Shown here piece after piece: positions 1 to 64,000 of a DNA stretch of 64,000 nucleotides. A program made the position numbers and the translations under genes. Source of the DNA: Mesostigma viride (taxonomy: Eukaryota > Streptophyta > Mesostigmatophyceae > Mesostigmatales > Mesostigmataceae). The stretch spans positions 2,009,844 through 2,073,843 of the forward strand of contig RPFO01000079.1 of the NCBI GenBank assembly GCA_009746045.1, read 5' to 3'. A model generated the notes under the pieces. That model was not told where the DNA came from. It saw only the letters and a list, made by a program, of their open reading frames with translations, and did no database searches. Every line of letters starts with the position of its first letter. The stretch's first letter is position 1.

Positions 1-1723
1 ATATGGCTTTAAATACATCCTAGGCTACTTCATGCAAGGGTGGGAATGTAAGTGCTCAACACTTGCTCTAGGTGCCGCAAGGGCACCGGCACCACCATGC
101 TGTCTCAGGTTCAACCCAGCTAAGGGGATCCTGGCACGGGGGAGGAAGATCATCATGGCTATGCAAGGGCTAGGGCATGGCTTCTCGACAGAGAGCATCT
201 CTCTGCATGGCATAGCATGGCTAAGTTCTTAATGCAACATCCATGGGGGTCCCATTATAGACAAAGCATGGCTAAATGTTGAAGGCATCATCCATGGGGG
301 CCATTATGGGCGCACATGCGCGTGGGCCACATGCTAGGCTAAGCCTTACTAATCTACACTACTGGTATATATATTCCTAGTCTGAGGTGGCAGGAGGGGG
401 CTGCCAGGGCTTGTGGTCAACGTGGATGACCGCCCCCCTCCAGTATACCGGCTTCCCCCTTGCGCTCTGCCGGAGCTGAAGGTAGGCCGGCCATAGCTCG
501 CGTCGCCGTTGTTGCTGGGCCAGGGTCAAGTCGTCGTCCAGCGTGAAGCGAGTCTCCGAGAGCTTCTTGCGGCATTTAAGGAACGCCAGCTTGTCCGCCA
601 TGTACTTAAAGGTGAGGAGCACGGGGGCCGGGCCAGCCTTCCCCCGCGCGCGGGGGAGGCGGACAGCCGACATGTCCAGCTCACCAGTGAGTAACATGGG
701 GGCAAGAATGGCGCGCTTAAATGCCTCAAGAAGGCTCGTGGAGGTCTCACCTGCCTGCTGGTCGAAGTGCTTGACGATGACATTGTGGCTGCGCCGGGCG
801 ATGTCGGCTTCCTCGCGAAGGTCGAGGGCTTGTTGCTTGAGTTGTGCCGAGATGGTGGAGGTGGTGGAGGTGGTGTGCTGCTTAAGCAAGTCCGCCCAGG
901 TGGAGGGAGCATCGCCGGCCGAGCCAGCAGGCGCCGGCTGGGCGGCGATGTCCTTCACCGCCTGGGCGGTGAGGCCGGCGGTGTCATGCAAGCTCTCAAG
1001 GGCGTTGGCGGTGGCTTGAAGGCGTTGGTCGAGGTCGAGGAGCTGGGCTTTGATGTCGGCAGTGGAGGCGGAAATGGCCGTGGAGGTGGAGGCGGCGGCG
1101 GTGGAAATGTGAGGAAGTTCAGCAGTCAGCGTGCCGCCGATTGCTGCTATGTCGGCAGCAAGGGGGGTCACGTGCTGCTGAAAGGCTTCCGTGAGGATGG
1201 AGCGGAGGGTGGGGACGGAAAGGGGTGGAGCCCAGATCTCGCCGTCAGAGCGCTGGAGAAGGGAGTTGAGGATGGCGTGCTGGAGATGGGGGCGGACGCA
1301 GCCGGACAGCCCGTAGATGTTGGCCCAGCGGCTGCCGTCCGGGGCGAGGAGGCGATTGATGGAGTGGAAATGGAGGCACAGGTCGTAAAGCGAAGCGTAA
1401 TCCCCGAAGAAGATGCAGCGCAGAGCATCGGTCGGAGAAATGGTGGCCCAGTCGTAATCTGCGACCTTGAAAGGCCGGGGCCGAAAGCTCGGTTCTGGGC
1501 GTGAAGACCCTCCTGTGTCGTCGGCTGGGCGGGTGCGCTTGGGGTCAGGCGATGCAGATGGCGAGGCGTTAAGCCCGGGGGGTTGCTGGACGACCACCAG
1601 TGCACGACTAGTGTCATCGCCGCCTGCCGGACCTGAAGGCGAAGCTGCAGCCTGAGCTGCAGAATTTTCATTGCCGAGCGCAGCCGCCAGGCTGCGTTGC
1701 GTCGAGGCGCGTTTGTGCGCCAT
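1..1723 (-). mobile_element. ORF1-only LINE derivative (HAL1-like), copy 1
   Basis: Read on the minus strand, an intact ORF1 (1723 to 377) is followed directly by about 376 bases of 3' untranslated sequence with no reverse-transcriptase ORF between. The 3' region matches the 3' regions of the copies at 12.56-13.0 kb and 62.5-62.9 kb, for example the shared stretches around 40-75 and 120-235. In those copies the 3' region ends in a hairpin and an AATT-type tail; here the tail lies beyond the left edge of the window. The layout recalls mammalian HAL1 (half-L1) elements, which keep ORF1 and the 3' UTR only. The 5' boundary is not visible; it should lie between 1724 and about 1880. Confidence 0.6.
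377..1723 (-). CDS. LINE ORF1 protein (L1-like RNA-binding ORF1p)
   Basis: This intact 448-codon ORF is the best-preserved member of a family seen five more times in the window. Residues about 80-165 form a family-specific N-terminal region (FKVADYDW...YASLYDLCLHFHSINRL). Residues about 205-310 are Ala/Gln/Leu-rich and look like a coiled coil. From about 310 comes a NVIVKHFD strand like the RRM of L1 ORF1p, then a [16 protein letters not shown] segment (about 366-385) and a QQQRRRELWPAYLQLR helix (about 403-420), as in the C-terminal domain of L1-type ORF1 proteins. Such proteins trimerise, coat the element RNA and act as nucleic-acid chaperones in the retrotransposition particle. The assignment is by motif order, not by search. 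There is no zinc knuckle and no adjoining ORF2. The start is the first ATG of the open frame. Confidence 0.7.
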   Translation of the reverse strand: MAHKRASTQRSLAAALGNENSAAQAAASPSGPAGGDDTSRALVVVQQPPGLNASPSASPDPKRTRPADDTGGSSRPEPSFRPRPFKVADYDWATISPTDALRCIFFGDYASLYDLCLHFHSINRLLAPDGSRWANIYGLSGCVRPHLQHAILNSLLQRSDGEIWAPPLSVPTLRSILTEAFQQHVTPLAADIAAIGGTLTAELPHISTAAASTSTAISASTADIKAQLLDLDQRLQATANALESLHDTAGLTAQAVKDIAAQPAPAGSAGDAPSTWADLLKQHTTSTTSTISAQLKQQALDLREEADIARRSHNVIVKHFDQQAGETSTSLLEAFKRAILAPMLLTGELDMSAVRLPRARGKAGPAPVLLTFKYMADKLAFLKCRKKLSETRFTLDDDLTLAQQQRRRELWPAYLQLRQSARGKPVYWRGAVIHVDHKPWQPPPATSD

Positions 1724-1880
1724 ATATTGCGTTTTAGATTCGGAAAATTATATCAGCATGTGCGTCTTAGAAAGACGAAGCGATAGTGATATTCACGGCT
1801 AAATTCGGTGCTCAAACGTGAAAGTTATGAGCTCCGACAGCCATGGCTACCTCGTGGCCGGAATTTTGTGTTCCAAATTT
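1724..1880. other. Sequence upstream of ORF1, no gene
   Basis: Presumed 5' untranslated region of the ORF1-only element. A small hairpin, CGTCTT-AGA-AAGACG, lies at about 1764-1778. No promoter can be assigned. Confidence 0.35.
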
Positions 1881-2175
1881 GTAGTAAAAAGGATCCGAGG
1901 CGTAAATTACGAGGTGGTAATTTACGGCACAGACTACTCTTACCGTTTGTATAAGAGTTCGGATCTTTCTCGTAAGCTACGAGTTAGATCCGAGGTAAGA
2001 TCCGACGTCGTAATTTACGAGGTAGTAATTTACGAGGTAGTAATTTACGAGGTAGTAATGTACGAGGTAGTAATGTACGAGGTAGTAATGTACGAGGTAG
2101 TAATTTACGAGGTAGTAAGGTACGAGGTAGTAATTTGCGAGGTAGTAATTTACGAGTTGGTAATTTACGATCCCG
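1881..2175. repeat. GTAATTTACGAG tandem repeat
   Basis: Degenerate tandem units of about 15 bases (GAGGTAGTAATTTAC) run from about 1905 to 2165. The first 35 bases (1881-1915) are an exact inverted copy of 20426-20460, next to a similar degenerate repeat at 20220-20425. The open frame across it only translates the repeat (YEVVI units). Confidence 0.7.
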
Positions 2176-2497
2176 GTACTCGGTCCCGTAGGTTACGACG
2201 TCGTATGCTTCTCGCGTACACTACCGGTACTACAATCATGTCGCTATGTCGTTCTGAATTGCAGTACGCATGTCACTTATCAGAATTTCACTTTGATTTC
2301 ACTTATCATTTCGGTCAACCTAACCCCTAACACCCATTTACCCGGGGGAAAAAAATGAATGGCATTTGCAGCAAGGCTCATGCAAGACGAGTTCCTATTT
2401 CATAAAAAATTTCATTATTAAATGCAGGATTACATGTCATGCACAAAAATCCAACGCCTTCACAGAAAATAGCATATCAAGTCTTCTGACGACAATA
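2176..2497. other. No gene seen
   Basis: AT-richer sequence with scattered TTATCA-type motifs. No coding signal or known repeat was recognised. Confidence 0.4.
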
Positions 2498-2746
2498 TCA
2501 AGTCAATATCAAATTCGTGGCTTCTCTTCGTGGCTTGAAATACTGTTTCCATGCGGTGCTTAGGACAGCTCCGGGGATGTCGGCACCGCACAGAAGCTCC
2601 ATCCGGGAGCAAGTGCGCCGGGGGAAGATGTTGTACATCCAGAGCTCGATATGTGCGGGAAGCCGTCGTGTTGGAAACCGAGGTGTCTGCACATAATTCC
2701 GCGCGCAGGCAGCTTGTGCCTTTACGGGGGAAGACCTGCGACACAA
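2498..2746 (-). CDS. Possible terminal exon of an unknown gene
   Basis: The minus-strand frame ending at 2498 reads AHIELWMYNIFPRRTCSRM and continues to a stop. It has a strong preference for C or G at third positions between about 2655 and 2530, unlike the surrounding sequence. A splice-acceptor-like TTATGTGCAG lies just upstream on that strand (about 2690-2699). I do not recognise the protein. A second frame over the same DNA is also open, so the frame itself is uncertain. It may be the last exon of a decayed gene. Confidence 0.25.
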   Translation of the reverse strand: MCRRSSPVKAQAACARNYVQTPRFPTRRLPAHIELWMYNIFPRRTCSRMELLCGADIPGAVLSTAWKQYFKPRREATNLILT

Positions 2747-2889
2747 AAACCGTGTCCGGACAATGCAATACGGAGAAATGGCAACGGCAGATGGAGTCGG
2801 CTAAGGCCGCTTGTAAGGAAAGTGATTTTTAATGCACGAATAAATGTATAATGCATGCTACATCGCCATCGCTTGGGCGGTGAAAAGAC

Positions 2890-3125
2890 AAGGACCAACC
2901 ACATGCCCCCACCTACCCTTCGTGCATCCCGCCCTTGACGAGGCACAACCATGTGCCCCCACCTACCCTTTGTGCGTCCCTCCCTTGACAAGAAACAAGC
3001 ACGTGCACCTATCTAACCTTTGTGCATCCCTTCCTTGGCAAGGAACAAGCACACCCACCCACCTACTCCACATGCATCCCTCCCTTGACAAGGAACAAGC
3101 ACGATCACCCAGCTACCCACTAGCA
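2890..3125. repeat. Degenerate ~60-bp tandem repeat, four units
   Basis: Four diverged units share the frame CCCACCTACCCTTTGTGCATCCCTCCCTTGACAAGGAACAAGCAC in pieces. The unit length is about 58-62 bases. Confidence 0.7.
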
Positions 3126-3340
3126 CGGCAGCAAGGCAGACCTTACAATGGCAAGTGATGTTTATCGGTAGAAACTGTTAGACAACTAGCAAACGAGCCA
3201 GCCGGTGAAGAGCAAGGCACACATGCAAGGAATTTGTCGTTGCCTATGTCTACGCTTGTGTTTGTCACTGCAGTTGAAATCTGCATTTGCATCAGCAGGC
3301 CCGATCGAACCCCATGTCGCCACCCGCATTTCCACTTATA
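3126..3340. other. No gene seen
   Basis: Unique-looking sequence between two simple repeats. No convincing open frame or motif. Confidence 0.35.
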
Positions 3341-3775
3341 CTTCACGGCCCCTTATTCTTCTCTTGTGCCTGCCTTTGCCCTAACTGTTACCCTAGCATC
3401 TGCCCTTGCCCCTATCCTTTGATCCCCAGTGTTTGCCGTTGCCCTCATCCTTTCCCTAGTGCCTGCCCTTGTCTTCATCTTTTCCCTTGTGCCTGCCCTT
3501 GCCCTTGTCCGTTCCCTCGTGCTTGACTTGTCCTAATCTCTTTCCCTTGCGCCTGCCCTTGCCCTTATCCGCTTCCCTTGTGCCTGCCCCTGCCCTTGCC
3601 CTTGTCATTTCCCTTGAGCCTGCCCTTTTGGCAAGCACAAGTGCCTTTGTCCTTTCCTTGGCCTTGTGCTTGCTCTTCCAGTTTCCCTTTCCTTTGCTCG
3701 TGCGGTTGCCTTTGCTCTTACCCGGGTGCTTGCCCTTGCCGTTTGCAAGCTGCATTATTGTCTTAGCAAGCTAGC
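3341..3775. repeat. Pyrimidine-rich TGCCCTTGCCCTT repeat
   Basis: Irregular reiteration of TGCCCTTGCC and TTTCCCTTGTGCC on the plus strand. Long open frames on both strands are products of its low complexity. Confidence 0.7.
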
Positions 3776-5645
<1,870 letters not shown>

Positions 5646-6060
5646 GAGGGTGGTGGTACACAAATACCGTACAGGTGGTACACAACTGCAGCCAGGACAA
5701 CAGCCGGGCGCTGCGTACCTGCCGTGGGAAGGAGGGGGGTGGTACACAAATACCGTACAAGTGATACACAATTGCAGCCAGGACAACAGCGGGTCGCTGC
5801 GTACCTGCCGTGGGAAGGAGGACAAGTGATACACAAATACCGTACAAGTGATACACAAATACCGTACAAGTGATACACAATTGCAGCCAGGACAACAGCG
5901 GGTCGCTGCGTACCTGCCGTGGGAAGGAGGACAAGTGATACACAAATACCGTACAAGTGATACACAAATACCGTACAAGTGATACACAATTGCAGCCAGG
6001 ACAACAGCGGGTCGCTGCGTACCTGCCGCGGGAAGGAGGGGGGTGGTACACAAATATCCG
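5646..6060. repeat. Tandem repeat, ~88-110-bp unit
   Basis: About four units contain TACACAAATACCGTACAAGTG, GCAGCCAGGACAACAGCGGG and CTGCGTACCTGCCGTGGGAA in fixed order. Unit length varies because the 22-base ACACAAATACCGTACAAGTG block is present once or twice per unit. Confidence 0.85.
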
Positions 6061-6414
6061 ACCTATATATTAGCAATAGCCGCCGCCTATCAAACAGGTC
6101 CTATTCATCACGAGCGTCAACGCCCCGTCATCGCCCCGTCATCGCCCGGCCGAGGGCCTTAACCTGTTAACTCTTTATTCGGAGTGATAGTCAACGACCT
6201 ATATACTACGGACTACCAATAGCTACCGCATATAAAACATGGGCTTTTCATCACGCCCGTCGAGGGCGATGAGTCGATGACGGTGACGCTCGTCACCGTC
6301 ATCGCCCTCGACGGGCCAACATCTAAACTCTTCTCTTAATCAACAAAGTATATTACCAATAGCCGCTGCCTATCAAACAGGTTCTATTAATCACGCGCGT
6401 GAACGCCCCGTCAT
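6061..6414. repeat. Diverged CGTCATCGCC repeat with long palindrome
   Basis: Diverged tandem copies of a block (CAATAGCCGCCGCCTATC, then TTCATCACG, then CGTCATCGCCC) lie on both sides of the hAT insertion, here and at 10547-10740. At 6255-6316 there is a strong palindrome: 16-base perfect arms (6255-6270 with 6301-6316) and inner 13-base arms (6276-6288 with 6291-6303). A related but degenerate palindrome lies at about 10681-10735. This is the target DNA of the hAT element. Confidence 0.7.
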
Positions 6415-6428
6415 CAGTGTTTTTTTTA
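6407..6428. repeat. hAT left end: TSD and terminal inverted repeat
   Basis: The 8-bp duplication CCCGTCAT (6407-6414) is followed by the terminal repeat CAGTGTTTTTTTTA (6415-6428). Subterminal GCCAC/GTGGC motifs follow to about 6640. Confidence 0.9.
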
Positions 6429-6988
6429 GTGGCGATACACCGCCAAATGTGGCGGTGTGGCACTTTTTTTGGCAAAATGTGGCGTTGCCACCCACTTTGA
6501 CAGGGCTCCCAAGAAGCCACAATTTGGCCGTGCTGTTCTACTTCGTAGTTTCGTTTCGCCACAGGGTGGCCGTGCCTGAAGTTTACTCTAGTACAGGTTA
6601 CGCCACAATTGGCGGTGTCAGCCGGTCTTCCGGTCGGCGTTCCGCCACAAGCCTCCCTAGTACTAGACTACTACTATGAGTACTACTATGACTGACTGAC
6701 TGCATAGTGCATGTACAGTACGTAGAGCCCGGCCGGCGGCCAAGTGCCAAGTGGCAAGTGGCCCGCTGCCCGACGGAGACCAGAGCACGGAGAGTGCACT
6801 GTGCAGACTGCAGCTTGTGTGCATTTCATTAACTGCATTTTCACGACAGCTGGCTCATATAACAGCTGGCGAGTGGCGGCCTGGCGCCTCAGTATTAAGT
6901 CACTCGCCAGCCATACTGCATTGACTAATGTGTTTCGACTTTCGGCACTAGTAATCGTTGTTGTTAATTTACCAAGTAGGAAAAATCC

Positions 6989-7747
6989 ATGGCAGACGCT
7001 GGGCCGTTTAGGCCACCTGGGCCGCCGCAGGTAGTGAGGGGAGGAGAGAGAAGAAATAGTGTGTTTTATGGCACCGGGCTTGGCCGGAAGCCTTTGGCCC
7101 TCCCAGCCGGAATGCGATGCAAACCAATCTTTCCAGGTCCGAATGGAGCCTCCATTGTCGTTGGGAAAACCAAGGCGACGGTAGAGATCGCTCCCGAGGA
7201 GGCGAAAAGGCTTAGGTCGAAGGAGACGCGGGCTGCTGCTCGGCGGGTAGAGAGTGAGGGGGCGCCCGAACATCCCGAGGTGATAGGGGCAGACGCGAAC
7301 TACATCAAGGTCAGCATTAAGGTCATGGACGGGGAAGTGGGGTCCGATGTGCCTTCGAATGGATGTGATGCGCCCCTCATTTCCTTGGTGCTGCTTTCCA
7401 TTTTCGTAGCGCCACCTGCCAAGAGGGATTGGAAGGGCGCGGATGCCAATAGGAAGTGGAAACCCGAATGGGGGCTGCGTTTCCCATGGTTGCGCTATGA
7501 CGAAGAGAAGGACGAAGCATACTGCGGCCCTTGCCGTGATGCCAAGGTCACCATCGGGCTGGGTAGGGGGACCAAGGTTTTCAAGATCGACACTTTCAAG
7601 ACACACGTTGTGGCTGACTCTCACGTGGCCGCCATTGCGAAGGAGAAGAGCGAGTGCCTGCGGGTGTATTCAGGGGAGGAGAGGAGCACGCAGAGCCGGC
7701 AGAGGCAGACGGTCATGGGCGAGTTTGCCCCCCCCCTGGTCAGCTGA
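6989..7747 (+). CDS. hAT transposase N-terminal part (zinc-finger domain), frameshifted
   Basis: Open from ATG 6989 in a good context (TCCATGGC). After a basic, variable region, residues about 150-212 read KWKPEWGLRFPWLRYD followed by C179-x2-C182 and H206-x5-H212. This is the BED/TTF-like zinc-binding DNA-binding module found at the N terminus of many hAT transposases and their domesticated relatives. The frame runs out at 7747, just after a run of nine C residues (about 7728-7736). The catalytic part continues in another frame from the same run. A one-base length change in this tract would merge both into a single transposase of about 865 residues. The break may be real inactivation or a homopolymer sequencing error. 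Confidence 0.8.
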   Translation: MADAGPFRPPGPPQVVRGGERRNSVFYGTGLGRKPLALPAGMRCKPIFPGPNGASIVVGKTKATVEIAPEEAKRLRSKETRAAARRVESEGAPEHPEVIGADANYIKVSIKVMDGEVGSDVPSNGCDAPLISLVLLSIFVAPPAKRDWKGADANRKWKPEWGLRFPWLRYDEEKDEAYCGPCRDAKVTIGLGRGTKVFKIDTFKTHVVADSHVAAIAKEKSECLRVYSGEERSTQSRQRQTVMGEFAPPLVS

Positions 7748-9591
7748 GCAAGTCCGACCGACTTAAGCTCAAGCAGTTCAAGGCGATGGCGTACACCCTG
7801 GCGAAGGGTAAGCCTATGACTGATTATGAGTCGCTGCCAACGCTCCTTTGCGAATACGAGGAGATGAGGGACGCGCTCCCCTCCCACCATTGGACTGACG
7901 GCTCAGGTTGGGAGATGGCGGAGGCGTTGGATGCCGTGTTGCTTGCTGACCTTAAGGCAAGGGTCGCCGCGGCTAGGTATGTCGCGGTCACCGTCGATGA
8001 GTCCAAGGCCAATGATAACGTAGAATTCATGTCGGTGGAGGTGGCTTTTGTGGAGGATGGAATAAAGCAGCAGGAGTTTGTCACGCTAAAAAAGGTGACT
8101 GCGGTGGACGCCCTCTCCCTGCACAACGAGCTGTGCATAGTAATGCGAGGCATGCTCGGAATCACGGACGATCAGCTCGTGGTGAAGCTGGTTGGCTTCG
8201 GGTCAGATGGGGCATCGGTGATGATGGGGCAGCGGAAGGGTGTCGGGAAGAAGCTCTTGATGAGCAATGCACCCTTCCTCGTGCCCATGCACTGCGCGCC
8301 GCACAAGCTCAGCCTGATAGCGAACGAGCTCAAGGGGAACTCCTTGTTTGCGCGGGTGGAGTCAATCCTCAAGTCAGCACACAACTGGGTGGCGCACTCA
8401 GCCATGAAGTCAGAGCAACTGAAGATGTGGCAGGGGATGCTGGGCACGGGTGGCCGGAAGCTGCAGCGCGTGTCCGACACACGCTGGCTTAGCGTGCAGG
8501 GGTGCCTCAACACGTTCCGCATTGAGTATCCTGCGATCGCCATGTGCTTGGCCACCTACCAACACAAGGAAGTGGAGCAAATGGCAGCAGCACAGGACTT
8601 GCTAGCCAACATGCTGGACATTGACACCCAGCTCGGGGTGGTCGTGTTCGCGCGCATGCTGGATGCCATGAATTTCTTGGTCAAGCAGTGCCAGCAGCAG
8701 GACCTGCAGCTCGACACCCTTGCCCATGCGATCGAGGACTGCAAGACAACAATCCGTGATGAGTATGTGGAAGGGCCCAAGGTGTTCACTGGGACCCTCT
8801 GGAAGGGGTTTATAGACTTGGATGCCGACACGTCACCCTTTCTCACCGACCGCGGCGAGGTTTTCCGCAACTGCCAGGAAATGGAACACCCGGTAACATG
8901 TCAAACGGTGCACGAGGCCTCGGGTTCTCGGGCTCGCTACGTTTCAGTGGCAAGTGTCACGGAGGAGGAGTTCAGACTCCGCGTAATTGCTGCGCAGGAG
9001 CAGGCTACCGCTGCGGCCAAGGTGGTGCTGGACGACTTCGATATCCGATTCCCACCAAACGGTCTGCTCTCCGCGATGTCCATTTTGCAGCCAGGCTGGT
9101 GGACTGAGAAGGAGCGCGACGTGGCCGAGGTGCAGAAACAAGTTCAGGTGCTCAAGCGCAAGTTTGCTGTGGGGGTCACCATGGTGAATGGGAAGAAGGT
9201 GGGCCCACTGATTTCCCCGTCCCTCCTGGATGACCAGCTCGACTCCTTTATGCTCATGATGAAGAGCAACAGCCAGGAGTACACGTCCGCAAGGGCGTTG
9301 TGGAAGGTTTTGTTGACCAACCCGCTCATGCACGAGTTTGTGGGGGCGTATCTGCAGCTGGCAGAGTTGATGCTGCTCCTCCCTCTTACCAGCGTGGAGA
9401 ATGAGCGGAGGTTCAGCCACATGAATTTCATTAAGAGCGATATTCGCAACCGCCTTCTCGAGCGCCATCTGAACGTGGCGGTCCGCATCTTTGCATGCAG
9501 CTCTTCATACGAAGACATGCCGATCCAGGCGGCATATGCAGTGTGGTCTGCGGAGAAGGGCCGCCGCGCAACCGGCAGTGTTCTTACTTAA
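7654..9591 (+). CDS. hAT transposase catalytic and dimerisation domains
   Basis: This frame holds the RNase-H-like catalytic core. Candidate DDE residues are D115 (VTVDES), D185 (FGSDGAS) and E582 (SVENERRFS). The hAT-typical C-x2-H (MHCAPHKLSL) and RW (SDTRWLSVQG) motifs lie between. The C terminus, about residues 560-610 (AELMLLLPLTSVENERRFS through NRLLERHLN), is the hAT dimerisation region. The enzyme excises and inserts the element through hairpin intermediates. The ATG at 7654 is probably not the natural start, because the N-terminal zinc finger lies in the preceding frame up to the C9 tract. No internal stop lies within the core. The stop at 9591 is followed by AT-rich sequence with AATAAA near 9822. 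Confidence 0.88.
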   Translation: MPAGVFRGGEEHAEPAEADGHGRVCPPPGQLSKSDRLKLKQFKAMAYTLAKGKPMTDYESLPTLLCEYEEMRDALPSHHWTDGSGWEMAEALDAVLLADLKARVAAARYVAVTVDESKANDNVEFMSVEVAFVEDGIKQQEFVTLKKVTAVDALSLHNELCIVMRGMLGITDDQLVVKLVGFGSDGASVMMGQRKGVGKKLLMSNAPFLVPMHCAPHKLSLIANELKGNSLFARVESILKSAHNWVAHSAMKSEQLKMWQGMLGTGGRKLQRVSDTRWLSVQGCLNTFRIEYPAIAMCLATYQHKEVEQMAAAQDLLANMLDIDTQLGVVVFARMLDAMNFLVKQCQQQDLQLDTLAHAIEDCKTTIRDEYVEGPKVFTGTLWKGFIDLDADTSPFLTDRGEVFRNCQEMEHPVTCQTVHEASGSRARYVSVASVTEEEFRLRVIAAQEQATAAAKVVLDDFDIRFPPNGLLSAMSILQPGWWTEKERDVAEVQKQVQVLKRKFAVGVTMVNGKKVGPLISPSLLDDQLDSFMLMMKSNSQEYTSARALWKVLLTNPLMHEFVGAYLQLAELMLLLPLTSVENERRFSHMNFIKSDIRNRLLERHLNVAVRIFACSSSYEDMPIQAAYAVWSAEKGRRATGSVLT

Positions 9592-10524
9592 ATACATAAT
9601 TGCTTATATGATTCCTTGCTGCTAGCTACTAAGTTTTCTTATTTTCTGTGCTTTCCGCGGAATCTCAAATTTTGGGCAGCTAGCGTTTTCAAGTTTGTTG
9701 CCCGGCCTTCTGACGACAACGTAATTGCTTACATTGTCCCCGCCATCGGCATGTAGTCAAGTGTGCAAGCTAGTCATGGCTTCGCTTTTAGAGGGGCGTA
9801 ATTATTAATGAACTTTAAATAAAATGATGAGGCCACCAATGAGCAATTGCGAATGAGCCATAATCCTTATTATTCGTTCATGACGGAATCACGGAAACTA
9901 GGAAGCCAAACATTACTAAGTCGGTCGTGAGAAGTAATACTGCGCCAATACAACAAATTAAGTAAGTTCAAAGCACACAGTGCTTTTTTTTGAATTTATT
10001 CTCGCGTGACGTAGTGATTTCATAAATTTAGTACGGCCGCTTACTGAAGCTTATGAGCTGACTAACTTTCAGTTGACTTTTGACTGAGTAACCTCACTTC
10101 ATAGTAGACTGAAACTAATTAGGTAACTATAATGCATCCTTAGTCTCATTATTTAACGCGTTAGTAAACACTACACCTTCATAGGTTTTTATACTTTTCA
10201 TTTAAGTAGGAAGACACAAGTGCAATTGAAGTATGATGAGAATGGGGCTGCCCGCCAGCAGGCCGGGCAGCCGGCGGCCCGGCGCCCGGCGCCGATGCCT
10301 GAGACGGAGACGCTCGCCCGCCTTGTGTACAGCCAGTACGGCGCCGCGCCGCGCTGACCCCACTGCCGGCAGGGTCATTTGCTGCACCAAAAAGCCAGCC
10401 CGCCACACGTGGCCGTGCCAAGCCCAATTTTAATTGGCTTAAAGCCACACATTGGCCGAGTAAACTGAAGTTTTCATAGTTCGAAACGCCACAAGTGGCC
10501 TAGCGCCACTAGTAGCGAAAACCT
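9592..10524. other. hAT 3' non-coding region
   Basis: Non-coding tail of the transposon with an AATAAA near 9822. From about 10390 onward there are repeated GCCACA..TGGC subterminal motifs mirroring those of the left end. No second gene was seen. Confidence 0.7.
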
Positions 10525-10546
10525 TAAAAAAAACACTGCCCGTCAT
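10525..10546. repeat. hAT right end: terminal inverted repeat and TSD
   Basis: TAAAAAAAACACTG (10525-10538) is the exact inverse of the left end and is followed by the CCCGTCAT duplication (10539-10546). Confidence 0.9.
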
Positions 10547-10746
10547 CGCCCCGTCATCGCCCCGTCAGCGCCCCGTCATCGCCCTGCCGAGGGCCAACCT
10601 CTTAACTCTTTATTCGGAGTAATAAAAAACGGCCTATATTGTGAATAGCTGCCGCCTATCAACCAGGTACTTTTCATCACGCCCGTCGAGAGCGATGACG
10701 GTGACGGCCGTCACCGTCATCGCCCTGCCGGCATTGCCATACAAGA

Positions 10747-11500
10747 AGAAGCTCTCGATCCCAGGTATAGACTACCTCGGGTATCATCATCGTAATTGCT
10801 AGCATCGAGATCATTCATACCTACCGACGATGGCCAGCTGCAAAAGAAAAATGTCGACCAACAGACAGGACCTATCGCCGGGAACCCTCAAGGCAATAAG
10901 GGCGAGACAGGCTTTCACCGTTAAGTAAAGTTGTCCACATCGTGCTAAGGAATTTGTGCTAATCTATGAGTACCTATATGGACACTTTGTCGCATTTTTT
11001 ACATGGCAAATAAGCGATGTATGTGTCATGTAGGCTGCCATTGGTGCATGCATGCATGGGCCAGCAATGATGGTCAGAGGTACATTGTGCCTATGAGATA
11101 ACCATCGATTTGTTGATCAGCAAGTGATTCATTACGTGAGACAACAATATGTTTGGGGGCTAAGCTTCTTACATTCCAAGTCACATGGCCCGCCATAATT
11201 GTTTTCTTATGTGTTTAAGGTTAGGGCTCTGTTCATGACTGAACGTCATGAACGCGCTCTATTCATGACATTGATTAATTGATTTTAATTAGTCTCATGT
11301 CCATGTTGGGGGACCGGGATCTCTGAATTCCCCAAAGAAGATATAGTGGAAGTCACCCCAAGACGTCAATATCCGTCAAGACGTCAATAACAACATGTAT
11401 GTCCACAGCTCAGCTAGTAGTCTAAAATATGGGCCTCGAGCTAATCTTGCACGCAAGCAATGCCTATCATCAAGGATTAATTAATGCCTATCAACAAGGA
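10747..11500. other. No gene seen
   Basis: Mixed sequence with no credible open frame. A short duplication of GACGTCAATA lies near 11360-11390. Confidence 0.35.
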
Positions 11501-11990
11501 GACAATTAAAAATTAAATTAAATTATAACATGTCTCCGTTGGGAGATCATGTAGCACATATTCCAGGTTGGATGGGTGGTGTGGAGGAAGCCGCGTAATC
11601 GAACTAACCTAACTCTAAGCTATATCTAGTCTAGAAAAGCCTATCTACGCTACTCATCAAAACGGCTCCTCCGTTTGGGGGGAGGCGGCTTGCCCACAGG
11701 GGCTGGCGTGTGCGCCTTGACAATCTTCTTCCACCGCGTCTTGTCTTGCATGGCAGTCCAAGGAGACAATCATGCTTGTTAAATTTCCTAGGACCCACAA
11801 CTGGGGGGTCGTAGTCTTTGACAATGTCCGCCTGGGCAACGCTACTAATCCTACACATCCGAGGTCCCATGTCTGAATAAGAGGGGTTGAGCGGATGACG
11901 CCAACAATGTCTGTGCTCTGCATGTCAGCTAAAATCATATCGCGGAGACAAACATATGGCGGTATGTCCAATGCTGGCCACTGCGTCGCC
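11501..11990 (-). mobile_element. 5'-truncated LINE, 3' end of ORF2 and tail
   Basis: On the minus strand the sequence from about 11770 to 11640 encodes the same ORF2 C terminus as the LINE at 30.8-30.95 kb (a DKTRWKKIVK block, then VGKPPPPKR-like residues), with frameshifts. It ends with the family 3' hairpin at 11528-11552 and an AAATTAAATT tail at about 11500-11525. The 5' part is missing, as expected for incomplete target-primed reverse transcription. Confidence 0.75.
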
Positions 11991-12129
11991 TAACAGGTTC
12001 TTACATGGTCGGCAAGGGCCTGACCATGTAAGAAGATATCTCCCTGGCTGGCCAGTCCACAAGGAACCAGCACAGACCTCATCTGAATCAACCTGATTAT
12101 AATTAACTAACTACTTAATTCATTTATTA

Positions 12130-12240
12130 AACTCATGCCCCCATTAGGGAGTCAAGGAGCATTAGCTAACCCCGATTAATTAATTAATTAATTAATTAAA
12201 CACGTGCTCCTGTTGGGGAGTCACGGAGCACCGAAGTGCT
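12130..12240 (-). mobile_element. Two stacked LINE 3' ends
   Basis: Two 3'-terminal hairpins lie within about 100 bases: a decayed one at about 12134-12155 and a good one at 12203-12225. The latter has arms CGTG/CACG and CTCCT/GGGAG, loop GTTG on the plus strand, and a TTAA-repeat tail at 12174-12200. These are extremely 5'-truncated or nested insertions, all pointing to the minus strand. Confidence 0.55.
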
Positions 12241-12474
12241 TTTAATCCCTGTGTGTGCACAACAGGAGAAAGGGCAGAGACCCCCAGTCTCCTTCATGCC
12301 TAAGGCATGCCACAGCTGCATTCGGGAACGCTAGCTAAACGGACACGCCAACGATCCGGCAATCTGTGGGTGCAATAAGACCCATGTGAGCATGGCATAA
12401 CACTAGGAGCGTGGGCAAGTAATCTCATCATAGCCAGGACGTAGCATGGCTGTACTAGGACTATACCCCGATCA
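12241..12474. other. LINE-derived 3' UTR debris, no gene
   Basis: Contains a small hairpin CATGCC-TAA-GGCATG near 12297-12311, similar to CATGC..GCATG near 32806-32822 beside another LINE tail. No coding sequence. Confidence 0.4.
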
Positions 12475-12560
12475 ATGGATGGATGGATGGATGGATGGAT
12501 GGATGGATGGATGGATGGATGGATGGATGGATGGATGGATTAATTAATTAATTAATTAAA
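12475..12560. repeat. (GGAT)n then (TTAA)n tail array
   Basis: About 16 GGAT units are followed by TTAA units, directly abutting the 3' hairpin of the ORF1-only element at 12563. On the minus strand the order is hairpin, TTAA, then ATCC repeats. Confidence 0.85.
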
Positions 12561-13499
12561 ATCATAGCTCCGTTGGGAGCATATGTAACACATAGCCCTG
12601 AGAAAGGGGCATCTATGGGTTTGTAATACAATCAGGGCTACAACCTGCAGGTGGAGGATGTACAACTGTCACCTGCTCTGGGTGCACAAGGTGCACCTGC
12701 ACCGCCATGATGGTTCATGCCTCCTTAACAAGCACAGGCACCCAGGGGGGGCTTGAGGAGAGGGCCTAGAAGGCCTGCATGACATATGGGGTGGAGGGTA
12801 TGTGGCTAGGCTATAGCTGGTGTACACATGGCATCTCAGCAGAGAGTAACTCCCTGCATAGGCATCGCATGGCTAAATTCTTAATGCATCATCCATGGGA
12901 GGTCCCATTGTAGGCTGGGCGCGGCTAGATACTGAAAGCATCATCCATGGGGGCCATTATGGGCGCACATGCGCGTGGGCCACTTGCAAGGCTAAGCCTA
13001 TCTAATCTACACTACTGGTATATTCCCTAGCCTGGAGTGGCAGGAGGGGCCTGCCAGGGCTTGTGGTCAACGTGGATGACCGCCCCCCTCCAGTATACCG
13101 GCTTCCCCCTGCACGCTGCCGGAGCTGAAGGTAGGTCGGCCATAGCTCGCGTCGCCGCTGTTGCTGGGCCAAGGTCAAGTCGTCGTCCAGCGTGAAGCGA
13201 GTCTCCGAGAGCTTCTTGCGGCATTTAAGGAACGCCAGCTTGTCCGTCATGTACTTAAAGGTGAGGAGCACGGGTGCCGGGCCAGCCTTCCCCCGCGCGC
13301 GGGGGAGGCGGACAACCGACATGTCCAGCTCACCAGTGAGTAACATGGGGGCAAGAATGGCGCGCTTAACTGCCTCAAGGAGACTCGTGGAGGTCTCACC
13401 TGCCGGCTAGTCGAAGTGCTTGACGATGACATTGTGGCTGCGCTTGTCGAGCTCGGCCGCCTCGCGAAGGTCGAGGGCTTGTTGCTTGAGTTGTGCCGC
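12541..13499 (-). mobile_element. ORF1-only LINE derivative, copy 2 (truncated)
   Basis: Minus-strand order is ORF1 C-terminal part (13499 to about 13030), a 3' UTR of about 450 bases, the 3' hairpin (12563-12586) and a TTAA tail. As in copy 1, no ORF2 lies between ORF1 and the tail. The 5' side is cut by the GGAT array that starts at 13500. Confidence 0.6.
13026..13499 (-). pseudogene. LINE ORF1 C-terminal fragment
   Basis: Nearly identical to residues about 285-445 of the ORF1 at 377-1723, including [24 protein letters not shown] and ELWPTYLQLR. It has an in-frame stop near 13408 (a CTAG on the plus strand) and a frame change near 13110. The N-terminal two thirds are missing, replaced by the GGAT array. 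Confidence 0.75.
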
Positions 13500-13797
13500 G
13501 ATGGATGGATGGATGGATGGATGGATGGATGGATGGATGGATGGATGGATGGATGGATGGATGGATGGATGGATGGATGGATGGATGGATGGATGGATGG
13601 ATGGATGGATGGATGGATGGATGGATGGATGGATGGATGGATGGATGGATGGATGGATGGATGGATGGATGGATGGATGGATGGATGGATGGATGGATGG
13701 ATGGATGGATGGATGGATGGATGGATGGATGGATGGATGGATGGATGGATGGATGGATGGATGGATGGATGGATGGATGGATGGATGGATGGATGGA
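13500..13797. repeat. (GGAT)n array, ~74 units
   Basis: Pure ATGG/GGAT tetranucleotide. It separates the truncated ORF1 (left) from a TTAA tail and a LINE 3' hairpin (right). On the minus strand this is hairpin, TTAA tail, ATCC array, then ORF1, as if a LINE tail had expanded inside ORF1. The WMDG-type frames are meaningless. Confidence 0.95.
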
Positions 13798-13870
13798 TTA
13801 ATTAATTAATTAATTAGACTCGTGCTCCCGTTGGGGAGTCACGGAGCATTAACCCCGATGAATGGATGGA
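13798..13870 (-). mobile_element. LINE 3' end with hairpin and TTAA tail
   Basis: TTAA tail (13798-13817) and hairpin at 13821-13843: outer CGTG/CACG, one bulged base, inner CTCCC/GGGAG, loop GTTG on the plus strand. Only a very short element remains. Confidence 0.65.
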
Positions 13871-13952
13871 TGGGCGCACACATTCCTACCGGTCTAATCT
13901 ATCTACATTGGCTACATACTACATCTATCTAACAACATTCTAACTACATCAT

Positions 13953-14170
13953 CTATCTAGGCAGCCGCACGCTGCCCTGGGGTGAGCTATCTAGCGTGCT
14001 TCCCGCGGGATTGCACACGCGGGCGCTTCCCCACTGGGGGGGCTCGTTGTCCTCTATGACCTGGGCCCACTTGGCCTTGTCCATCATCTTCTTCCAAATC
14101 ACGGAGAGGCCTAGGCCCCCCATGTCCTCTACTAGCTGTTCTTTGAAGGTGCGGGCCTTGCGGCGTCTAA
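13953..14170 (-). pseudogene. LINE ORF2 C-terminal fragment
   Basis: The minus-strand frame reads [20 protein letters not shown] followed by [11 protein letters not shown]. It resembles the ORF2 end at 33236-32913 (GLSVLRARMIDKEKWAAI). This is the region after the reverse transcriptase in LINE ORF2. Its upstream side is lost in the ATGG array. Confidence 0.6.
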
Positions 14171-14172
14171 CG

Positions 14173-14974
14173 TGGATGGATGGATGGATGGATGGATGGA
14201 TGGATGGATGGATGGATGGATGGATGGATGGATGGATGGATGGATGGATGGATGGATGGATGGATGGATGGATGGATGGATGGATGGATGGATGGATGGA
14301 TGGATGGATGGATGGATGGATGGATGGATGGATGGATGGATGGATGGATGGATGGATGGATGGATGGATGGATGGATGGATGGATGGATGGATGGATGGA
14401 TGGATGGATGGATGGATGGATGGATGGATGGATGGATGGATGGATGGATGGATGGATGGATGGATGGATGGATGGATGGATGGATGGATGGATGGATGGA
14501 TGGATGGATGGATGGATGGATGGATGGATGGATGGATGGATGGATGGATGGATGGATGGATGGATGGATGGATGGATGGATGGATGGATGGATGGATGGA
14601 TGGATGGATGGATGGATGGATGGATGGATGGATGGATGGATGGATGGATGGATGGATGGATGGATGGATGGATGGATGGATGGATGGATGGATGGATGGA
14701 TGGATGGATGGATGGATGGATGGATGGATGGATGGATGGATGGATGGATGGATGGATGGATGGATGGATGGATGGATGGATGGATGGATGGATGGATGGA
14801 TGGATGGATGGATGGATGGATGGATGGATGGATGGATGGATGGATGGATGGATGGATGGATGGATGGATGGATGGATGGATGGATGGATGGATGGATGGA
14901 TGGATGGATGGATGGATGGATGGATGGATGGATGGATGGATGGATGGATGGATGGATGGATGGATGGATGGATG
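14173..14974. repeat. (ATGG)n array, ~200 units
   Basis: About 800 bases of apparently perfect tetranucleotide, open in all six frames because it contains no stop. The left edge lies inside a LINE ORF2 fragment. Confidence 0.97.
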
Positions 14975-15209
14975 TCAGGCTTGTCTTACATGATGCAGTG
15001 GAACTTTGGTGCTGGAGGGTTAATTGTGGCCCGGTCTGGTTTAGCTTCAGTGCTCTCATGGCGGCCTTCATTTGTAATTATTTGAATGCATGCCCATTGG
15101 GCCATGCATAGTGTATATTTTTTACGCATGCACGCCCATTATGTATCGCTGGGTCCATCCCATCAATGCTTGTTTATTGCCAGGTCTGGTGTAAGTAAGT
15201 TAGTGCTAT
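14975..15209. other. No gene seen
   Basis: Short unique-looking stretch between the ATGG array and a LINE fragment. It contains two CATGC..CCCATT-like blocks but no coding signal. Confidence 0.35.
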
Positions 15210-15422
15210 CTAGTCTACAAAATCCTCACTACACTTCTCCCCAAAGCGCCCCTTCCGCTTTGGGGGAGGGGGCTTACCCACATGGGCTGGCGTGTGAGCC
15301 GGGACATTGGTCTTCCACCTCTTCTTGTTCTGCATAGGAACAGAGAGCGAAGAAATGCGGTGTGGGGACCCCTTCTCGTGGTAATGCGTTACATGTACTC
15401 CCCACCGGGCTTTGCTCTTCAT
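15210..15422 (-). pseudogene. LINE ORF2 C-terminal fragment
   Basis: The minus-strand frame contains MQNKKRWKTNVPAHTPAHVG followed by KPPPPKRKGRF. It matches the C terminus of the LINE ORF2 at 30836-30949 (MQDKTRWKKIVKAHTPDPVG, then KPPPPKRRRRF). Only the last 60-70 codons remain. Confidence 0.7.
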
Positions 15423-15454
15423 GGGTTCATAAAGACAACAATTATTCAGTAAGA

Positions 15455-15560
15455 ATTTAATAAATTAGGAACATATATCCGTTGGGAGTCACTGTTACAC
15501 ATATACCTGAAAAGGGGCATATGATTTTAAATACATTCTGAGCTACAACCTGCACGTGCA
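15455..15560 (-). mobile_element. Decayed 3' end of ORF1-only or LINE element
   Basis: AAATTAGGAACATA, a degenerate GTTG-loop hairpin (about 15470-15500) and the following AAAGGGGCATATG block match the 3' end at 62480-62540. The inner stem has lost pairs. Confidence 0.5.
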
Positions 15561-16525
15561 TGGGTTTAGTTAACTGGCACCTATACTAGAGGCCTGACAT
15601 GGGGTGGAGCTTCAGTGCTTCCCCGCCTTCTCCTTCTCCCACACTGGGTGCTCCGCGTCCTTCTTCTCCGGCCCTGCCCATGGGTGCACCGGCCCCGCCT
15701 CCTCCTTCTCCTCTCGGGACGATTCGCGCTCCACGCATGGCTGCAGCATCAGTTAGCACGGGCAAGACATAGCAGTAACCGCGCTATTGCTGTTCTAGCA
15801 CCAGCCTAGCAGACTGCCATGATCACTCAGCAAACCCACGACAGCTAAACCCTTGGCTGTCACAACCAGTCCATGCATCATTAAGTATGGGTACAGGGAA
15901 AGCTTCCCGCATATCCATGGCCATATGGATGGCAGCAACACAACGACTTGCCCCCTAGCCCCCCGTGCACACACAAAAACGTGGGTCGTGGCTTCCACGC
16001 CCCATCCGCCATGCATGACAGCGCGTACCTTACTCGCATTCACACCGGGCTGCATCCCAGCGCCGTTGCTGTCCCCATGTGACACGTCGGCTGATTAAGC
16101 AGACACACAGCAGAGTCTGATGTAAACCGCTAAACCCCAAACCCATGCAGACCACAGTCAAGGACGCGTGCATGTCAAGCCATGCCAATTGTGAACCGTA
16201 CAGCAATTTACTTTTCAAGCCTGAAGAGGTGGATAGCAGATACTAGCCTGGAAGAGGTTACAGGGGCACATGTCCATTAGCGAGCGGAACAACACAGCAT
16301 ACACCCTACAAGCGTACCGCACAATGTCCTCCTGCAATTGTCTGCAGATCTCCCAATGCCGCAGACATCTCCACTGCTCTCATGGCGATTGCAAATGCTT
16401 CATGCCGCTGACATCTCCACTGCTCTCATGGCGATTGCAAATGCTTGATGCCGCACCTCTGCTTACAGCAGAAAAGCTTCCTCCGGGCGAGGCACCTGAC
16501 TGGAACCAACACCCATTCCTTGGCT
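15561..16525. other. No gene seen
   Basis: Pieces resemble the ORF1-only 3' UTR (GAGCTACAACCTGCACGTG at about 15540-15560). A 40-base block around CATCTCCACTGCTCTCATGG is directly repeated at about 16366-16405 and 16408-16446. No gene is supported. Confidence 0.35.
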
Positions 16526-17636
16526 TCACAACGTGGCCATGACAGCATCGTGAATCTGCTTCGCCAACGCCCACACTTCAGGACCCGCGCCCTGCACCGC
16601 CATGGCCACAGGCTGCACCGCTGCAATCGATGCAGCATTCACTGCCTGCGCCGCACCATGTACTGCATGCACGAAAGCCAATCCTGGCTCGGTTATCATG
16701 GTCTTGCCCGATTCCTGCTGCTTCTTCTTCTTCGATGCGGTCATGCGCACTTTATACCCCTTCCTCTCCAAGCACGCCTTCAGCACCTGGCTCGTGCGGT
16801 GCTGAATATGCTTCTGAAGGCGCGCCTTCTAAACACGAAATGTTGGCAATGTATGATTCCCAAACGGCATGATAGGCACATAATCAGTCCCATTAATTGC
16901 TTTGCGGCAGTCAATGCACCAGAACACCTGTTGAAAAAAGAAGGTTATGCGCGCTAGCGATTACCCGCGGCAAGAAGCAATCAACACGCCTCGCTAACAA
17001 CTGCAACCACAATGTAATTCATGACGGGCCACTCACCGCTACCCTGCTCTCCTGATTCAATGTCTCCCCATTCTCAAGGCCTCCATTGTAAACCTCTCCA
17101 TCTTCACCATCGTCATCGTCTTCCTCTTCCTCCACTCCGACGTATCCGTGTTTCCTTTTCCTAAGATACCTAGGGTTGTTCAAGTCGTATGTGCGGCGTT
17201 GGCACACTTCCAACAAAATTTTGGCCGCCTCTACCCATTACCATTTATTCGTACTATCATAACATATCCAGGCGTTTGAAAAATCATTCCCTCGTTCGAA
17301 CTTCTACCCCTGGGCGTCCATGACGAGGCAGTCACGACGGGACGCAGATGCACAAAAATAAAACAAGGCGACATCCCTTCAATCATTGACCAAAAAACAG
17401 AATACGCGCAGAACTTGGATTTCAACACCACGCACCCATTACCAGCGAGCACGGCTGGCCTGCAACCGCCATCATTTCATAACCAGAAGCCAGGGCCCAC
17501 ACTCCATCCCGTTACCTCATCTTCCACGCACGGCTTCCGCTGCTTCCCTCTGCTCTTTCGCATTCTCCGCCAGCAACCTCGCCTTCTCCTCGTCCAACAA
17601 TCCACTAAGAATAAAATCCCCTCTATTGGACGCCAT
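16526..17636 (-). CDS. Candidate multi-exon gene, unknown protein
   Basis: Three minus-strand stretches look like exons. Exon 1 starts at ATG 17636 (MASNRGDFILSGLLDEEKAR) with a GTGCGT donor near 17541. Exon 2 runs from about 17229 to 17038 (ILLEVCQRRTYDLNNPRYLR, then an acidic EEEEDDDDGEDGE run), ending at a GCG|GTGAGT donor. Exon 3 follows a pyrimidine-rich acceptor (CTTTTTTCAACAG) at about 16929 and reads VFWCIDCRKAINGTDYVPIM. Downstream it continues as KARLQKHIQHRTSQVLKACL to a stop at 16526. An in-frame TAG interrupts exon 3 near 16830; a further intron ending at that TAG is possible. I do not recognise the protein. The CxxC and later HxxxH could bind zinc, but this is inference. Exon limits are by eye. 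Confidence 0.4.
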
Positions 17637-17844
17637 TCAGACGAACTTTGCTAGCGTCTTTTCACCGGCCCCAGCACACATAATCTATAGCCGCTTAATG
17701 ACAACGGCCGACAACGACAACTGCTGAATAGGCGAAAAAGGCTGATAACTACATTTTTATATTTCGCTGCATTTGCTAATAGACACGCACGTTCTCCCAC
17801 TTCTCCATTACAATATAATTATCCATCTGGCCGTGTACAGGCAA

Positions 17845-20208
17845 AGATCCCCGAAGTGTGGGCGGTTCCGCTTACGGCACTGTAGATAGCAGCTGATGGG
17901 AACATGCAGAAAACTTAGGACCGCTAGCCCCTGCGCGGGTTTGAACTGGGGACTTCCGGATCCGACGGAACGACCAGTAAAAACTCCCACTTTATTTGCG
18001 CAATGCTTCTTGCCGGGAAGGTGGGCGAGTAAGTTTTCATTGCTATCCAGCCGAGGTGGGTTCCTATAAGGGAGTGTGGGCGGTTCCGCTTACGGCACTG
18101 TAGATAGCAGCTGATGGGAACATGCAGAAAACTTAGGACCGCTAGCCCCTGCGCGGGTTTGAACTGGGGACTTCCGGATCCGACGGAACGACCAGTAAAA
18201 ACTCCCACTTTATTTGCGCAATGCTTCTTGCCGGGAAGGTGGGCGAGTAAGTTTTCATTGCTATCCAGCCGAGGTGGGTTCCTATAAGGGAGTGTGGGCG
18301 GCCGGGTTCCGCTTACGGCACTGTAGATAGCAGCTGATGGGAACATGCAGAAAACTTAGGACCGCTAGCCCCTGCGCGGGTTTGAACTGGGGACTTCCGG
18401 ATCCGACGGAACGACCAGTAAAAACTCCCACTTTATTTGCGCAATGCTTCTTGCCGGGAAGGTGGGCGAGTAAGTTTTCATTGCTATCCAGCCGAGGTGG
18501 GTTCCTATAAGGGAGTGTGGGCGGTTCCGCTTACGGCACTGTAGATAGCAGCTGATGGGAACATGCAGAAAACTTAGGACCGCTAGCCCCTGCGCGGGTT
18601 TGAACTGGGGACTTCCGGATCCGACGGAACGACCAGTAAAAACTCCCACTTTATTTGCGCAATGCTTCTTGCCGGGAAGGTGGGCGAGTAAGTTTTCATT
18701 GCTATCCAGCCGAGGTGGGTTCCTATAAGGGAGTGTGGGCGGTTCCGCTTACGGCACTGTAGATAGCAGCTGATGGGAACATGCAGAAAACTTAGGACCG
18801 CTAGCCCCTGCGCGGGTTTGAACTGGGGACTTCCGGATCCGACGGAACGACCAGTAAAAACTCCCACTTTATTTGCGCAATGCTTCTTGCCGGGAAGGTG
18901 GGCGAGTAAGTTTTCATTGCTATCCAGCCGAGGTGGGTTCCTATAAGGGAGTGTGGGCGGTTCCGCTTACGGCACTGTAGATAGCAGCTGATGGGAACAT
19001 GCAGAAAACTTAGGACCGCTAGCCCCTGCGCGGGTTTGAACTGGGGACTTCCGGATCCGACGGAACGACCAGTAAAAACTCCCACTTTATTTGCGCAATG
19101 CTTCTTGCCGGGAAGGTGGGCGAGTAAGTTTTCATTGCTATCCAGCCGAGGTGGGTTCCTATAAGGGAGTGTGGGCGGCCGGGTTCCGCTTACGGCACTG
19201 TAGATAGCAGCTGATGGGAACATGCAGAAAACTTAGGACCGCTAGCCCCTGCGCGGGTTTGAACTGGGGACTTCCGGATCCGACGGAACGACCAGTAAAA
19301 ACTCCCACTTTATTTGCGCAATGCTTCTTGCCGGGAAGGTGGGCGAGTAAGTTTTCATTGCTATCCAGCCGAGGTGGGTTCCTATAAGGGAGTGTGGGCG
19401 GTTCCGCTTACGGCACTGTAGATAGCAGCTGATGGGAACATGCAGAAAACTTAGGACCGCTAGCCCCTGCGCGGGTTTGAACTGGGGACTTCCGGATCCG
19501 ACGGAACGACCAGTAAAAACTCCCACTTTATTTGCGCAATGCTTCTTGCCGGGAAGGTGGGCGAGTAAGTTTTCATTGCTATCCAGCCGAGGTGGGTTCC
19601 TATAAGGGAGTGTGGGCGGTTCCGCTTACGGCACTGTAGATAGCAGCTGATGGGAACATGCAGAAAACTTAGGACCGCTAGCCCCTGCGCGGGTTTGAAC
19701 TGGGGACTTCCGGATCCGACGGAACGACCAGTAAAAACTCCCACTTTATTTGCGCAATGCTTCTTGCCGGGAAGGTGGGCGAGTAAGTTTTCATTGCTAT
19801 CCAGCCGAGGTGGGTTCCTATAAGGGAGTGTGGGCGGTTCCGCTTACGGCACTGTAGATAGCAGCTGATGGGAACATGCAGAAAACTTAGGACCGCTAGC
19901 CCCTGCGCGGGTTTGAACTGGGGACTTCCGGATCCGACGGAACGACCAGTAAAAACTCCCACTTTATTTGCGCAATGCTTCTTGCCGGGAAGGTGGGCGA
20001 GTAAGTTTTCATTGCTATCCAGCCGAGGTGGGTTCCTATAAGGGAGTGTGGGCGGTTCCGCTTACGGCACTGTAGATATCAGCTGATGGGAACATGCAGA
20101 AAACTTAGGACCGCTAGCCCCTGCGCGGGTTTGAACTGGGGACTTCCGGATCCGACGGAACGACCAGTAAAAACTCCCACTTTATTTGCGCAATGAGATC
20201 CCCGAAGT
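17845..20208. repeat. 218-bp satellite (11 copies) flanked by 13-bp direct repeat
   Basis: Eleven near-identical units of 218 bases fill 17858-20195. Two units carry a 5-base CCGGG insertion, 877 bases apart (223 + 3 x 218), so a four-unit higher-order repeat was copied. AGATCCCCGAAGT is present at both edges (17845-17857 and 20196-20208), like a target-site duplication. On the minus strand each unit holds AGTTCAAACCCGCG, which fits a tRNA-type internal promoter B box, so the unit may derive from a tRNA-related SINE. A diverged single unit lies at about 56480-56610. Repeated 94- and 140-codon frames on the minus strand are satellite translations. Confidence 0.9.
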
Positions 20209-20219
20209 AACTTACTAAG

Positions 20220-20460
20220 CATCGGATCACTGGCACCTAATCTACAGGTGGTAGATTACCAACCAAGACCCGTCGCGGTAATTTACTCTGTCGGTAATGT
20301 ACTACCAAAGATGTGCAGTCGTAACGTTACTCTTACTTACGGCTAGTAAAATTACTACGTAGGATGATAGGTAGTAATGATTACGGCGTTGGATCTCACG
20401 CCTCGTATCTAGGTAGTAAGATAAGACCTCGTAATTTACGCCTCGGATCCTTTTTACTAC
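20220..20460. repeat. GTAATTTACG-type degenerate repeat, inverted relative to 1.9 kb
   Basis: Repeated GTAATTTAC and CTCGTA motifs. The last 35 bases (20426-20460) are the exact inverse of 1881-1915. It ends abruptly where the LINE reverse-transcriptase frame begins. Confidence 0.65.
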
Positions 20461-20478
20461 CCTCGGACGAAAAGTATA

Positions 20479-20721
20479 GTGTTCCGTCGTGGTCGTAACA
20501 CTGTCATGGCTGTGTTTGTCGCGCGCCGGTTGATGGAGGAGGTGCGTCGACTTCCCCCTGACAGTTTGCCGCTGGTCTTCATTTTTGTTGACTATATCAA
20601 GGCCTTTGACACGGTTCTCTGGGAGGCTCTTTGGGCCATCCTAGCTCTGGATCGGGTACCACCTGCGTTTATTGCTGCCATTCGCCGTCTGTATGAGGGC
20701 TCACAGGCAGTAGTGCGGACT
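20479..20721 (+). pseudogene. LINE reverse transcriptase, 5' part (split by transposon)
   Basis: The frame reads FRRGRNTVMAVFVARRLMEE, matching the GFRxGRST motif of LINE reverse transcriptases. FVDYIKAFDTVLW follows, which is palm motif A with a catalytic aspartate. It stops being reverse transcriptase at T20721, where a terminal inverted repeat begins. The missing continuation (motif B onward) lies at 29861, 9.1 kb downstream. Dropping the transposon and one duplicated T keeps the frame. The upstream side is truncated at about 20470 by the GTAATTTACG repeat, so the endonuclease domain is absent. Confidence 0.85.
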
Positions 20722-20772
20722 GGGGTGGTTTTACCGGATTAGGATACATTTGCACGGCTTCAAATGTATCCT
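20722..20772. repeat. Left terminal inverted repeat and subterminal hairpin
   Basis: 30-bp inverted repeat (20722-20751), overlapped by a 12-base-arm hairpin AGGATACATTTG / CAAATGTATCCT with an 8-base loop (20741-20772). Confidence 0.85.
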
Positions 20773-21540
20773 AAATGCACCATTGGCAAACATGGTTTCT
20801 GGACATGGTCGATATCATTAATATGTTTGGCAAGCATAATATGATCATGCTTGCCAAAGATGTTGTCTCTTTTCATATTTCACACATATATTATCGGCCT
20901 CGGCGTGCCATGCTTCCACGTTTGTTGTCTCTTTTCATATATTGTGAATATGATCAATAAAATTCCAAACATGACCATGTTGGAGACTTCAAGTGGAGCA
21001 TCATGATTACTGTTTTCACTATTACGTAACCCATGGTTCATGTTAACATGGCATAATGAGCAATCCTATTGACCCCATGACTAATGGTGAAGTTAATAAA
21101 GTTACATCGTGGCACGTCACTATAGCATCAAGTTGCATCATTGTGCATAAAGTAGTTTAGCACTGAGTTGGCATGCCAACACCAGGTACACTAAATAAAT
21201 TAAAACCAGAATTGATAAACAACCCAGTATCCAAATACAGTATCCATATATATGCAGGTCGTACTACAGGTACAGCCACGGCTGCCACGCGGCTTCTGCA
21301 GCGATCACGCTCTTTCTCCTAGACAATTGCTCTACTGGTCCCTACAGGTCGGTCGACTTGGACCATGATGCGTCAAGAACAGTTAATTGACCGACTTAAA
21401 CAAGATGTTTGTCTACATGCAGCTGTCTGCACCTAACTAACGCGAAACCGCGTGCTACCAAATATAGGGGCAAATGCATGAGTAACACATGTCAACGCAC
21501 AACCGGTGGAAATCACGCGATACCAACCGCGGCAACAGTG
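20773..21540. other. AT-rich left interior of the TIR element, no gene
   Basis: AT-rich sequence with reiterated TTGTTGTCTCTTTTCATAT and GCATAATATGATCATGCTTG palindromic pieces near 20825-20945. No credible coding frame. Confidence 0.4.
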
Positions 21541-22020
21541 GTGTGAACATAGCGGGCACTGACATGCAAAAAAGCACCAGCAGCGGCATCAGTAGCAAAT
21601 TGTAGTAGCGGAACAATAGCCACTACATCAATGCAACAACACATCAGCCCAGCAACACAGCAGCAGCATGACCGTAGCACAGCAGCAGCACAACTGTAGC
21701 ACATCAACACGGCCGCATAGCAGGAGCACAAGTCAGCGCAGCAGCAACTTAGTATGCCGATTCCTGAATTTCCTATCAGTGGACTATAGTCCATTGATAG
21801 GAAATTCACTAATAGGCAGTACTAGCTCAGCAGCACGGCAGCAATGCAGCAGTGCATCAACACAGCAGCACGACAGCAATACATCAGCGGCACGGCAGCA
21901 ATGCAGCAACACATCAGCACAATAGCACAGCAGCAGTACGGCAGCAATGCAGCAGCAATAGCATGGCAGCACAGCAGCAGCAGCAGCACATGAGCAGCTC
22001 AATGACAACAACGCTGCTTG
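21541..22020. repeat. GCA/CAG-rich interrupted microsatellite
   Basis: AGCAGCAC and GCAGCAATGCAGCA reiterations dominate, with a local hairpin (CCTATCAGTGGACTATAG / CTATAGTCCATTGATAGG near 21770-21801). This is presumably the 3' flank of the minus-strand gene. Confidence 0.65.
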
Positions 22021-22024
22021 CGCT

Positions 22025-24566
22025 TCAGCAGTCGTCGTCGTCGTCATCGTCATCGGCAAGGATGAGCGCTCGCTTCCGACGCCGGGAGGCGCCTGCGTTG
22101 TTGTTCTCCGCCACAACGTCGCTGGGTGGAACCATCTCGCGCAATCGAGCCTCGGCCAGGGTGATATCCGGCGCTTGCAACGCAGGGACGACCACACCGG
22201 GGCACCCGCAGATCTGTGCCTCCAGCTCGTGGAGAGGCACGCAAGAAACCGCGTCCTCCTCCCAACGGGCACCCCAGTACATGGCTACCATGTCGTTTTG
22301 CGTGTCGACAACAGCGACACGACCATGGTACCTGCCGTCCCGGCTTTCGGTGCGACCGTCCGCGGATGTCACACGCTCCGACGCCCAATGACACACGACT
22401 TGCCCTACGAGGTTGCGGCTGCCACTCTTGACCTGCAGCGTTACGCCTTCCCAGCATGCCTTCGCCATGCCGACGATGCCCTTCGAGCATTCAGCATCTT
22501 GCCACTTCACGACCGGGTGTTCCGCGTCATAGGGCACCTCCTTCAGCGCCTTTAGGCACTCCTTGGTGAGCTTTTCGTTCGCACCCAAGGAGACTCCATG
22601 GGGCGGCTGACCTCGCTTGCCCACCACTTGTGTCAAGACGAGGTCTGAGGCGGTGATGATCACCGTGTGCGCCGCAGTGGTTGGCGGATGGGGCCATTGC
22701 GCAATGTCTGTATTCCACGGGTGCCACGTGTCATGCAAATGCTTAGCGCGGTATACAAAGAGCTCAATAGAAGGTTGGCCGCCATCCTCCTTCGCAACCA
22801 CCTCCTTGATGATGCCAACGAGGACTGGAGTCCACGTGAGCTTCGAGTTGCAGAGAATACCAGCTGAAGGGTGCCAGTATAGAACAGCGGAGCCTTTCTC
22901 AACGCCTTGCATGCGCTTCAAGTAAGCGACCTTGGCTGCCATGGCCCTGTCTTCTGCCGCCCATTCCTGCTGTGTGTGGCCATCATGACGAACTCGGTCT
23001 ACCAGCGGGGTGACGCGCACCGCCTCTGCGTCGACCAACGCCATGAAGTGCTCTTCTTGCGTCGGTGGTGGTTCAGGCGCTGCATCGTGCTCACGCAGGG
23101 CGGAGATGTCCGCGCGAGATGGCCACGGCAAAGGGCGCCACTCCTCAGGCACCTCCTCAGGGGCATGTGGGACTTGACTTGCGAAAAAAGGCCTTGTTTG
23201 GCTTGATGGTGTCGGGCGGAAAGTACCACTGCCAGATGCCATGGGGCAACTTCTCGACCCTTGTTTTGATCGACTCCAGCTCCTTCCCCAGAAACTCCAT
23301 GTTCAATGGTGCGAAGGCTGGGGTGTCCTGCAACATCGGAATGCGGTCTGGATCCACAAGTCGGACGCCAAACAGCGGCCGCCCCTCCGCATCAAACCTG
23401 TATGGCTGTGTCATCGCCTTCCCGCACCGTGGCGCGCCTTCCTGTCGAGTCCCCGCGGGCTGCCACGGCGTCTTTTGGGACTCCGTGGTCCGGTAGGACA
23501 ACCAGGTCTCTGTGTTGCCCTGTACCTGGAAGAAGACGGCGTGGTGCACCTTCATTGAGCGACCGCGTTTTTCAGGCACCGGCTGTGCCGCTCCGCCGCT
23601 CCGCCGCTCCGCCGCCCGCCGGCTGCGCCGCCGGCCCGCCGCGCGCCGGCTGCCCCGCCCCGTAGCCCGTCGACAGGCTGCCCCGCCCCGCCGCATGCCA
23701 GCTGCGCCGGCCCGCCGCCCACGCGCGCCGGCAGCGCCGTTGGCCCCCCGCGCCGACGGCCCTGCCCCGCCGCCCGTTGACAGCCCCGCCCCGCCGCATG
23801 CCAGCTGCGCCGGCCCGCCGCCCATGCGCGCCGGCAGCGCCGCTGGCCCCCCGCGCGCCGACGGCCCTGCCCCGCCGCCCGTCGACTGCCCCGCCCCGCC
23901 GCCCGTCGACAGCCCTGCCCCGCCGCATGCAGGCTGCGCCGCCGCTGCCACCTCGCTGCGCGCTGGCTGCGCCACCTCGCCGCCCGCCGACGGCGCCGCC
24001 CCGCCGCGCACCGGCTGCCCCGCCCCGCCGCCTGTCGACTGCCCCGCCCCGCCGCATGCCAGCTGCGCCGGCCCGCCGCCCACGCGCGCCGGCAGCGCCG
24101 CTGGCCCCCCGCGCGCTGACGGCCCTGCCCCGCCGCCCGTCGACTGCCCCGCCCCGCCGCCCGTCGACAGCCCCGACCCACCGCATGCCAGGTGCGCCGG
24201 CCCGCCGCCCGCGCGCGCCGGCAGCGCCGCTGGCCCCCCGCGCGCCGACGGCCCTGCCCCGCCGCCCGTCAACAGCCCTGCCCCGACGCCCGTCGACAGC
24301 CCCGCCCCGCCGCATGCCAGCTGCGCCGGCCCGCTGCCCACGCGCGCCGGCAGCGCCGCTGGCCCTGCCCCGCCGCCCGTCGACTGCCCCGCCCCGCCGC
24401 CCGTCGACAGCCCTGCCCCGCCGCATGCCAGGTGCGCCGGCCCGCCGCCCGCGCGCACCGGCAGCGCCGCTGGCCCCCCGCGCGCCGACGGCCCTGCCCC
24501 GCCGCCCGTCGACAGCCCCGCCCCGCCGCATGCCAGCTGCGCCGGCCGGCCGCCCATGCGCGCCAT
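22025..24566 (-). CDS. Element-borne gene of unknown function, large 3' exon (frameshifted)
   Basis: Two overlapping minus-strand frames probably form one exon: 24566-23157 (469 codons) and 23242-22025 (405 codons). Losing one base from the A6 run at 23184-23189 joins them. The upstream part is a long Gly/Ala/Arg low-complexity tract made by GC-rich ~105-bp repeats, then unique sequence (FFQVQGNTETWLSYRTTESQ, LPHGIWQWYFPPDT). The downstream part is non-repetitive (VLYWHPSAGILCNSKLTWTP, RYHGRVAVVDTQNDMVAMYW) and ends in an acidic DDDDDDDD tail after a basic RRRKR. The HGRVAVVD..MVAMYW stretch is reminiscent of a small Tudor- or BAH-like barrel, but that is a guess. Codon third positions are strongly GC. 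No transposase signature was found. Confidence 0.5.
23600..24560. repeat. GC-rich ~105-bp tandem repeat within coding region
   Basis: About eight imperfect units built from CCGCATGCCAGCTGCGCCGG, GCCCACGCGCGCCGGCAGCG and CCCCGCCGCCCGTCGAC. All frames are open on both strands. Segment C (from 43816) starts within this repeat. Confidence 0.85.
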
Positions 24567-25720
24567 GCGCTTCGCAGGTCCATTGGGATCATGAGGCCTG
24601 CGCAGAATCTCACCTCGGAGGCCCGTGCTACTTCTAGTAAGATGCTTGCATTTTCAATGCGTCACCTATATGCAGGCATAGAGGGTGGTACATGGCGCTA
24701 GACTCATCAAGGGATAGGAGCCATGCCCTCAGCAATTACTCACCTCCTGGCCCTTGCTGTTGCGGTCTCGGATGAAGATGATGGTCTACACGCCGCCGCA
24801 TGCAAACAAGGAATGAGAGACAAAGCCGTGCGAGGCCAATATGGGCACAGTGAGAGAAACAAGTCGACGCGAACCTACATCACGAGTGTCAGCGAAGGGG
24901 ACCCATGGGAGAAGTCTCCCTCCCATGGTATCATTCACGGACACACGCAGCGGCCATGGGAACAGCCAAAACAGCAGGTTCACACACGCAAGGGCAACGA
25001 CCTGCAGTGCCTGACCAGCATGTCGGTCAGTTGTGATTGGCAAGGCAGAGCCACACACACCAGGTACACGCTGCATGGGCAGGGAAGACGCTCTTACATG
25101 AGAAAAAGCGAGGAAACGTGCGCGAGAAGGATATTAAGAGCGATCCGCGCTAGAAGGATGCTACAATAGCATCATATATTCAAGAATTAGCAAAGAAAGA
25201 TGTAGAAAAGAGACAAAAGAAAGAAATACGAGAGAAAGCAAAGACAGGGAGCTGCCAAACAGGGCAGACAAAAGGTTACGAGCGGCAAGAGTTGTGAACG
25301 CTGCACTTGATTGCTTTCTCTGACTTGTCAACTGCGAAGAGTGACTGACTTACCTCTCTGGAAATGGTATGCTCAGCATCCCATGGTAATGAAATGGTGA
25401 GCTATGCTGTCAGACATGCCTATATAACATAGCTACCCTAGGGTCCTAATACAAAACTAGAAATCAAACCATACCGTGAGTTTCCCGGCTCGCACGGCCT
25501 CCTCCCTTTGTGCCGACGCCTGCAAACACAACGGGCCGTGGAGGAGGGTGGAAAGGTGGGCAAGTGTGGAGGAGTTTGGGGGGGACCGGGTTGAGCAGCG
25601 GTGGGGGAAAGATGTGCCGGTCATGATGTTGTCAACTACAGCTGTTGTATCGTGATTCACCTTCAATAAGTCTACTGTTCTACATCCGGTGGTGGATGGA
25701 CACAAGCAATAAAGGCCCCG
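24567..25720 (-). other. Likely upstream exons and introns of the minus-strand element gene
   Basis: Several GT-AG-bounded minus-strand pieces look like short exons. One is about 25525-25480 (ASAQREEAVRAGKLT after TGTTTGCAG). A second is about 25407-25355 (HSSPFHYHGMLSIPFPE, donor AGAG|GTAAGT). A third is about 24788-24747 (TIIFIRDRNSKGQE, donor GAG|GTGAGT). They lie directly upstream of the large exon ending at 22025. Exon limits are by eye and the initiation codon was not located; a Met at 25705 is one option. The 148-codon plus-strand frame at 24723-25169 is not supported. Confidence 0.35.
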
Positions 25721-26035
25721 CCCACAACTCAGATTTCTTTAGAAAATCTACTGATCTACATTCGATGGCGCCTTCACAGAAGCAGGAAACTCCGCCCACC
25801 GGTCAAATGTGACGCCCAACAAAGCCCCAACTTATTTCTTCAAGAAGTATACTGTTTTACATCCGGTAGTGCTTGGACAGAAGCAATATATAATAATATA
25901 AAGCCCGCCCACAAATCGGATTTCTTTACGAAAAACCTGTTTTACATTCGATGGGGTCTTGACAGATTCAAGCAGCAATACTCGTTTCTACCTGCGTGCG
26001 ACTGCAGCGGCCGAGTGCTGCAACTTGCCTTCACG
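25721..26035. repeat. Three diverged ~75-bp repeats
   Basis: Three copies of a block with CTACTGTTCTACATCCGGTGG, GGACAGAAGCA and CCGCCCACAAATC lie between 25660 and 25960. This may be the promoter side of the minus-strand gene. No gene seen. Confidence 0.5.
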
Positions 26036-27265
26036 TCCCAGTCTTCACGTGTCAGTCCTGGTCTTCACGTCTTCACGTCTTCACGTCTTCACGTCTTCAC
26101 GTCTTCACGTCTTCACGTCTTCACGACTTCACCTGAACTTGCGGCGTATCGTATCTTTGATACCTTGCATGCACGTCTTCACGTCTTCACGTCTTCACCG
26201 CGTCTTCACCTGTCTTCACCACGTCTTCACGTCTTCGCGTCTTCACGTCTTCACGGCTTCACCTGAACACCTGAACTTCACCTGAACTTGCCGTATCGTG
26301 TCTTCACGTCTTCACGTCTTCACGTCTTCACGTCTTCACCGCGTCTTCACCTGTCTTCACCACGTCTTCACGGCTTCACGGCTTCACGTCTTCACGGCTT
26401 CACCTGAACACCTGAACTTCACCTGAACTTGCCGTATCGTGTCTTCACGTCTTCACGTCTTCACGTCTTCACGTCTTCACGTCTTCACCGCGTCTTCACC
26501 TGTCTTCACCACGTCTTCACGTCTTCGCGTCTTCACGTCTTCACGGCTTCACCTGAACACCTGAACTTCACCTGAACTTGCCGTATCGTGTCTTCACGTC
26601 TTCACGTCTTCACGTCTTCACGTCTTCACCGCGTCTTCACCTGTCTTCACCACGTCTTCACGGCTTCACGGCTTCACGTCTTCACGGCTTCACCTGAACA
26701 CCTGAACTTCACCTGAACTTGCCGTATCGTGTCTTCACGTCTTCACGTCTTCACGTCTTCACGTCTTCACGTCTTCACCGCGTCTTCACCTGTCTTCACC
26801 ACGTCTTCACGGCTTCACGGCTTCACGTCTTCACGGCTTCACCTGAACACCTGAACTTCACCTGAACTTGCCGTATCGTGTCTTCACGTCTTCACGTCTT
26901 CACGTCTTCACGTCTTCACGTCTTCACCGCGTCTTCACCTGTCTTCACCACGTCTTCACGGCCTCACGGCTTCACGTCTTCACGGCTTCACCTGAACACC
27001 TGAACTTCACCTGAACTTGCCGTATCGTGTCTTCACGTCTTCACGTCTTCACGTCTTCACGTCTTCACGTCTTCACCGCGTCTTCACCTGTCTTCACCAC
27101 GTCTTCACGGCTTCACGGCTTCACGTCTTCACGGCTTCACCTGAACACCTGAACTTCACCTGAACTTGCCGTATCGTGTCTTCACGTCTTCACGTCTTCA
27201 CGTCTTCACGTCTTCACCGCGTCTTCACCTGTCTTCACCACGTCTTCACGGCTTCACCTGAACAC
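26036..27265. repeat. GTCTTCAC octamer minisatellite with ~150-bp higher-order unit
   Basis: The octamer GTCTTCAC is repeated in blocks, separated about every 140-150 bases by ACACCTGAACTTCACC and CTTGCCGTATCGTG. About seven higher-order units are present. Copies: 36345-37265 (noisy) and 45900-47130. Confidence 0.95.
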
Positions 27266-27438
27266 CTGAACTTTGCGTATCGTATCTTTCATACATTGCA
27301 TCATTTGCATGCCTTGGAGCTGCACGTCTTCAAGCAGTGTCACCCAGTTCCCGCTTGATTCAAATGCACTTCGCGCTTGAATTCGTGACTTCGCCCCGCT
27401 CAAGGTGGAAAGAATGATGGGCACTAGCCACGGGAACT

Positions 27439-27786
27439 ATGCCCGATGCTGATAGCCGAAGCGATGACATGGACGAATTGATTGATTTGTGTTATGCCGG
27501 GGACGATTGTAGAAAATGGGTGCTAGGAAAGAAATCTGGTGCCATGAAAGTAGATTTTTTGGCCGGTGCAAACCACCAATGCGCCGGCCGATGTGGCAAG
27601 GTCCTGCACGGCAGCCAGAGCGCACCCAGCCAGAGCGTACCCAGCCGCTGCCGCCGCCGACCCCCGTACTGGTGGGCGTGGAACAGACGATGAGAGAGAT
27701 GCAACGAGCTATGGAGAACCAAAGCAAGAAGGTTGAAGAGCTTGGTTTGCAGCTGCGTCAAGAGGTGCAGAAACAAGTGGTCCAGC

Positions 27787-27825
<39 letters not shown>

Positions 27826-27862
27826 TGCAGCAGCAACTGCAGCAGCAACTGCAGCAACAACT

Positions 27863-27925
<63 letters not shown>

Positions 27926-29339
27926 CTTCAGTTCCCGCAGGCAGCGTCGGCAATGTCGCAGTTTCCACAGGCATTGTCGGCACTGCAGCAGTTTTCGCAG
28001 GGACCGTCGGCAGCAGAGCAGTTCCCGCAGGGATCATCGGTGGTGCAGCAGTTCTTTGTGAGTCATTCGTGTAGTGTTGAGTGGGTGGGGTGGGGGGTGT
28101 GTGTGGGGGGGGGGTGTAGGGGGGTTTGACTGTGTGACTGCGTGGCTGCTTGGCTGGAAAGGAGGGTGCGTGGCTGTGTGGCTGCGTGGCTGCGCTGCTG
28201 CGTGGCTGCGTGGCTGCGTGGCTGCGTGGCTGCGTGGCTGCGCTGCTGCGTGGCTGCGTGGCTGCGTGGCTGTGTGGCTGCGTGGCTGCGCTGCTGCGTG
28301 GCTGCGTGGCTGCGCTGCTGCGTGGCTGCGTGGCTGGAAAGGAGGGTGCGTGGCTGTGTGGCTGCGTGGCTGCGCTGCTGCGTGGCTGCGTGGCTGCTTG
28401 GCTGGAAAGGAGGGTGCGTGGCTGTGTGGCTGCGTGGCTGCGCTGCTGCGTGGCTGCGTGGCTGCGTGGCTGCGTGGCTGCGTGGCTGCGTGGCTGCGTG
28501 GCTGCGTGGCTGCGTGGCTGCGTGGCTGGAAAGGAGGGTGCGTGGCTGTGTGGCTGCGTGGCTGCGCTGCTGCGTGGCTGCGTGGCTGCGTGGCTGCGCT
28601 GCTGCGTGGCTGCGTGGCTGCGTGGCTGCGTGGCTGTGTGGCTGCGTGGCTGCGCTGCTGCGTGGCTGCGTGGCTGCGTGGCTGCTTGGCTGGAAAGGAG
28701 GGTGCGTGGCTGTGTGGCTGCGTGGCTGCGCTGCTGCGTGGCTGCGTGGCTGCGTGGCTGGAAAGGAGGGTGCGTGGCTGTGTGGCTGCGTGGCTGCGCT
28801 GCTGCGTGGCTGCGTGGCTGCGTGGCTGCGTGGCTGCTTGGCTGGAAAGGAGGGTGCGTGGCTGTGTGGCTGCGTGTAGCTGCGCTGCTGCGTGGCTGCG
28901 TGGCTGCGTGGCTGCGTGGCTGCGTGGCTGCGTGGCTGCGTGGCTGGAAAGGAGGGTGCGTGGCTGTGTGGCTGCGTGGCTGCGCTGCTGCGTGGCTGCG
29001 TGGCTGCGTGGCTGCGTGGCTGGCTGGGGGGGGGGGGGGTGCCGGGTGCGTGGATGCGTGGATGTGTGGCTGGGTGGGTGCGTCACTGCGTGGCTGGCTG
29101 GCTCTGTGGCTGCGTGGGCGGCTGGATGGCCGGGTCAGCGTGGCTTCGTGTTCAATGGGATGCTAATATGTTGTTGCCTTTGGATGCCACAGTTCATGGA
29201 TTCTTTTGTTCACATGCAGGTGCTGCCGTCTTCCCCATCGACGTCGTCAAGACCGATGTCGCCAAGAAGGATGATGCAATCACTCTCGGCCATGTTTAAC
29301 TCATGTGGGCCTTCATGGCCATACGGGAAATATTATTGA
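27439..29339 (+). CDS. Candidate Gln-rich coiled-coil gene with minisatellite intron
   Basis: The first frame starts at ATG 27439 (MPDADSRSDDMDELIDLCYA). The next frame, overlapping from about 27580, reads GVEQTMREMQRAMENQSKKV, then VQKQVVQLEQQ, and enters a CAG-encoded poly-Gln run. This looks like a coiled coil. After the run a third frame has a regular ten-residue repeat (QFPQALSALQ, QFSQGPSAAE, QFPQGSSVVQ). A canonical donor follows at 28057 (TTCTTT|GTGAGT). An acceptor at about 29219 (CACATGCAG|GTG) opens an in-phase last exon VLPSSPSTSSRPM... to the stop at 29339. The 1.16-kb intron is almost entirely minisatellite. Two frame changes, one near the CAG run, mean sequence error, missed introns or decay. 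An alternative last-exon frame (FPIDVVKTDVAKKDDAITL, stop 29299) is also attractive. Function unknown. Confidence 0.4.
27793..27925 (+). repeat. (CAG)n microsatellite
   Basis: About 130 bases of CAG with a few CAACTG interruptions, translated as poly-Gln in the candidate gene. The segment B copy (37773-37907) has indels that shift the frame. Confidence 0.95.
28140..29040. repeat. TGCGTGGC octamer minisatellite with higher-order units
   Basis: Octamers TGCGTGGC and TGCGCTGC recur in blocks separated by GCTGGAAAGGAGGGTGCG. Every frame is open on both strands, so the long AWLRGCVA and Thr/Gln/Arg/Ser-rich frames are repeat translations. It fills the proposed intron of the Gln-rich gene. Confidence 0.95.
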
Positions 29340-29810
29340 ATCAGTTCTTTGACACTGAGTTGGCACTACGCAACACCTTTGATGCACATGAGTGCAGGGC
29401 GCATGTGTTGAAACCATGCAACCATGGCGATCCCTCAAAAAGTTTGGTTATGTAATAAGTGACACAATTATTCCGGACGTATGATGGCCCAACGTCCTGT
29501 AAGGTTGAGTTGTCTTGGAGGAGGAGCGTGATGACCGCGGAAGCCGCGTGGGTGTCTGTAGTGCTATATCTTGAAGATGTACGGTCTTGGAAGAGTTATG
29601 GTCTTGGAATCATATAATAATGAACTTGGAATAAAGTTGCGGGCAGCCTTCAATTGGCATATGTTGTCTCATTGATGTTGTCTCATTGCGTTAATGGGTC
29701 AATTGTCTTAGTTTATATAATGTATATCTTGGGAAACTCATTGCTTCAATAAAATGCATGCTAGGCGCAATCAACCCCCACAAACACATCTGAAAACTGC
29801 ACAGTGCATC
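29340..29810. other. 3' flank of the Gln-rich gene, no other gene
   Basis: AT-richer sequence with AATAAA at about 29632 and 29750 and a short direct repeat TGTTGTCTCATTG. This is plausibly the 3' UTR and right interior of the TIR element. Confidence 0.5.
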
Positions 29811-29859
29811 AAATGTATCCTAGACAAAAAAATGTATCCTAATCCGGTAAAACCACCCC
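29811..29859. repeat. Right terminal inverted repeat of the 9.1-kb element
   Basis: 29830-29859 is the exact inverse of 20722-20751 and is preceded by a second AAATGTATCCTA copy (29811-29822). Confidence 0.85.
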
Positions 29860-29860
29860 T

Positions 29861-30949
29861 GCGGAGGGCACCACTCCACCATTCCCCCTTCACCACGGGG
29901 TGTGGCAAGGTTGTGTCCTGTCCCCATACCTGTTCATTATTGTCGTGGATCACGTCATGCGCCGGGCACGTGCGCGCTTTACTGCTCTTAAGGGGTTCGA
30001 GCCAGGCTTGGACATCCTTAACGTGAAAGAGCACGGCGGGGTTAGACCTGGTTACCGCCTTGCCGACCTGATTTATGCGGATGATACCACCCTCATCGAG
30101 AGCCCCGAGCACATTCAGACCTGGCTGGACTGCCTGGGCCTGGAGGCACGGGCGGTGGGGCTGGAGATTAGTGTCAAAACTGAGGCGATGGTGATAGGGG
30201 CATCCAGTAAACCACCGCTGCCGCGCCTGCTCGACGGGACGGAGGTCCCGTTCCGCGACCGCTTCAAGCTGTTGGGGAGCTGGCTTCCTGACACCGCCGA
30301 CGATGTGGACACCCGCATCGGCCTTGCCTGGGCCAAGCTCCGTTCGCTCACACCCTACTGGCGCTCGAAGGGCCTGGACGGGCACCGCAAGCGCATGCTC
30401 TTCAAGGTCCTCGTCCTCACGGTGCTCACGTATGGCGCCGAGGCGTGGACCCTCCCACCCAAACTGGCAGCTCGGCTCGACGGCACAGTTTACAGGATGC
30501 TCCGGCAGGTCCTTAATGTAGGTTTTTCCGAGCGTCCGTCATCAGAGTCTTTGTATCATGGCATGCCTCGTGTTTCGGACGAGATTAGGCAGCGTAGGAT
30601 AGCATTTGTAGGACACCTTGCCCGCACCAGCCAGGTCGACACCACCCTTGGTCTGGCCGGCCCCCAGCGGCTTGGACAGCCAGGGCGGCACATTCTGACC
30701 TGGCCTGGCCCCAAGGACGTTCCCAAAAGGGTAGGGAATTAACCTGTCACCAACTACGTTCAGATGTTGCTGGACGACCTAGTGGTCCCAGCCCAGTTTG
30801 AGCACCGCATCCACTCTCTCTCCCGTCTTTGGACTGCCATGCAGGACAAGACGCGGTGGAAGAAGATTGTCAAGGCGCACACGCCCGACCCTGTGGGCAA
30901 GCCACCTCCTCCCAAGCGGAGGAGGCGTTTTGATGAGCAGTGCAGTTAG
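29861..30949 (+). pseudogene. LINE reverse transcriptase, 3' part and ORF2 C terminus
   Basis: The frame continues the reverse transcriptase begun at 20479. It holds motif B (GVWQGCVLSPYLF), motif C with the catalytic aspartates (IYADDTTLIES), motif D (SVKTEAMVIG) and motif E (FKLLGSWL), then the thumb (LTYGAEAWTLPPKLAARLDG). The frame is open to a single TAA at 30740-30742 and resumes in the same frame (NYVQMLLDDLVVPAQFEHRI) to 30949, ending in a basic KRRRRFDEQCS. ORF2 is therefore damaged here by only two lesions, the 9.1-kb insertion and one nonsense codon. Non-LTR elements use this protein for target-primed reverse transcription. Confidence 0.9.
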
Positions 30950-31066
30950 GATTTTCTAGATAGAGTTAGGACAGTTCGATCACGCGGCTTCCTCCATCCA
31001 TCATGAAATATGTGCTACATGACCTCCCCACGGAGGCATGTTATAATTTAATTTAATTTAATTTAA
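30950..31066 (+). other. LINE 3' UTR, terminal hairpin and AATTT tail
   Basis: A very short 3' UTR ends with the hairpin at 31017-31041: outer ACATG/CATGT, one bulged A, inner CCTCC/GGAGG, loop CCAC. It is followed by a TAATT tail (31042-31066). The hairpin recurs at many LINE tails in the window. Confidence 0.75.
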
Positions 31067-31369
31067 TCGCCAACTTACACCTACAGTCATCCGCAAAAGT
31101 TCTCCTTTCCGGGGAGTGATGCAAGCCTTTCGGATTTGGTACTAGATAAATCACTCGAGATCTGTGTGTAGGAGTACTACACACGTGTCCACTCGAGACT
31201 TGTTCAGTCTCGAAACGTGAGACGGGCTGAACACGGCTGGATCCTTCTTTATTAGATGGGGGCGTAGCCGGTTACTATCGAAATCAGCCGTATAGTGCCT
31301 GTCGTAGGCGGGCATGTACAAGGCCACGGTCTAACTATTCTACACTACTGCTGCTGTATTCGGACCCTA
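31067..31369. other. Probable 3' UTR of the ORF1-type element, no gene
   Basis: Contains GAGACTTGTTCAGTCTCGAAACGTGAG (inverted pieces GAGAC/GTCTC). The last 90 bases match the ORF1-only 3' UTR at 62820-62890 (CCTGTAGGAGG..ACATGTACATGGCCACGGTC). Confidence 0.45.
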
Positions 31370-32640
31370 GGCTGGGGCGTCTGGGGTCGCTGGGGCCGCG
31401 GTGGTCGAGGGGGTCGCGTGCCAGGGCTTGTGGCCGACGTAGATGGCCGCCCCCTTCCAGCTGTCCACCGGCTGGCCCGCCTTGGTCTGCCGGAGCTGGA
31501 GGTAGGTCGGCCATAGCTCCCGTCGCCGTTGTTGCTGCGCCATGCAGGGTCAAGTCGTCGTCCACGGTGAAGGGAGTGTTCTCGAGCCGCTTGCGGCGTC
31601 TGAGAAACGAAATCTTGTCCGATGGGCTCTTGAGGATCGATGAGAAGAAGCGGAGGCGCCCAGGTGCCTTAATTACCCCGCGCGCGGGGGAGGCGGTGGG
31701 CGGTCAGCTTAATCTCACCATGCAAGAAGGCCCATGCGTGCAAGGATTTTGCTCTCAAACGCACGTGCAAGCTTCTCGGAATTCTCACCTTCCTCCATGT
31801 CTTGACGATGGCGTTGAGGCTGCGCTTGGCGAGCTCGGCCTCCTCGCGGAGGTCAAGCGTCTGCCGCTGGAGCTGGGCTGCGACGGCGGAGGTGGTGGAG
31901 GTGGTGTGCTGCTTGAGCATGTCCGCCCAGGTCGTGATGGGAGGAGGCTGCATCGCCGGCCAGGCCAGCAGGGGCTGGCTTGGCGGCAATGTCCTTCACC
32001 GCCTGGGCGGTGAGGCCTGCGGTGTTTTGCAGGACCTCGATAGCGATGGCATTGTCCTTAAGACGCTGGTCGATGTCGCGGAGCTGGGCGGTGATGGCGT
32101 CGGAGGTGGGGGTGGTGACGGTGGAGGAGGCGAGGATCGAGGGTGGAGGTGGCGGTGAAGATGGTGGAGAGGAGGGGAAGCTCGGCAGCCAGCGTGCCGC
32201 CCATGGCTGCCATGCACATCTGCAGCGATGGGGGCCACGTGCTGCTCGAGGGCCTCCTTAAGGAGTGAGCGGATGGAGGATTCGGTTAAGGTGGTGCATG
32301 GTGAGGGGCCACCCTTGCAGGAAGTAGCTTAGGATGTATGATAGGCCATATGCCCCCCTCAGGGGCTATGTGCTACATATACTCCCAACGGAGTTATGTT
32401 ACAATTCAATTCAATGGTGAGGGGCTTGAGGGGCCAGAGCTCCTCGATGGAGCGGCCAAGGAGGGAGAAAAGAGCGAATTGCTGAAGGTGGGGGCGGCGG
32501 GCGTTGAGGACGTCCTTGTCGAAATAGCGCCTCTGGACGAATTAAGGCATTGATGAGGCGACCTTGGTGGGAAAGCTGCTTGCACAGTTCTATAAGAGAG
32601 GCGTGCGTCCCGAAAAATGGAATGGATGGTGTAAGCTATC
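31370..32640 (-). pseudogene. LINE ORF1 pseudogene, copy 3 (segment A)
   Basis: Minus-strand fragments reproduce the ORF1 of 377-1723. A C-terminal piece (QQQRRRELWPTYLQLR equivalent, shifted) lies at about 31520-31400, and the coiled-coil and RRM-like part at 31989-31669 (TWADMLKQHTTSTTSAVAAQ). An N-terminal part near 32640-32430 has THASLIELCKQL. Several frameshifts are present, and a 104-bp insertion with target duplication interrupts it at 32310-32413. Copies are at 41310-42600 (noisy) and 51236-52510. Confidence 0.7.
32298..32425 (+). mobile_element. 104-bp LINE 3'-end insertion with 12-bp target duplication
   Basis: ATGGTGAGGGGC occurs exactly at 32298-32309 and 32414-32425. Between them is a plus-strand 3'-terminal LINE/ORF1-only fragment (matching the inverse of 62485-62580). 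It carries the hairpin (32375-32399: ACATA/TATGT, bulged T, ACTCC/GGAGT, loop CAAC) and a short ATTCA tail. It is inserted in the ORF1 pseudogene. The equivalent in segment C is 52164-52293. Confidence 0.85.
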
Positions 32641-32769
32641 TAGGTCCTAGTTACAGGGGTGTGCACCGCGGCCCGAATCGCTATGAATGCCATACGCGGT
32701 CACACGCGGAGCCCCCACAGACTTCGGGGTGGTCTCCTTCATCACTACTTCTTGCCATCTATCCTTGCG

Positions 32770-33638
32770 CACCATCTAAGTAAGTAAGTAAGTACTTGCG
32801 TGTCATGCGCAAAGGCATGCCACGGAGTACTATGCTAATCTCATTAGAAAAATAATTACACAAAAGTTTAAACAAATATCGTCTGCATCATCCCCCAACT
32901 GACCGTTAAGCACTAGATGGGGATGTAATCCTCATCCGAGCTGTCCTCTACTGTAATGGCAGACGAGGCGGTAGTGTAGCGGCTATCCTCAGGACCAATA
33001 ACCTCCACCTGCGGACTTCTACCCTGGCTAGCAACGGGCCGCGGGGCCCGTGGGGAGAAAACAGGAGCATACCCCTCGGGGAGGTGCTTATCGCAGATGG
33101 CAGCCCATTTCTCCTTGTCAATCATGCGGGCGCGGAGTACGGATAGTCCCAGAAGCACCATCTGCCTCCGTATTACAGACAAACGAGGAGGCTGCCCGGG
33201 TGTGAGCCCGTCACGTCTAGTGTAGCACATGTCCATGCCGAGTCTATCACGAAAAGTCCACGGGTGGCGGCCCTGCCGCGCGCGGCCTGGGGCACGCCAG
33301 GTGAGGACATAACGCCCAGGCTGGGCGGGCTTGGTGCCAGCTATAGTCTATCTGATGTATCTACCTGATCTGTGCGGGCCAGGTGCCCGGCTAGGCCCAG
33401 GCGCCTGTGCCTAAGAATGTGGGAAACATAGGGAAAATCAGCGTACAAATCCTCATTACTAATGTGCAAACCAAAGGGGATGTTAAGGGCCTTGCGCAGA
33501 ATCTTGGTGACGGTGCCGTCGAGTCGTTGCTCCAGCTCCTGCGTCAGTGTCCAGGTCTCGGCGCCGTAGGTCAGGATCGTCAGAATGACGACCTTGAAGA
33601 GGTCACGCTTGACGATCCGGGGTAGGGCCGGGGTTGCT

Positions 33639-33650
<12 letters not shown>
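32770..33650 (-). pseudogene. LINE ORF2 3' part, second lineage
   Basis: The minus-strand frame from 33640 reads LPRIVKRDLFKVVILTILTY, then GAETWTLTQELEQRLDGTVT and a thumb region HRRLGLAGHLARTDQVDTSD, with a stop at 33341. A shifted frame resumes (GRYVLTWRAPGRARQGRHPW) and runs to 32913 (SDEDYIPI end). It is clearly related to, but distinct from, the reverse transcriptase at 29861-30949. A GTAA tail (about 32777-32790) and a CATGC/GCATG hairpin follow. The 5' side ends at the AAT microsatellite. Copies: 42760-43595 (noisy) and 52640-53520. Confidence 0.8.
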
Positions 33651-33672
<22 letters not shown>

Positions 33673-33703
33673 TAACAATAATAATAATAATAACAACAAC
33701 AGC

Positions 33704-33777
<74 letters not shown>

Positions 33778-33799
33778 GCACGTGACCATGCGTCACGTG
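33640..33799. repeat. (AAT)n microsatellite and CACGTGAC hairpin
   Basis: About 135 bases of AAT/AAC triplets are followed by an 8-base perfect inverted repeat CACGTGAC/GTCACGTG with a 5-base loop (33779-33799). A near-identical hairpin lies next to the TTAA array at 62386-62403. This looks like another LINE-type 3' end, minus strand. Confidence 0.75.
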
Positions 33800-34340
33800 G
33801 GTGCCAATACAGAGTAAAGGAACCTTCAACCCTACTATATATTTTAAAAATATAATTACTTACAGCAGAGTGAAATCACTCAAACCAAAGCAAACGCCCA
33901 GCTATAAACCTATATACAGAGCCATGTCAAAGCTCTATACTACGATAAGACCAATGGAAACGCCTAACGGGAGGAACCTAATAGCCCTCCTGCACCGCAA
34001 AATCAGCCCGCGTACGGCGGAGCATGATGTCAGCCATGGCCCGAGTCAGCGCCACCGACAAGCGCTGACGCCCTACTATATACACAGCGAGAAGGAGGGA
34101 GGGCGCCCTAGCTTCTCTCGATCACTGCCGCAAGTGGGCAGGCCACAGAGCGCTCTCTCGACAGCATGGTGCATCATGCCGGGGCGCAACACTGTGGGTG
34201 CAGTACAACCAATGCAATACCATAGGTTGTCTCCTTGATACCTTATATGGGCTCAGTGATCGACGCACGGAGCTACCCACGTTTGGGTCGCCAACATTCG
34301 GACCCTACTTGTGTCTTCAGTCATGATTTAGTAAGGCTAA
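33800..34340. other. No gene seen
   Basis: Unique-looking sequence with a 145-codon plus-strand frame (33801-34238) lacking codon bias; not supported as a gene. Confidence 0.4.
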
Positions 34341-34988
34341 GCTTTATTAACCAGACTCCAATGCACCTTCAGAATGGCATTCGTGTTGAACAGATAGTTT
34401 TGTGAATATACAAATATCAGGTTGTGACTGTAACAGGTGTAGTAACTAGCCCATATTCTGGTGAAGTTGCATCTGTACTGTCTTATCTAGACATTGAGGG
34501 ACTGACTCACAAGAAAACAACCTGTAGGTTTACAATTAAAAGGATCTTTTTCCTGCTGTGATACATTTGACATGGGTCGTTTTTAGCTGTTACACTATGC
34601 TGCATGCAGCCAAGTTGAAATGTCGACGTGGCAAGCATTACCAACTTCAGTTGGGTATTGCTGTGCCCACCCAACACAACTTTTCTGCCCTCAGTTCCAT
34701 GTATTGCATTCAGGCATTACGTCATACATATGATTCATAAACTCATTTCATGATGAAAATGATTTATTAGTAGTATTCAGTTAATTTACATCATGTTAAA
34801 TCTAGTCCTACATCCCGTTTTATGTACAAATGGGGCTCTGTCTCAGGGAGCATTTGCATGCTTGTTCAGCACCCCTCCTGCAGCAAGGACATTACCAACT
34901 CCATGTCCGTAACTGCCGCTGTTCAGTGAGCTGCAAGACCAATGCAGAAATAGCAACTGTACAGTGCTTGATTTGCATGGCACTGCAT
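34341..34988 (-). other. 3' flank of the chlorophyll-binding-like gene
   Basis: Conserved with 61701-62335 beside the inverted paralogue. On the minus strand AATAAA (about 34769) and ATGTAAAT (about 34789) lie about 200 bases after the stop. These are plausible polyadenylation signals; TGTAA is the usual signal in green algae. Confidence 0.5.
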
Positions 34989-35960
34989 CTAGTACCAGGC
35001 TGGGCTGATGCAGCCAGACAGCTTGGCATACTCAAACAGCTGGCCCAGAATGCCATTACCGGTGGCCGCCTCCACTGTGATAGCTGCAAGGAAACCAAGC
35101 ATGGCCCAGCGGCCGTTGGTCATCTCAACATTCCTGGCGTAGCTCCACGCCGACAGGTCAGAGGCAGGCCCACTGGACACTGGAGTGCGTGGGGTAGGGG
35201 CACTTACGCTCTCCACTCCCTTGCCCTTCAAGAAGGCCTCATCCCTGGCCTTCAGCTGAGCAGCATCCGCATCAATTTCGGTCACTGTCATCGAGGACAA
35301 GACCTGGTCGGCAGGAGACTTGCCTTGGGACTCGGCCACCGCCCTCATATCGTCAGCGGCCAGGAAACCGCCCTGCTTCTTCATCCGAGTGGACGTCTCA
35401 CGGATATCCACCGCCTCGCTAGTGAGGCCCAAGAAGCTGCGGTACCGAGAAAGCGAGGCGGCAGACAGCTTTCCCTTTTGTACAGCGTCGACGGTCCTGA
35501 TGGTGGCGAGAAGGGTGGCGCCCCCAGCGAGGATGGTGATGGCCAACAGCAAAGTGTCGTTCGGGGTCGTCAATCCAATCTGGCGCAGGATGCCGTGCCC
35601 AGTTAGAAGCTCCTCAGCTGCACCCGTGGCAAACCCCATCATAGCGAGACGGCCGGCCCACAGCTCGGCGAAAGGGGTGAAGCCAAAGATTCCGTCGGAG
35701 GTATCGAAGCCCATCCCCTGTGCAATCGCATCCGATGGCGTGGGCTCACTAAGCACGGCAGATACCGCGACATTGCCCTTCTTGTCCTTCCTGCTGTTGG
35801 AGAAGGCCGCGACGGGCCCCGCGCCCTGACGTTGTAGCAACGGCGAACCCCTCAGTACAGCGGCAGATGATCGAGGCAGGGCTGACGACGGGGAGATCCT
35901 GGCCACATGCTGGGTGAGGACGGCGTTCGAGGAGGTCGCCATGGAAGCCATCATAGCCAT
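34989..35960 (-). CDS. Plastid chlorophyll-binding-like protein (LHC-like, ELIP/PsbS type), copy A
   Basis: The frame is open from 36077 (362 codons), but a TATA-like TATTTAAG sits only a few bases upstream of that ATG. Transcription should therefore start inside it, and the ATG at 35960 (MAMMASMATSS) is preferred, giving 323 residues. Numbered from the upstream Met, residues 40-115 form a Ser/Ala/Arg-rich transit peptide. Helix 1 is FTPFAELWAGRLAMMGF (133-149; E138 and R143 as pigment-ligand/salt-bridge pair). Helix 2 is LLLAITILAGGATLLATI (176-193). Helix 3 is VEMTNGRWAMLGF (317-329; E318, N321, R323). Two LHC-type ExxxxR motifs and three helices fit the LHC-like stress family (ELIP, PsbS-like). 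These proteins bind pigments or dissipate excess light in thylakoids. Long stroma-like linker (195-310). Neighbours are repeats. Copy C is the same protein. Confidence 0.85.
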   Translation of the reverse strand: MAMMASMATSSNAVLTQHVARISPSSALPRSSAAVLRGSPLLQRQGAGPVAAFSNSRKDKKGNVAVSAVLSEPTPSDAIAQGMGFDTSDGIFGFTPFAELWAGRLAMMGFATGAAEELLTGHGILRQIGLTTPNDTLLLAITILAGGATLLATIRTVDAVQKGKLSAASLSRYRSFLGLTSEAVDIRETSTRMKKQGGFLAADDMRAVAESQGKSPADQVLSSMTVTEIDADAAQLKARDEAFLKGKGVESVSAPTPRTPVSSGPASDLSAWSYARNVEMTNGRWAMLGFLAAITVEAATGNGILGQLFEYAKLSGCISPAWY

Positions 35961-36059
35961 ACTTCTTGGTATGCGCGGACGCTGCTTGAAAGTAGAGGCT
36001 ACTCTAGGTAGGTGGCGACTTTGGTAAATTTGAGGTCGAGAGTACGCGAGTGATTGCAA

Positions 36060-36290
36060 TGATAATGCCGTGGGCATGCTTGGCTTAAATAGACGGGGCG
36101 GGGGATTCGGATGCGAAGCTATGCGAAGCTATGCGAAGGTTGCCAGGGCAGGTGGACACAACAATGCGCGTCCACGTTGTCGCTCCGTGGCTTCTCGGAG
36201 ACGCGGCTCCCTCTTGGCAGACCACGTTGCCTGGGCAGCTGGTCGGAGGAAAAAATGCTGCCACGTCCTAAACAGCCGAAGGTCTGTTTT
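36060..36290 (-). promoter_or_regulatory. Promoter region of the chlorophyll-binding-like gene
   Basis: Read on the minus strand: three tandem CTTCGCATAG-type units (about 36110-36140), a GTGGAC..GTCCAC inverted pair (about 36152-36174), then CCCCGCCCCG and TATTTAAG (about 36085-36095). The whole block is conserved at 60410-60610 in front of the inverted paralogue, where the decamer has four copies. Confidence 0.55.
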
Positions 36291-37417
36291 TTATTCTAAG
36301 GCTGTTGAAGTGCTGATTGACGTTTATTAGATTCGGAAAGGATTGCTTGCACGTCTTCACGGCTTCACCTGCACCTGAACACCTGAACTTCACCTGAACT
36401 TGCCGTATCGTTGTCTCACGTCTTCACGTCTTCACGTCTTCACGTCTTCACGTTCTTCACGCGTCTTCACCTGTCCTTCACCACGTCTTTCACGTTCTTC
36501 GCGTCTTCACGTCTTCACGGCTTCACCTGAACACCTGAACTTCACCTGAACTTGCCGGTATCGTGTCTTCACGGTCTTCACGTCTTCACCGTCTTCACGT
36601 CTTCACCGCGTCTTCACCTGTCTTCACCACGTCTTCACGGCTTCACGGCTTCACTCTTCACGGTCTTCACCTGAACACCTGAACGTTCACCTGAAACTTG
36701 CCGTATCGTGTCTTCACGTCTTCACGTTCTTCACGTCTCACGTCTTCACGCTTCACCGCTCTTCACCTGTCTTCACCACGTCTTCACGTTCACGGCTTCA
36801 CGTCTTCACGGCTTCACCTGAACACCTGAACTTCACCTGAACTTGCCGTATCGTGTCTTCACGTCTTCACGTCTTCACGTCTTCACGTCTTCACGTCTTC
36901 ACCGCGTCTTCACCTGTCTTCACCACGTCTTCACGGCCTCACGGCTTCACGTCTTCACGGCTTCACCTGAACACCTGAACTTCACCTGAAACTTGCCGTA
37001 TCGTGTCTTTCACGTCTTCACGTCTTCACGTCTTCACGTCTTCACGTCTTCACCGCGTCTTCACCTGTCTTCACCACGTCTTCACGGCTTCACGGCTTTC
37101 ACGTCTTCACGGCTTCACCTGAACACCTGAACTTCACCTGAACTTGCCGTATCGTGTCTTCACGGTCTTCACGTCTTCACGTCTTCACGTCTTCACCGCG
37201 TCTTCACCTGTCTTCACCACGTCTTCACGGCTTCACCTGAACACCTGAACTTTGCGTATCGTATCTTTCATACATTGCATCATTTGCATGCCTTGGAGCT
37301 GCACGTCTTCAAGCAGTGCTACCCAGTTCCCGCTTGATTCAAATGCACTTCGCGCTTGAATTCGTGACTTCGCCCCGCTCAAGGTGGAAAGAATGATGGG
37401 CACTAGCCACGGGAACT

Positions 37418-37768
37418 ATGCCCGATGCTGATAGCCGAAGCGATGACATGGACGAATTGATTGATTTGTGTTATGCCGGGGACGATTGTAGAAAATGGGT
37501 GCTAGGAAAGAAATCTGGTGCCATGAAAGTAGATTTTTTGGCCGGTGCAAACCACCAATGCGCCGGCCGATTGTTGGCAAGGTCCTGCACGGCAGCCAGA
37601 GCGCACCCAGCCAGAGCGTACCCAGCCGCTGCCGCCGCCGACCCCCGTACTGGTGGGCGTTGAACAGACGATGAGAGAGATTGCAACGAGCTATGGAGAA
37701 CCAAAGCAAGAAGTTGAAGAGCTTGGTTTGCAGCTGGCGTCAAGAGGTGCAGAAACAAGTGGTCCAGC

Positions 37769-37804
<36 letters not shown>

Positions 37805-37868
37805 CAACTGCAGCAGCAACTGCGCAGCAAACTGCAGCAACAACTGCAGCAGCAGCAGCAGCAGCAGC

Positions 37869-37907
<39 letters not shown>

Positions 37908-39285
37908 CTTCAGTTCCCGCAGGCAGCGTCGGCAATGTCGCAGTTTCCACAGGCATTGTCGGCACTGCAGCAGTTTTCGCAGGGACCGTCGGCAGCAGAG
38001 CAGTTCCCGCAGGATCATCGGTGGTGCAGCAGTTCTTTGTGAGTCATTCGTGTAGTGTTGAGTGGGTGGGGTGCCAGGGGGAGTGTGTGTGGGGGGGTGT
38101 AGGGGGGTTGACTGTGACTGCGTGGCTGCTGGCTGGAAAGGAGGTGCGTGGCTGTGTGGCTGCGTGGCTTGCGCTGCCTGCGTGGCTGCGTGGCTGCGTG
38201 GCTGCTGCTGGTGGCTGCGCTGCTGGTGCTGCGTGGCTGCGTGGCTGTGTGGCTGCGTGGCTGCGCTGCTGCGTGGCTGCTGGCTGCGCTGCGCGTGGTG
38301 GCTGGAAAGGAGGGTGCGTGGCTGTGTGGCTGCGTGGCTGCCGCTGCTGCGTTGGCTGCGTGGCTGCTGGCTGGAAGGAGGGTGCGTGGCTGTGTGGCTG
38401 CGTGGCTGCGTGCTGCGTGGGCTGCGTTGGTGCTGCTGCGTGGCTGCGTGGCGCTGGCTGTGCTGGCGTGGCTGCGAGGGCTGCGTTGCTCGTGTGGCTG
38501 CGTGGCTCGCTGCGCTGCGTGGCTGCGTGCTGCGCTGCTGCGGGCTGCCGGCTGCGTGGCTGCGTGGCTGCTTGTGCTGCTGTGGCTGCGCTGCTTGTCG
38601 TGGCTGCGTGCTGCGTCTGCGCTGCTCTCGCTGGGAAAGCGCATGGTGCGCTGGCTGTGTGGCTGCGTGGCTGCGCTGCTGCGTGGCTGCGTGGCTTGCG
38701 TGGCTGGAAAGGAGGGTGCGTGTGCTGTGCTGGCTGCGTGGCTGGCGTGCTGCTGTGGCTGCGCGTGGCTGCGTGGCTGCGTGGCTGCTTGGCTGGAAAG
38801 GAGGGTGCGTGGCTGTGTGGCTGCCGTTGTAGCTGCGCTTGCTGCGTGGCTGCGTGGCTCGCGTGGCTTGCGTGGCTGCGTGGCTGCGTGGCTGGTAGCT
38901 GGAGAGGGTGCGTGGCTGTGTGGCGGCGTGGCTTGCGCTGCTGCGTGGCTGCGTGGCTGCGTGGCTGCGTGGCTGGTGGGGGGGTGCCGGTGCGCTGGAT
39001 GCGTGGATGTGTGGCTGGGTGGGTGCGTCACTGCGTGGCTGGCTGGCTCTGTGGCTGCGTGGGCGGCTGGATGGCCGGGTCAGCGTGGCCTCGTGTTCAA
39101 TGGGATGCTTAATATGTTGTTGCCTTTGGATGCCACAGTTCATGGATCTTTTGTTCACATGCAGGTGCTTGCCGTCTTCCCCATCGACGTCGTCAAGACC
39201 GATGTCGCCAAGAAGGATGATGCAATCACTCTCGGCCATGTTTAACTCATGTGGGCCTTCATGGCCATACGGGAAATATTATTGA
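37418..39285 (+). pseudogene. Gln-rich gene, segment B copy
   Basis: Same gene as 27439-29339 with extra frame breaks (for example an inserted T after 37569 and changes in the CAG run). The QFPQ decamer repeat is visible here in an open frame with poly-Ala ahead of it. The TGCGTGGC minisatellite is badly indel-ridden. Confidence 0.5.
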
Positions 39286-39776
39286 ATCAGTTCTTTGACA
39301 CTGAGTTGGCACTACGCAACACCTTTGATGCACATGAGTGCAGGCGCATGTTGTTGAAACCATGCAACCATGGCGATCCCTCAAAAAGTTTGGTTATGTA
39401 ATAAGTGACACAATTATTCCGGACTTATTGATGGCCAACGTCCTGTAAGGTTGAGTTGTCTTGGAGGAGGAGCGTGATGACCGCGGAAGCCGCGTGGGTG
39501 TCTGTAGTGCTATATCTTGAAGATGTACGGTCTTGGAAGAGTTATGGTCTTGGAATCATATAATAATGAACTTGGAATAAAGTTGCGGGCAGCCTTCAAT
39601 TGGCATATGTTGTCTCATTGATGTTGTCTCATTGCGTTAATGGGTCAATTGTCTTAGTTTATATAATGTATATCTTGGGAAATCATTGCTTCAATAAAAT
39701 GCATGCTAGGCGCAATCAACCCCCACAAACACATCTGGAAAACTGCACAGTGCATCAAATGTATTCCTAGACAAAA

Positions 39777-40907
39777 AAATGTATCCTAATCCGGTAAAAC
39801 CACCCCTGCGGAGGGCACCACTCCACCATTCCCCCTTCACCACGGGTGTGGCAAGGTTGTGTCCGTTCCCCATACCTGTTCATTATTGTCGTGGATCACG
39901 TCATGCGCCGGGCACGTGCGCGCTTTTACTGCTCTTAAGGGGTTCGAGCCAGGCTTGGACATCCTTAACGTGAAAGAGCACGGCGGGGTTAGACCTGGTT
40001 ACCGCCTTGCCGACCTGATTTATGCGGATGATACCACCCTCATCGAGAGCCCCGAGCACATTCAGACCTGGCTGGACTGCCTGGGCCTGGAGGCACGGGC
40101 GGTGGGGCTGGAGATTAGTGTCAAAACTGAGGCGATTGGTGATAGGGGCATCCAGTAAACCACCGCTGCCGCGCCTGCTCGACGGGACGGAGGTCCCGTT
40201 CCGCGACCGCTTCAAGCTGTTGGGAGCTGGCTTCCTGACACCGCCGACGATGGACACCCGCATCGGCCTTGCCTGGCCAAGCTCCGTTCGCTCACACCCT
40301 ACTGGCGCTCGAAGGGCCTGGACGGGCACCGCAAGCGCATGCTCTTCAAGGTCCTCGTCCTCACGGTGCTCACGTATGGCGCCGAGGCGTGGACCCTCCC
40401 ACCCAAACTGGCAGCTCGGCTCGACGGCACAGTTTACAGGATGCTCCGGCAGGTCCTTAATGTAGGTTTTTCGAGCGTCCGTCATCAGAGTCTTTGTATC
40501 ATGGCATGCCTCGTGTTTCGGACGAGATTAGGCAGCGTAGGATAGCATTTGTAGGACACCTTGCCCGCACCAGCCAGGTCGACACCACCCTTGGTCTGGC
40601 CGGCCCCCAGCGGCTTGGACAGCCAGGGCGGCACATTCTGACCTGGCCTGGCCCCAAGGACGTTCCCAAAAGGGTAGGGAATTAACCTGTCACCAACTAC
40701 GTTCAGATGTTGCTGGACGACCTAGTGGTCCCAGCCCAGTTTGAGCACCGCATCCACTCTCTCTCCCGTCTTTGGACTGCCATGCAGGACAAGACGCGGT
40801 GGAAGAAGATTGTCAAGGCGCACACGCCCGACCCTGTGGGCAAGCCACCTCCTCCCAAGCGGAGGAGGCGTTTTGATGAGCAGTTGCAGTTAGGATTTTC
40901 TAGATAG
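39777..40907 (+). pseudogene. Right TIR and LINE RT 3' part, segment B copy
   Basis: The 30-bp right TIR is at 39777-39806. The reverse transcriptase follows (IYADDTTLIES at about 40018-40050, LTYGAEAWTLPPKLAARLDG from about 40369) with at least five single-base frame breaks relative to 29861-30949. Confidence 0.8.
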
Positions 40908-41309
40908 AGTTAGGACAGTTCGATCACGCGGCTTCCTCCATCCATCATGAAATATGTGCTACATGACCTCCCCACGGAGGCATGTTATAATTTAATTTAA
41001 TTTAATTTAATCGCCAACTTACACCTACAGTCATCCGCAAAAGTTCTCCTTTCCGGGGGATGATGCAAGCCTTTCGGATTTGGTACTAGATAAATCACTC
41101 GAGATCTGTGTGTAGGAGTACTACACACTGTGCCACTCGAGACTTGTTCAGTCTCGAAACGTGAGACGGGCTGAACACGGCTGGATCCTTCTTTATTAGA
41201 TGGGGGCGTAGCCGGTTACTATCGAAATCAGCCGTTATAGTGCCTGTCGTAGCGGGCATGTACAAGCCACGGTCTAACTATTCTACACTACTGCTGCTGT
41301 ATTCGGACC

Positions 41310-42610
41310 CTAGGCTGGGCGTCTGGGGTCGCTGGGGCCGCGGTGGTCGAGGGGGTCGCGTGCCAGGGCTTGTGGCCGACGTAGATGGCCGCCCCCTTCC
41401 CAGCTGTCCACCGGCTGGCCCGCCTTGGTCTGCCGGAGCTGGAGGTAGGGTCGGCCATAGCTCCCGTCGCCGTTGTTGCTGCGCCATGCAGGGTCAAGTT
41501 CGTCGTCCACGGTGAAGGGAGTGTTCTCGAGCCGCTTGCGCGTCTGAGAAACGAAATCTTGTCCGATGGGCTCTTGAGGATCGATGAGAAGAAGCGGAGG
41601 CGCCCAGTGCCTTAATTACCCCGCGCGCGGGGGAGGCGGTGGGCGGTCAGCTTAATCTCACCATGCAAGAAGCCCATGCGTGCAAGGATTTTGCTCTCAA
41701 ACGCACGTTGCAAGCTTCTCGGAATTCTCACCTTCCTCCATGTCTTGACGATGGCGTTGAGGCTGCGCTTGGCGAGCTCGGCCTCCTCGCGGAGGTCAAG
41801 CGTCTGCCGCTGGAGCTGGGCTGCGACGGCGGAGGTGTGGAGGTGGTGTGCTGCTTGAGCATGTCCGCCCAGGTCGTGATGGGAGGAGGCTGCATCGCCG
41901 GCCAGGCCAGCAGGGGCTGGCTTGGCGGCAATGTCCTTCACCGCCTGGGCGGTGAGGCCTGCGGTGTTTTGCAGGACCTCGATAGCGATGGCATTGTCCT
42001 TAAGACGCTGGTCGATTGTCGCGGAGCTGGCGGTGATGGCGTCGGAGGTGGGGGTGTGACGGTGGAGGAGGCGAGGATCCGAGGGTGGAGGTGGCGGTTG
42101 AAGATGGTGGAGAGGAGGGGAAGCTCGGCAGCCAGCGTGCCGCCCATGGCTGCCATGCACATCTGCAGCGATGGGGGCCACGTGCTGCTCGAGGCCTCCT
42201 TAAGGAGTGAGCGATGGAGGATTCGGTTAAGGTGGTGCATGGTGAAGGGGCCACCCTTGCAGGAAGTAGCTTAGGATGTATATGATAGGCCATATGCCCC
42301 CCTCTCAGGGGCTATGTGCTACATATACTCCCAACGGAGTTATGTTACAATTCAATTCAATGGTGAGGGGCTTGAGGGGCCAGAGCTCCTCGATGGGAGC
42401 GGCCAAGGAGGAGAAAAGAGCGAATTGCTGAAGGTGGGGGCGGCGGGCGTTGAGGACGTCCTTGTCGAAATAGCGCCTCTGGACGAATTAAGGCATTGAT
42501 GAGGGCAGACCTTGGTGGAAAGCTGGCTTGCACAGTTCTATAAGAGAGGCGTGCGTCCCGAAAAATGGAATGGATGGTGTAAGCTATCTAGGTCCTAGTT
42601 ACAGGGGTGT
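41310..42610 (-). pseudogene. LINE ORF1 pseudogene, segment B copy
   Basis: Indel-bearing duplicate of 31370-32640, including the LINE 3'-end insertion (about 42252-42360). Confidence 0.65.
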
Positions 42611-42759
42611 GGGCACCGCGGCCCGAATCGCTATGAATGCCATACGCGGTCACACGCCGGAGCCCCCACAGACTTCGGGGTGGTCTCCTTCATCACTACT
42701 TCTTGCCATCTATCCTTGCGCACCATCTAAGTAAGTAAGTAAGTACTTGCGTGTCATGC

Positions 42760-43592
42760 GCAAAGGCATGCCACGGAGTACTATGCTAATCTCATTAGAA
42801 AATAATTACACAAAAGTTTAAACAAATATCGTCTGCATTCATCCCCCAATGACCGTTTAAGCACTAGATGGGATGTAATCCTCATCCGAGCTGTCCTCTA
42901 CTGTAATGGCAGACGAGGCGGTAGTGTAGCGGCTATCCTCAGGACCAATAACCTCCACCTGCGGACTTCTACCCTGGCTAGCAACGGGCCGCGGGCCGTG
43001 GGGAGAAAACAGGAGCATACCCTCGGGGAGGTGCCTTATCGCAGATGGCAGCCCATTTCTCCTTGTCAATCATGCGGGCGCGAGTACGGATAGTCCCAGA
43101 AGCCACCATCTGCCTCCGTTATTACAGACAAACGAGGAGGCTGCCCGGGTGTGAGCCCGTCACGTCTAGTGTAGCACATGTCCATGCCGAGTCTACACGA
43201 AAAGTCCACGGGTGGCGGCCCTGCCGCGCGCGGCCTGGGGCACGCCAGGTGAGGACATAACGCCCAGGCTGGGCGGGCTTTGGTGCCAGCTATAGTCTAT
43301 CTGATGTATCTACCTGATCTGTGCGGGGCCAGGTGCCCGGCTAGGGCCCAGGCGCCTGTGCCTAAGAATGGTGGGAAACATAGGGAAAATCAGCCGTACA
43401 AATCCTCATTACTAATGTGCAAACCAAAAGGGGATGTTAAGGGCCTTGCGCAGAATCTTGGTGACGGTGCCGTCGAGTCGTTGCTCCAGCTCCTGCGTCA
43501 GTGTCCAGGTCTCGGCGCCGTAGGTCAGGATCGTCAGAATGACGACCTTGAAGAGGTCACGCTTGACGATCCGGGGTAGGGCCGGGGTTGCT

Positions 43593-43626
<34 letters not shown>

Positions 43627-43668
43627 TAACAATAAATAATAATAATAACAACAACAGCAATAATAAAA

Positions 43669-43719
<51 letters not shown>

Positions 43720-43740
43720 TAATAATAATAATATAAGCAC
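42760..43740 (-). pseudogene. Second-lineage LINE ORF2 and AAT array, segment B copy
   Basis: Duplicate of 32770-33780: the minus frame 43600-43412 encodes LFKVVILTILTYGAETWTLT and the SDEDYIP end lies near 42870. The AAT tract contains extra substitutions and indels. Confidence 0.65.
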
Positions 43741-43815
43741 GTGACCATGCGTCACGTGGTGCCAATACAGAGTAAAGGAACCTTCAACCCTACTATATAT
43801 TTTAAAAAAATATAA

Positions 43816-44479
43816 TTAGCTGCACCCGCGCTGGCTGCGCCACCTCGCCGCCCGCCGACGGCGCCGCCCCGCCGCGCACCGGCTGCCCCGCCCCGCCGCC
43901 TGTCGACTGCCCCGCCCCGCCGCATGCCAGCTGCGCCGGCCCGCCGCCCACGCGCGCCGGCAGCGCCGCTGGCCCCCCGCGCGCTGACGGCCCTGCCCCG
44001 CCGCCCGTCGACTGCCCCGCCCCGCCGCCCGTCGACAGCCCCGACCCACCGCATGCCAGGTGCGCCGGCCCGCCGCCCGCGCGCGCCGGCAGCGCCGCTG
44101 GCCCCCGCGCGCCGACGGCCCTGCCCCGCCGCCCGTCAACAGCCCTGCCCCGACGCCCGTCGACAGCCCCGCCCCGCCGCATGCCAGCTGCGCCGGCCCG
44201 CTGCCCACGCGCGCGGCAGCGCCGCTGGCCCTGCCCCGCCGCCCGTCGACTGCCCCGCCCCGCCGCCCGTCGACAGCCCTGCCCCGCCGCATGCCAGGTG
44301 CGCCGGCCCGCCGCCCGCGCGCACCGGCAGCGCCGCTGGCCCCCCGCGCGCCGACGGCCCTGCCCCGCCGCCCGTCGACAGCCCCGCCCCGCCGCATGCC
44401 AGCTGCGCCGGCCGGCCGCCCATGCGCGCCATGCGCTTCGCAGGTCCATTGGGATCATGAGGCCTGCGCAGAATCTCAC
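43816..44479 (-). pseudogene. Truncated copy of the element gene's repeat region
   Basis: Only the Gly/Ala/Arg-coding GC-rich repeat and the sequence just upstream of the large exon are present. The unique coding part (22025-23940 equivalent) is missing at the segment junction. Confidence 0.6.
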
Positions 44480-45900
44480 CTCGGAGGCCCGTGCTACTTC
44501 TAGTAAGATGCTTGCATTTTCAATGCGTCACCTATATGCAGGCATAGAGGGTGGTACATGGCGCTAGACTCATCAAGGGATAGGAGCCATGCCCTCAGCA
44601 ATTACTCACCTCCTGGCCCTTGCTGTTGCGGTCTCGGATGAAGATGATGGTCTACACGCCGCCGCATGCAAACAAGGAATGAGAGACAAAGCCGTGCGAG
44701 GCCAATATGGGCACAGTGAGAGAAACAAGTCGACGCGAACCTACATCACGAGTGTCAGCGAAGGGGACCCATGGGAGAAGTCTCCCTCCCATGGTATCAT
44801 TCACGGACACACGCAGCGGCCATGGGAACAGCCAAAACAGCAGGTTCACACACGCAAGGGCAACGACCTGCAGTGCCTGACCAGCATGTCGGTCAGTTGT
44901 GATTGGCAAGGCAGAGCCACACACACCAGGTACACGCTGCATGGGCAGGGAAGACGCTCTTACATGAGAAAAAGCGAGGAAACGTGCGCGAGAAGGATAT
45001 TAAGAGCGATCCGCGCTAGAAGGATGCTACAATAGCATCATATATTCAAGAATTAGCAAAGAAAGATGTAGAAAAGAGACAAAAGAAAGAAATACGAGAG
45101 AAAGCAAAGACAGGGAGCTGCCAAACAGGGCAGACAAAAGGTTACGAGCGGCAAGAGTTGTGAACGCTGCACTTGATTGCTTTCTCTGACTTGTCAACTG
45201 CGAAGAGTGACTGACTTACCTCTCTGGAAATGGTATGCTCAGCATCCCATGGTAATGAAATGGTGAGCTATGCTGTCAGACATGCCTATATAACATAGCT
45301 ACCCTAGGGTCCTAATACAAAACTAGAAATCAAACCATACCGTGAGTTTCCCGGCTCGCACGGCCTCCTCCCTTTGTGCCGACGCCTGCAAACACAACGG
45401 GCCGTGGAGGAGGGTGGAAAGGTGGGCAAGTGTGGAGGAGTTTGGGGGGACCGGGTTGAGCAGCGGTGGGGGAAAGATGTGCCGGTCATGATGTTGTCAA
45501 CTACAGCTGTTGTATCGTGATTCACCTTCAATAAGTCTACTGTTCTACATCCGGTGGTGGATGGACACAAGCAATAAAGGCCCCGCCCACAACTCAGATT
45601 TCTTTAGAAAATCTACTGATCTACATTCGATGGCGCCTTCACAGAAGCAGGAAACTCCGCCCACCGGTCAAATGTGACGCCCAACAAAGCCCCAACTTAT
45701 TTCTTCAAGAAGTATACTGTTTTACATCCGGTAGTGCTTGGACAGAAGCAATATATAATAATATAAAGCCCGCCCACAAATCGGATTTCTTTACGAAAAA
45801 CCTGTTTTACATTCGATGGGGTCTTGACAGATTCAAGCAGCAATACTCGTTTCTACCTGCGTGCGACTGCAGCGGCCGAGTGCTGCAACTTGCCTTCACG
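44480..45900 (-). other. Upstream-exon region of the element gene, segment C copy
   Basis: Same candidate minus-strand exons as 24600-25720 (TIIFIRDRNSKGQE near 44654-44613; the AQREEAVRAGKLT equivalent near 45390-45345), cut off from their downstream exon. Confidence 0.3.
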
Positions 45901-47130
45901 TCCCAGTCTTCACGTGTCAGTCCTGGTCTTCACGTCTTCACGTCTTCACGTCTTCACGTCTTCACGTCTTCACGTCTTCACGTCTTCACGACTTCACCTG
46001 AACTTGCGGCGTATCGTATCTTTGATACCTTGCATGCACGTCTTCACGTCTTCACGTCTTCACCGCGTCTTCACCTGTCTTCACCACGTCTTCACGTCTT
46101 CGCGTCTTCACGTCTTCACGGCTTCACCTGAACACCTGAACTTCACCTGAACTTGCCGTATCGTGTCTTCACGTCTTCACGTCTTCACGTCTTCACGTCT
46201 TCACCGCGTCTTCACCTGTCTTCACCACGTCTTCACGGCTTCACGGCTTCACGTCTTCACGGCTTCACCTGAACACCTGAACTTCACCTGAACTTGCCGT
46301 ATCGTGTCTTCACGTCTTCACGTCTTCACGTCTTCACGTCTTCACGTCTTCACCGCGTCTTCACCTGTCTTCACCACGTCTTCACGTCTTCGCGTCTTCA
46401 CGTCTTCACGGCTTCACCTGAACACCTGAACTTCACCTGAACTTGCCGTATCGTGTCTTCACGTCTTCACGTCTTCACGTCTTCACGTCTTCACCGCGTC
46501 TTCACCTGTCTTCACCACGTCTTCACGGCTTCACGGCTTCACGTCTTCACGGCTTCACCTGAACACCTGAACTTCACCTGAACTTGCCGTATCGTGTCTT
46601 CACGTCTTCACGTCTTCACGTCTTCACGTCTTCACGTCTTCACCGCGTCTTCACCTGTCTTCACCACGTCTTCACGGCTTCACGGCTTCACGTCTTCACG
46701 GCTTCACCTGAACACCTGAACTTCACCTGAACTTGCCGTATCGTGTCTTCACGTCTTCACGTCTTCACGTCTTCACGTCTTCACGTCTTCACCGCGTCTT
46801 CACCTGTCTTCACCACGTCTTCACGGCCTCACGGCTTCACGTCTTCACGGCTTCACCTGAACACCTGAACTTCACCTGAACTTGCCGTATCGTGTCTTCA
46901 CGTCTTCACGTCTTCACGTCTTCACGTCTTCACGTCTTCACCGCGTCTTCACCTGTCTTCACCACGTCTTCACGGCTTCACGGCTTCACGTCTTCACGGC
47001 TTCACCTGAACACCTGAACTTCACCTGAACTTGCCGTATCGTGTCTTCACGTCTTCACGTCTTCACGTCTTCACGTCTTCACCGCGTCTTCACCTGTCTT
47101 CACCACGTCTTCACGGCTTCACCTGAACAC
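45900..47130. repeat. GTCTTCAC minisatellite, segment C copy
   Basis: Same structure and order of higher-order units as 26036-27265. Confidence 0.95.
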
Positions 47131-47303
47131 CTGAACTTTGCGTATCGTATCTTTCATACATTGCATCATTTGCATGCCTTGGAGCTGCACGTCTTCAAGC
47201 AGTGTCACCCAGTTCCCGCTTGATTCAAATGCACTTCGCGCTTGAATTCGTGACTTCGCCCCGCTCAAGGTGGAAAGAATGATGGGCACTAGCCACGGGA
47301 ACT

Positions 47304-47651
47304 ATGCCCGATGCTGATAGCCGAAGCGATGACATGGACGAATTGATTGATTTGTGTTATGCCGGGGACGATTGTAGAAAATGGGTGCTAGGAAAGAAAT
47401 CTGGTGCCATGAAAGTAGATTTTTTGGCCGGTGCAAACCACCAATGCGCCGGCCGATGTGGCAAGGTCCTGCACGGCAGCCAGAGCGCACCCAGCCAGAG
47501 CGTACCCAGCCGCTGCCGCCGCCGACCCCCGTACTGGTGGGCGTGGAACAGACGATGAGAGAGATGCAACGAGCTATGGAGAACCAAAGCAAGAAGGTTG
47601 AAGAGCTTGGTTTGCAGCTGCGTCAAGAGGTGCAGAAACAAGTGGTCCAGC

Positions 47652-47690
<39 letters not shown>

Positions 47691-47727
47691 TGCAGCAGCA
47701 ACTGCAGCAGCAACTGCAGCAACAACT

Positions 47728-47790
<63 letters not shown>

Positions 47791-49205
47791 CTTCAGTTCC
47801 CGCAGGCAGCGTCGGCAATGTCGCAGTTTCCACAGGCATTGTCGGCACTGCAGCAGTTTTCGCAGGGACCGTCGGCAGCAGAGCAGTTCCCGCAGGGATC
47901 ATCGGTGGTGCAGCAGTTCTTTGTGAGTCATTCGTGTAGTGTTGAGTGGGTGGGGTGGGGGGTGTGTGTGGGGGGGGGGTGTAGGGGGGGTTTGACTGTG
48001 TGACTGCGTGGCTGCTTGGCTGGAAAGGAGGGTGCGTGGCTGTGTGGCTGCGTGGCTGCGCTGCTGCGTGGCTGCGTGGCTGCGTGGCTGCGTGGCTGCG
48101 TGGCTGCGCTGCTGCGTGGCTGCGTGGCTGCGTGGCTGTGTGGCTGCGTGGCTGCGCTGCTGCGTGGCTGCGTGGCTGCGCTGCTGCGTGGCTGCGTGGC
48201 TGGAAAGGAGGGTGCGTGGCTGTGTGGCTGCGTGGCTGCGCTGCTGCGTGGCTGCGTGGCTGCTTGGCTGGAAAGGAGGGTGCGTGGCTGTGTGGCTGCG
48301 TGGCTGCGCTGCTGCGTGGCTGCGTGGCTGCGTGGCTGCGTGGCTGCGTGGCTGCGTGGCTGCGTGGCTGCGTGGCTGCGTGGCTGCGTGGCTGGAAAGG
48401 AGGGTGCGTGGCTGTGTGGCTGCGTGGCTGCGCTGCTGCGTGGCTGCGTGGCTGCGTGGCTGCGCTGCTGCGTGGCTGCGTGGCTGCGTGGCTGCGTGGC
48501 TGTGTGGCTGCGTGGCTGCGCTGCTGCGTGGCTGCGTGGCTGCGTGGCTGCTTGGCTGGAAAGGAGGGTGCGTGGCTGTGTGGCTGCGTGGCTGCGCTGC
48601 TGCGTGGCTGCGTGGCTGCGTGGCTGGAAAGGAGGGTGCGTGGCTGTGTGGCTGCGTGGCTGCGCTGCTGCGTGGCTGCGTGGCTGCGTGGCTGCGTGGC
48701 TGCTTGGCTGGAAAGGAGGGTGCGTGGCTGTGTGGCTGCGTGTAGCTGCGCTGCTGCGTGGCTGCGTGGCTGCGTGGCTGCGTGGCTGCGTGGCTGCGTG
48801 GCTGCGTGGCTGGAAAGGAGGGTGCGTGGCTGTGTGGCTGCGTGGCTGCGCTGCTGCGTGGCTGCGTGGCTGCGTGGCTGCGTGGCTGGCTGGGGGGGGG
48901 GGGGGTGCCGGGTGCGTGGATGCGTGGATGTGTGGCTGGGTGGGTGCGTCACTGCGTGGCTGGCTGGCTCTGTGGCTGCGTGGGCGGCTGGATGGCCGGG
49001 TCAGCGTGGCTTCGTGTTCAATGGGATGCTAATATGTTGTTGCCTTTGGATGCCACAGTTCATGGATTCTTTTGTTCACATGCAGGTGCTGCCGTCTTCC
49101 CCATCGACGTCGTCAAGACCGATGTCGCCAAGAAGGATGATGCAATCACTCTCGGCCATGTTTAACTCATGTGGGCCTTCATGGCCATACGGGAAATATT
49201 ATTGA
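47304..49205 (+). CDS. Gln-rich coiled-coil candidate gene, segment C copy
   Basis: Matches 27439-29339 throughout: same ATG, coiled-coil and CAG run, QFPQ decamers (in the frame starting at 47818), GTGAGT donor (about 47923) and CACATGCAG acceptor (about 49085). Both frame changes are also shared with copy A, so they are not random errors of one copy. The intron is again the TGCGTGGC minisatellite, with one extra G near 47985. Confidence 0.4.
48000..48905. repeat. TGCGTGGC minisatellite, segment C copy
   Basis: Duplicate of 28140-29040. Open in all frames, not coding. Confidence 0.95.
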
Positions 49206-49695
49206 ATCAGTTCTTTGACACTGAGTTGGCACTACGCAACACCTTTGATGCACATGAGTGCAGGGCGCATGTGTTGAAACCATGCAACCATGGCGATCCC
49301 TCAAAAAGTTTGGTTATGTAATAAGTGACACAATTATTCCGGACGTATGATGGCCCAACGTCCTGTAAGGTTGAGTTGTCTTGGAGGAGGAGCGTGATGA
49401 CCGCGGAAGCCGCGTGGGTGTCTGTAGTGCTATATCTTGAAGATGTACGGTCTTGGAAGAGTTATGGTCTTGGAATCATATAATAATGAACTTGGAATAA
49501 AGTTGCGGGCAGCCTTCAATTGGCATATGTTGTCTCATTGATGTTGTCTCATTGCGTTAATGGGTCAATTGTCTTAGTTTATATAATGTATATCTTGGGA
49601 AACTCATTGCTTCAATAAAATGCATGCTAGGCGCAATCAACCCCCACAAACACATCTGAAAACTGCACAGTGCATCAAATGTATCCTAGACAAAA

Positions 49696-50815
49696 AAATG
49701 TATCCTAATCCGGTAAAACCACCCCTGCGGAGGGCACCACTCCACCATTCCCCCTTCACCACGGGGTGTGGCAAGGTTGTGTCCTGTCCCCATACCTGTT
49801 CATTATTGTCGTGGATCACGTCATGCGCCGGGCACGTGCGCGCTTTACTGCTCTTAAGGGGTTCGAGCCAGGCTTGGACATCCTTAACGTGAAAGAGCAC
49901 GGCGGGGTTAGACCTGGTTACCGCCTTGCCGACCTGATTTATGCGGATGATACCACCCTCATCGAGAGCCCCGAGCACATTCAGACCTGGCTGGACTGCC
50001 TGGGCCTGGAGGCACGGGCGGTGGGGCTGGAGATTAGTGTCAAAACTGAGGCGATGGTGATAGGGGCATCCAGTAAACCACCGCTGCCGCGCCTGCTCGA
50101 CGGGACGGAGGTCCCGTTCCGCGACCGCTTCAAGCTGTTGGGGAGCTGGCTTCCTGACACCGCCGACGATGTGGACACCCGCATCGGCCTTGCCTGGGCC
50201 AAGCTCCGTTCGCTCACACCCTACTGGCGCTCGAAGGGCCTGGACGGGCACCGCAAGCGCATGCTCTTCAAGGTCCTCGTCCTCACGGTGCTCACGTATG
50301 GCGCCGAGGCGTGGACCCTCCCACCCAAACTGGCAGCTCGGCTCGACGGCACAGTTTACAGGATGCTCCGGCAGGTCCTTAATGTAGGTTTTTCCGAGCG
50401 TCCGTCATCAGAGTCTTTGTATCATGGCATGCCTCGTGTTTCGGACGAGATTAGGCAGCGTAGGATAGCATTTGTAGGACACCTTGCCCGCACCAGCCAG
50501 GTCGACACCACCCTTGGTCTGGCCGGCCCCCAGCGGCTTGGACAGCCAGGGCGGCACATTCTGACCTGGCCTGGCCCCAAGGACGTTCCCAAAAGGGTAG
50601 GGAATTAACCTGTCACCAACTACGTTCAGATGTTGCTGGACGACCTAGTGGTCCCAGCCCAGTTTGAGCACCGCATCCACTCTCTCTCCCGTCTTTGGAC
50701 TGCCATGCAGGACAAGACGCGGTGGAAGAAGATTGTCAAGGCGCACACGCCCGACCCTGTGGGCAAGCCACCTCCTCCCAAGCGGAGGAGGCGTTTTGAT
50801 GAGCAGTGCAGTTAG
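49696..50815 (+). pseudogene. Right TIR and LINE RT 3' part, segment C copy
   Basis: The right TIR at 49696-49725 is followed by the same reverse-transcriptase part as 29861-30949, with the same in-frame TAA at 50606-50608. No left TIR or 5' RT part accompanies this copy. The 3' hairpin and AATTT tail are at about 50883-50932. Confidence 0.88.
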
Positions 50816-51235
50816 GATTTTCTAGATAGAGTTAGGACAGTTCGATCACGCGGCTTCCTCCATCCATCATGAAATATGTGCTACATGACCTCCCCACGGA
50901 GGCATGTTATAATTTAATTTAATTTAATTTAATCGCCAACTTACACCTACAGTCATCCGCAAAAGTTCTCCTTTCCGGGGAGTGATGCAAGCCTTTCGGA
51001 TTTGGTACTAGATAAATCACTCGAGATCTGTGTGTAGGAGTACTACACACGTGTCCACTCGAGACTTGTTCAGTCTCGAAACGTGAGACGGGCTGAACAC
51101 GGCTGGATCCTTCTTTATTAGATGGGGGCGTAGCCGGTTACTATCGAAATCAGCCGTATAGTGCCTGTCGTAGGCGGGCATGTACAAGGCCACGGTCTAA
51201 CTATTCTACACTACTGCTGCTGTATTCGGACCCTA

Positions 51236-52510
51236 GGCTGGGGCGTCTGGGGTCGCTGGGGCCGCGGTGGTCGAGGGGGTCGCGTGCCAGGGCTTGTGGC
51301 CGACGTAGATGGCCGCCCCCTTCCAGCTGTCCACCGGCTGGCCCGCCTTGGTCTGCCGGAGCTGGAGGTAGGTCGGCCATAGCTCCCGTCGCCGTTGTTG
51401 CTGCGCCATGCAGGGTCAAGTCGTCGTCCACGGTGAAGGGAGTGTTCTCGAGCCGCTTGCGGCGTCTGAGAAACGAAATCTTGTCCGATGGGCTCTTGAG
51501 GATCGATGAGAAGAAGCGGAGGCGCCCAGGTGCCTTAATTACCCCGCGCGCGGGGGAGGCGGTGGGCGGTCAGCTTAATCTCACCATGCAAGAAGGCCCA
51601 TGCGTGCAAGGATTTTGCTCTCAAACGCACGTGCAAGCTTCTCGGAATTCTCACCTTCCTCCATGTCTTGACGATGGCGTTGAGGCTGCGCTTGGCGAGC
51701 TCGGCCTCCTCGCGGAGGTCAAGCGTCTGCCGCTGGAGCTGGGCTGCGACGGCGGAGGTGGTGGAGGTGGTGTGCTGCTTGAGCATGTCCGCCCAGGTCG
51801 TGATGGGAGGAGGCTGCATCGCCGGCCAGGCCAGCAGGGGCTGGCTTGGCGGCAATGTCCTTCACCGCCTGGGCGGTGAGGCCTGCGGTGTTTTGCAGGA
51901 CCTCGATAGCGATGGCATTGTCCTTAAGACGCTGGTCGATGTCGCGGAGCTGGGCGGTGATGGCGTCGGAGGTGGGGGTGGTGACGGTGGAGGAGGCGAG
52001 GATCGAGGGTGGAGGTGGCGGTGAAGATGGTGGAGAGGAGGGGAAGCTCGGCAGCCAGCGTGCCGCCCATGGCTGCCATGCACATCTGCAGCGATGGGGG
52101 CCACGTGCTGCTCGAGGGCCTCCTTAAGGAGTGAGCGGATGGAGGATTCGGTTAAGGTGGTGCATGGTGAGGGGCCACCCTTGCAGGAAGTAGCTTAGGA
52201 TGTATGATAGGCCATATGCCCCCCTCTCAGGGGCTATGTGCTACATATACTCCCAACGGAGTTATGTTACAATTCAATTCAATGGTGAGGGGCTTGAGGG
52301 GCCAGAGCTCCTCGATGGAGCGGCCAAGGAGGGAGAAAAGAGCGAATTGCTGAAGGTGGGGGCGGCGGGCGTTGAGGACGTCCTTGTCGAAATAGCGCCT
52401 CTGGACGAATTAAGGCATTGATGAGGCGACCTTGGTGGGAAAGCTGCTTGCACAGTTCTATAAGAGAGGCGTGCGTCCCGAAAAATGGAATGGATGGTGT
52501 AAGCTATCTA
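51236..52510 (-). pseudogene. LINE ORF1 pseudogene, segment C copy
   Basis: Duplicate of 31370-32640. The inserted LINE tail lies at 52176-52281 between exact ATGGTGAGGGGC duplications (52164-52175, 52282-52293). Confidence 0.7.
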
Positions 52511-52639
52511 GGTCCTAGTTACAGGGGTGTGGGCACCGCGGCCCGAATCGCTATGAATGCCATACGCGGTCACACGCGGAGCCCCCACAGACTTCGGGGT
52601 GGTCTCCTTCATCACTACTTCTTGCCATCTATCCTTGCG

Positions 52640-53508
52640 CACCATCTAAGTAAGTAAGTAAGTACTTGCGTGTCATGCGCAAAGGCATGCCACGGAGTAC
52701 TATGCTAATCTCATTAGAAAAATAATTACACAAAAGTTTAAACAAATATCGTCTGCATCATCCCCCAACTGACCGTTAAGCACTAGATGGGGATGTAATC
52801 CTCATCCGAGCTGTCCTCTACTGTAATGGCAGACGAGGCGGTAGTGTAGCGGCTATCCTCAGGACCAATAACCTCCACCTGCGGACTTCTACCCTGGCTA
52901 GCAACGGGCCGCGGGGCCCGTGGGGAGAAAACAGGAGCATACCCCTCGGGGAGGTGCTTATCGCAGATGGCAGCCCATTTCTCCTTGTCAATCATGCGGG
53001 CGCGGAGTACGGATAGTCCCAGAAGCACCATCTGCCTCCGTATTACAGACAAACGAGGAGGCTGCCCGGGTGTGAGCCCGTCACGTCTAGTGTAGCACAT
53101 GTCCATGCCGAGTCTATCACGAAAAGTCCACGGGTGGCGGCCCTGCCGCGCGCGGCCTGGGGCACGCCAGGTGAGGACATAACGCCCAGGCTGGGCGGGC
53201 TTGGTGCCAGCTATAGTCTATCTGATGTATCTACCTGATCTGTGCGGGCCAGGTGCCCGGCTAGGCCCAGGCGCCTGTGCCTAAGAATGTGGGAAACATA
53301 GGGAAAATCAGCGTACAAATCCTCATTACTAATGTGCAAACCAAAGGGGATGTTAAGGGCCTTGCGCAGAATCTTGGTGACGGTGCCGTCGAGTCGTTGC
53401 TCCAGCTCCTGCGTCAGTGTCCAGGTCTCGGCGCCGTAGGTCAGGATCGTCAGAATGACGACCTTGAAGAGGTCACGCTTGACGATCCGGGGTAGGGCCG
53501 GGGTTGCT

Positions 53509-53520
<12 letters not shown>
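52640..53520 (-). pseudogene. Second-lineage LINE ORF2, segment C copy
   Basis: Same as 32770-33650 (LTYGAETWTLTQELEQRLDG; stop at 53211; SDEDYIPI end at 52783). The adjoining AAT array has one more triplet than in segment A. Confidence 0.8.
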
Positions 53521-53542
<22 letters not shown>

Positions 53543-53573
53543 TAACAATAATAATAATAATAACAACAACAGC

Positions 53574-53650
<77 letters not shown>

Positions 53651-54861
53651 GCACGTGACCATGCGTCACGTGGGTGCCAATACAGAGTAAAGGAACCTTC
53701 AACCCTACTATATATTTTAAAAATATAATTACTTACAGCAGAGTGAAATCACTCAAACCAAAGCAAACGCCCAGCTATAAACCTATATACAGAGCCATGT
53801 CAAAGCTCTATACTACGATAAGACCAATGGAAACGCCTAACGGGAGGAACCTAATAGCCCTCCTGCACCGCAAAATCAGCCCGCGTACGGCGGAGCATGA
53901 TGTCAGCCATGGCCCGAGTCAGCGCCACCGACAAGCGCTGACGCCCTACTATATACACAGCGAGAAGGAGGGAGGGCGCCCTAGCTTCTCTCGATCACTG
54001 CCGCAAGTGGGCAGGCCACAGAGCGCTCTCTCGACAGCATGGTGCATCATGCCGGGGCGCAACACTGTGGGTGCAGTACAACCAATGCAATACCATAGGT
54101 TGTCTCCTTGATACCTTATATGGGCTCAGTGATCGACGCACGGAGCTACCCACGTTTGGGTCGCCAACATTCGGACCCTACTTGTGTCTTCAGTCATGAT
54201 TTAGTAAGGCTAAGCTTTATTAACCAGACTCCAATGCACCTTCAGAATGGCATTCGTGTTGAACAGATAGTTTTGTGAATATACAAATATCAGGTTGTGA
54301 CTGTAACAGGTGTAGTAACTAGCCCATATTCTGGTGAAGTTGCATCTGTACTGTCTTATCTAGACATTGAGGGACTGACTCACAAGAAAACAACCTGTAG
54401 GTTTACAATTAAAAGGATCTTTTTCCTGCTGTGATACATTTGACATGGGTCGTTTTTAGCTGTTACACTATGCTGCATGCAGCCAAGTTGAAATGTCGAC
54501 GTGGCAAGCATTACCAACTTCAGTTGGGTATTGCTGTGCCCACCCAACACAACTTTTCTGCCCTCAGTTCCATGTATTGCATTCAGGCATTACGTCATAC
54601 ATATGATTCATAAACTCATTTCATGATGAAAATGATTTATTAGTAGTATTCAGTTAATTTACATCATGTTAAATCTAGTCCTACATCCCGTTTTATGTAC
54701 AAATGGGGCTCTGTCTCAGGGAGCATTTGCATGCTTGTTCAGCACCCCTCCTGCAGCAAGGACATTACCAACTCCATGTCCGTAACTGCCGCTGTTCAGT
54801 GAGCTGCAAGACCAATGCAGAAATAGCAACTGTACAGTGCTTGATTTGCATGGCACTGCAT

Positions 54862-55833
54862 CTAGTACCAGGCTGGGCTGATGCAGCCAGACAGCTTGGC
54901 ATACTCAAACAGCTGGCCCAGAATGCCATTACCGGTGGCCGCCTCCACTGTGATAGCTGCAAGGAAACCAAGCATGGCCCAGCGGCCGTTGGTCATCTCA
55001 ACATTCCTGGCGTAGCTCCACGCCGACAGGTCAGAGGCAGGCCCACTGGACACTGGAGTGCGTGGGGTAGGGGCACTTACGCTCTCCACTCCCTTGCCCT
55101 TCAAGAAGGCCTCATCCCTGGCCTTCAGCTGAGCAGCATCCGCATCAATTTCGGTCACTGTCATCGAGGACAAGACCTGGTCGGCAGGAGACTTGCCTTG
55201 GGACTCGGCCACCGCCCTCATATCGTCAGCGGCCAGGAAACCGCCCTGCTTCTTCATCCGAGTGGACGTCTCACGGATATCCACCGCCTCGCTAGTGAGG
55301 CCCAAGAAGCTGCGGTACCGAGAAAGCGAGGCGGCAGACAGCTTTCCCTTTTGTACAGCGTCGACGGTCCTGATGGTGGCGAGAAGGGTGGCGCCCCCAG
55401 CGAGGATGGTGATGGCCAACAGCAAAGTGTCGTTCGGGGTCGTCAATCCAATCTGGCGCAGGATGCCGTGCCCAGTTAGAAGCTCCTCAGCTGCACCCGT
55501 GGCAAACCCCATCATAGCGAGACGGCCGGCCCACAGCTCGGCGAAAGGGGTGAAGCCAAAGATTCCGTCGGAGGTATCGAAGCCCATCCCCTGTGCAATC
55601 GCATCCGATGGCGTGGGCTCACTAAGCACGGCAGATACCGCGACATTGCCCTTCTTGTCCTTCCTGCTGTTGGAGAAGGCCGCGACGGGCCCCGCGCCCT
55701 GACGTTGTAGCAACGGCGAACCCCTCAGTACAGCGGCAGATGATCGAGGCAGGGCTGACGACGGGGAGATCCTGGCCACATGCTGGGTGAGGACGGCGTT
55801 CGAGGAGGTCGCCATGGAAGCCATCATAGCCAT
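54862..55833 (-). CDS. Plastid chlorophyll-binding-like protein, copy C
   Basis: The same protein is encoded as at 34989-35960, with the same upstream region, transit peptide, two LHC-type helices (FAELWAGRLAMMGF and EMTNGRWAMLGF) and a middle hydrophobic helix. The start is set at the ATG 55833 for the same reason: a TATA-like box abuts the upstream ATG at 55950. With the plus-strand paralogue at 60729 it forms a head-to-head pair about 4.9 kb apart. If segments A and C are one locus assembled twice, only one of the two minus-strand copies exists. Confidence 0.85.
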   Translation of the reverse strand: MAMMASMATSSNAVLTQHVARISPSSALPRSSAAVLRGSPLLQRQGAGPVAAFSNSRKDKKGNVAVSAVLSEPTPSDAIAQGMGFDTSDGIFGFTPFAELWAGRLAMMGFATGAAEELLTGHGILRQIGLTTPNDTLLLAITILAGGATLLATIRTVDAVQKGKLSAASLSRYRSFLGLTSEAVDIRETSTRMKKQGGFLAADDMRAVAESQGKSPADQVLSSMTVTEIDADAAQLKARDEAFLKGKGVESVSAPTPRTPVSSGPASDLSAWSYARNVEMTNGRWAMLGFLAAITVEAATGNGILGQLFEYAKLSGCISPAWY

Positions 55834-55939
55834 ACTTCTTGGTATGCGCGGACGCTGCTTGAAAGTAGAGGCTACTCTAGGTAGGTGGCGACTTTGGTAA
55901 ATTTGAGGTCGAGAGTACGCGAGTGATTGCAATGATAAT

Positions 55940-56165
55940 GCCGTGGGCATGCTTGGCTTAAATAGACGGGGCGGGGGATTCGGATGCGAAGCTATGCGAA
56001 GCTATGCGAAGGTTGCCAGGGCAGGTGGACACAACAATGCGCGTCCACGTTGTCGCTCCGTGGCTTCTCGGAGACGCGGCTCCCTCTTGGCAGACCACGT
56101 TGCCTGGGCAGCTGGTCGGAGGAAAAAATGCTGCCACGTCCTAAACAGCCGAAGGTCTGTTTTTT
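55940..56165 (-). promoter_or_regulatory. Promoter region, copy C
   Basis: Same TATA-like box, GC box and three CTTCGCATAG-type units as at 36060-36290. Confidence 0.5.
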
Positions 56166-56217
56166 ATTCTAAGGCTGTTGAAGTGCTGATTGACGTTTAT
56201 TAGATTCGGAAAGGATT

Positions 56218-57180
56218 TCCATGATTATGATCCCTACTTCTGTCTCCTGGATACATATAGACTCACCTAACTGACCTAAGTATGTACTTACAGCCTGCCG
56301 TCAGGGCTGTGAAGAGTCAAGCCTTGGCTGATGAAGCTTCGTCAAACTTCCTGTTGACGGTCGTGGGGGGGGGGGTGTTGCCAGGGCTATTTGCGAATTC
56401 GTAGGGTTTCCCTATTGGCCTATTCTGGTATTCGCTACTGTAATAACCTCGATACTCGACTTCGCAAAGCAACAACACTTCAAATGTCTGCGGTTCCGCT
56501 TAGTGCTTACAGCACTGTAGATAGCAGCTGATGTTAACATGCAGAAAACTTAGGACCTCTACCCCTGCGCGGGTTTGAACTTGGTACTTCCAGATCCGAC
56601 GAACAGCACTTGAAATCACCCAACAGTACGAAAGTGCGGATGCACTAATTGCACTTGACTGCTTCAGGCAGGCTTCAGGCAGGCTGTAGCTACTAGCTAC
56701 GTCAGTAGGTATTCGCTCAGTGAAAACCCCCAGACAGCTGGTCGATACGTGGTAAGATCTTACCTCTTAACCTAACGATATTCCTATTGGTTCATCAAGA
56801 GTAAGGTAATCCACCCGGCTAAGGGCCACCTTAATTGCAAAACTCCTGGCATTCGCAGGGCTGGGCAGATTGTCATTCTGAGCACGGATTTGGAATCAGC
56901 GACATCGACTTCGCATGGTAAAATTCTTGTTGGGACCGTTTTGGCACGTTTTGGGGGGGTGGGGGGGGGGGGGCGGGGAGGCAAAGTCGGGTTAAGGGCC
57001 ACCCCTGTTTTTTAGCAGGAAAAAGCAGGGGAAAGCGGGGAAAGGCCTTGGTTACATGGCTAGCGGTTTATTAAATTATTCTGCTCAGCATGCAGCGCCT
57101 AACACATGGTGGGCTTCCAGTTTGCTAGCTGCTTCCATTGACGGCTGAGAACCCTGAACTGAAGACGCAGAATAGCTGAG
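56218..57180. other. Unique region with a solo satellite unit and transposon-end-like repeats
   Basis: A diverged single copy of the 218-bp satellite monomer lies at about 56480-56610. GGCTAAGGGCCACC (about 56817-56830) and TTAAGGGCCACCCCTG (56993-57008) resemble inverted transposon ends, and matching sequence lies inverted at 60256-60305. G-runs occur at 56365-56375 and 56947-56974. No gene. Confidence 0.5.
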
Positions 57181-57199
57181 TGACAGACTTCGCGAGGGG

Positions 57200-57485
57200 A
57201 TGGCAGAAGACACGTCCGGGCATCCAGCATTCTCCCAGAGAATGCTGGATGCTGGCTTAGTTGACTATAGGCACTTTAAAGCCCTCGTCATCGTCACAAT
57301 GAAAGACGCCGAGGGCAACGCTCCCAAGGCAACCGACTGTAGAATTGTATCACCGGCGGGTTCCTTCTCGAGGTTGTTCCAGAGGAGAAATTGCGGGAAT
57401 GCAGCTGGAACGACTATCAAAAACTGTTTAAGAAAGAGCACGCTACCATCGATGCTTGGAAGCAGCTGCGACAGCTGGCCACCTG
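57200..57485 (+). pseudogene. Unknown gene fragment, probable last exon with frameshift
   Basis: The first frame reads MAEDTSGHPAFSQRMLDAGL, then VDYRHFKALVIVTMKDAEGN. Near 57355 coding character moves to another frame (FLLEVVPEEKLRECSWNDYQ, then KLFKKEHATIDAWKQLRQLAT) that ends at a TGA about 57485. Third positions are GC-rich in both parts. One base change would join them. An acceptor-like GTGACAG at about 57180-57186 suggests that this is a 3' exon. An AATAAA follows at about 57504. I do not recognise the protein. It may be a host gene remnant or a truncated retrocopy. Confidence 0.4.
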
Positions 57486-57710
57486 AATTGTGTTCAAGTT
57501 TTCAATAAAGTCTTTGCATGGTTGTGTGATTGATGAGCCGTGATTTGCCATGAAGTAGTCTAACTTATTATGGCACATCAAGCGACCACATAGGGCCACC
57601 TGAATCGTATTCAAGTTTTCAATAAAGTCTTGGCATGGTTGTGTGATGATGAGCCGTGATTTGCCGTGAACTAGTCTAACTTATTATGGCACATCAAGCG
57701 ACCACATAGG
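57476..57710. repeat. 117-bp tandem duplication containing AATAAA
   Basis: GGGCCACCTGAATTGTGTTC... through ..CAAGCGACCACATA is present twice (about 57476-57592 and 57593-57709) with a few changes. Each copy has TTCAATAAAGTC. This duplicates the stop/polyadenylation region of the gene fragment. Confidence 0.85.
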
Positions 57711-57895
57711 GCCACCCTGAATTGTGCCAAGGTGTGTGGGTGTGTCAAAAGTGTTCGATTGTTGTGTTACTTGCCATATCAAGCAACAACATGGAATCAT
57801 AGATCCATTAAGACATATGAAGTGAGATCGACAACTATTCTATTGTAGTTGTGAAACAACTAATTTAGTTAGACATTAGTTACTTCCATGTTCGT
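57711..57895. other. No gene seen
   Basis: Unique AT-rich spacer before the GTGTGC array. Confidence 0.35.
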
Positions 57896-58559
57896 GGTCG
57901 TGGTCGTGTGCGTGTGCGTGTGCGTGTGCGTGTGCGTGTGCGTGTGCGTGTGCGTGTGCGTGTGCGTGTGCGTGTGCGTGTGCGTGTGCGTGTGCGTGTG
58001 CGTGTGCGTGTGCGTGTGCGTGTGCGTGTGCGTGTGCGTGTGCGTGTGCGTGTGCGTGTGCGTGTGCGTGTGCGTGTGCGTGTGCGTGTGCGTGTGCGTG
58101 TGCGTGTGCGTGTGCGTGTGCGTGTGCGTGTGCGTGTGCGTGTGCGTGTGCGTGTGCGTGTGCGTGTGCGTGTGCGTGTGCGTGTGCGTGTGCGTGTGCG
58201 TGTGCGTGTGCGTGTGCGTGTGCGTGTGCGTGTGCGTGTGCGTGTGCGTGTGCGTGTGCGTGTGCGTGTGCGTGTGCGTGTGCGTGTGCGTGTGCGTGTG
58301 CGTGTGCGTGTGCGTGTGCGTGTGCGTGTGCGTGTGCGTGTGCGTGTGCGTGTGCGTGTGCGTGTGCGTGTGCGTGTGCGTGTGCGTGTGCGTGTGCGTG
58401 TGCGTGTGCGTGTGCGTGTGCGTGTGCGTGTGCGTGTGCGTGTGCGTGTGCGTGTGCGTGTGCGTGTGCGTGTGCGTGTGCGTGTGCGTGTGCGTGTGCG
58501 TGTGCGTGTGCGTGTGCGTGTGCGTGTGCGTGTGCGTGTGCGTGTGCGTGTGCGTGTGA
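57896..58559. repeat. (GTGTGC)n hexanucleotide array, ~108 units
   Basis: About 650 bases of essentially perfect GTGTGC. It lacks a telomere-like TTAGGG or TTTAGGG unit. Strand-specific Thr/His, Ala/His, Cys/Val and Arg/Val frames are repeat translations. Alternating purine-pyrimidine sequence of this kind can adopt Z-DNA. Confidence 0.97.
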
Positions 58560-59280
58560 GCAGGATTGAGTGTGGGCAAGGGCAAGTGCAAGGGCAAGGG
58601 CAAAGTATCTAGAACCTTGATGTCTAATCACTGCAAGAAAATGTCCTCAAATGAGGACATTTTAAAGATGGATACCATTTGTAATAACTCACACACGTCA
58701 ACACATCCATGGGTACGGTATGGAACCATTAACTTTTATGATATGCTCAAGAGTTGAAATGCTTTACATCCATGAAATATGCTCATTATATAATTGTTTA
58801 CGATTTATGAATGTAGGGGGGTCGTTACACGAGTGACCAAAAAGCACTCTGACAAGTCATGTTCAATGTGCTAAGAAAGAAGGCATGGCCAGGTCATGGC
58901 TGGTCCTGAAAATGCACTGAGGGTGCCCACAACATGTCTACGTTACACCCTCGCTATCCTAGACCCTGCAGCCTGCCAGGGGGGGGGGCACAAAATGTAA
59001 CTGGCAGCCAGGGACGATGGTGCAGGCCAAATAGCAGGTGTAAAGCTAGCTCAGTCCAAAGAGTGAAACAATAAGCAAATATTTGCGTAGGCCAAGGTGA
59101 GGTCCAAGATTGTCATTAGAGGCTTGGCTGCCACCACGGTGCTAAACCATGATGCTGAAGCCTCGCATTACATATGAAACATATTCTGAAAAGAGGCACG
59201 TATTGTAACACAATAACAATGTAAACATGACGAGCTCAAGTTTCCAAGCCAGTCTTCATCACTTGGACAAGAGTTATAGC
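58560..59280. other. No gene seen
   Basis: Short GGGCAAGGGCAAGTGCAA repeats at 58573-58605, then unique sequence. A hairpin GAAAATGTCCTCA/TGAGGACATTTT lies at about 58637-58663. Confidence 0.4.
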
Positions 59281-60229
59281 GTTAGAAACATATGGGCATC
59301 TAGTCGCTCTACACGTAAGCCAGCCATAATTTCAATGCACAAGGATACACATTTCCATCACCATTCATCTTCATCATCCTGAACGACTCGAACACGCGGA
59401 CAAGATAACGGCAGGCTCGAGCTACCATGGTCCGGATTCTCCCGATTTCTGGCCTGCGCTGGTTGTCTCCTTGATATGGGCAACATCCCAGCAAGCCTTG
59501 AAAAGCTTCAGGCAGTATATGTGTTAAATCAAACTACCACATTGCAATTAAACACAGCGACTGCTACTTGCTGCTGTTTTGACATCGCAAGACCGTTTAC
59601 CTTTTCAGTGACGCAACGGGAAAAGAAAGCACTGTCCAGCAAACTTCCGTAATTCCGCTTTGTCGCCGTTTACCGAAACAGCGATAACATTTTTGTCGCG
59701 AGGGTTTTCTAGCTCCAACTCGGACCAGCCAGCAGCAACCTCTATTGGCACCCGTGATCATTACTATCATAATACGCCGTCTAGGTCATCTAGTCGCTCT
59801 ACACGCAAGCCACGAACACGCGGACAAGATAACGGCAGGCTCGAGCTACCATGGTCCGGATTCTCCCGATTTCTGACCTGCGCTGGTTGTCTCCTTGATA
59901 ATACGCCAACCCCTTCAGGGTGACATCCGTTGTCACGACTCGACGGCTTATGGTCGTCATAGGGAATGAACGCCGGTTCATATGGAACAGTGAACAAGCT
60001 GCTTGTCGTCTGTCGAGCTCTATGCGGAGCACGTAACCTTGTGCAACGATCGTTGCTCAATCCATACGATGCAAGTACCGACTGGATACATACGAAGCAA
60101 CGACCGACAACAAGCAGCTGGAATTACGGCATGGCCTGGAGGCAACCGCTGGCCCTTCCCTTGCAGCTACGCCGCCATGCACCTGTTGTTAAATATTCTG
60201 GTCATTTCAAACCAAATTGCGCAAAATGC
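59281..60229. repeat. Dispersed ~110-bp direct duplication in non-coding DNA
   Basis: A block containing CGCGGACAAGATAACGGCAG, GCTCGAGCTACCATGGTCCG and GCGCTGGTTGTCTCCTTGAT occurs at about 59384-59477 and 59808-59900, each preceded by CATCTAGTCGCTCTACACG. The rest of 59.3-60.2 kb shows no gene. Confidence 0.65.
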
Positions 60230-60254
60230 TGGGGGGGGGGGGGGGGGGGGGGGT
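60229..60254. repeat. Poly-G tract
   Basis: About 24 consecutive G residues, next to GGGGTGGCCCTTAGC transposon-end-like sequence (60256-60290). Length is unlikely to be exact. Confidence 0.85.
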
Positions 60255-60399
60255 CCAGGGGTGGCCCTTAGCGGGTGTGGCCCTTAGCCGGGTGGATTAC
60301 CTTACCCATTTACCCGGAAAACCCCCCAGACAGGCCGACAGTCAACAATGCAGAAGCTGGCAGAAGCTGAGTAATGCGGAAGTTGCACAGCCGAAGTTT

Positions 60400-60610
60400 A
60401 GCCGAAGTTTAGGACGTGGCAGAATTTTTTCCTCCGACCAGCTGCCCAGGCAACGTGGTCTGCCAAGAGGGAGCCGCGTCTCCGAGAAGCCACGGAGCGA
60501 CAACGTGGACGCGCATTGTGTGTCCACCTGCCCTGGCAACCTTCGCATAGCTTCGCATAGCTTCGCATAGCTTCGCATCCGAACCCCCCGCCCCGTCTAT
60601 TTAAGCCAAA
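60400..60610 (+). promoter_or_regulatory. Promoter region of the plus-strand paralogue
   Basis: Four tandem CTTCGCATAG-type units (about 60541-60580), a GTGGAC/GTCCAC inverted pair (about 60507-60529), a CCCGCCCCG box and TATTTAAG (60598-60605). TATTTAAG lies 7 bases before the first ATG at 60612. Confidence 0.55.
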
Positions 60611-60728
60611 CATGCCCACGCAATTGTCATTGCAATCACTCGCGTACTCTCGACCTCAAATTTACCAAAGTCGCCACCTACCTAAAGTAGCCTCTACTTT
60701 CAAGCAGCGTCCGCGCATACCAAGAGGT

Positions 60729-61700
60729 ATGGCTATGATGGCTTCCATGGCGACCTCCTCGAACGCCGTCCTCACCCAGCATGTGGCCAGGATCTCCCCG
60801 TCGTCAGCCCTGCCTCGATCATCTGCCGCTGTACTGAGGGGTTCGCCGTTGCTACAACGTCAGGGCGCGGGGCCCGTCGCGGCCTTCTCCAAAAGCAGGA
60901 AGGACAAGAAGGGCAATGTCGCGGTATCTGCCGTGCTTAGTGAGCCCACGCCATCGGATGCGATTGCACAGGGGATGGGCTTCGATACCTCCGACGGCAT
61001 CTTTGGCTTCACCCCTTTCGCCGAGTTGTGGGCCGGCCGTCTCGCTATGATGGGGTTTGCCACGGGTGCAGCTGAGGAGCTTCTAACTGGGCACGGCATC
61101 CTGCGCCAGATTGGATTGACGACCCCGAATGACACTTTGCTGTTGGCCATCACCATCCTCGCTGGGGGCGCCACCCTTCTCGCCACCATCAGGACCGTCG
61201 ACGCTGTACAAAAGGGAAAGCTGTCTGCCGCCTCGCTTTCTCGGTACCGCAGCTTCTTGGGCCTCACTAGCGAGGCGGTGGATATCCGTGAGACGTCCAC
61301 TCGGATGAAGAAGCAGGGCGGTTTCCTGGCCGCTGACGATATGAGGGCGGTGGCCGAGTCCCAAGGCAAGTCTCCTGCCGACCAGGTCTTGTCCTCGATG
61401 ACAGTGACCGAAATTGATGCGGATGCTGCTCAGCTGAAGGCCAGGGATGAGGCCTTCTTGAAGGGCAAGGGAGTGGAGAGCGTAAGTGCCCCTACCCCAC
61501 GCACTCCAGTGTCCAGTGGGCCTGCCTCTGACCTGTCGGCGTGGAGCTACGCCAGGAATGTTGAGATGACCAACGGCCGCTGGGCCATGCTTGGTTTCCT
61601 TGCAGCCATCACAGTGGAGGCGGCCACCGGTAATGGCATTCTGGGCCAGCTGTTTGAGTATGCCAAGCTGTCTGGCTGCATCAGCCCAGCCTGGTACTAG
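60729..61700 (+). CDS. Plastid chlorophyll-binding-like protein, inverted paralogue
   Basis: Encodes the same mature protein as the copies at 34989 and 54862. The only differences I see are in the leader: Gln for Ala at position 4 of the upstream frame, Lys for Arg 25, Gly for Ser 39 and Lys for Asn near 95. The transmembrane helices (133-160, 176-193, 317-345, numbered from ATG 60612) and the pigment-site residues E138/R143 and E318/N321/R323 are unchanged. The ATG at 60729 (AGAGGTATGG) is preferred because the TATA-like box at 60598 would place transcription initiation downstream of ATG 60612. The predicted start MAMMASMATSS is typical of a plastid transit peptide. ATGTAAAT (about 61900) and AATAAA (about 61922) lie about 200 bases after the stop. 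Confidence 0.87.
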   Translation: MAMMASMATSSNAVLTQHVARISPSSALPRSSAAVLRGSPLLQRQGAGPVAAFSKSRKDKKGNVAVSAVLSEPTPSDAIAQGMGFDTSDGIFGFTPFAELWAGRLAMMGFATGAAEELLTGHGILRQIGLTTPNDTLLLAITILAGGATLLATIRTVDAVQKGKLSAASLSRYRSFLGLTSEAVDIRETSTRMKKQGGFLAADDMRAVAESQGKSPADQVLSSMTVTEIDADAAQLKARDEAFLKGKGVESVSAPTPRTPVSSGPASDLSAWSYARNVEMTNGRWAMLGFLAAITVEAATGNGILGQLFEYAKLSGCISPAWY

Positions 61701-62335
61701 ATGCAGTGCCATGCAAATCAAGCACTGTACAGTTGCTATTTCTGCATTGGTCTTGCAGCTCACTGAACAGCGGCAGTTACGGACATGGAGTTGCGTAATG
61801 TCCTTGCTGCAGGAGGGGTGCTGAACAAGCATGCAAATGCTCCCTGAGACAGAGCCCCATTTGTATATAAAACGGAATGTAGGACTAGATTTAACATGAT
61901 GTAAATTAACTGAATACTACTAATAAATCATTTTCATCATGAAATGAGTTTATGAATCATCTGCATGACGTAATGCCTGAATGCAATACATGGAACTGAG
62001 GGCAGAAAAGTTGTGTTGGGTGGGCACAGCAATACCCAAGTTGGTAATGCTTGACACGTCGACATTTCAACTTGGCTGCATGCAGCATAGTGTAACAGCT
62101 AAAAACGACCCATGTCGAATGTATCACAGCAGGAAAAAGATCCTTTTAATTACCTACAGGTTGTTTTCTTGTGAATCAATCCCTCAATGTCTAGAGAAGA
62201 CAGTACAGATGCAACTTCACCAGAATATGGGCTAGTTAAGTACTACACCTGTTGCAGGCACAACCTGCCCCGTGTGTAGTCACACAACTATCTGTTCAAC
62301 ACGACGGCCATTCTACAGGTGCATTGGGGTCTGGT

Positions 62336-62403
62336 TAATTAATTAATTAATTAATTAATTAATTAATTAATTAATTAATTAATAGACACGTGACTGCGTC
62401 ACG
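62336..62403 (-). repeat. (TTAA)n array and CACGTGAC hairpin
   Basis: About 46 bases of TTAA repeat abut the 8-base inverted repeat CACGTGAC/GTCACGTG (62386-62403). The array starts at the end of the inverted gene duplication. Confidence 0.7.
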
Positions 62404-62448
62404 TGAGCATAAGTCCTCAGTGGGAGGGGAACATGGGATGGAATGGAT

Positions 62449-64000
62449 TAATTGATTAATTAATTAATTAATTAATTAATTAGGAACATAACTCCGTTGG
62501 GAGTATATGTAGCACATAGCCCAGAGAATGGGGCATATGAGCCTATTTTACATTCTAAGCTGCTTCCTGCAAGGGTGGGAATGTAAACAGCACTTGCTCT
62601 AGGTGCACTAGGGCACCTGCACCACACAGAGTCTCGGGCAACGCCCAGCTAAGGGGAGTCCGTCATAGGTGGGGAAGATCAGCATAGCTATACAAGAGCT
62701 AGAGCGTGGCATCTCAGCAGAGAGCAGCTCTCTGCATGGGCACAGCATAACTAAATAAAGCTAGGCATCATCTGGCGTGTGGCACATCATAGGCACACAT
62801 GTACATGGCTAATTGAGACTCGGTGAGTCAGCTGGTATAGAGCCTGTAGGAGGCTTACATGTACATGGCCACGGTCGATCTATTCTGCACTACTACTGCT
62901 GTATTCCCCTAAGCTGGGGCGTCTGGAGTCGTTGGGGCCGCGGTGGTCGCCTGCCAGGGCTTGTGGCCGACGTAGATGGCCGCCCCCTTCCAGTACACCG
63001 GCTGCCCCGCCTTGGTCTGCCGGAGCTGGAGGTAGGTCGGCCATAGCTCCCGTCGCCGTACGTTGCTGCGCCAGGGTCAAGTCGTCGTCAAGGGTGAAGA
63101 GAGTCTTCTCGAGCCGCTTGCGGCGTCGGAGAAAAGAAATCTTGTCCGCCAGGTTCTTAAAGGTGAGAAGGAGCGGGGGAGCCCCTGCCTTACCCCGCGC
63201 GCGGGGAAGGCGGTGGGCGACCAGCTCAATCTCACCAGTAAGACCCATGCGACTAAGAATTTCTCTAGAGCTCAAACGCACGTGCAAGCTTCTCGGAATT
63301 CTCACCTTCCTCCATGTCGAAGTTCTTGACAATGACGTTGAGGCTGCGCTTGGCGAGCTCGGCCTCCTCGCGGAGGTCGAGCGTCTGCTGCTGGAGCTGT
63401 GCTGCGACGGCGGAGGTGGTGGAGGTGGCGTGCTGCTTAAGCATGTCCGCCCAGGTCGGGATGGGAGGAGCATCGCCGGCCAGGGCAGCCGGGGCTGGCT
63501 TGGCGGCAATGTCCTTCACCGCCTGGGCGGTGAGGTCTGCGGTGTTTTGCAAGACCTCGATGGCGATTGCATTGTCCTGGCGCAATGGTCAATGTCGCGG
63601 AGCTGGGCGGTGATGGAGTCGGAGGGGGAGGGGGGGGGGAAGGCGAGGAGGGTGGCGGTGGCGGTGGGGATGGTGGGGAGCTCAGCAGCCAGCTTACGAC
63701 CCAAAACTTGCATTTCGCAAGCGAGGGGCGTCACGTGCTGTGAGAGGTGGTGGAGGAGGGTGAATTCGCCCAAGGGGGCATGTTGCCAGAGTTCCGCGGA
63801 AGAACGCTTAAGGATGGAAAATTAGAGGGCGGCAAGCTGAAGGCGCGGTCGCGACCAGCCAGACAGGTCACCTACGCGGAACTGAAACTGGCCGTCAGAC
63901 TGGCTGCGGAAGCATTTGTGGCGGTGGAGGCGCTGGCACAGGTCAAGAAGGGAGGCATACGACCCATAGAACAGGAGCTCCAGCATCCGGATGTGTGGCT
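62449..64000 (-). mobile_element. ORF1-only LINE derivative, copy 4
   Basis: Minus-strand order: ORF1 remnants (64000 to about 62890), about 380 bases of 3' UTR, the 3' hairpin at 62486-62510 (ACATA/TATGT, bulged base, ACTCC/GGAGT, GTTG loop on the plus strand) and a TTAA tail (62449-62482). As in copies 1 and 2, nothing resembling ORF2 lies between ORF1 and the 3' end. The element runs off the right edge. Confidence 0.65.
62890..64000 (-). pseudogene. LINE ORF1 pseudogene, copy 4 (runs off window)
   Basis: The frames show ELLFYGSYASLLDLCQRLHR (about 63983-63925, cf. YASLYDLCLHF in copy 1), then the coiled-coil part (NTADLTAQAVKDIAAKPAPA and AELAKRSLNVIVKNFDMEEG, 63585-63265). The C-terminal RRM-like region lies at about 63230-62960 ([20 protein letters not shown]). 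At least three frame breaks and a stop near 63822 are present. It is more diverged from copy 1 than copy 2 is. Confidence 0.75.

Follow-up and report, generated by a model that had tools for sequence, protein, structure and literature searches.

A non-autonomous DNA transposon in a LINE reverse transcriptase of Mesostigma viride and its longer sister with a putative DUF7869 transposase

Introduction

What interrupts the reverse transcriptase of a LINE in Mesostigma viride, and which enzyme could have brought it there? The locus lies in a stretch of 64,000 nt (assembly GCA_009746045.1, contig RPFO01000079.1, positions 2,009,844-2,073,843, forward strand), which we call the window. We consider, with a probability of roughly 0.87, that the interrupting element is a deleted, non-autonomous member of a recent cut-and-paste family of M. 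viride whose putative transposase carries the domain DUF7869. Underlying this reading are the observed terminal inverted repeats (TIRs), 3-bp target site duplications (TSDs), exact empty sites, near-identical copies, loss of the transposase core in the window and open core frames elsewhere in the genome. The features of the locus are collected in Table 1.

Table 1. Features of the interrupted LINE, the inserted element and the assembly repeats (positions in the window).
Feature	Position	Strand	Basis
Host LINE reverse transcriptase, left flank	20425..20722	+	RVT_1 model positions 41-110, E 0.0025 (under curated cut-off); empty sites
Left TSD copy, CTG	20720..20722	+	copy comparison
Inserted element, non-autonomous, 9,136 bp	20723..29858	.	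TIR and TSD boundaries common to 17 other copies
Left TIR, 29 bp, GGGTGGTTTTACCGGATTAGGATACATTT	20723..20751	+	inverted-repeat comparison, genome TIR scan, copy comparison
Inverted subterminal copy of AGGATACATTTG	20761..20772	-	motif scan
Subterminal inverted similarity beyond TIR, left arm	21285..21389	+	partner 29465-29551
Transposase gene remnant: C-terminal tail	22025..23570	-	ORF analysis, copy and sister comparison
GC-rich minisatellite; Gly/Ala/Pro-rich linker in the transposase frame	23604..24563	-	repeat scan, sister comparison
1,098-bp stretch at the transposase-core position of the sister	24564..25661	.	copy comparison
CTTCACGT-type minisatellite separating two divergent genes	26074..27257	.	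repeat scan
Second-gene remnant	27439..28061	+	ORF analysis, sister comparison
8-bp tandem array (TGCGTGGC)	28167..29117	.	repeat scan
Subterminal inverted similarity, right arm	29465..29551	-	partner 21285-21389
Subterminal copy of AGGATACATTTG, right end	29810..29821	-	motif scan
Right TIR, 29 bp	29830..29858	-	inverted-repeat comparison, genome TIR scan, copy comparison
Right TSD copy, CTG	29859..29861	+	copy comparison
Host LINE reverse transcriptase, right flank	29859..30742	+	RVT_1 model positions 113-193, E 3.5e-8; empty sites
Indel-rich repeat of 26373-33858	36345..43826	+	right-TIR duplicate 39777-39806
Near-exact repeat of 23959-36344	43827..56217	+	0 mismatches, 7 gaps; right TIR 49696-49725

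Element boundaries and target site

The sequence-only reading had described perfect TIRs of 30 bp. The inverse identity of 20722-20751 and 29830-29859 is indeed 30/30, with 9,078 bp between them; the TIR itself is nevertheless 29 bp long and the G/C pair at its outer edge is part of the TSD, because this pair varies among the copies while GGGTGG...CCACCC is invariant. The same reading had estimated a duplication of 1-2 bp, or 3 with a mismatch, which the comparison of copies replaces with an exact 3-bp CTG. Perfect 3-bp TSDs are found in each of the 18 copies whose two ends are visible, the window copy included, and the sequences of these TSDs differ between copies; in a control, cross-paired flanks agreed in 22/306 cases. 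Three of the 20 fetched copies were set aside from this count, as their right end was absent from the fetched stretch, and the copies were chosen by their match to the left end of the window element, which biases the sample to the same subfamily and to TSDs ending in G.

Two other lengths were considered and rejected: a duplication of 1 bp, which follows from assuming a 30-bp TIR at the same junction, was overturned by comparing the copies, and one of 8 bp loses the reverse transcriptase frame. A tyrosine recombinase, or another kind of insertion leaving 0-2 bp, would suit the single junction base that a 30-bp TIR leaves shared, but we give it hardly any credence, since the copy comparison shifts the boundary by one base and yields the 18 exact TSDs of varied sequence.

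Both flanks had been assigned to a reverse transcriptase, and the RVT_1 matches agree with this, that of the left flank lying below the curated cut-off. When the flanks were joined with a single CTG, they matched 252/252 bp at all 40 LINE places scored (out of 1,555 candidates, with 8 sharing the top score), and empty sites at the protein level agree with those at the DNA level. The earlier proposal that a DNA transposon inserted cleanly into the reverse transcriptase of a LINE thus has strong support: the family is multicopy, the 3-bp TSDs are perfect and there are empty sites at the DNA level.

Family size and assembly repeats

The possibility that the same TIR pair occurs nowhere else in the genome, which would have spoken against a transposon, was checked: at up to 2 mismatches, 255 + 269 TIR ends were found, against 0 + 0 for a reversed control. 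TIRs at many loci, together with the fixed-length TSD and the empty sites, support placing the element among the cut-and-paste TIR DNA transposons. The window copy diverges from the 20 fetched copies by 0-0.4% outside satellites, and at least one DUF7869 family of M. viride has amplified so recently that it is possibly still active. Scans of IMG/VR gave no relative of the TIR, the tail gene or the core. A 22-base match to the TIR was seen in a bacterial MAG, isolated within ordinary bacterial sequence, and we read it as chance.

Within the window the right TIR end recurs twice, each time with the same LINE flank (Table 1). The part of the first repeat that aligns to 29400-33858 has 1 mismatch and 85 indel bases, against 0 and 7 in the third copy; we read the former repeat as a long-read gap fill and the latter as an unmerged contig overlap, and the extra right ends as assembly duplicates. 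Three independent right ends were accordingly rejected, these being repeats of the same locus.

Interior of the window element

Allowing up to 1 mismatch, AGGATACATTTG is present within or across the TIRs (20741-20752 and 29829-29840) and also at the two subterminal positions of Table 1, so that the extra copies noticed earlier at both ends are borne out; the window holds 7 matches against 0.30 expected from shuffles. By inspection of the sequence, the left subterminal copy could form a 12-bp stem with 20741-20752, closing an 8-nt loop. Further inwards, the inverted similarity between the two arms reaches a local score of 51, with at most 27 in 100 shuffles.

That the element contains no nameable transposase agrees with our searches, for Pfam in six frames of the whole element returned no family at E 0.1 or better; single ORFs of the element searched to E 1 gave matches all below cut-off, the best being Snu56_snRNP (E 0.002) in a Gln-rich frame. 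Rfam and tRNA scans of the 64-kb window found nothing, and PDB sequence searches nothing useful.

The two genes had been described as spliced and as unknown cargo. Splicing was not established, and an 11.3-kb sister (L030) has both as long uninterrupted frames; by comparison with it, the two genes are not cargo but a truncated DUF7869 gene and a truncated second gene. The window copy is without the transposase core because it is internally deleted: the core is missing from it and from all 20 fetched copies, all of which carry the 1,098-bp replacement. The frame of the remaining tail is broken in a homopolymer near 23184-23189; a mere error in the window was rejected as the cause, as the break is present in all 21 copies compared. 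Elsewhere in the genome there are copies with an open frame across the tail region. Compared with the sister, the second gene lacks ~1.07 kb at ~27609. A homologue search with this gene, scoring the 7,982 candidates richest in shared words, found nothing at E <=0.1; with such a selection and a Gln-rich query, this is weak evidence.

Could the window copy be autonomous, with its two short genes as a novel type of transposase? Its many copies hardly differ from one locus to another, which would suit this; its genes are truncated sister genes, the core is absent and the tail frame is broken in every copy compared, which makes this very improbable.

The sister element and DUF7869

L030, which we take to be a full-length member of the family, has TIRs identical to those of the window copy at 29/29 positions at both ends and the TSD CCG. 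Its two genes are divergent, and long subterminal and satellite regions are present. The core of its large gene matches DUF7869 in a Pfam profile search (E 1.1e-16). The 640-aa core is complete, 99-100% identical and stop-free at 69/69 scored places (431 candidates), and at another locus a 1730-aa open frame holds the core and the tail in phase. The putative transposase is large and combines a DUF7869 core with a repetitive Gly/Ala/Pro linker and a tail at the C-terminus. Besides DUF7869, no transposase model matched the L030 core in Pfam and NCBIfam to E 1, each giving a single weak match, both to non-transposases. The name DUF7869 was not mentioned in what a limited literature search returned.

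In our reading, DUF7869 is the core of a DDE-type transposase, which would produce the 3-bp duplications. Candidate acidic residues, taken from two sequences, are D387, D482 and D521 (numbering of L030:4662-6581:-), and the third acid follows at a spacing of 39 residues, a usual distance among DDE/D enzymes. Two structure predictions had a mean pLDDT of ~35, too poor for fold comparison. If it is an RNase H-fold DDE/D transposase using these residues, it would cut the element at both ends, join these ends to the target strands with a 3-bp stagger, and serve deleted copies in trans through their identical TIRs.

A second DUF7869 family has a 31-bp TIR and the TSD TGG, the latter read in a single copy. 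Its core is 37% identical to that of the first family and its tail is also related; the compared parts of the second genes (465 aa vs 206 aa) gave no match. These data bear on whether DUF7869 is a passenger gene while another enzyme moves the TIRs. The activity of DUF7869 is indeed deduced rather than demonstrated, and the same element holds a second long gene; still, the stop-free core, its recurrence in another family that has separate TIRs and a 3-bp TSD, and the D/D/D residues at DDE-like spacing render a passenger improbable.

With DUF7869 as the putative transposase, a domain catalogued as of function unknown gains a testable function, and the window copy and L030 become a model non-autonomous/autonomous pair whose ends, duplications and empty sites are exact. 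The transposon is possibly still active in this streptophyte alga, whose lineage is among the earliest to diverge. In addition, the window illustrates how assembly repeats of such a locus can fake extra copies.

Comparison with known transposon systems

The earlier statement that hAT, piggyBac and Tc1/mariner do not fit is upheld, as the TSDs are 3 bp of varied sequence and not 8-bp, TTAA or TA. Tentatively, and at somewhat below even odds, DUF7869 could be the catalytic core of an unnamed eukaryotic cut-and-paste superfamily with 3-bp TSDs, ~30-bp TIRs, two divergent genes and, in part, chromatin-reading domains (Tudor, perhaps PHD, both below Pfam's cut-off). We put at an even chance that the DUF7869 elements are instead a diverged offshoot of a superfamily that already has a name, such as Zator, the CACTA group or one in other databases. 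The 3-bp duplications, which Zator makes too, and the ordinary DDE/D spacing to the third acid are compatible with such a branch; the core without a transposase-model match in Pfam and NCBIfam to E 1 and the lack of a 5'-CACTA end argue against it.

Zator, a superfamily grouped with bacterial ISAzo13, likewise makes 3-bp duplications and has a DDE-type enzyme (PMC10045372). In contrast, the DUF7869 core has no ISAzo13-type match in Pfam or NCBIfam to E 1, a remote relation being possible. CACTA/EnSpm elements make ~3-bp duplications without strict consensus, carry repeated subterminal motifs and give rise to non-autonomous deletion derivatives, all of which the window family shares; unlike them, its ends are GGGTGG, and no CACTA-type transposase model matched to E 1. 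PIF/Harbinger elements have 3-bp duplications (TTA/TAA), two genes and ends starting GGG. The window family resembles them in duplication length, gene number and ends, but TTA/TAA is found in 0/19 TSDs, in a sample biased to G as third base, and no Harbinger-type transposase model matched to E 1.

KDZ (Kyakuja-Dileera-Zisupton) elements, of which 8-bp duplications are expected, share a large transposase with L030. They differ in that the KDZ transposase domain PF18758 is unmatched in the window element and the L030 core, and that the L030 gene is one open frame; KDZ elements have been reported in algae as well (PMC9297572). The Ac/Ds system differs from ours in its transposase and its duplication length. 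Ds has the same ends as Ac, has lost the core and contains filler DNA, and in this sense the window copy stands to L030 as Ds stands to Ac.

Ends, target duplication and empty sites

The insertion in the window is a TIR DNA transposon, as judged from its copies, ends, duplications and empty sites. Sequence comparison recovered the 30-bp inverted match described in the sequence-only reading, and copies of a subterminal motif are present near both ends as that reading had it. With a 201-bp left-end query, 40 places (the window's own among them) were scored among 335 candidates, and in the 39 others the match starts at most 4 bases from the TIR start. Twenty of these 39 were fetched; L010, L012 and L026, whose right end was not seen inside the fetched stretch, were excluded, and the remaining 17 were compared with the window. 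The invariant terminus is GGGTGG...CCACCC, 29 bp long, and the three bases flanking the element are identical left and right in 18 of 18 copies (TAG four times; CTG, GTG, ATG, TGG and TAC twice each; TTG, AAG, GAG and CGC once each). Since the outer base varies while this terminus is fixed and the three flanking bases are equal, the inverted match is real but its 30th base belongs to the CTG duplication as its final base, so that the TIR measures 29 bp. The duplication, formerly put at 1-2 bp (3 with a mismatch), is a perfect 3 bp; 4-bp flank identity was found in none of the 18 copies, and the left flank of one copy compared with the right flank of another agreed in 22 of 306 control pairings. 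The excess of G at the third duplication base is probably a sampling bias, because matches were ranked by likeness to the window.

As proposed earlier, the insertion splits a LINE reverse transcriptase, the two flanks being the halves of a single protein, and the junction is spanned by 10 of 24 LINE relatives (protein search, E up to 1e-20), five of which were compared in detail. The exact junction fits best for P0003, the closest LINE protein (label Mesvir1; 98% identical, uninterrupted, one extra residue beside the junction), and for P0010, whose reading frame is shifted with a codon across the junction; it ties with a version 6 bases shorter for P0011 and P0016, and for P0008 the shorter version scores 2 above it. 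In P0003, which comes from another Mesostigma assembly, conserved RT stretches contain three insertions of one residue each, one of them adjoining the insertion site; these are probably a gene-model artefact. Empty sites, which the sequence-only reading had suggested looking for, were searched with the joined flank carrying one CTG: all 252 bp matched at 40 of 40 scored LINE places (1,555 candidates), and eight places reached the top score.

Copy number and repeated block

In the 439.9 Mb searched (2,243 contigs), the 30-base end pattern with at most 2 mismatches has 255 forward and 269 reverse occurrences (reversed control, 0), and the concern that no other copies might exist is thus dispelled. 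We infer about 260 two-ended copies, assembly duplicates counted in. The right TIR end was seen at two further window places, each inside a repeated copy of the block that contains the LINE. In alignments to 29400-33858, 1 mismatch and 85 bases of indels were counted for the noisy copy, compared with 0 and 7 for the third copy. Although a true tandem duplication could formally have produced the block, the noisy copy looks like a raw-read gap fill joining two overlapping contig ends, and the extra right ends were for that reason left out of the insertion count. The NIES-296 assembly (441.8 Mb, 66% repeats), from which the window probably comes, is described as PacBio/Canu with PBJelly gap filling (Liang et al., 2019, PMC6947507).

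A deletion derivative of a larger element

In a six-frame scan no Pfam family was found in the window element at E 0.1. Its minus-strand tail gene had two sole matches among 6,511 candidates, both labelled jgi/Mesvir1, read as Mesostigma viride: P0001, which groups 7 sequences (99% identity, 57% of the query), and P0002 (81% over 44%). TIR pairs spaced about 11.3 kb exist in the genome, and the sister element L030+L031 (11,313 bp, TIRs 29/29 at both ends, duplication CCG) holds two stretches absent from the window copy. The sister's 1,258-aa open frame on the minus strand starts with a core matching DUF7869 (PF25273; E 1.1e-16, over the cut-off); on contig C2 core and tail stand in phase within a 1,730-aa open frame, which argues that the window's "gene" is the C-terminal tail of a putative transposase. 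For the second protein of L030 the sole match was to a PHD finger, below threshold (E 0.023).

At 69 of 69 scored genome places (431 candidates), the 640-aa core extends over its full length with 99-100% identity and no stops. It was not found in the window or any of the 20 fetched copies; in all 21 the second gene is also shorter by about 1.07 kb, and all carry the same 1,098-bp replacement, which argues that they belong to one non-autonomous subfamily, whose founder would most simply be a single deleted copy. The replacement is perhaps captured host DNA, and CGGCA is common to both edges of the second-gene deletion. Substitutions relative to the window are 0 to 0.40% over about 5 kb outside satellites in the 20 fetched copies (zero in three), and over 1,680 bp of tail-gene sequence 18 of them are identical to the window. 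The spread of the window-like subfamily is, on these sequences, very recent; since copies resembling the window were selected, the dating holds for that subfamily alone.

A second DUF7869 family and candidate residues

DUF7869 matches were scored at 150 genome places (275 candidates), with no match in any of 14 control genomes; they form several sets, each with equal score and similar frame length, and the surroundings of one, on contig C1469 (L046, L044, L045, L047), were read. The element there is 11,723 bp long, with an outermost inverted repeat of 31 bp and TGG on both sides (one copy). The ends of this element also carry tandem repeats of about 173 bp, placed in inverted orientation. Its core is 37% identical to that of L030 and matches DUF7869 (E 2.3e-14); the tails of the two families are related (E 6e-12), and the second-family tail matches the Tudor domain PF21743 at E 4.8e-4 (20.3 bits, below the cut-off of 27.2). 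Relatedness was not found between the compared second-gene parts (465 aa vs. 206 aa).

Residues common to both cores include D387, D482 and D521 (L030 numbering; L030 contexts ...DKLDHAK..., LQLDGGSENRN and GHTHADPDQ), spaced by 95 + 39 residues in L030 and 93 + 39 in the second family. From these two sequences, the DUF7869 core would fit an RNase H-fold DDE/D enzyme. The full protein most likely would bind the TIRs and subterminal repeats and excise the element, which would then be joined to target strands with a 3-bp stagger; the same protein may be supplied in trans for deleted copies.

Other features of the window

No tRNA or Rfam matches were found in the window.

Coordinates of features in the window and on contig C1469
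Feature	Position	Remarks
456-aa frame (-)	377-1747	resembles a LINE ORF1 protein; no Pfam family matched; DNA related to it also at 31419-32096
657-aa open frame	7618-9591	sole match DUF4371, E 0.068; hAT-transposase-like in appearance
GATG x75	13500-13798	perfect simple array
TGGA x200	14173-14974	perfect simple array
Tandem array	17855-20195	218-bp unit, 10.7 copies, 99% alike, immediately upstream of interrupted LINE
Window element	20723-29858	9,136 bp
Replacement	24564-25661	at position of transposase core
Near-exact block	23959-36344; 43827-56217	0 mismatches
Noisy block	26373-33858; 36345-43818	
Repeated region	36345-56217	indel-rich, then near-exact copy; genes and TEs repeated by a probable gap fill where contig ends were left unmerged
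Chlorophyll a/b-binding-domain gene	34343-36273; 60407-62342	Pfam E 1.3e-12; inverted duplication, ~96.8% identical
Third copy of that gene	54216-56146	falls in assembly repeat
CGTGTG x109	57905-58558	perfect simple array
C1469 element	635976-647698	second family

Comparison with known superfamilies

On the features tested, the element does not belong to hAT, piggyBac, Tc1/mariner, PIF/Harbinger, CACTA or KDZ, and the earlier judgement that it fits none of the first three is upheld to that extent; the KDZ facts used were taken from PMC9297572 and the general superfamily statements from PMC5718144. The word DUF7869 was not found in the literature searched. No sequence match linking the element to Zator was found; what Zator and the window's family have in common, according to PMC10045372, is a 3-bp target duplication.
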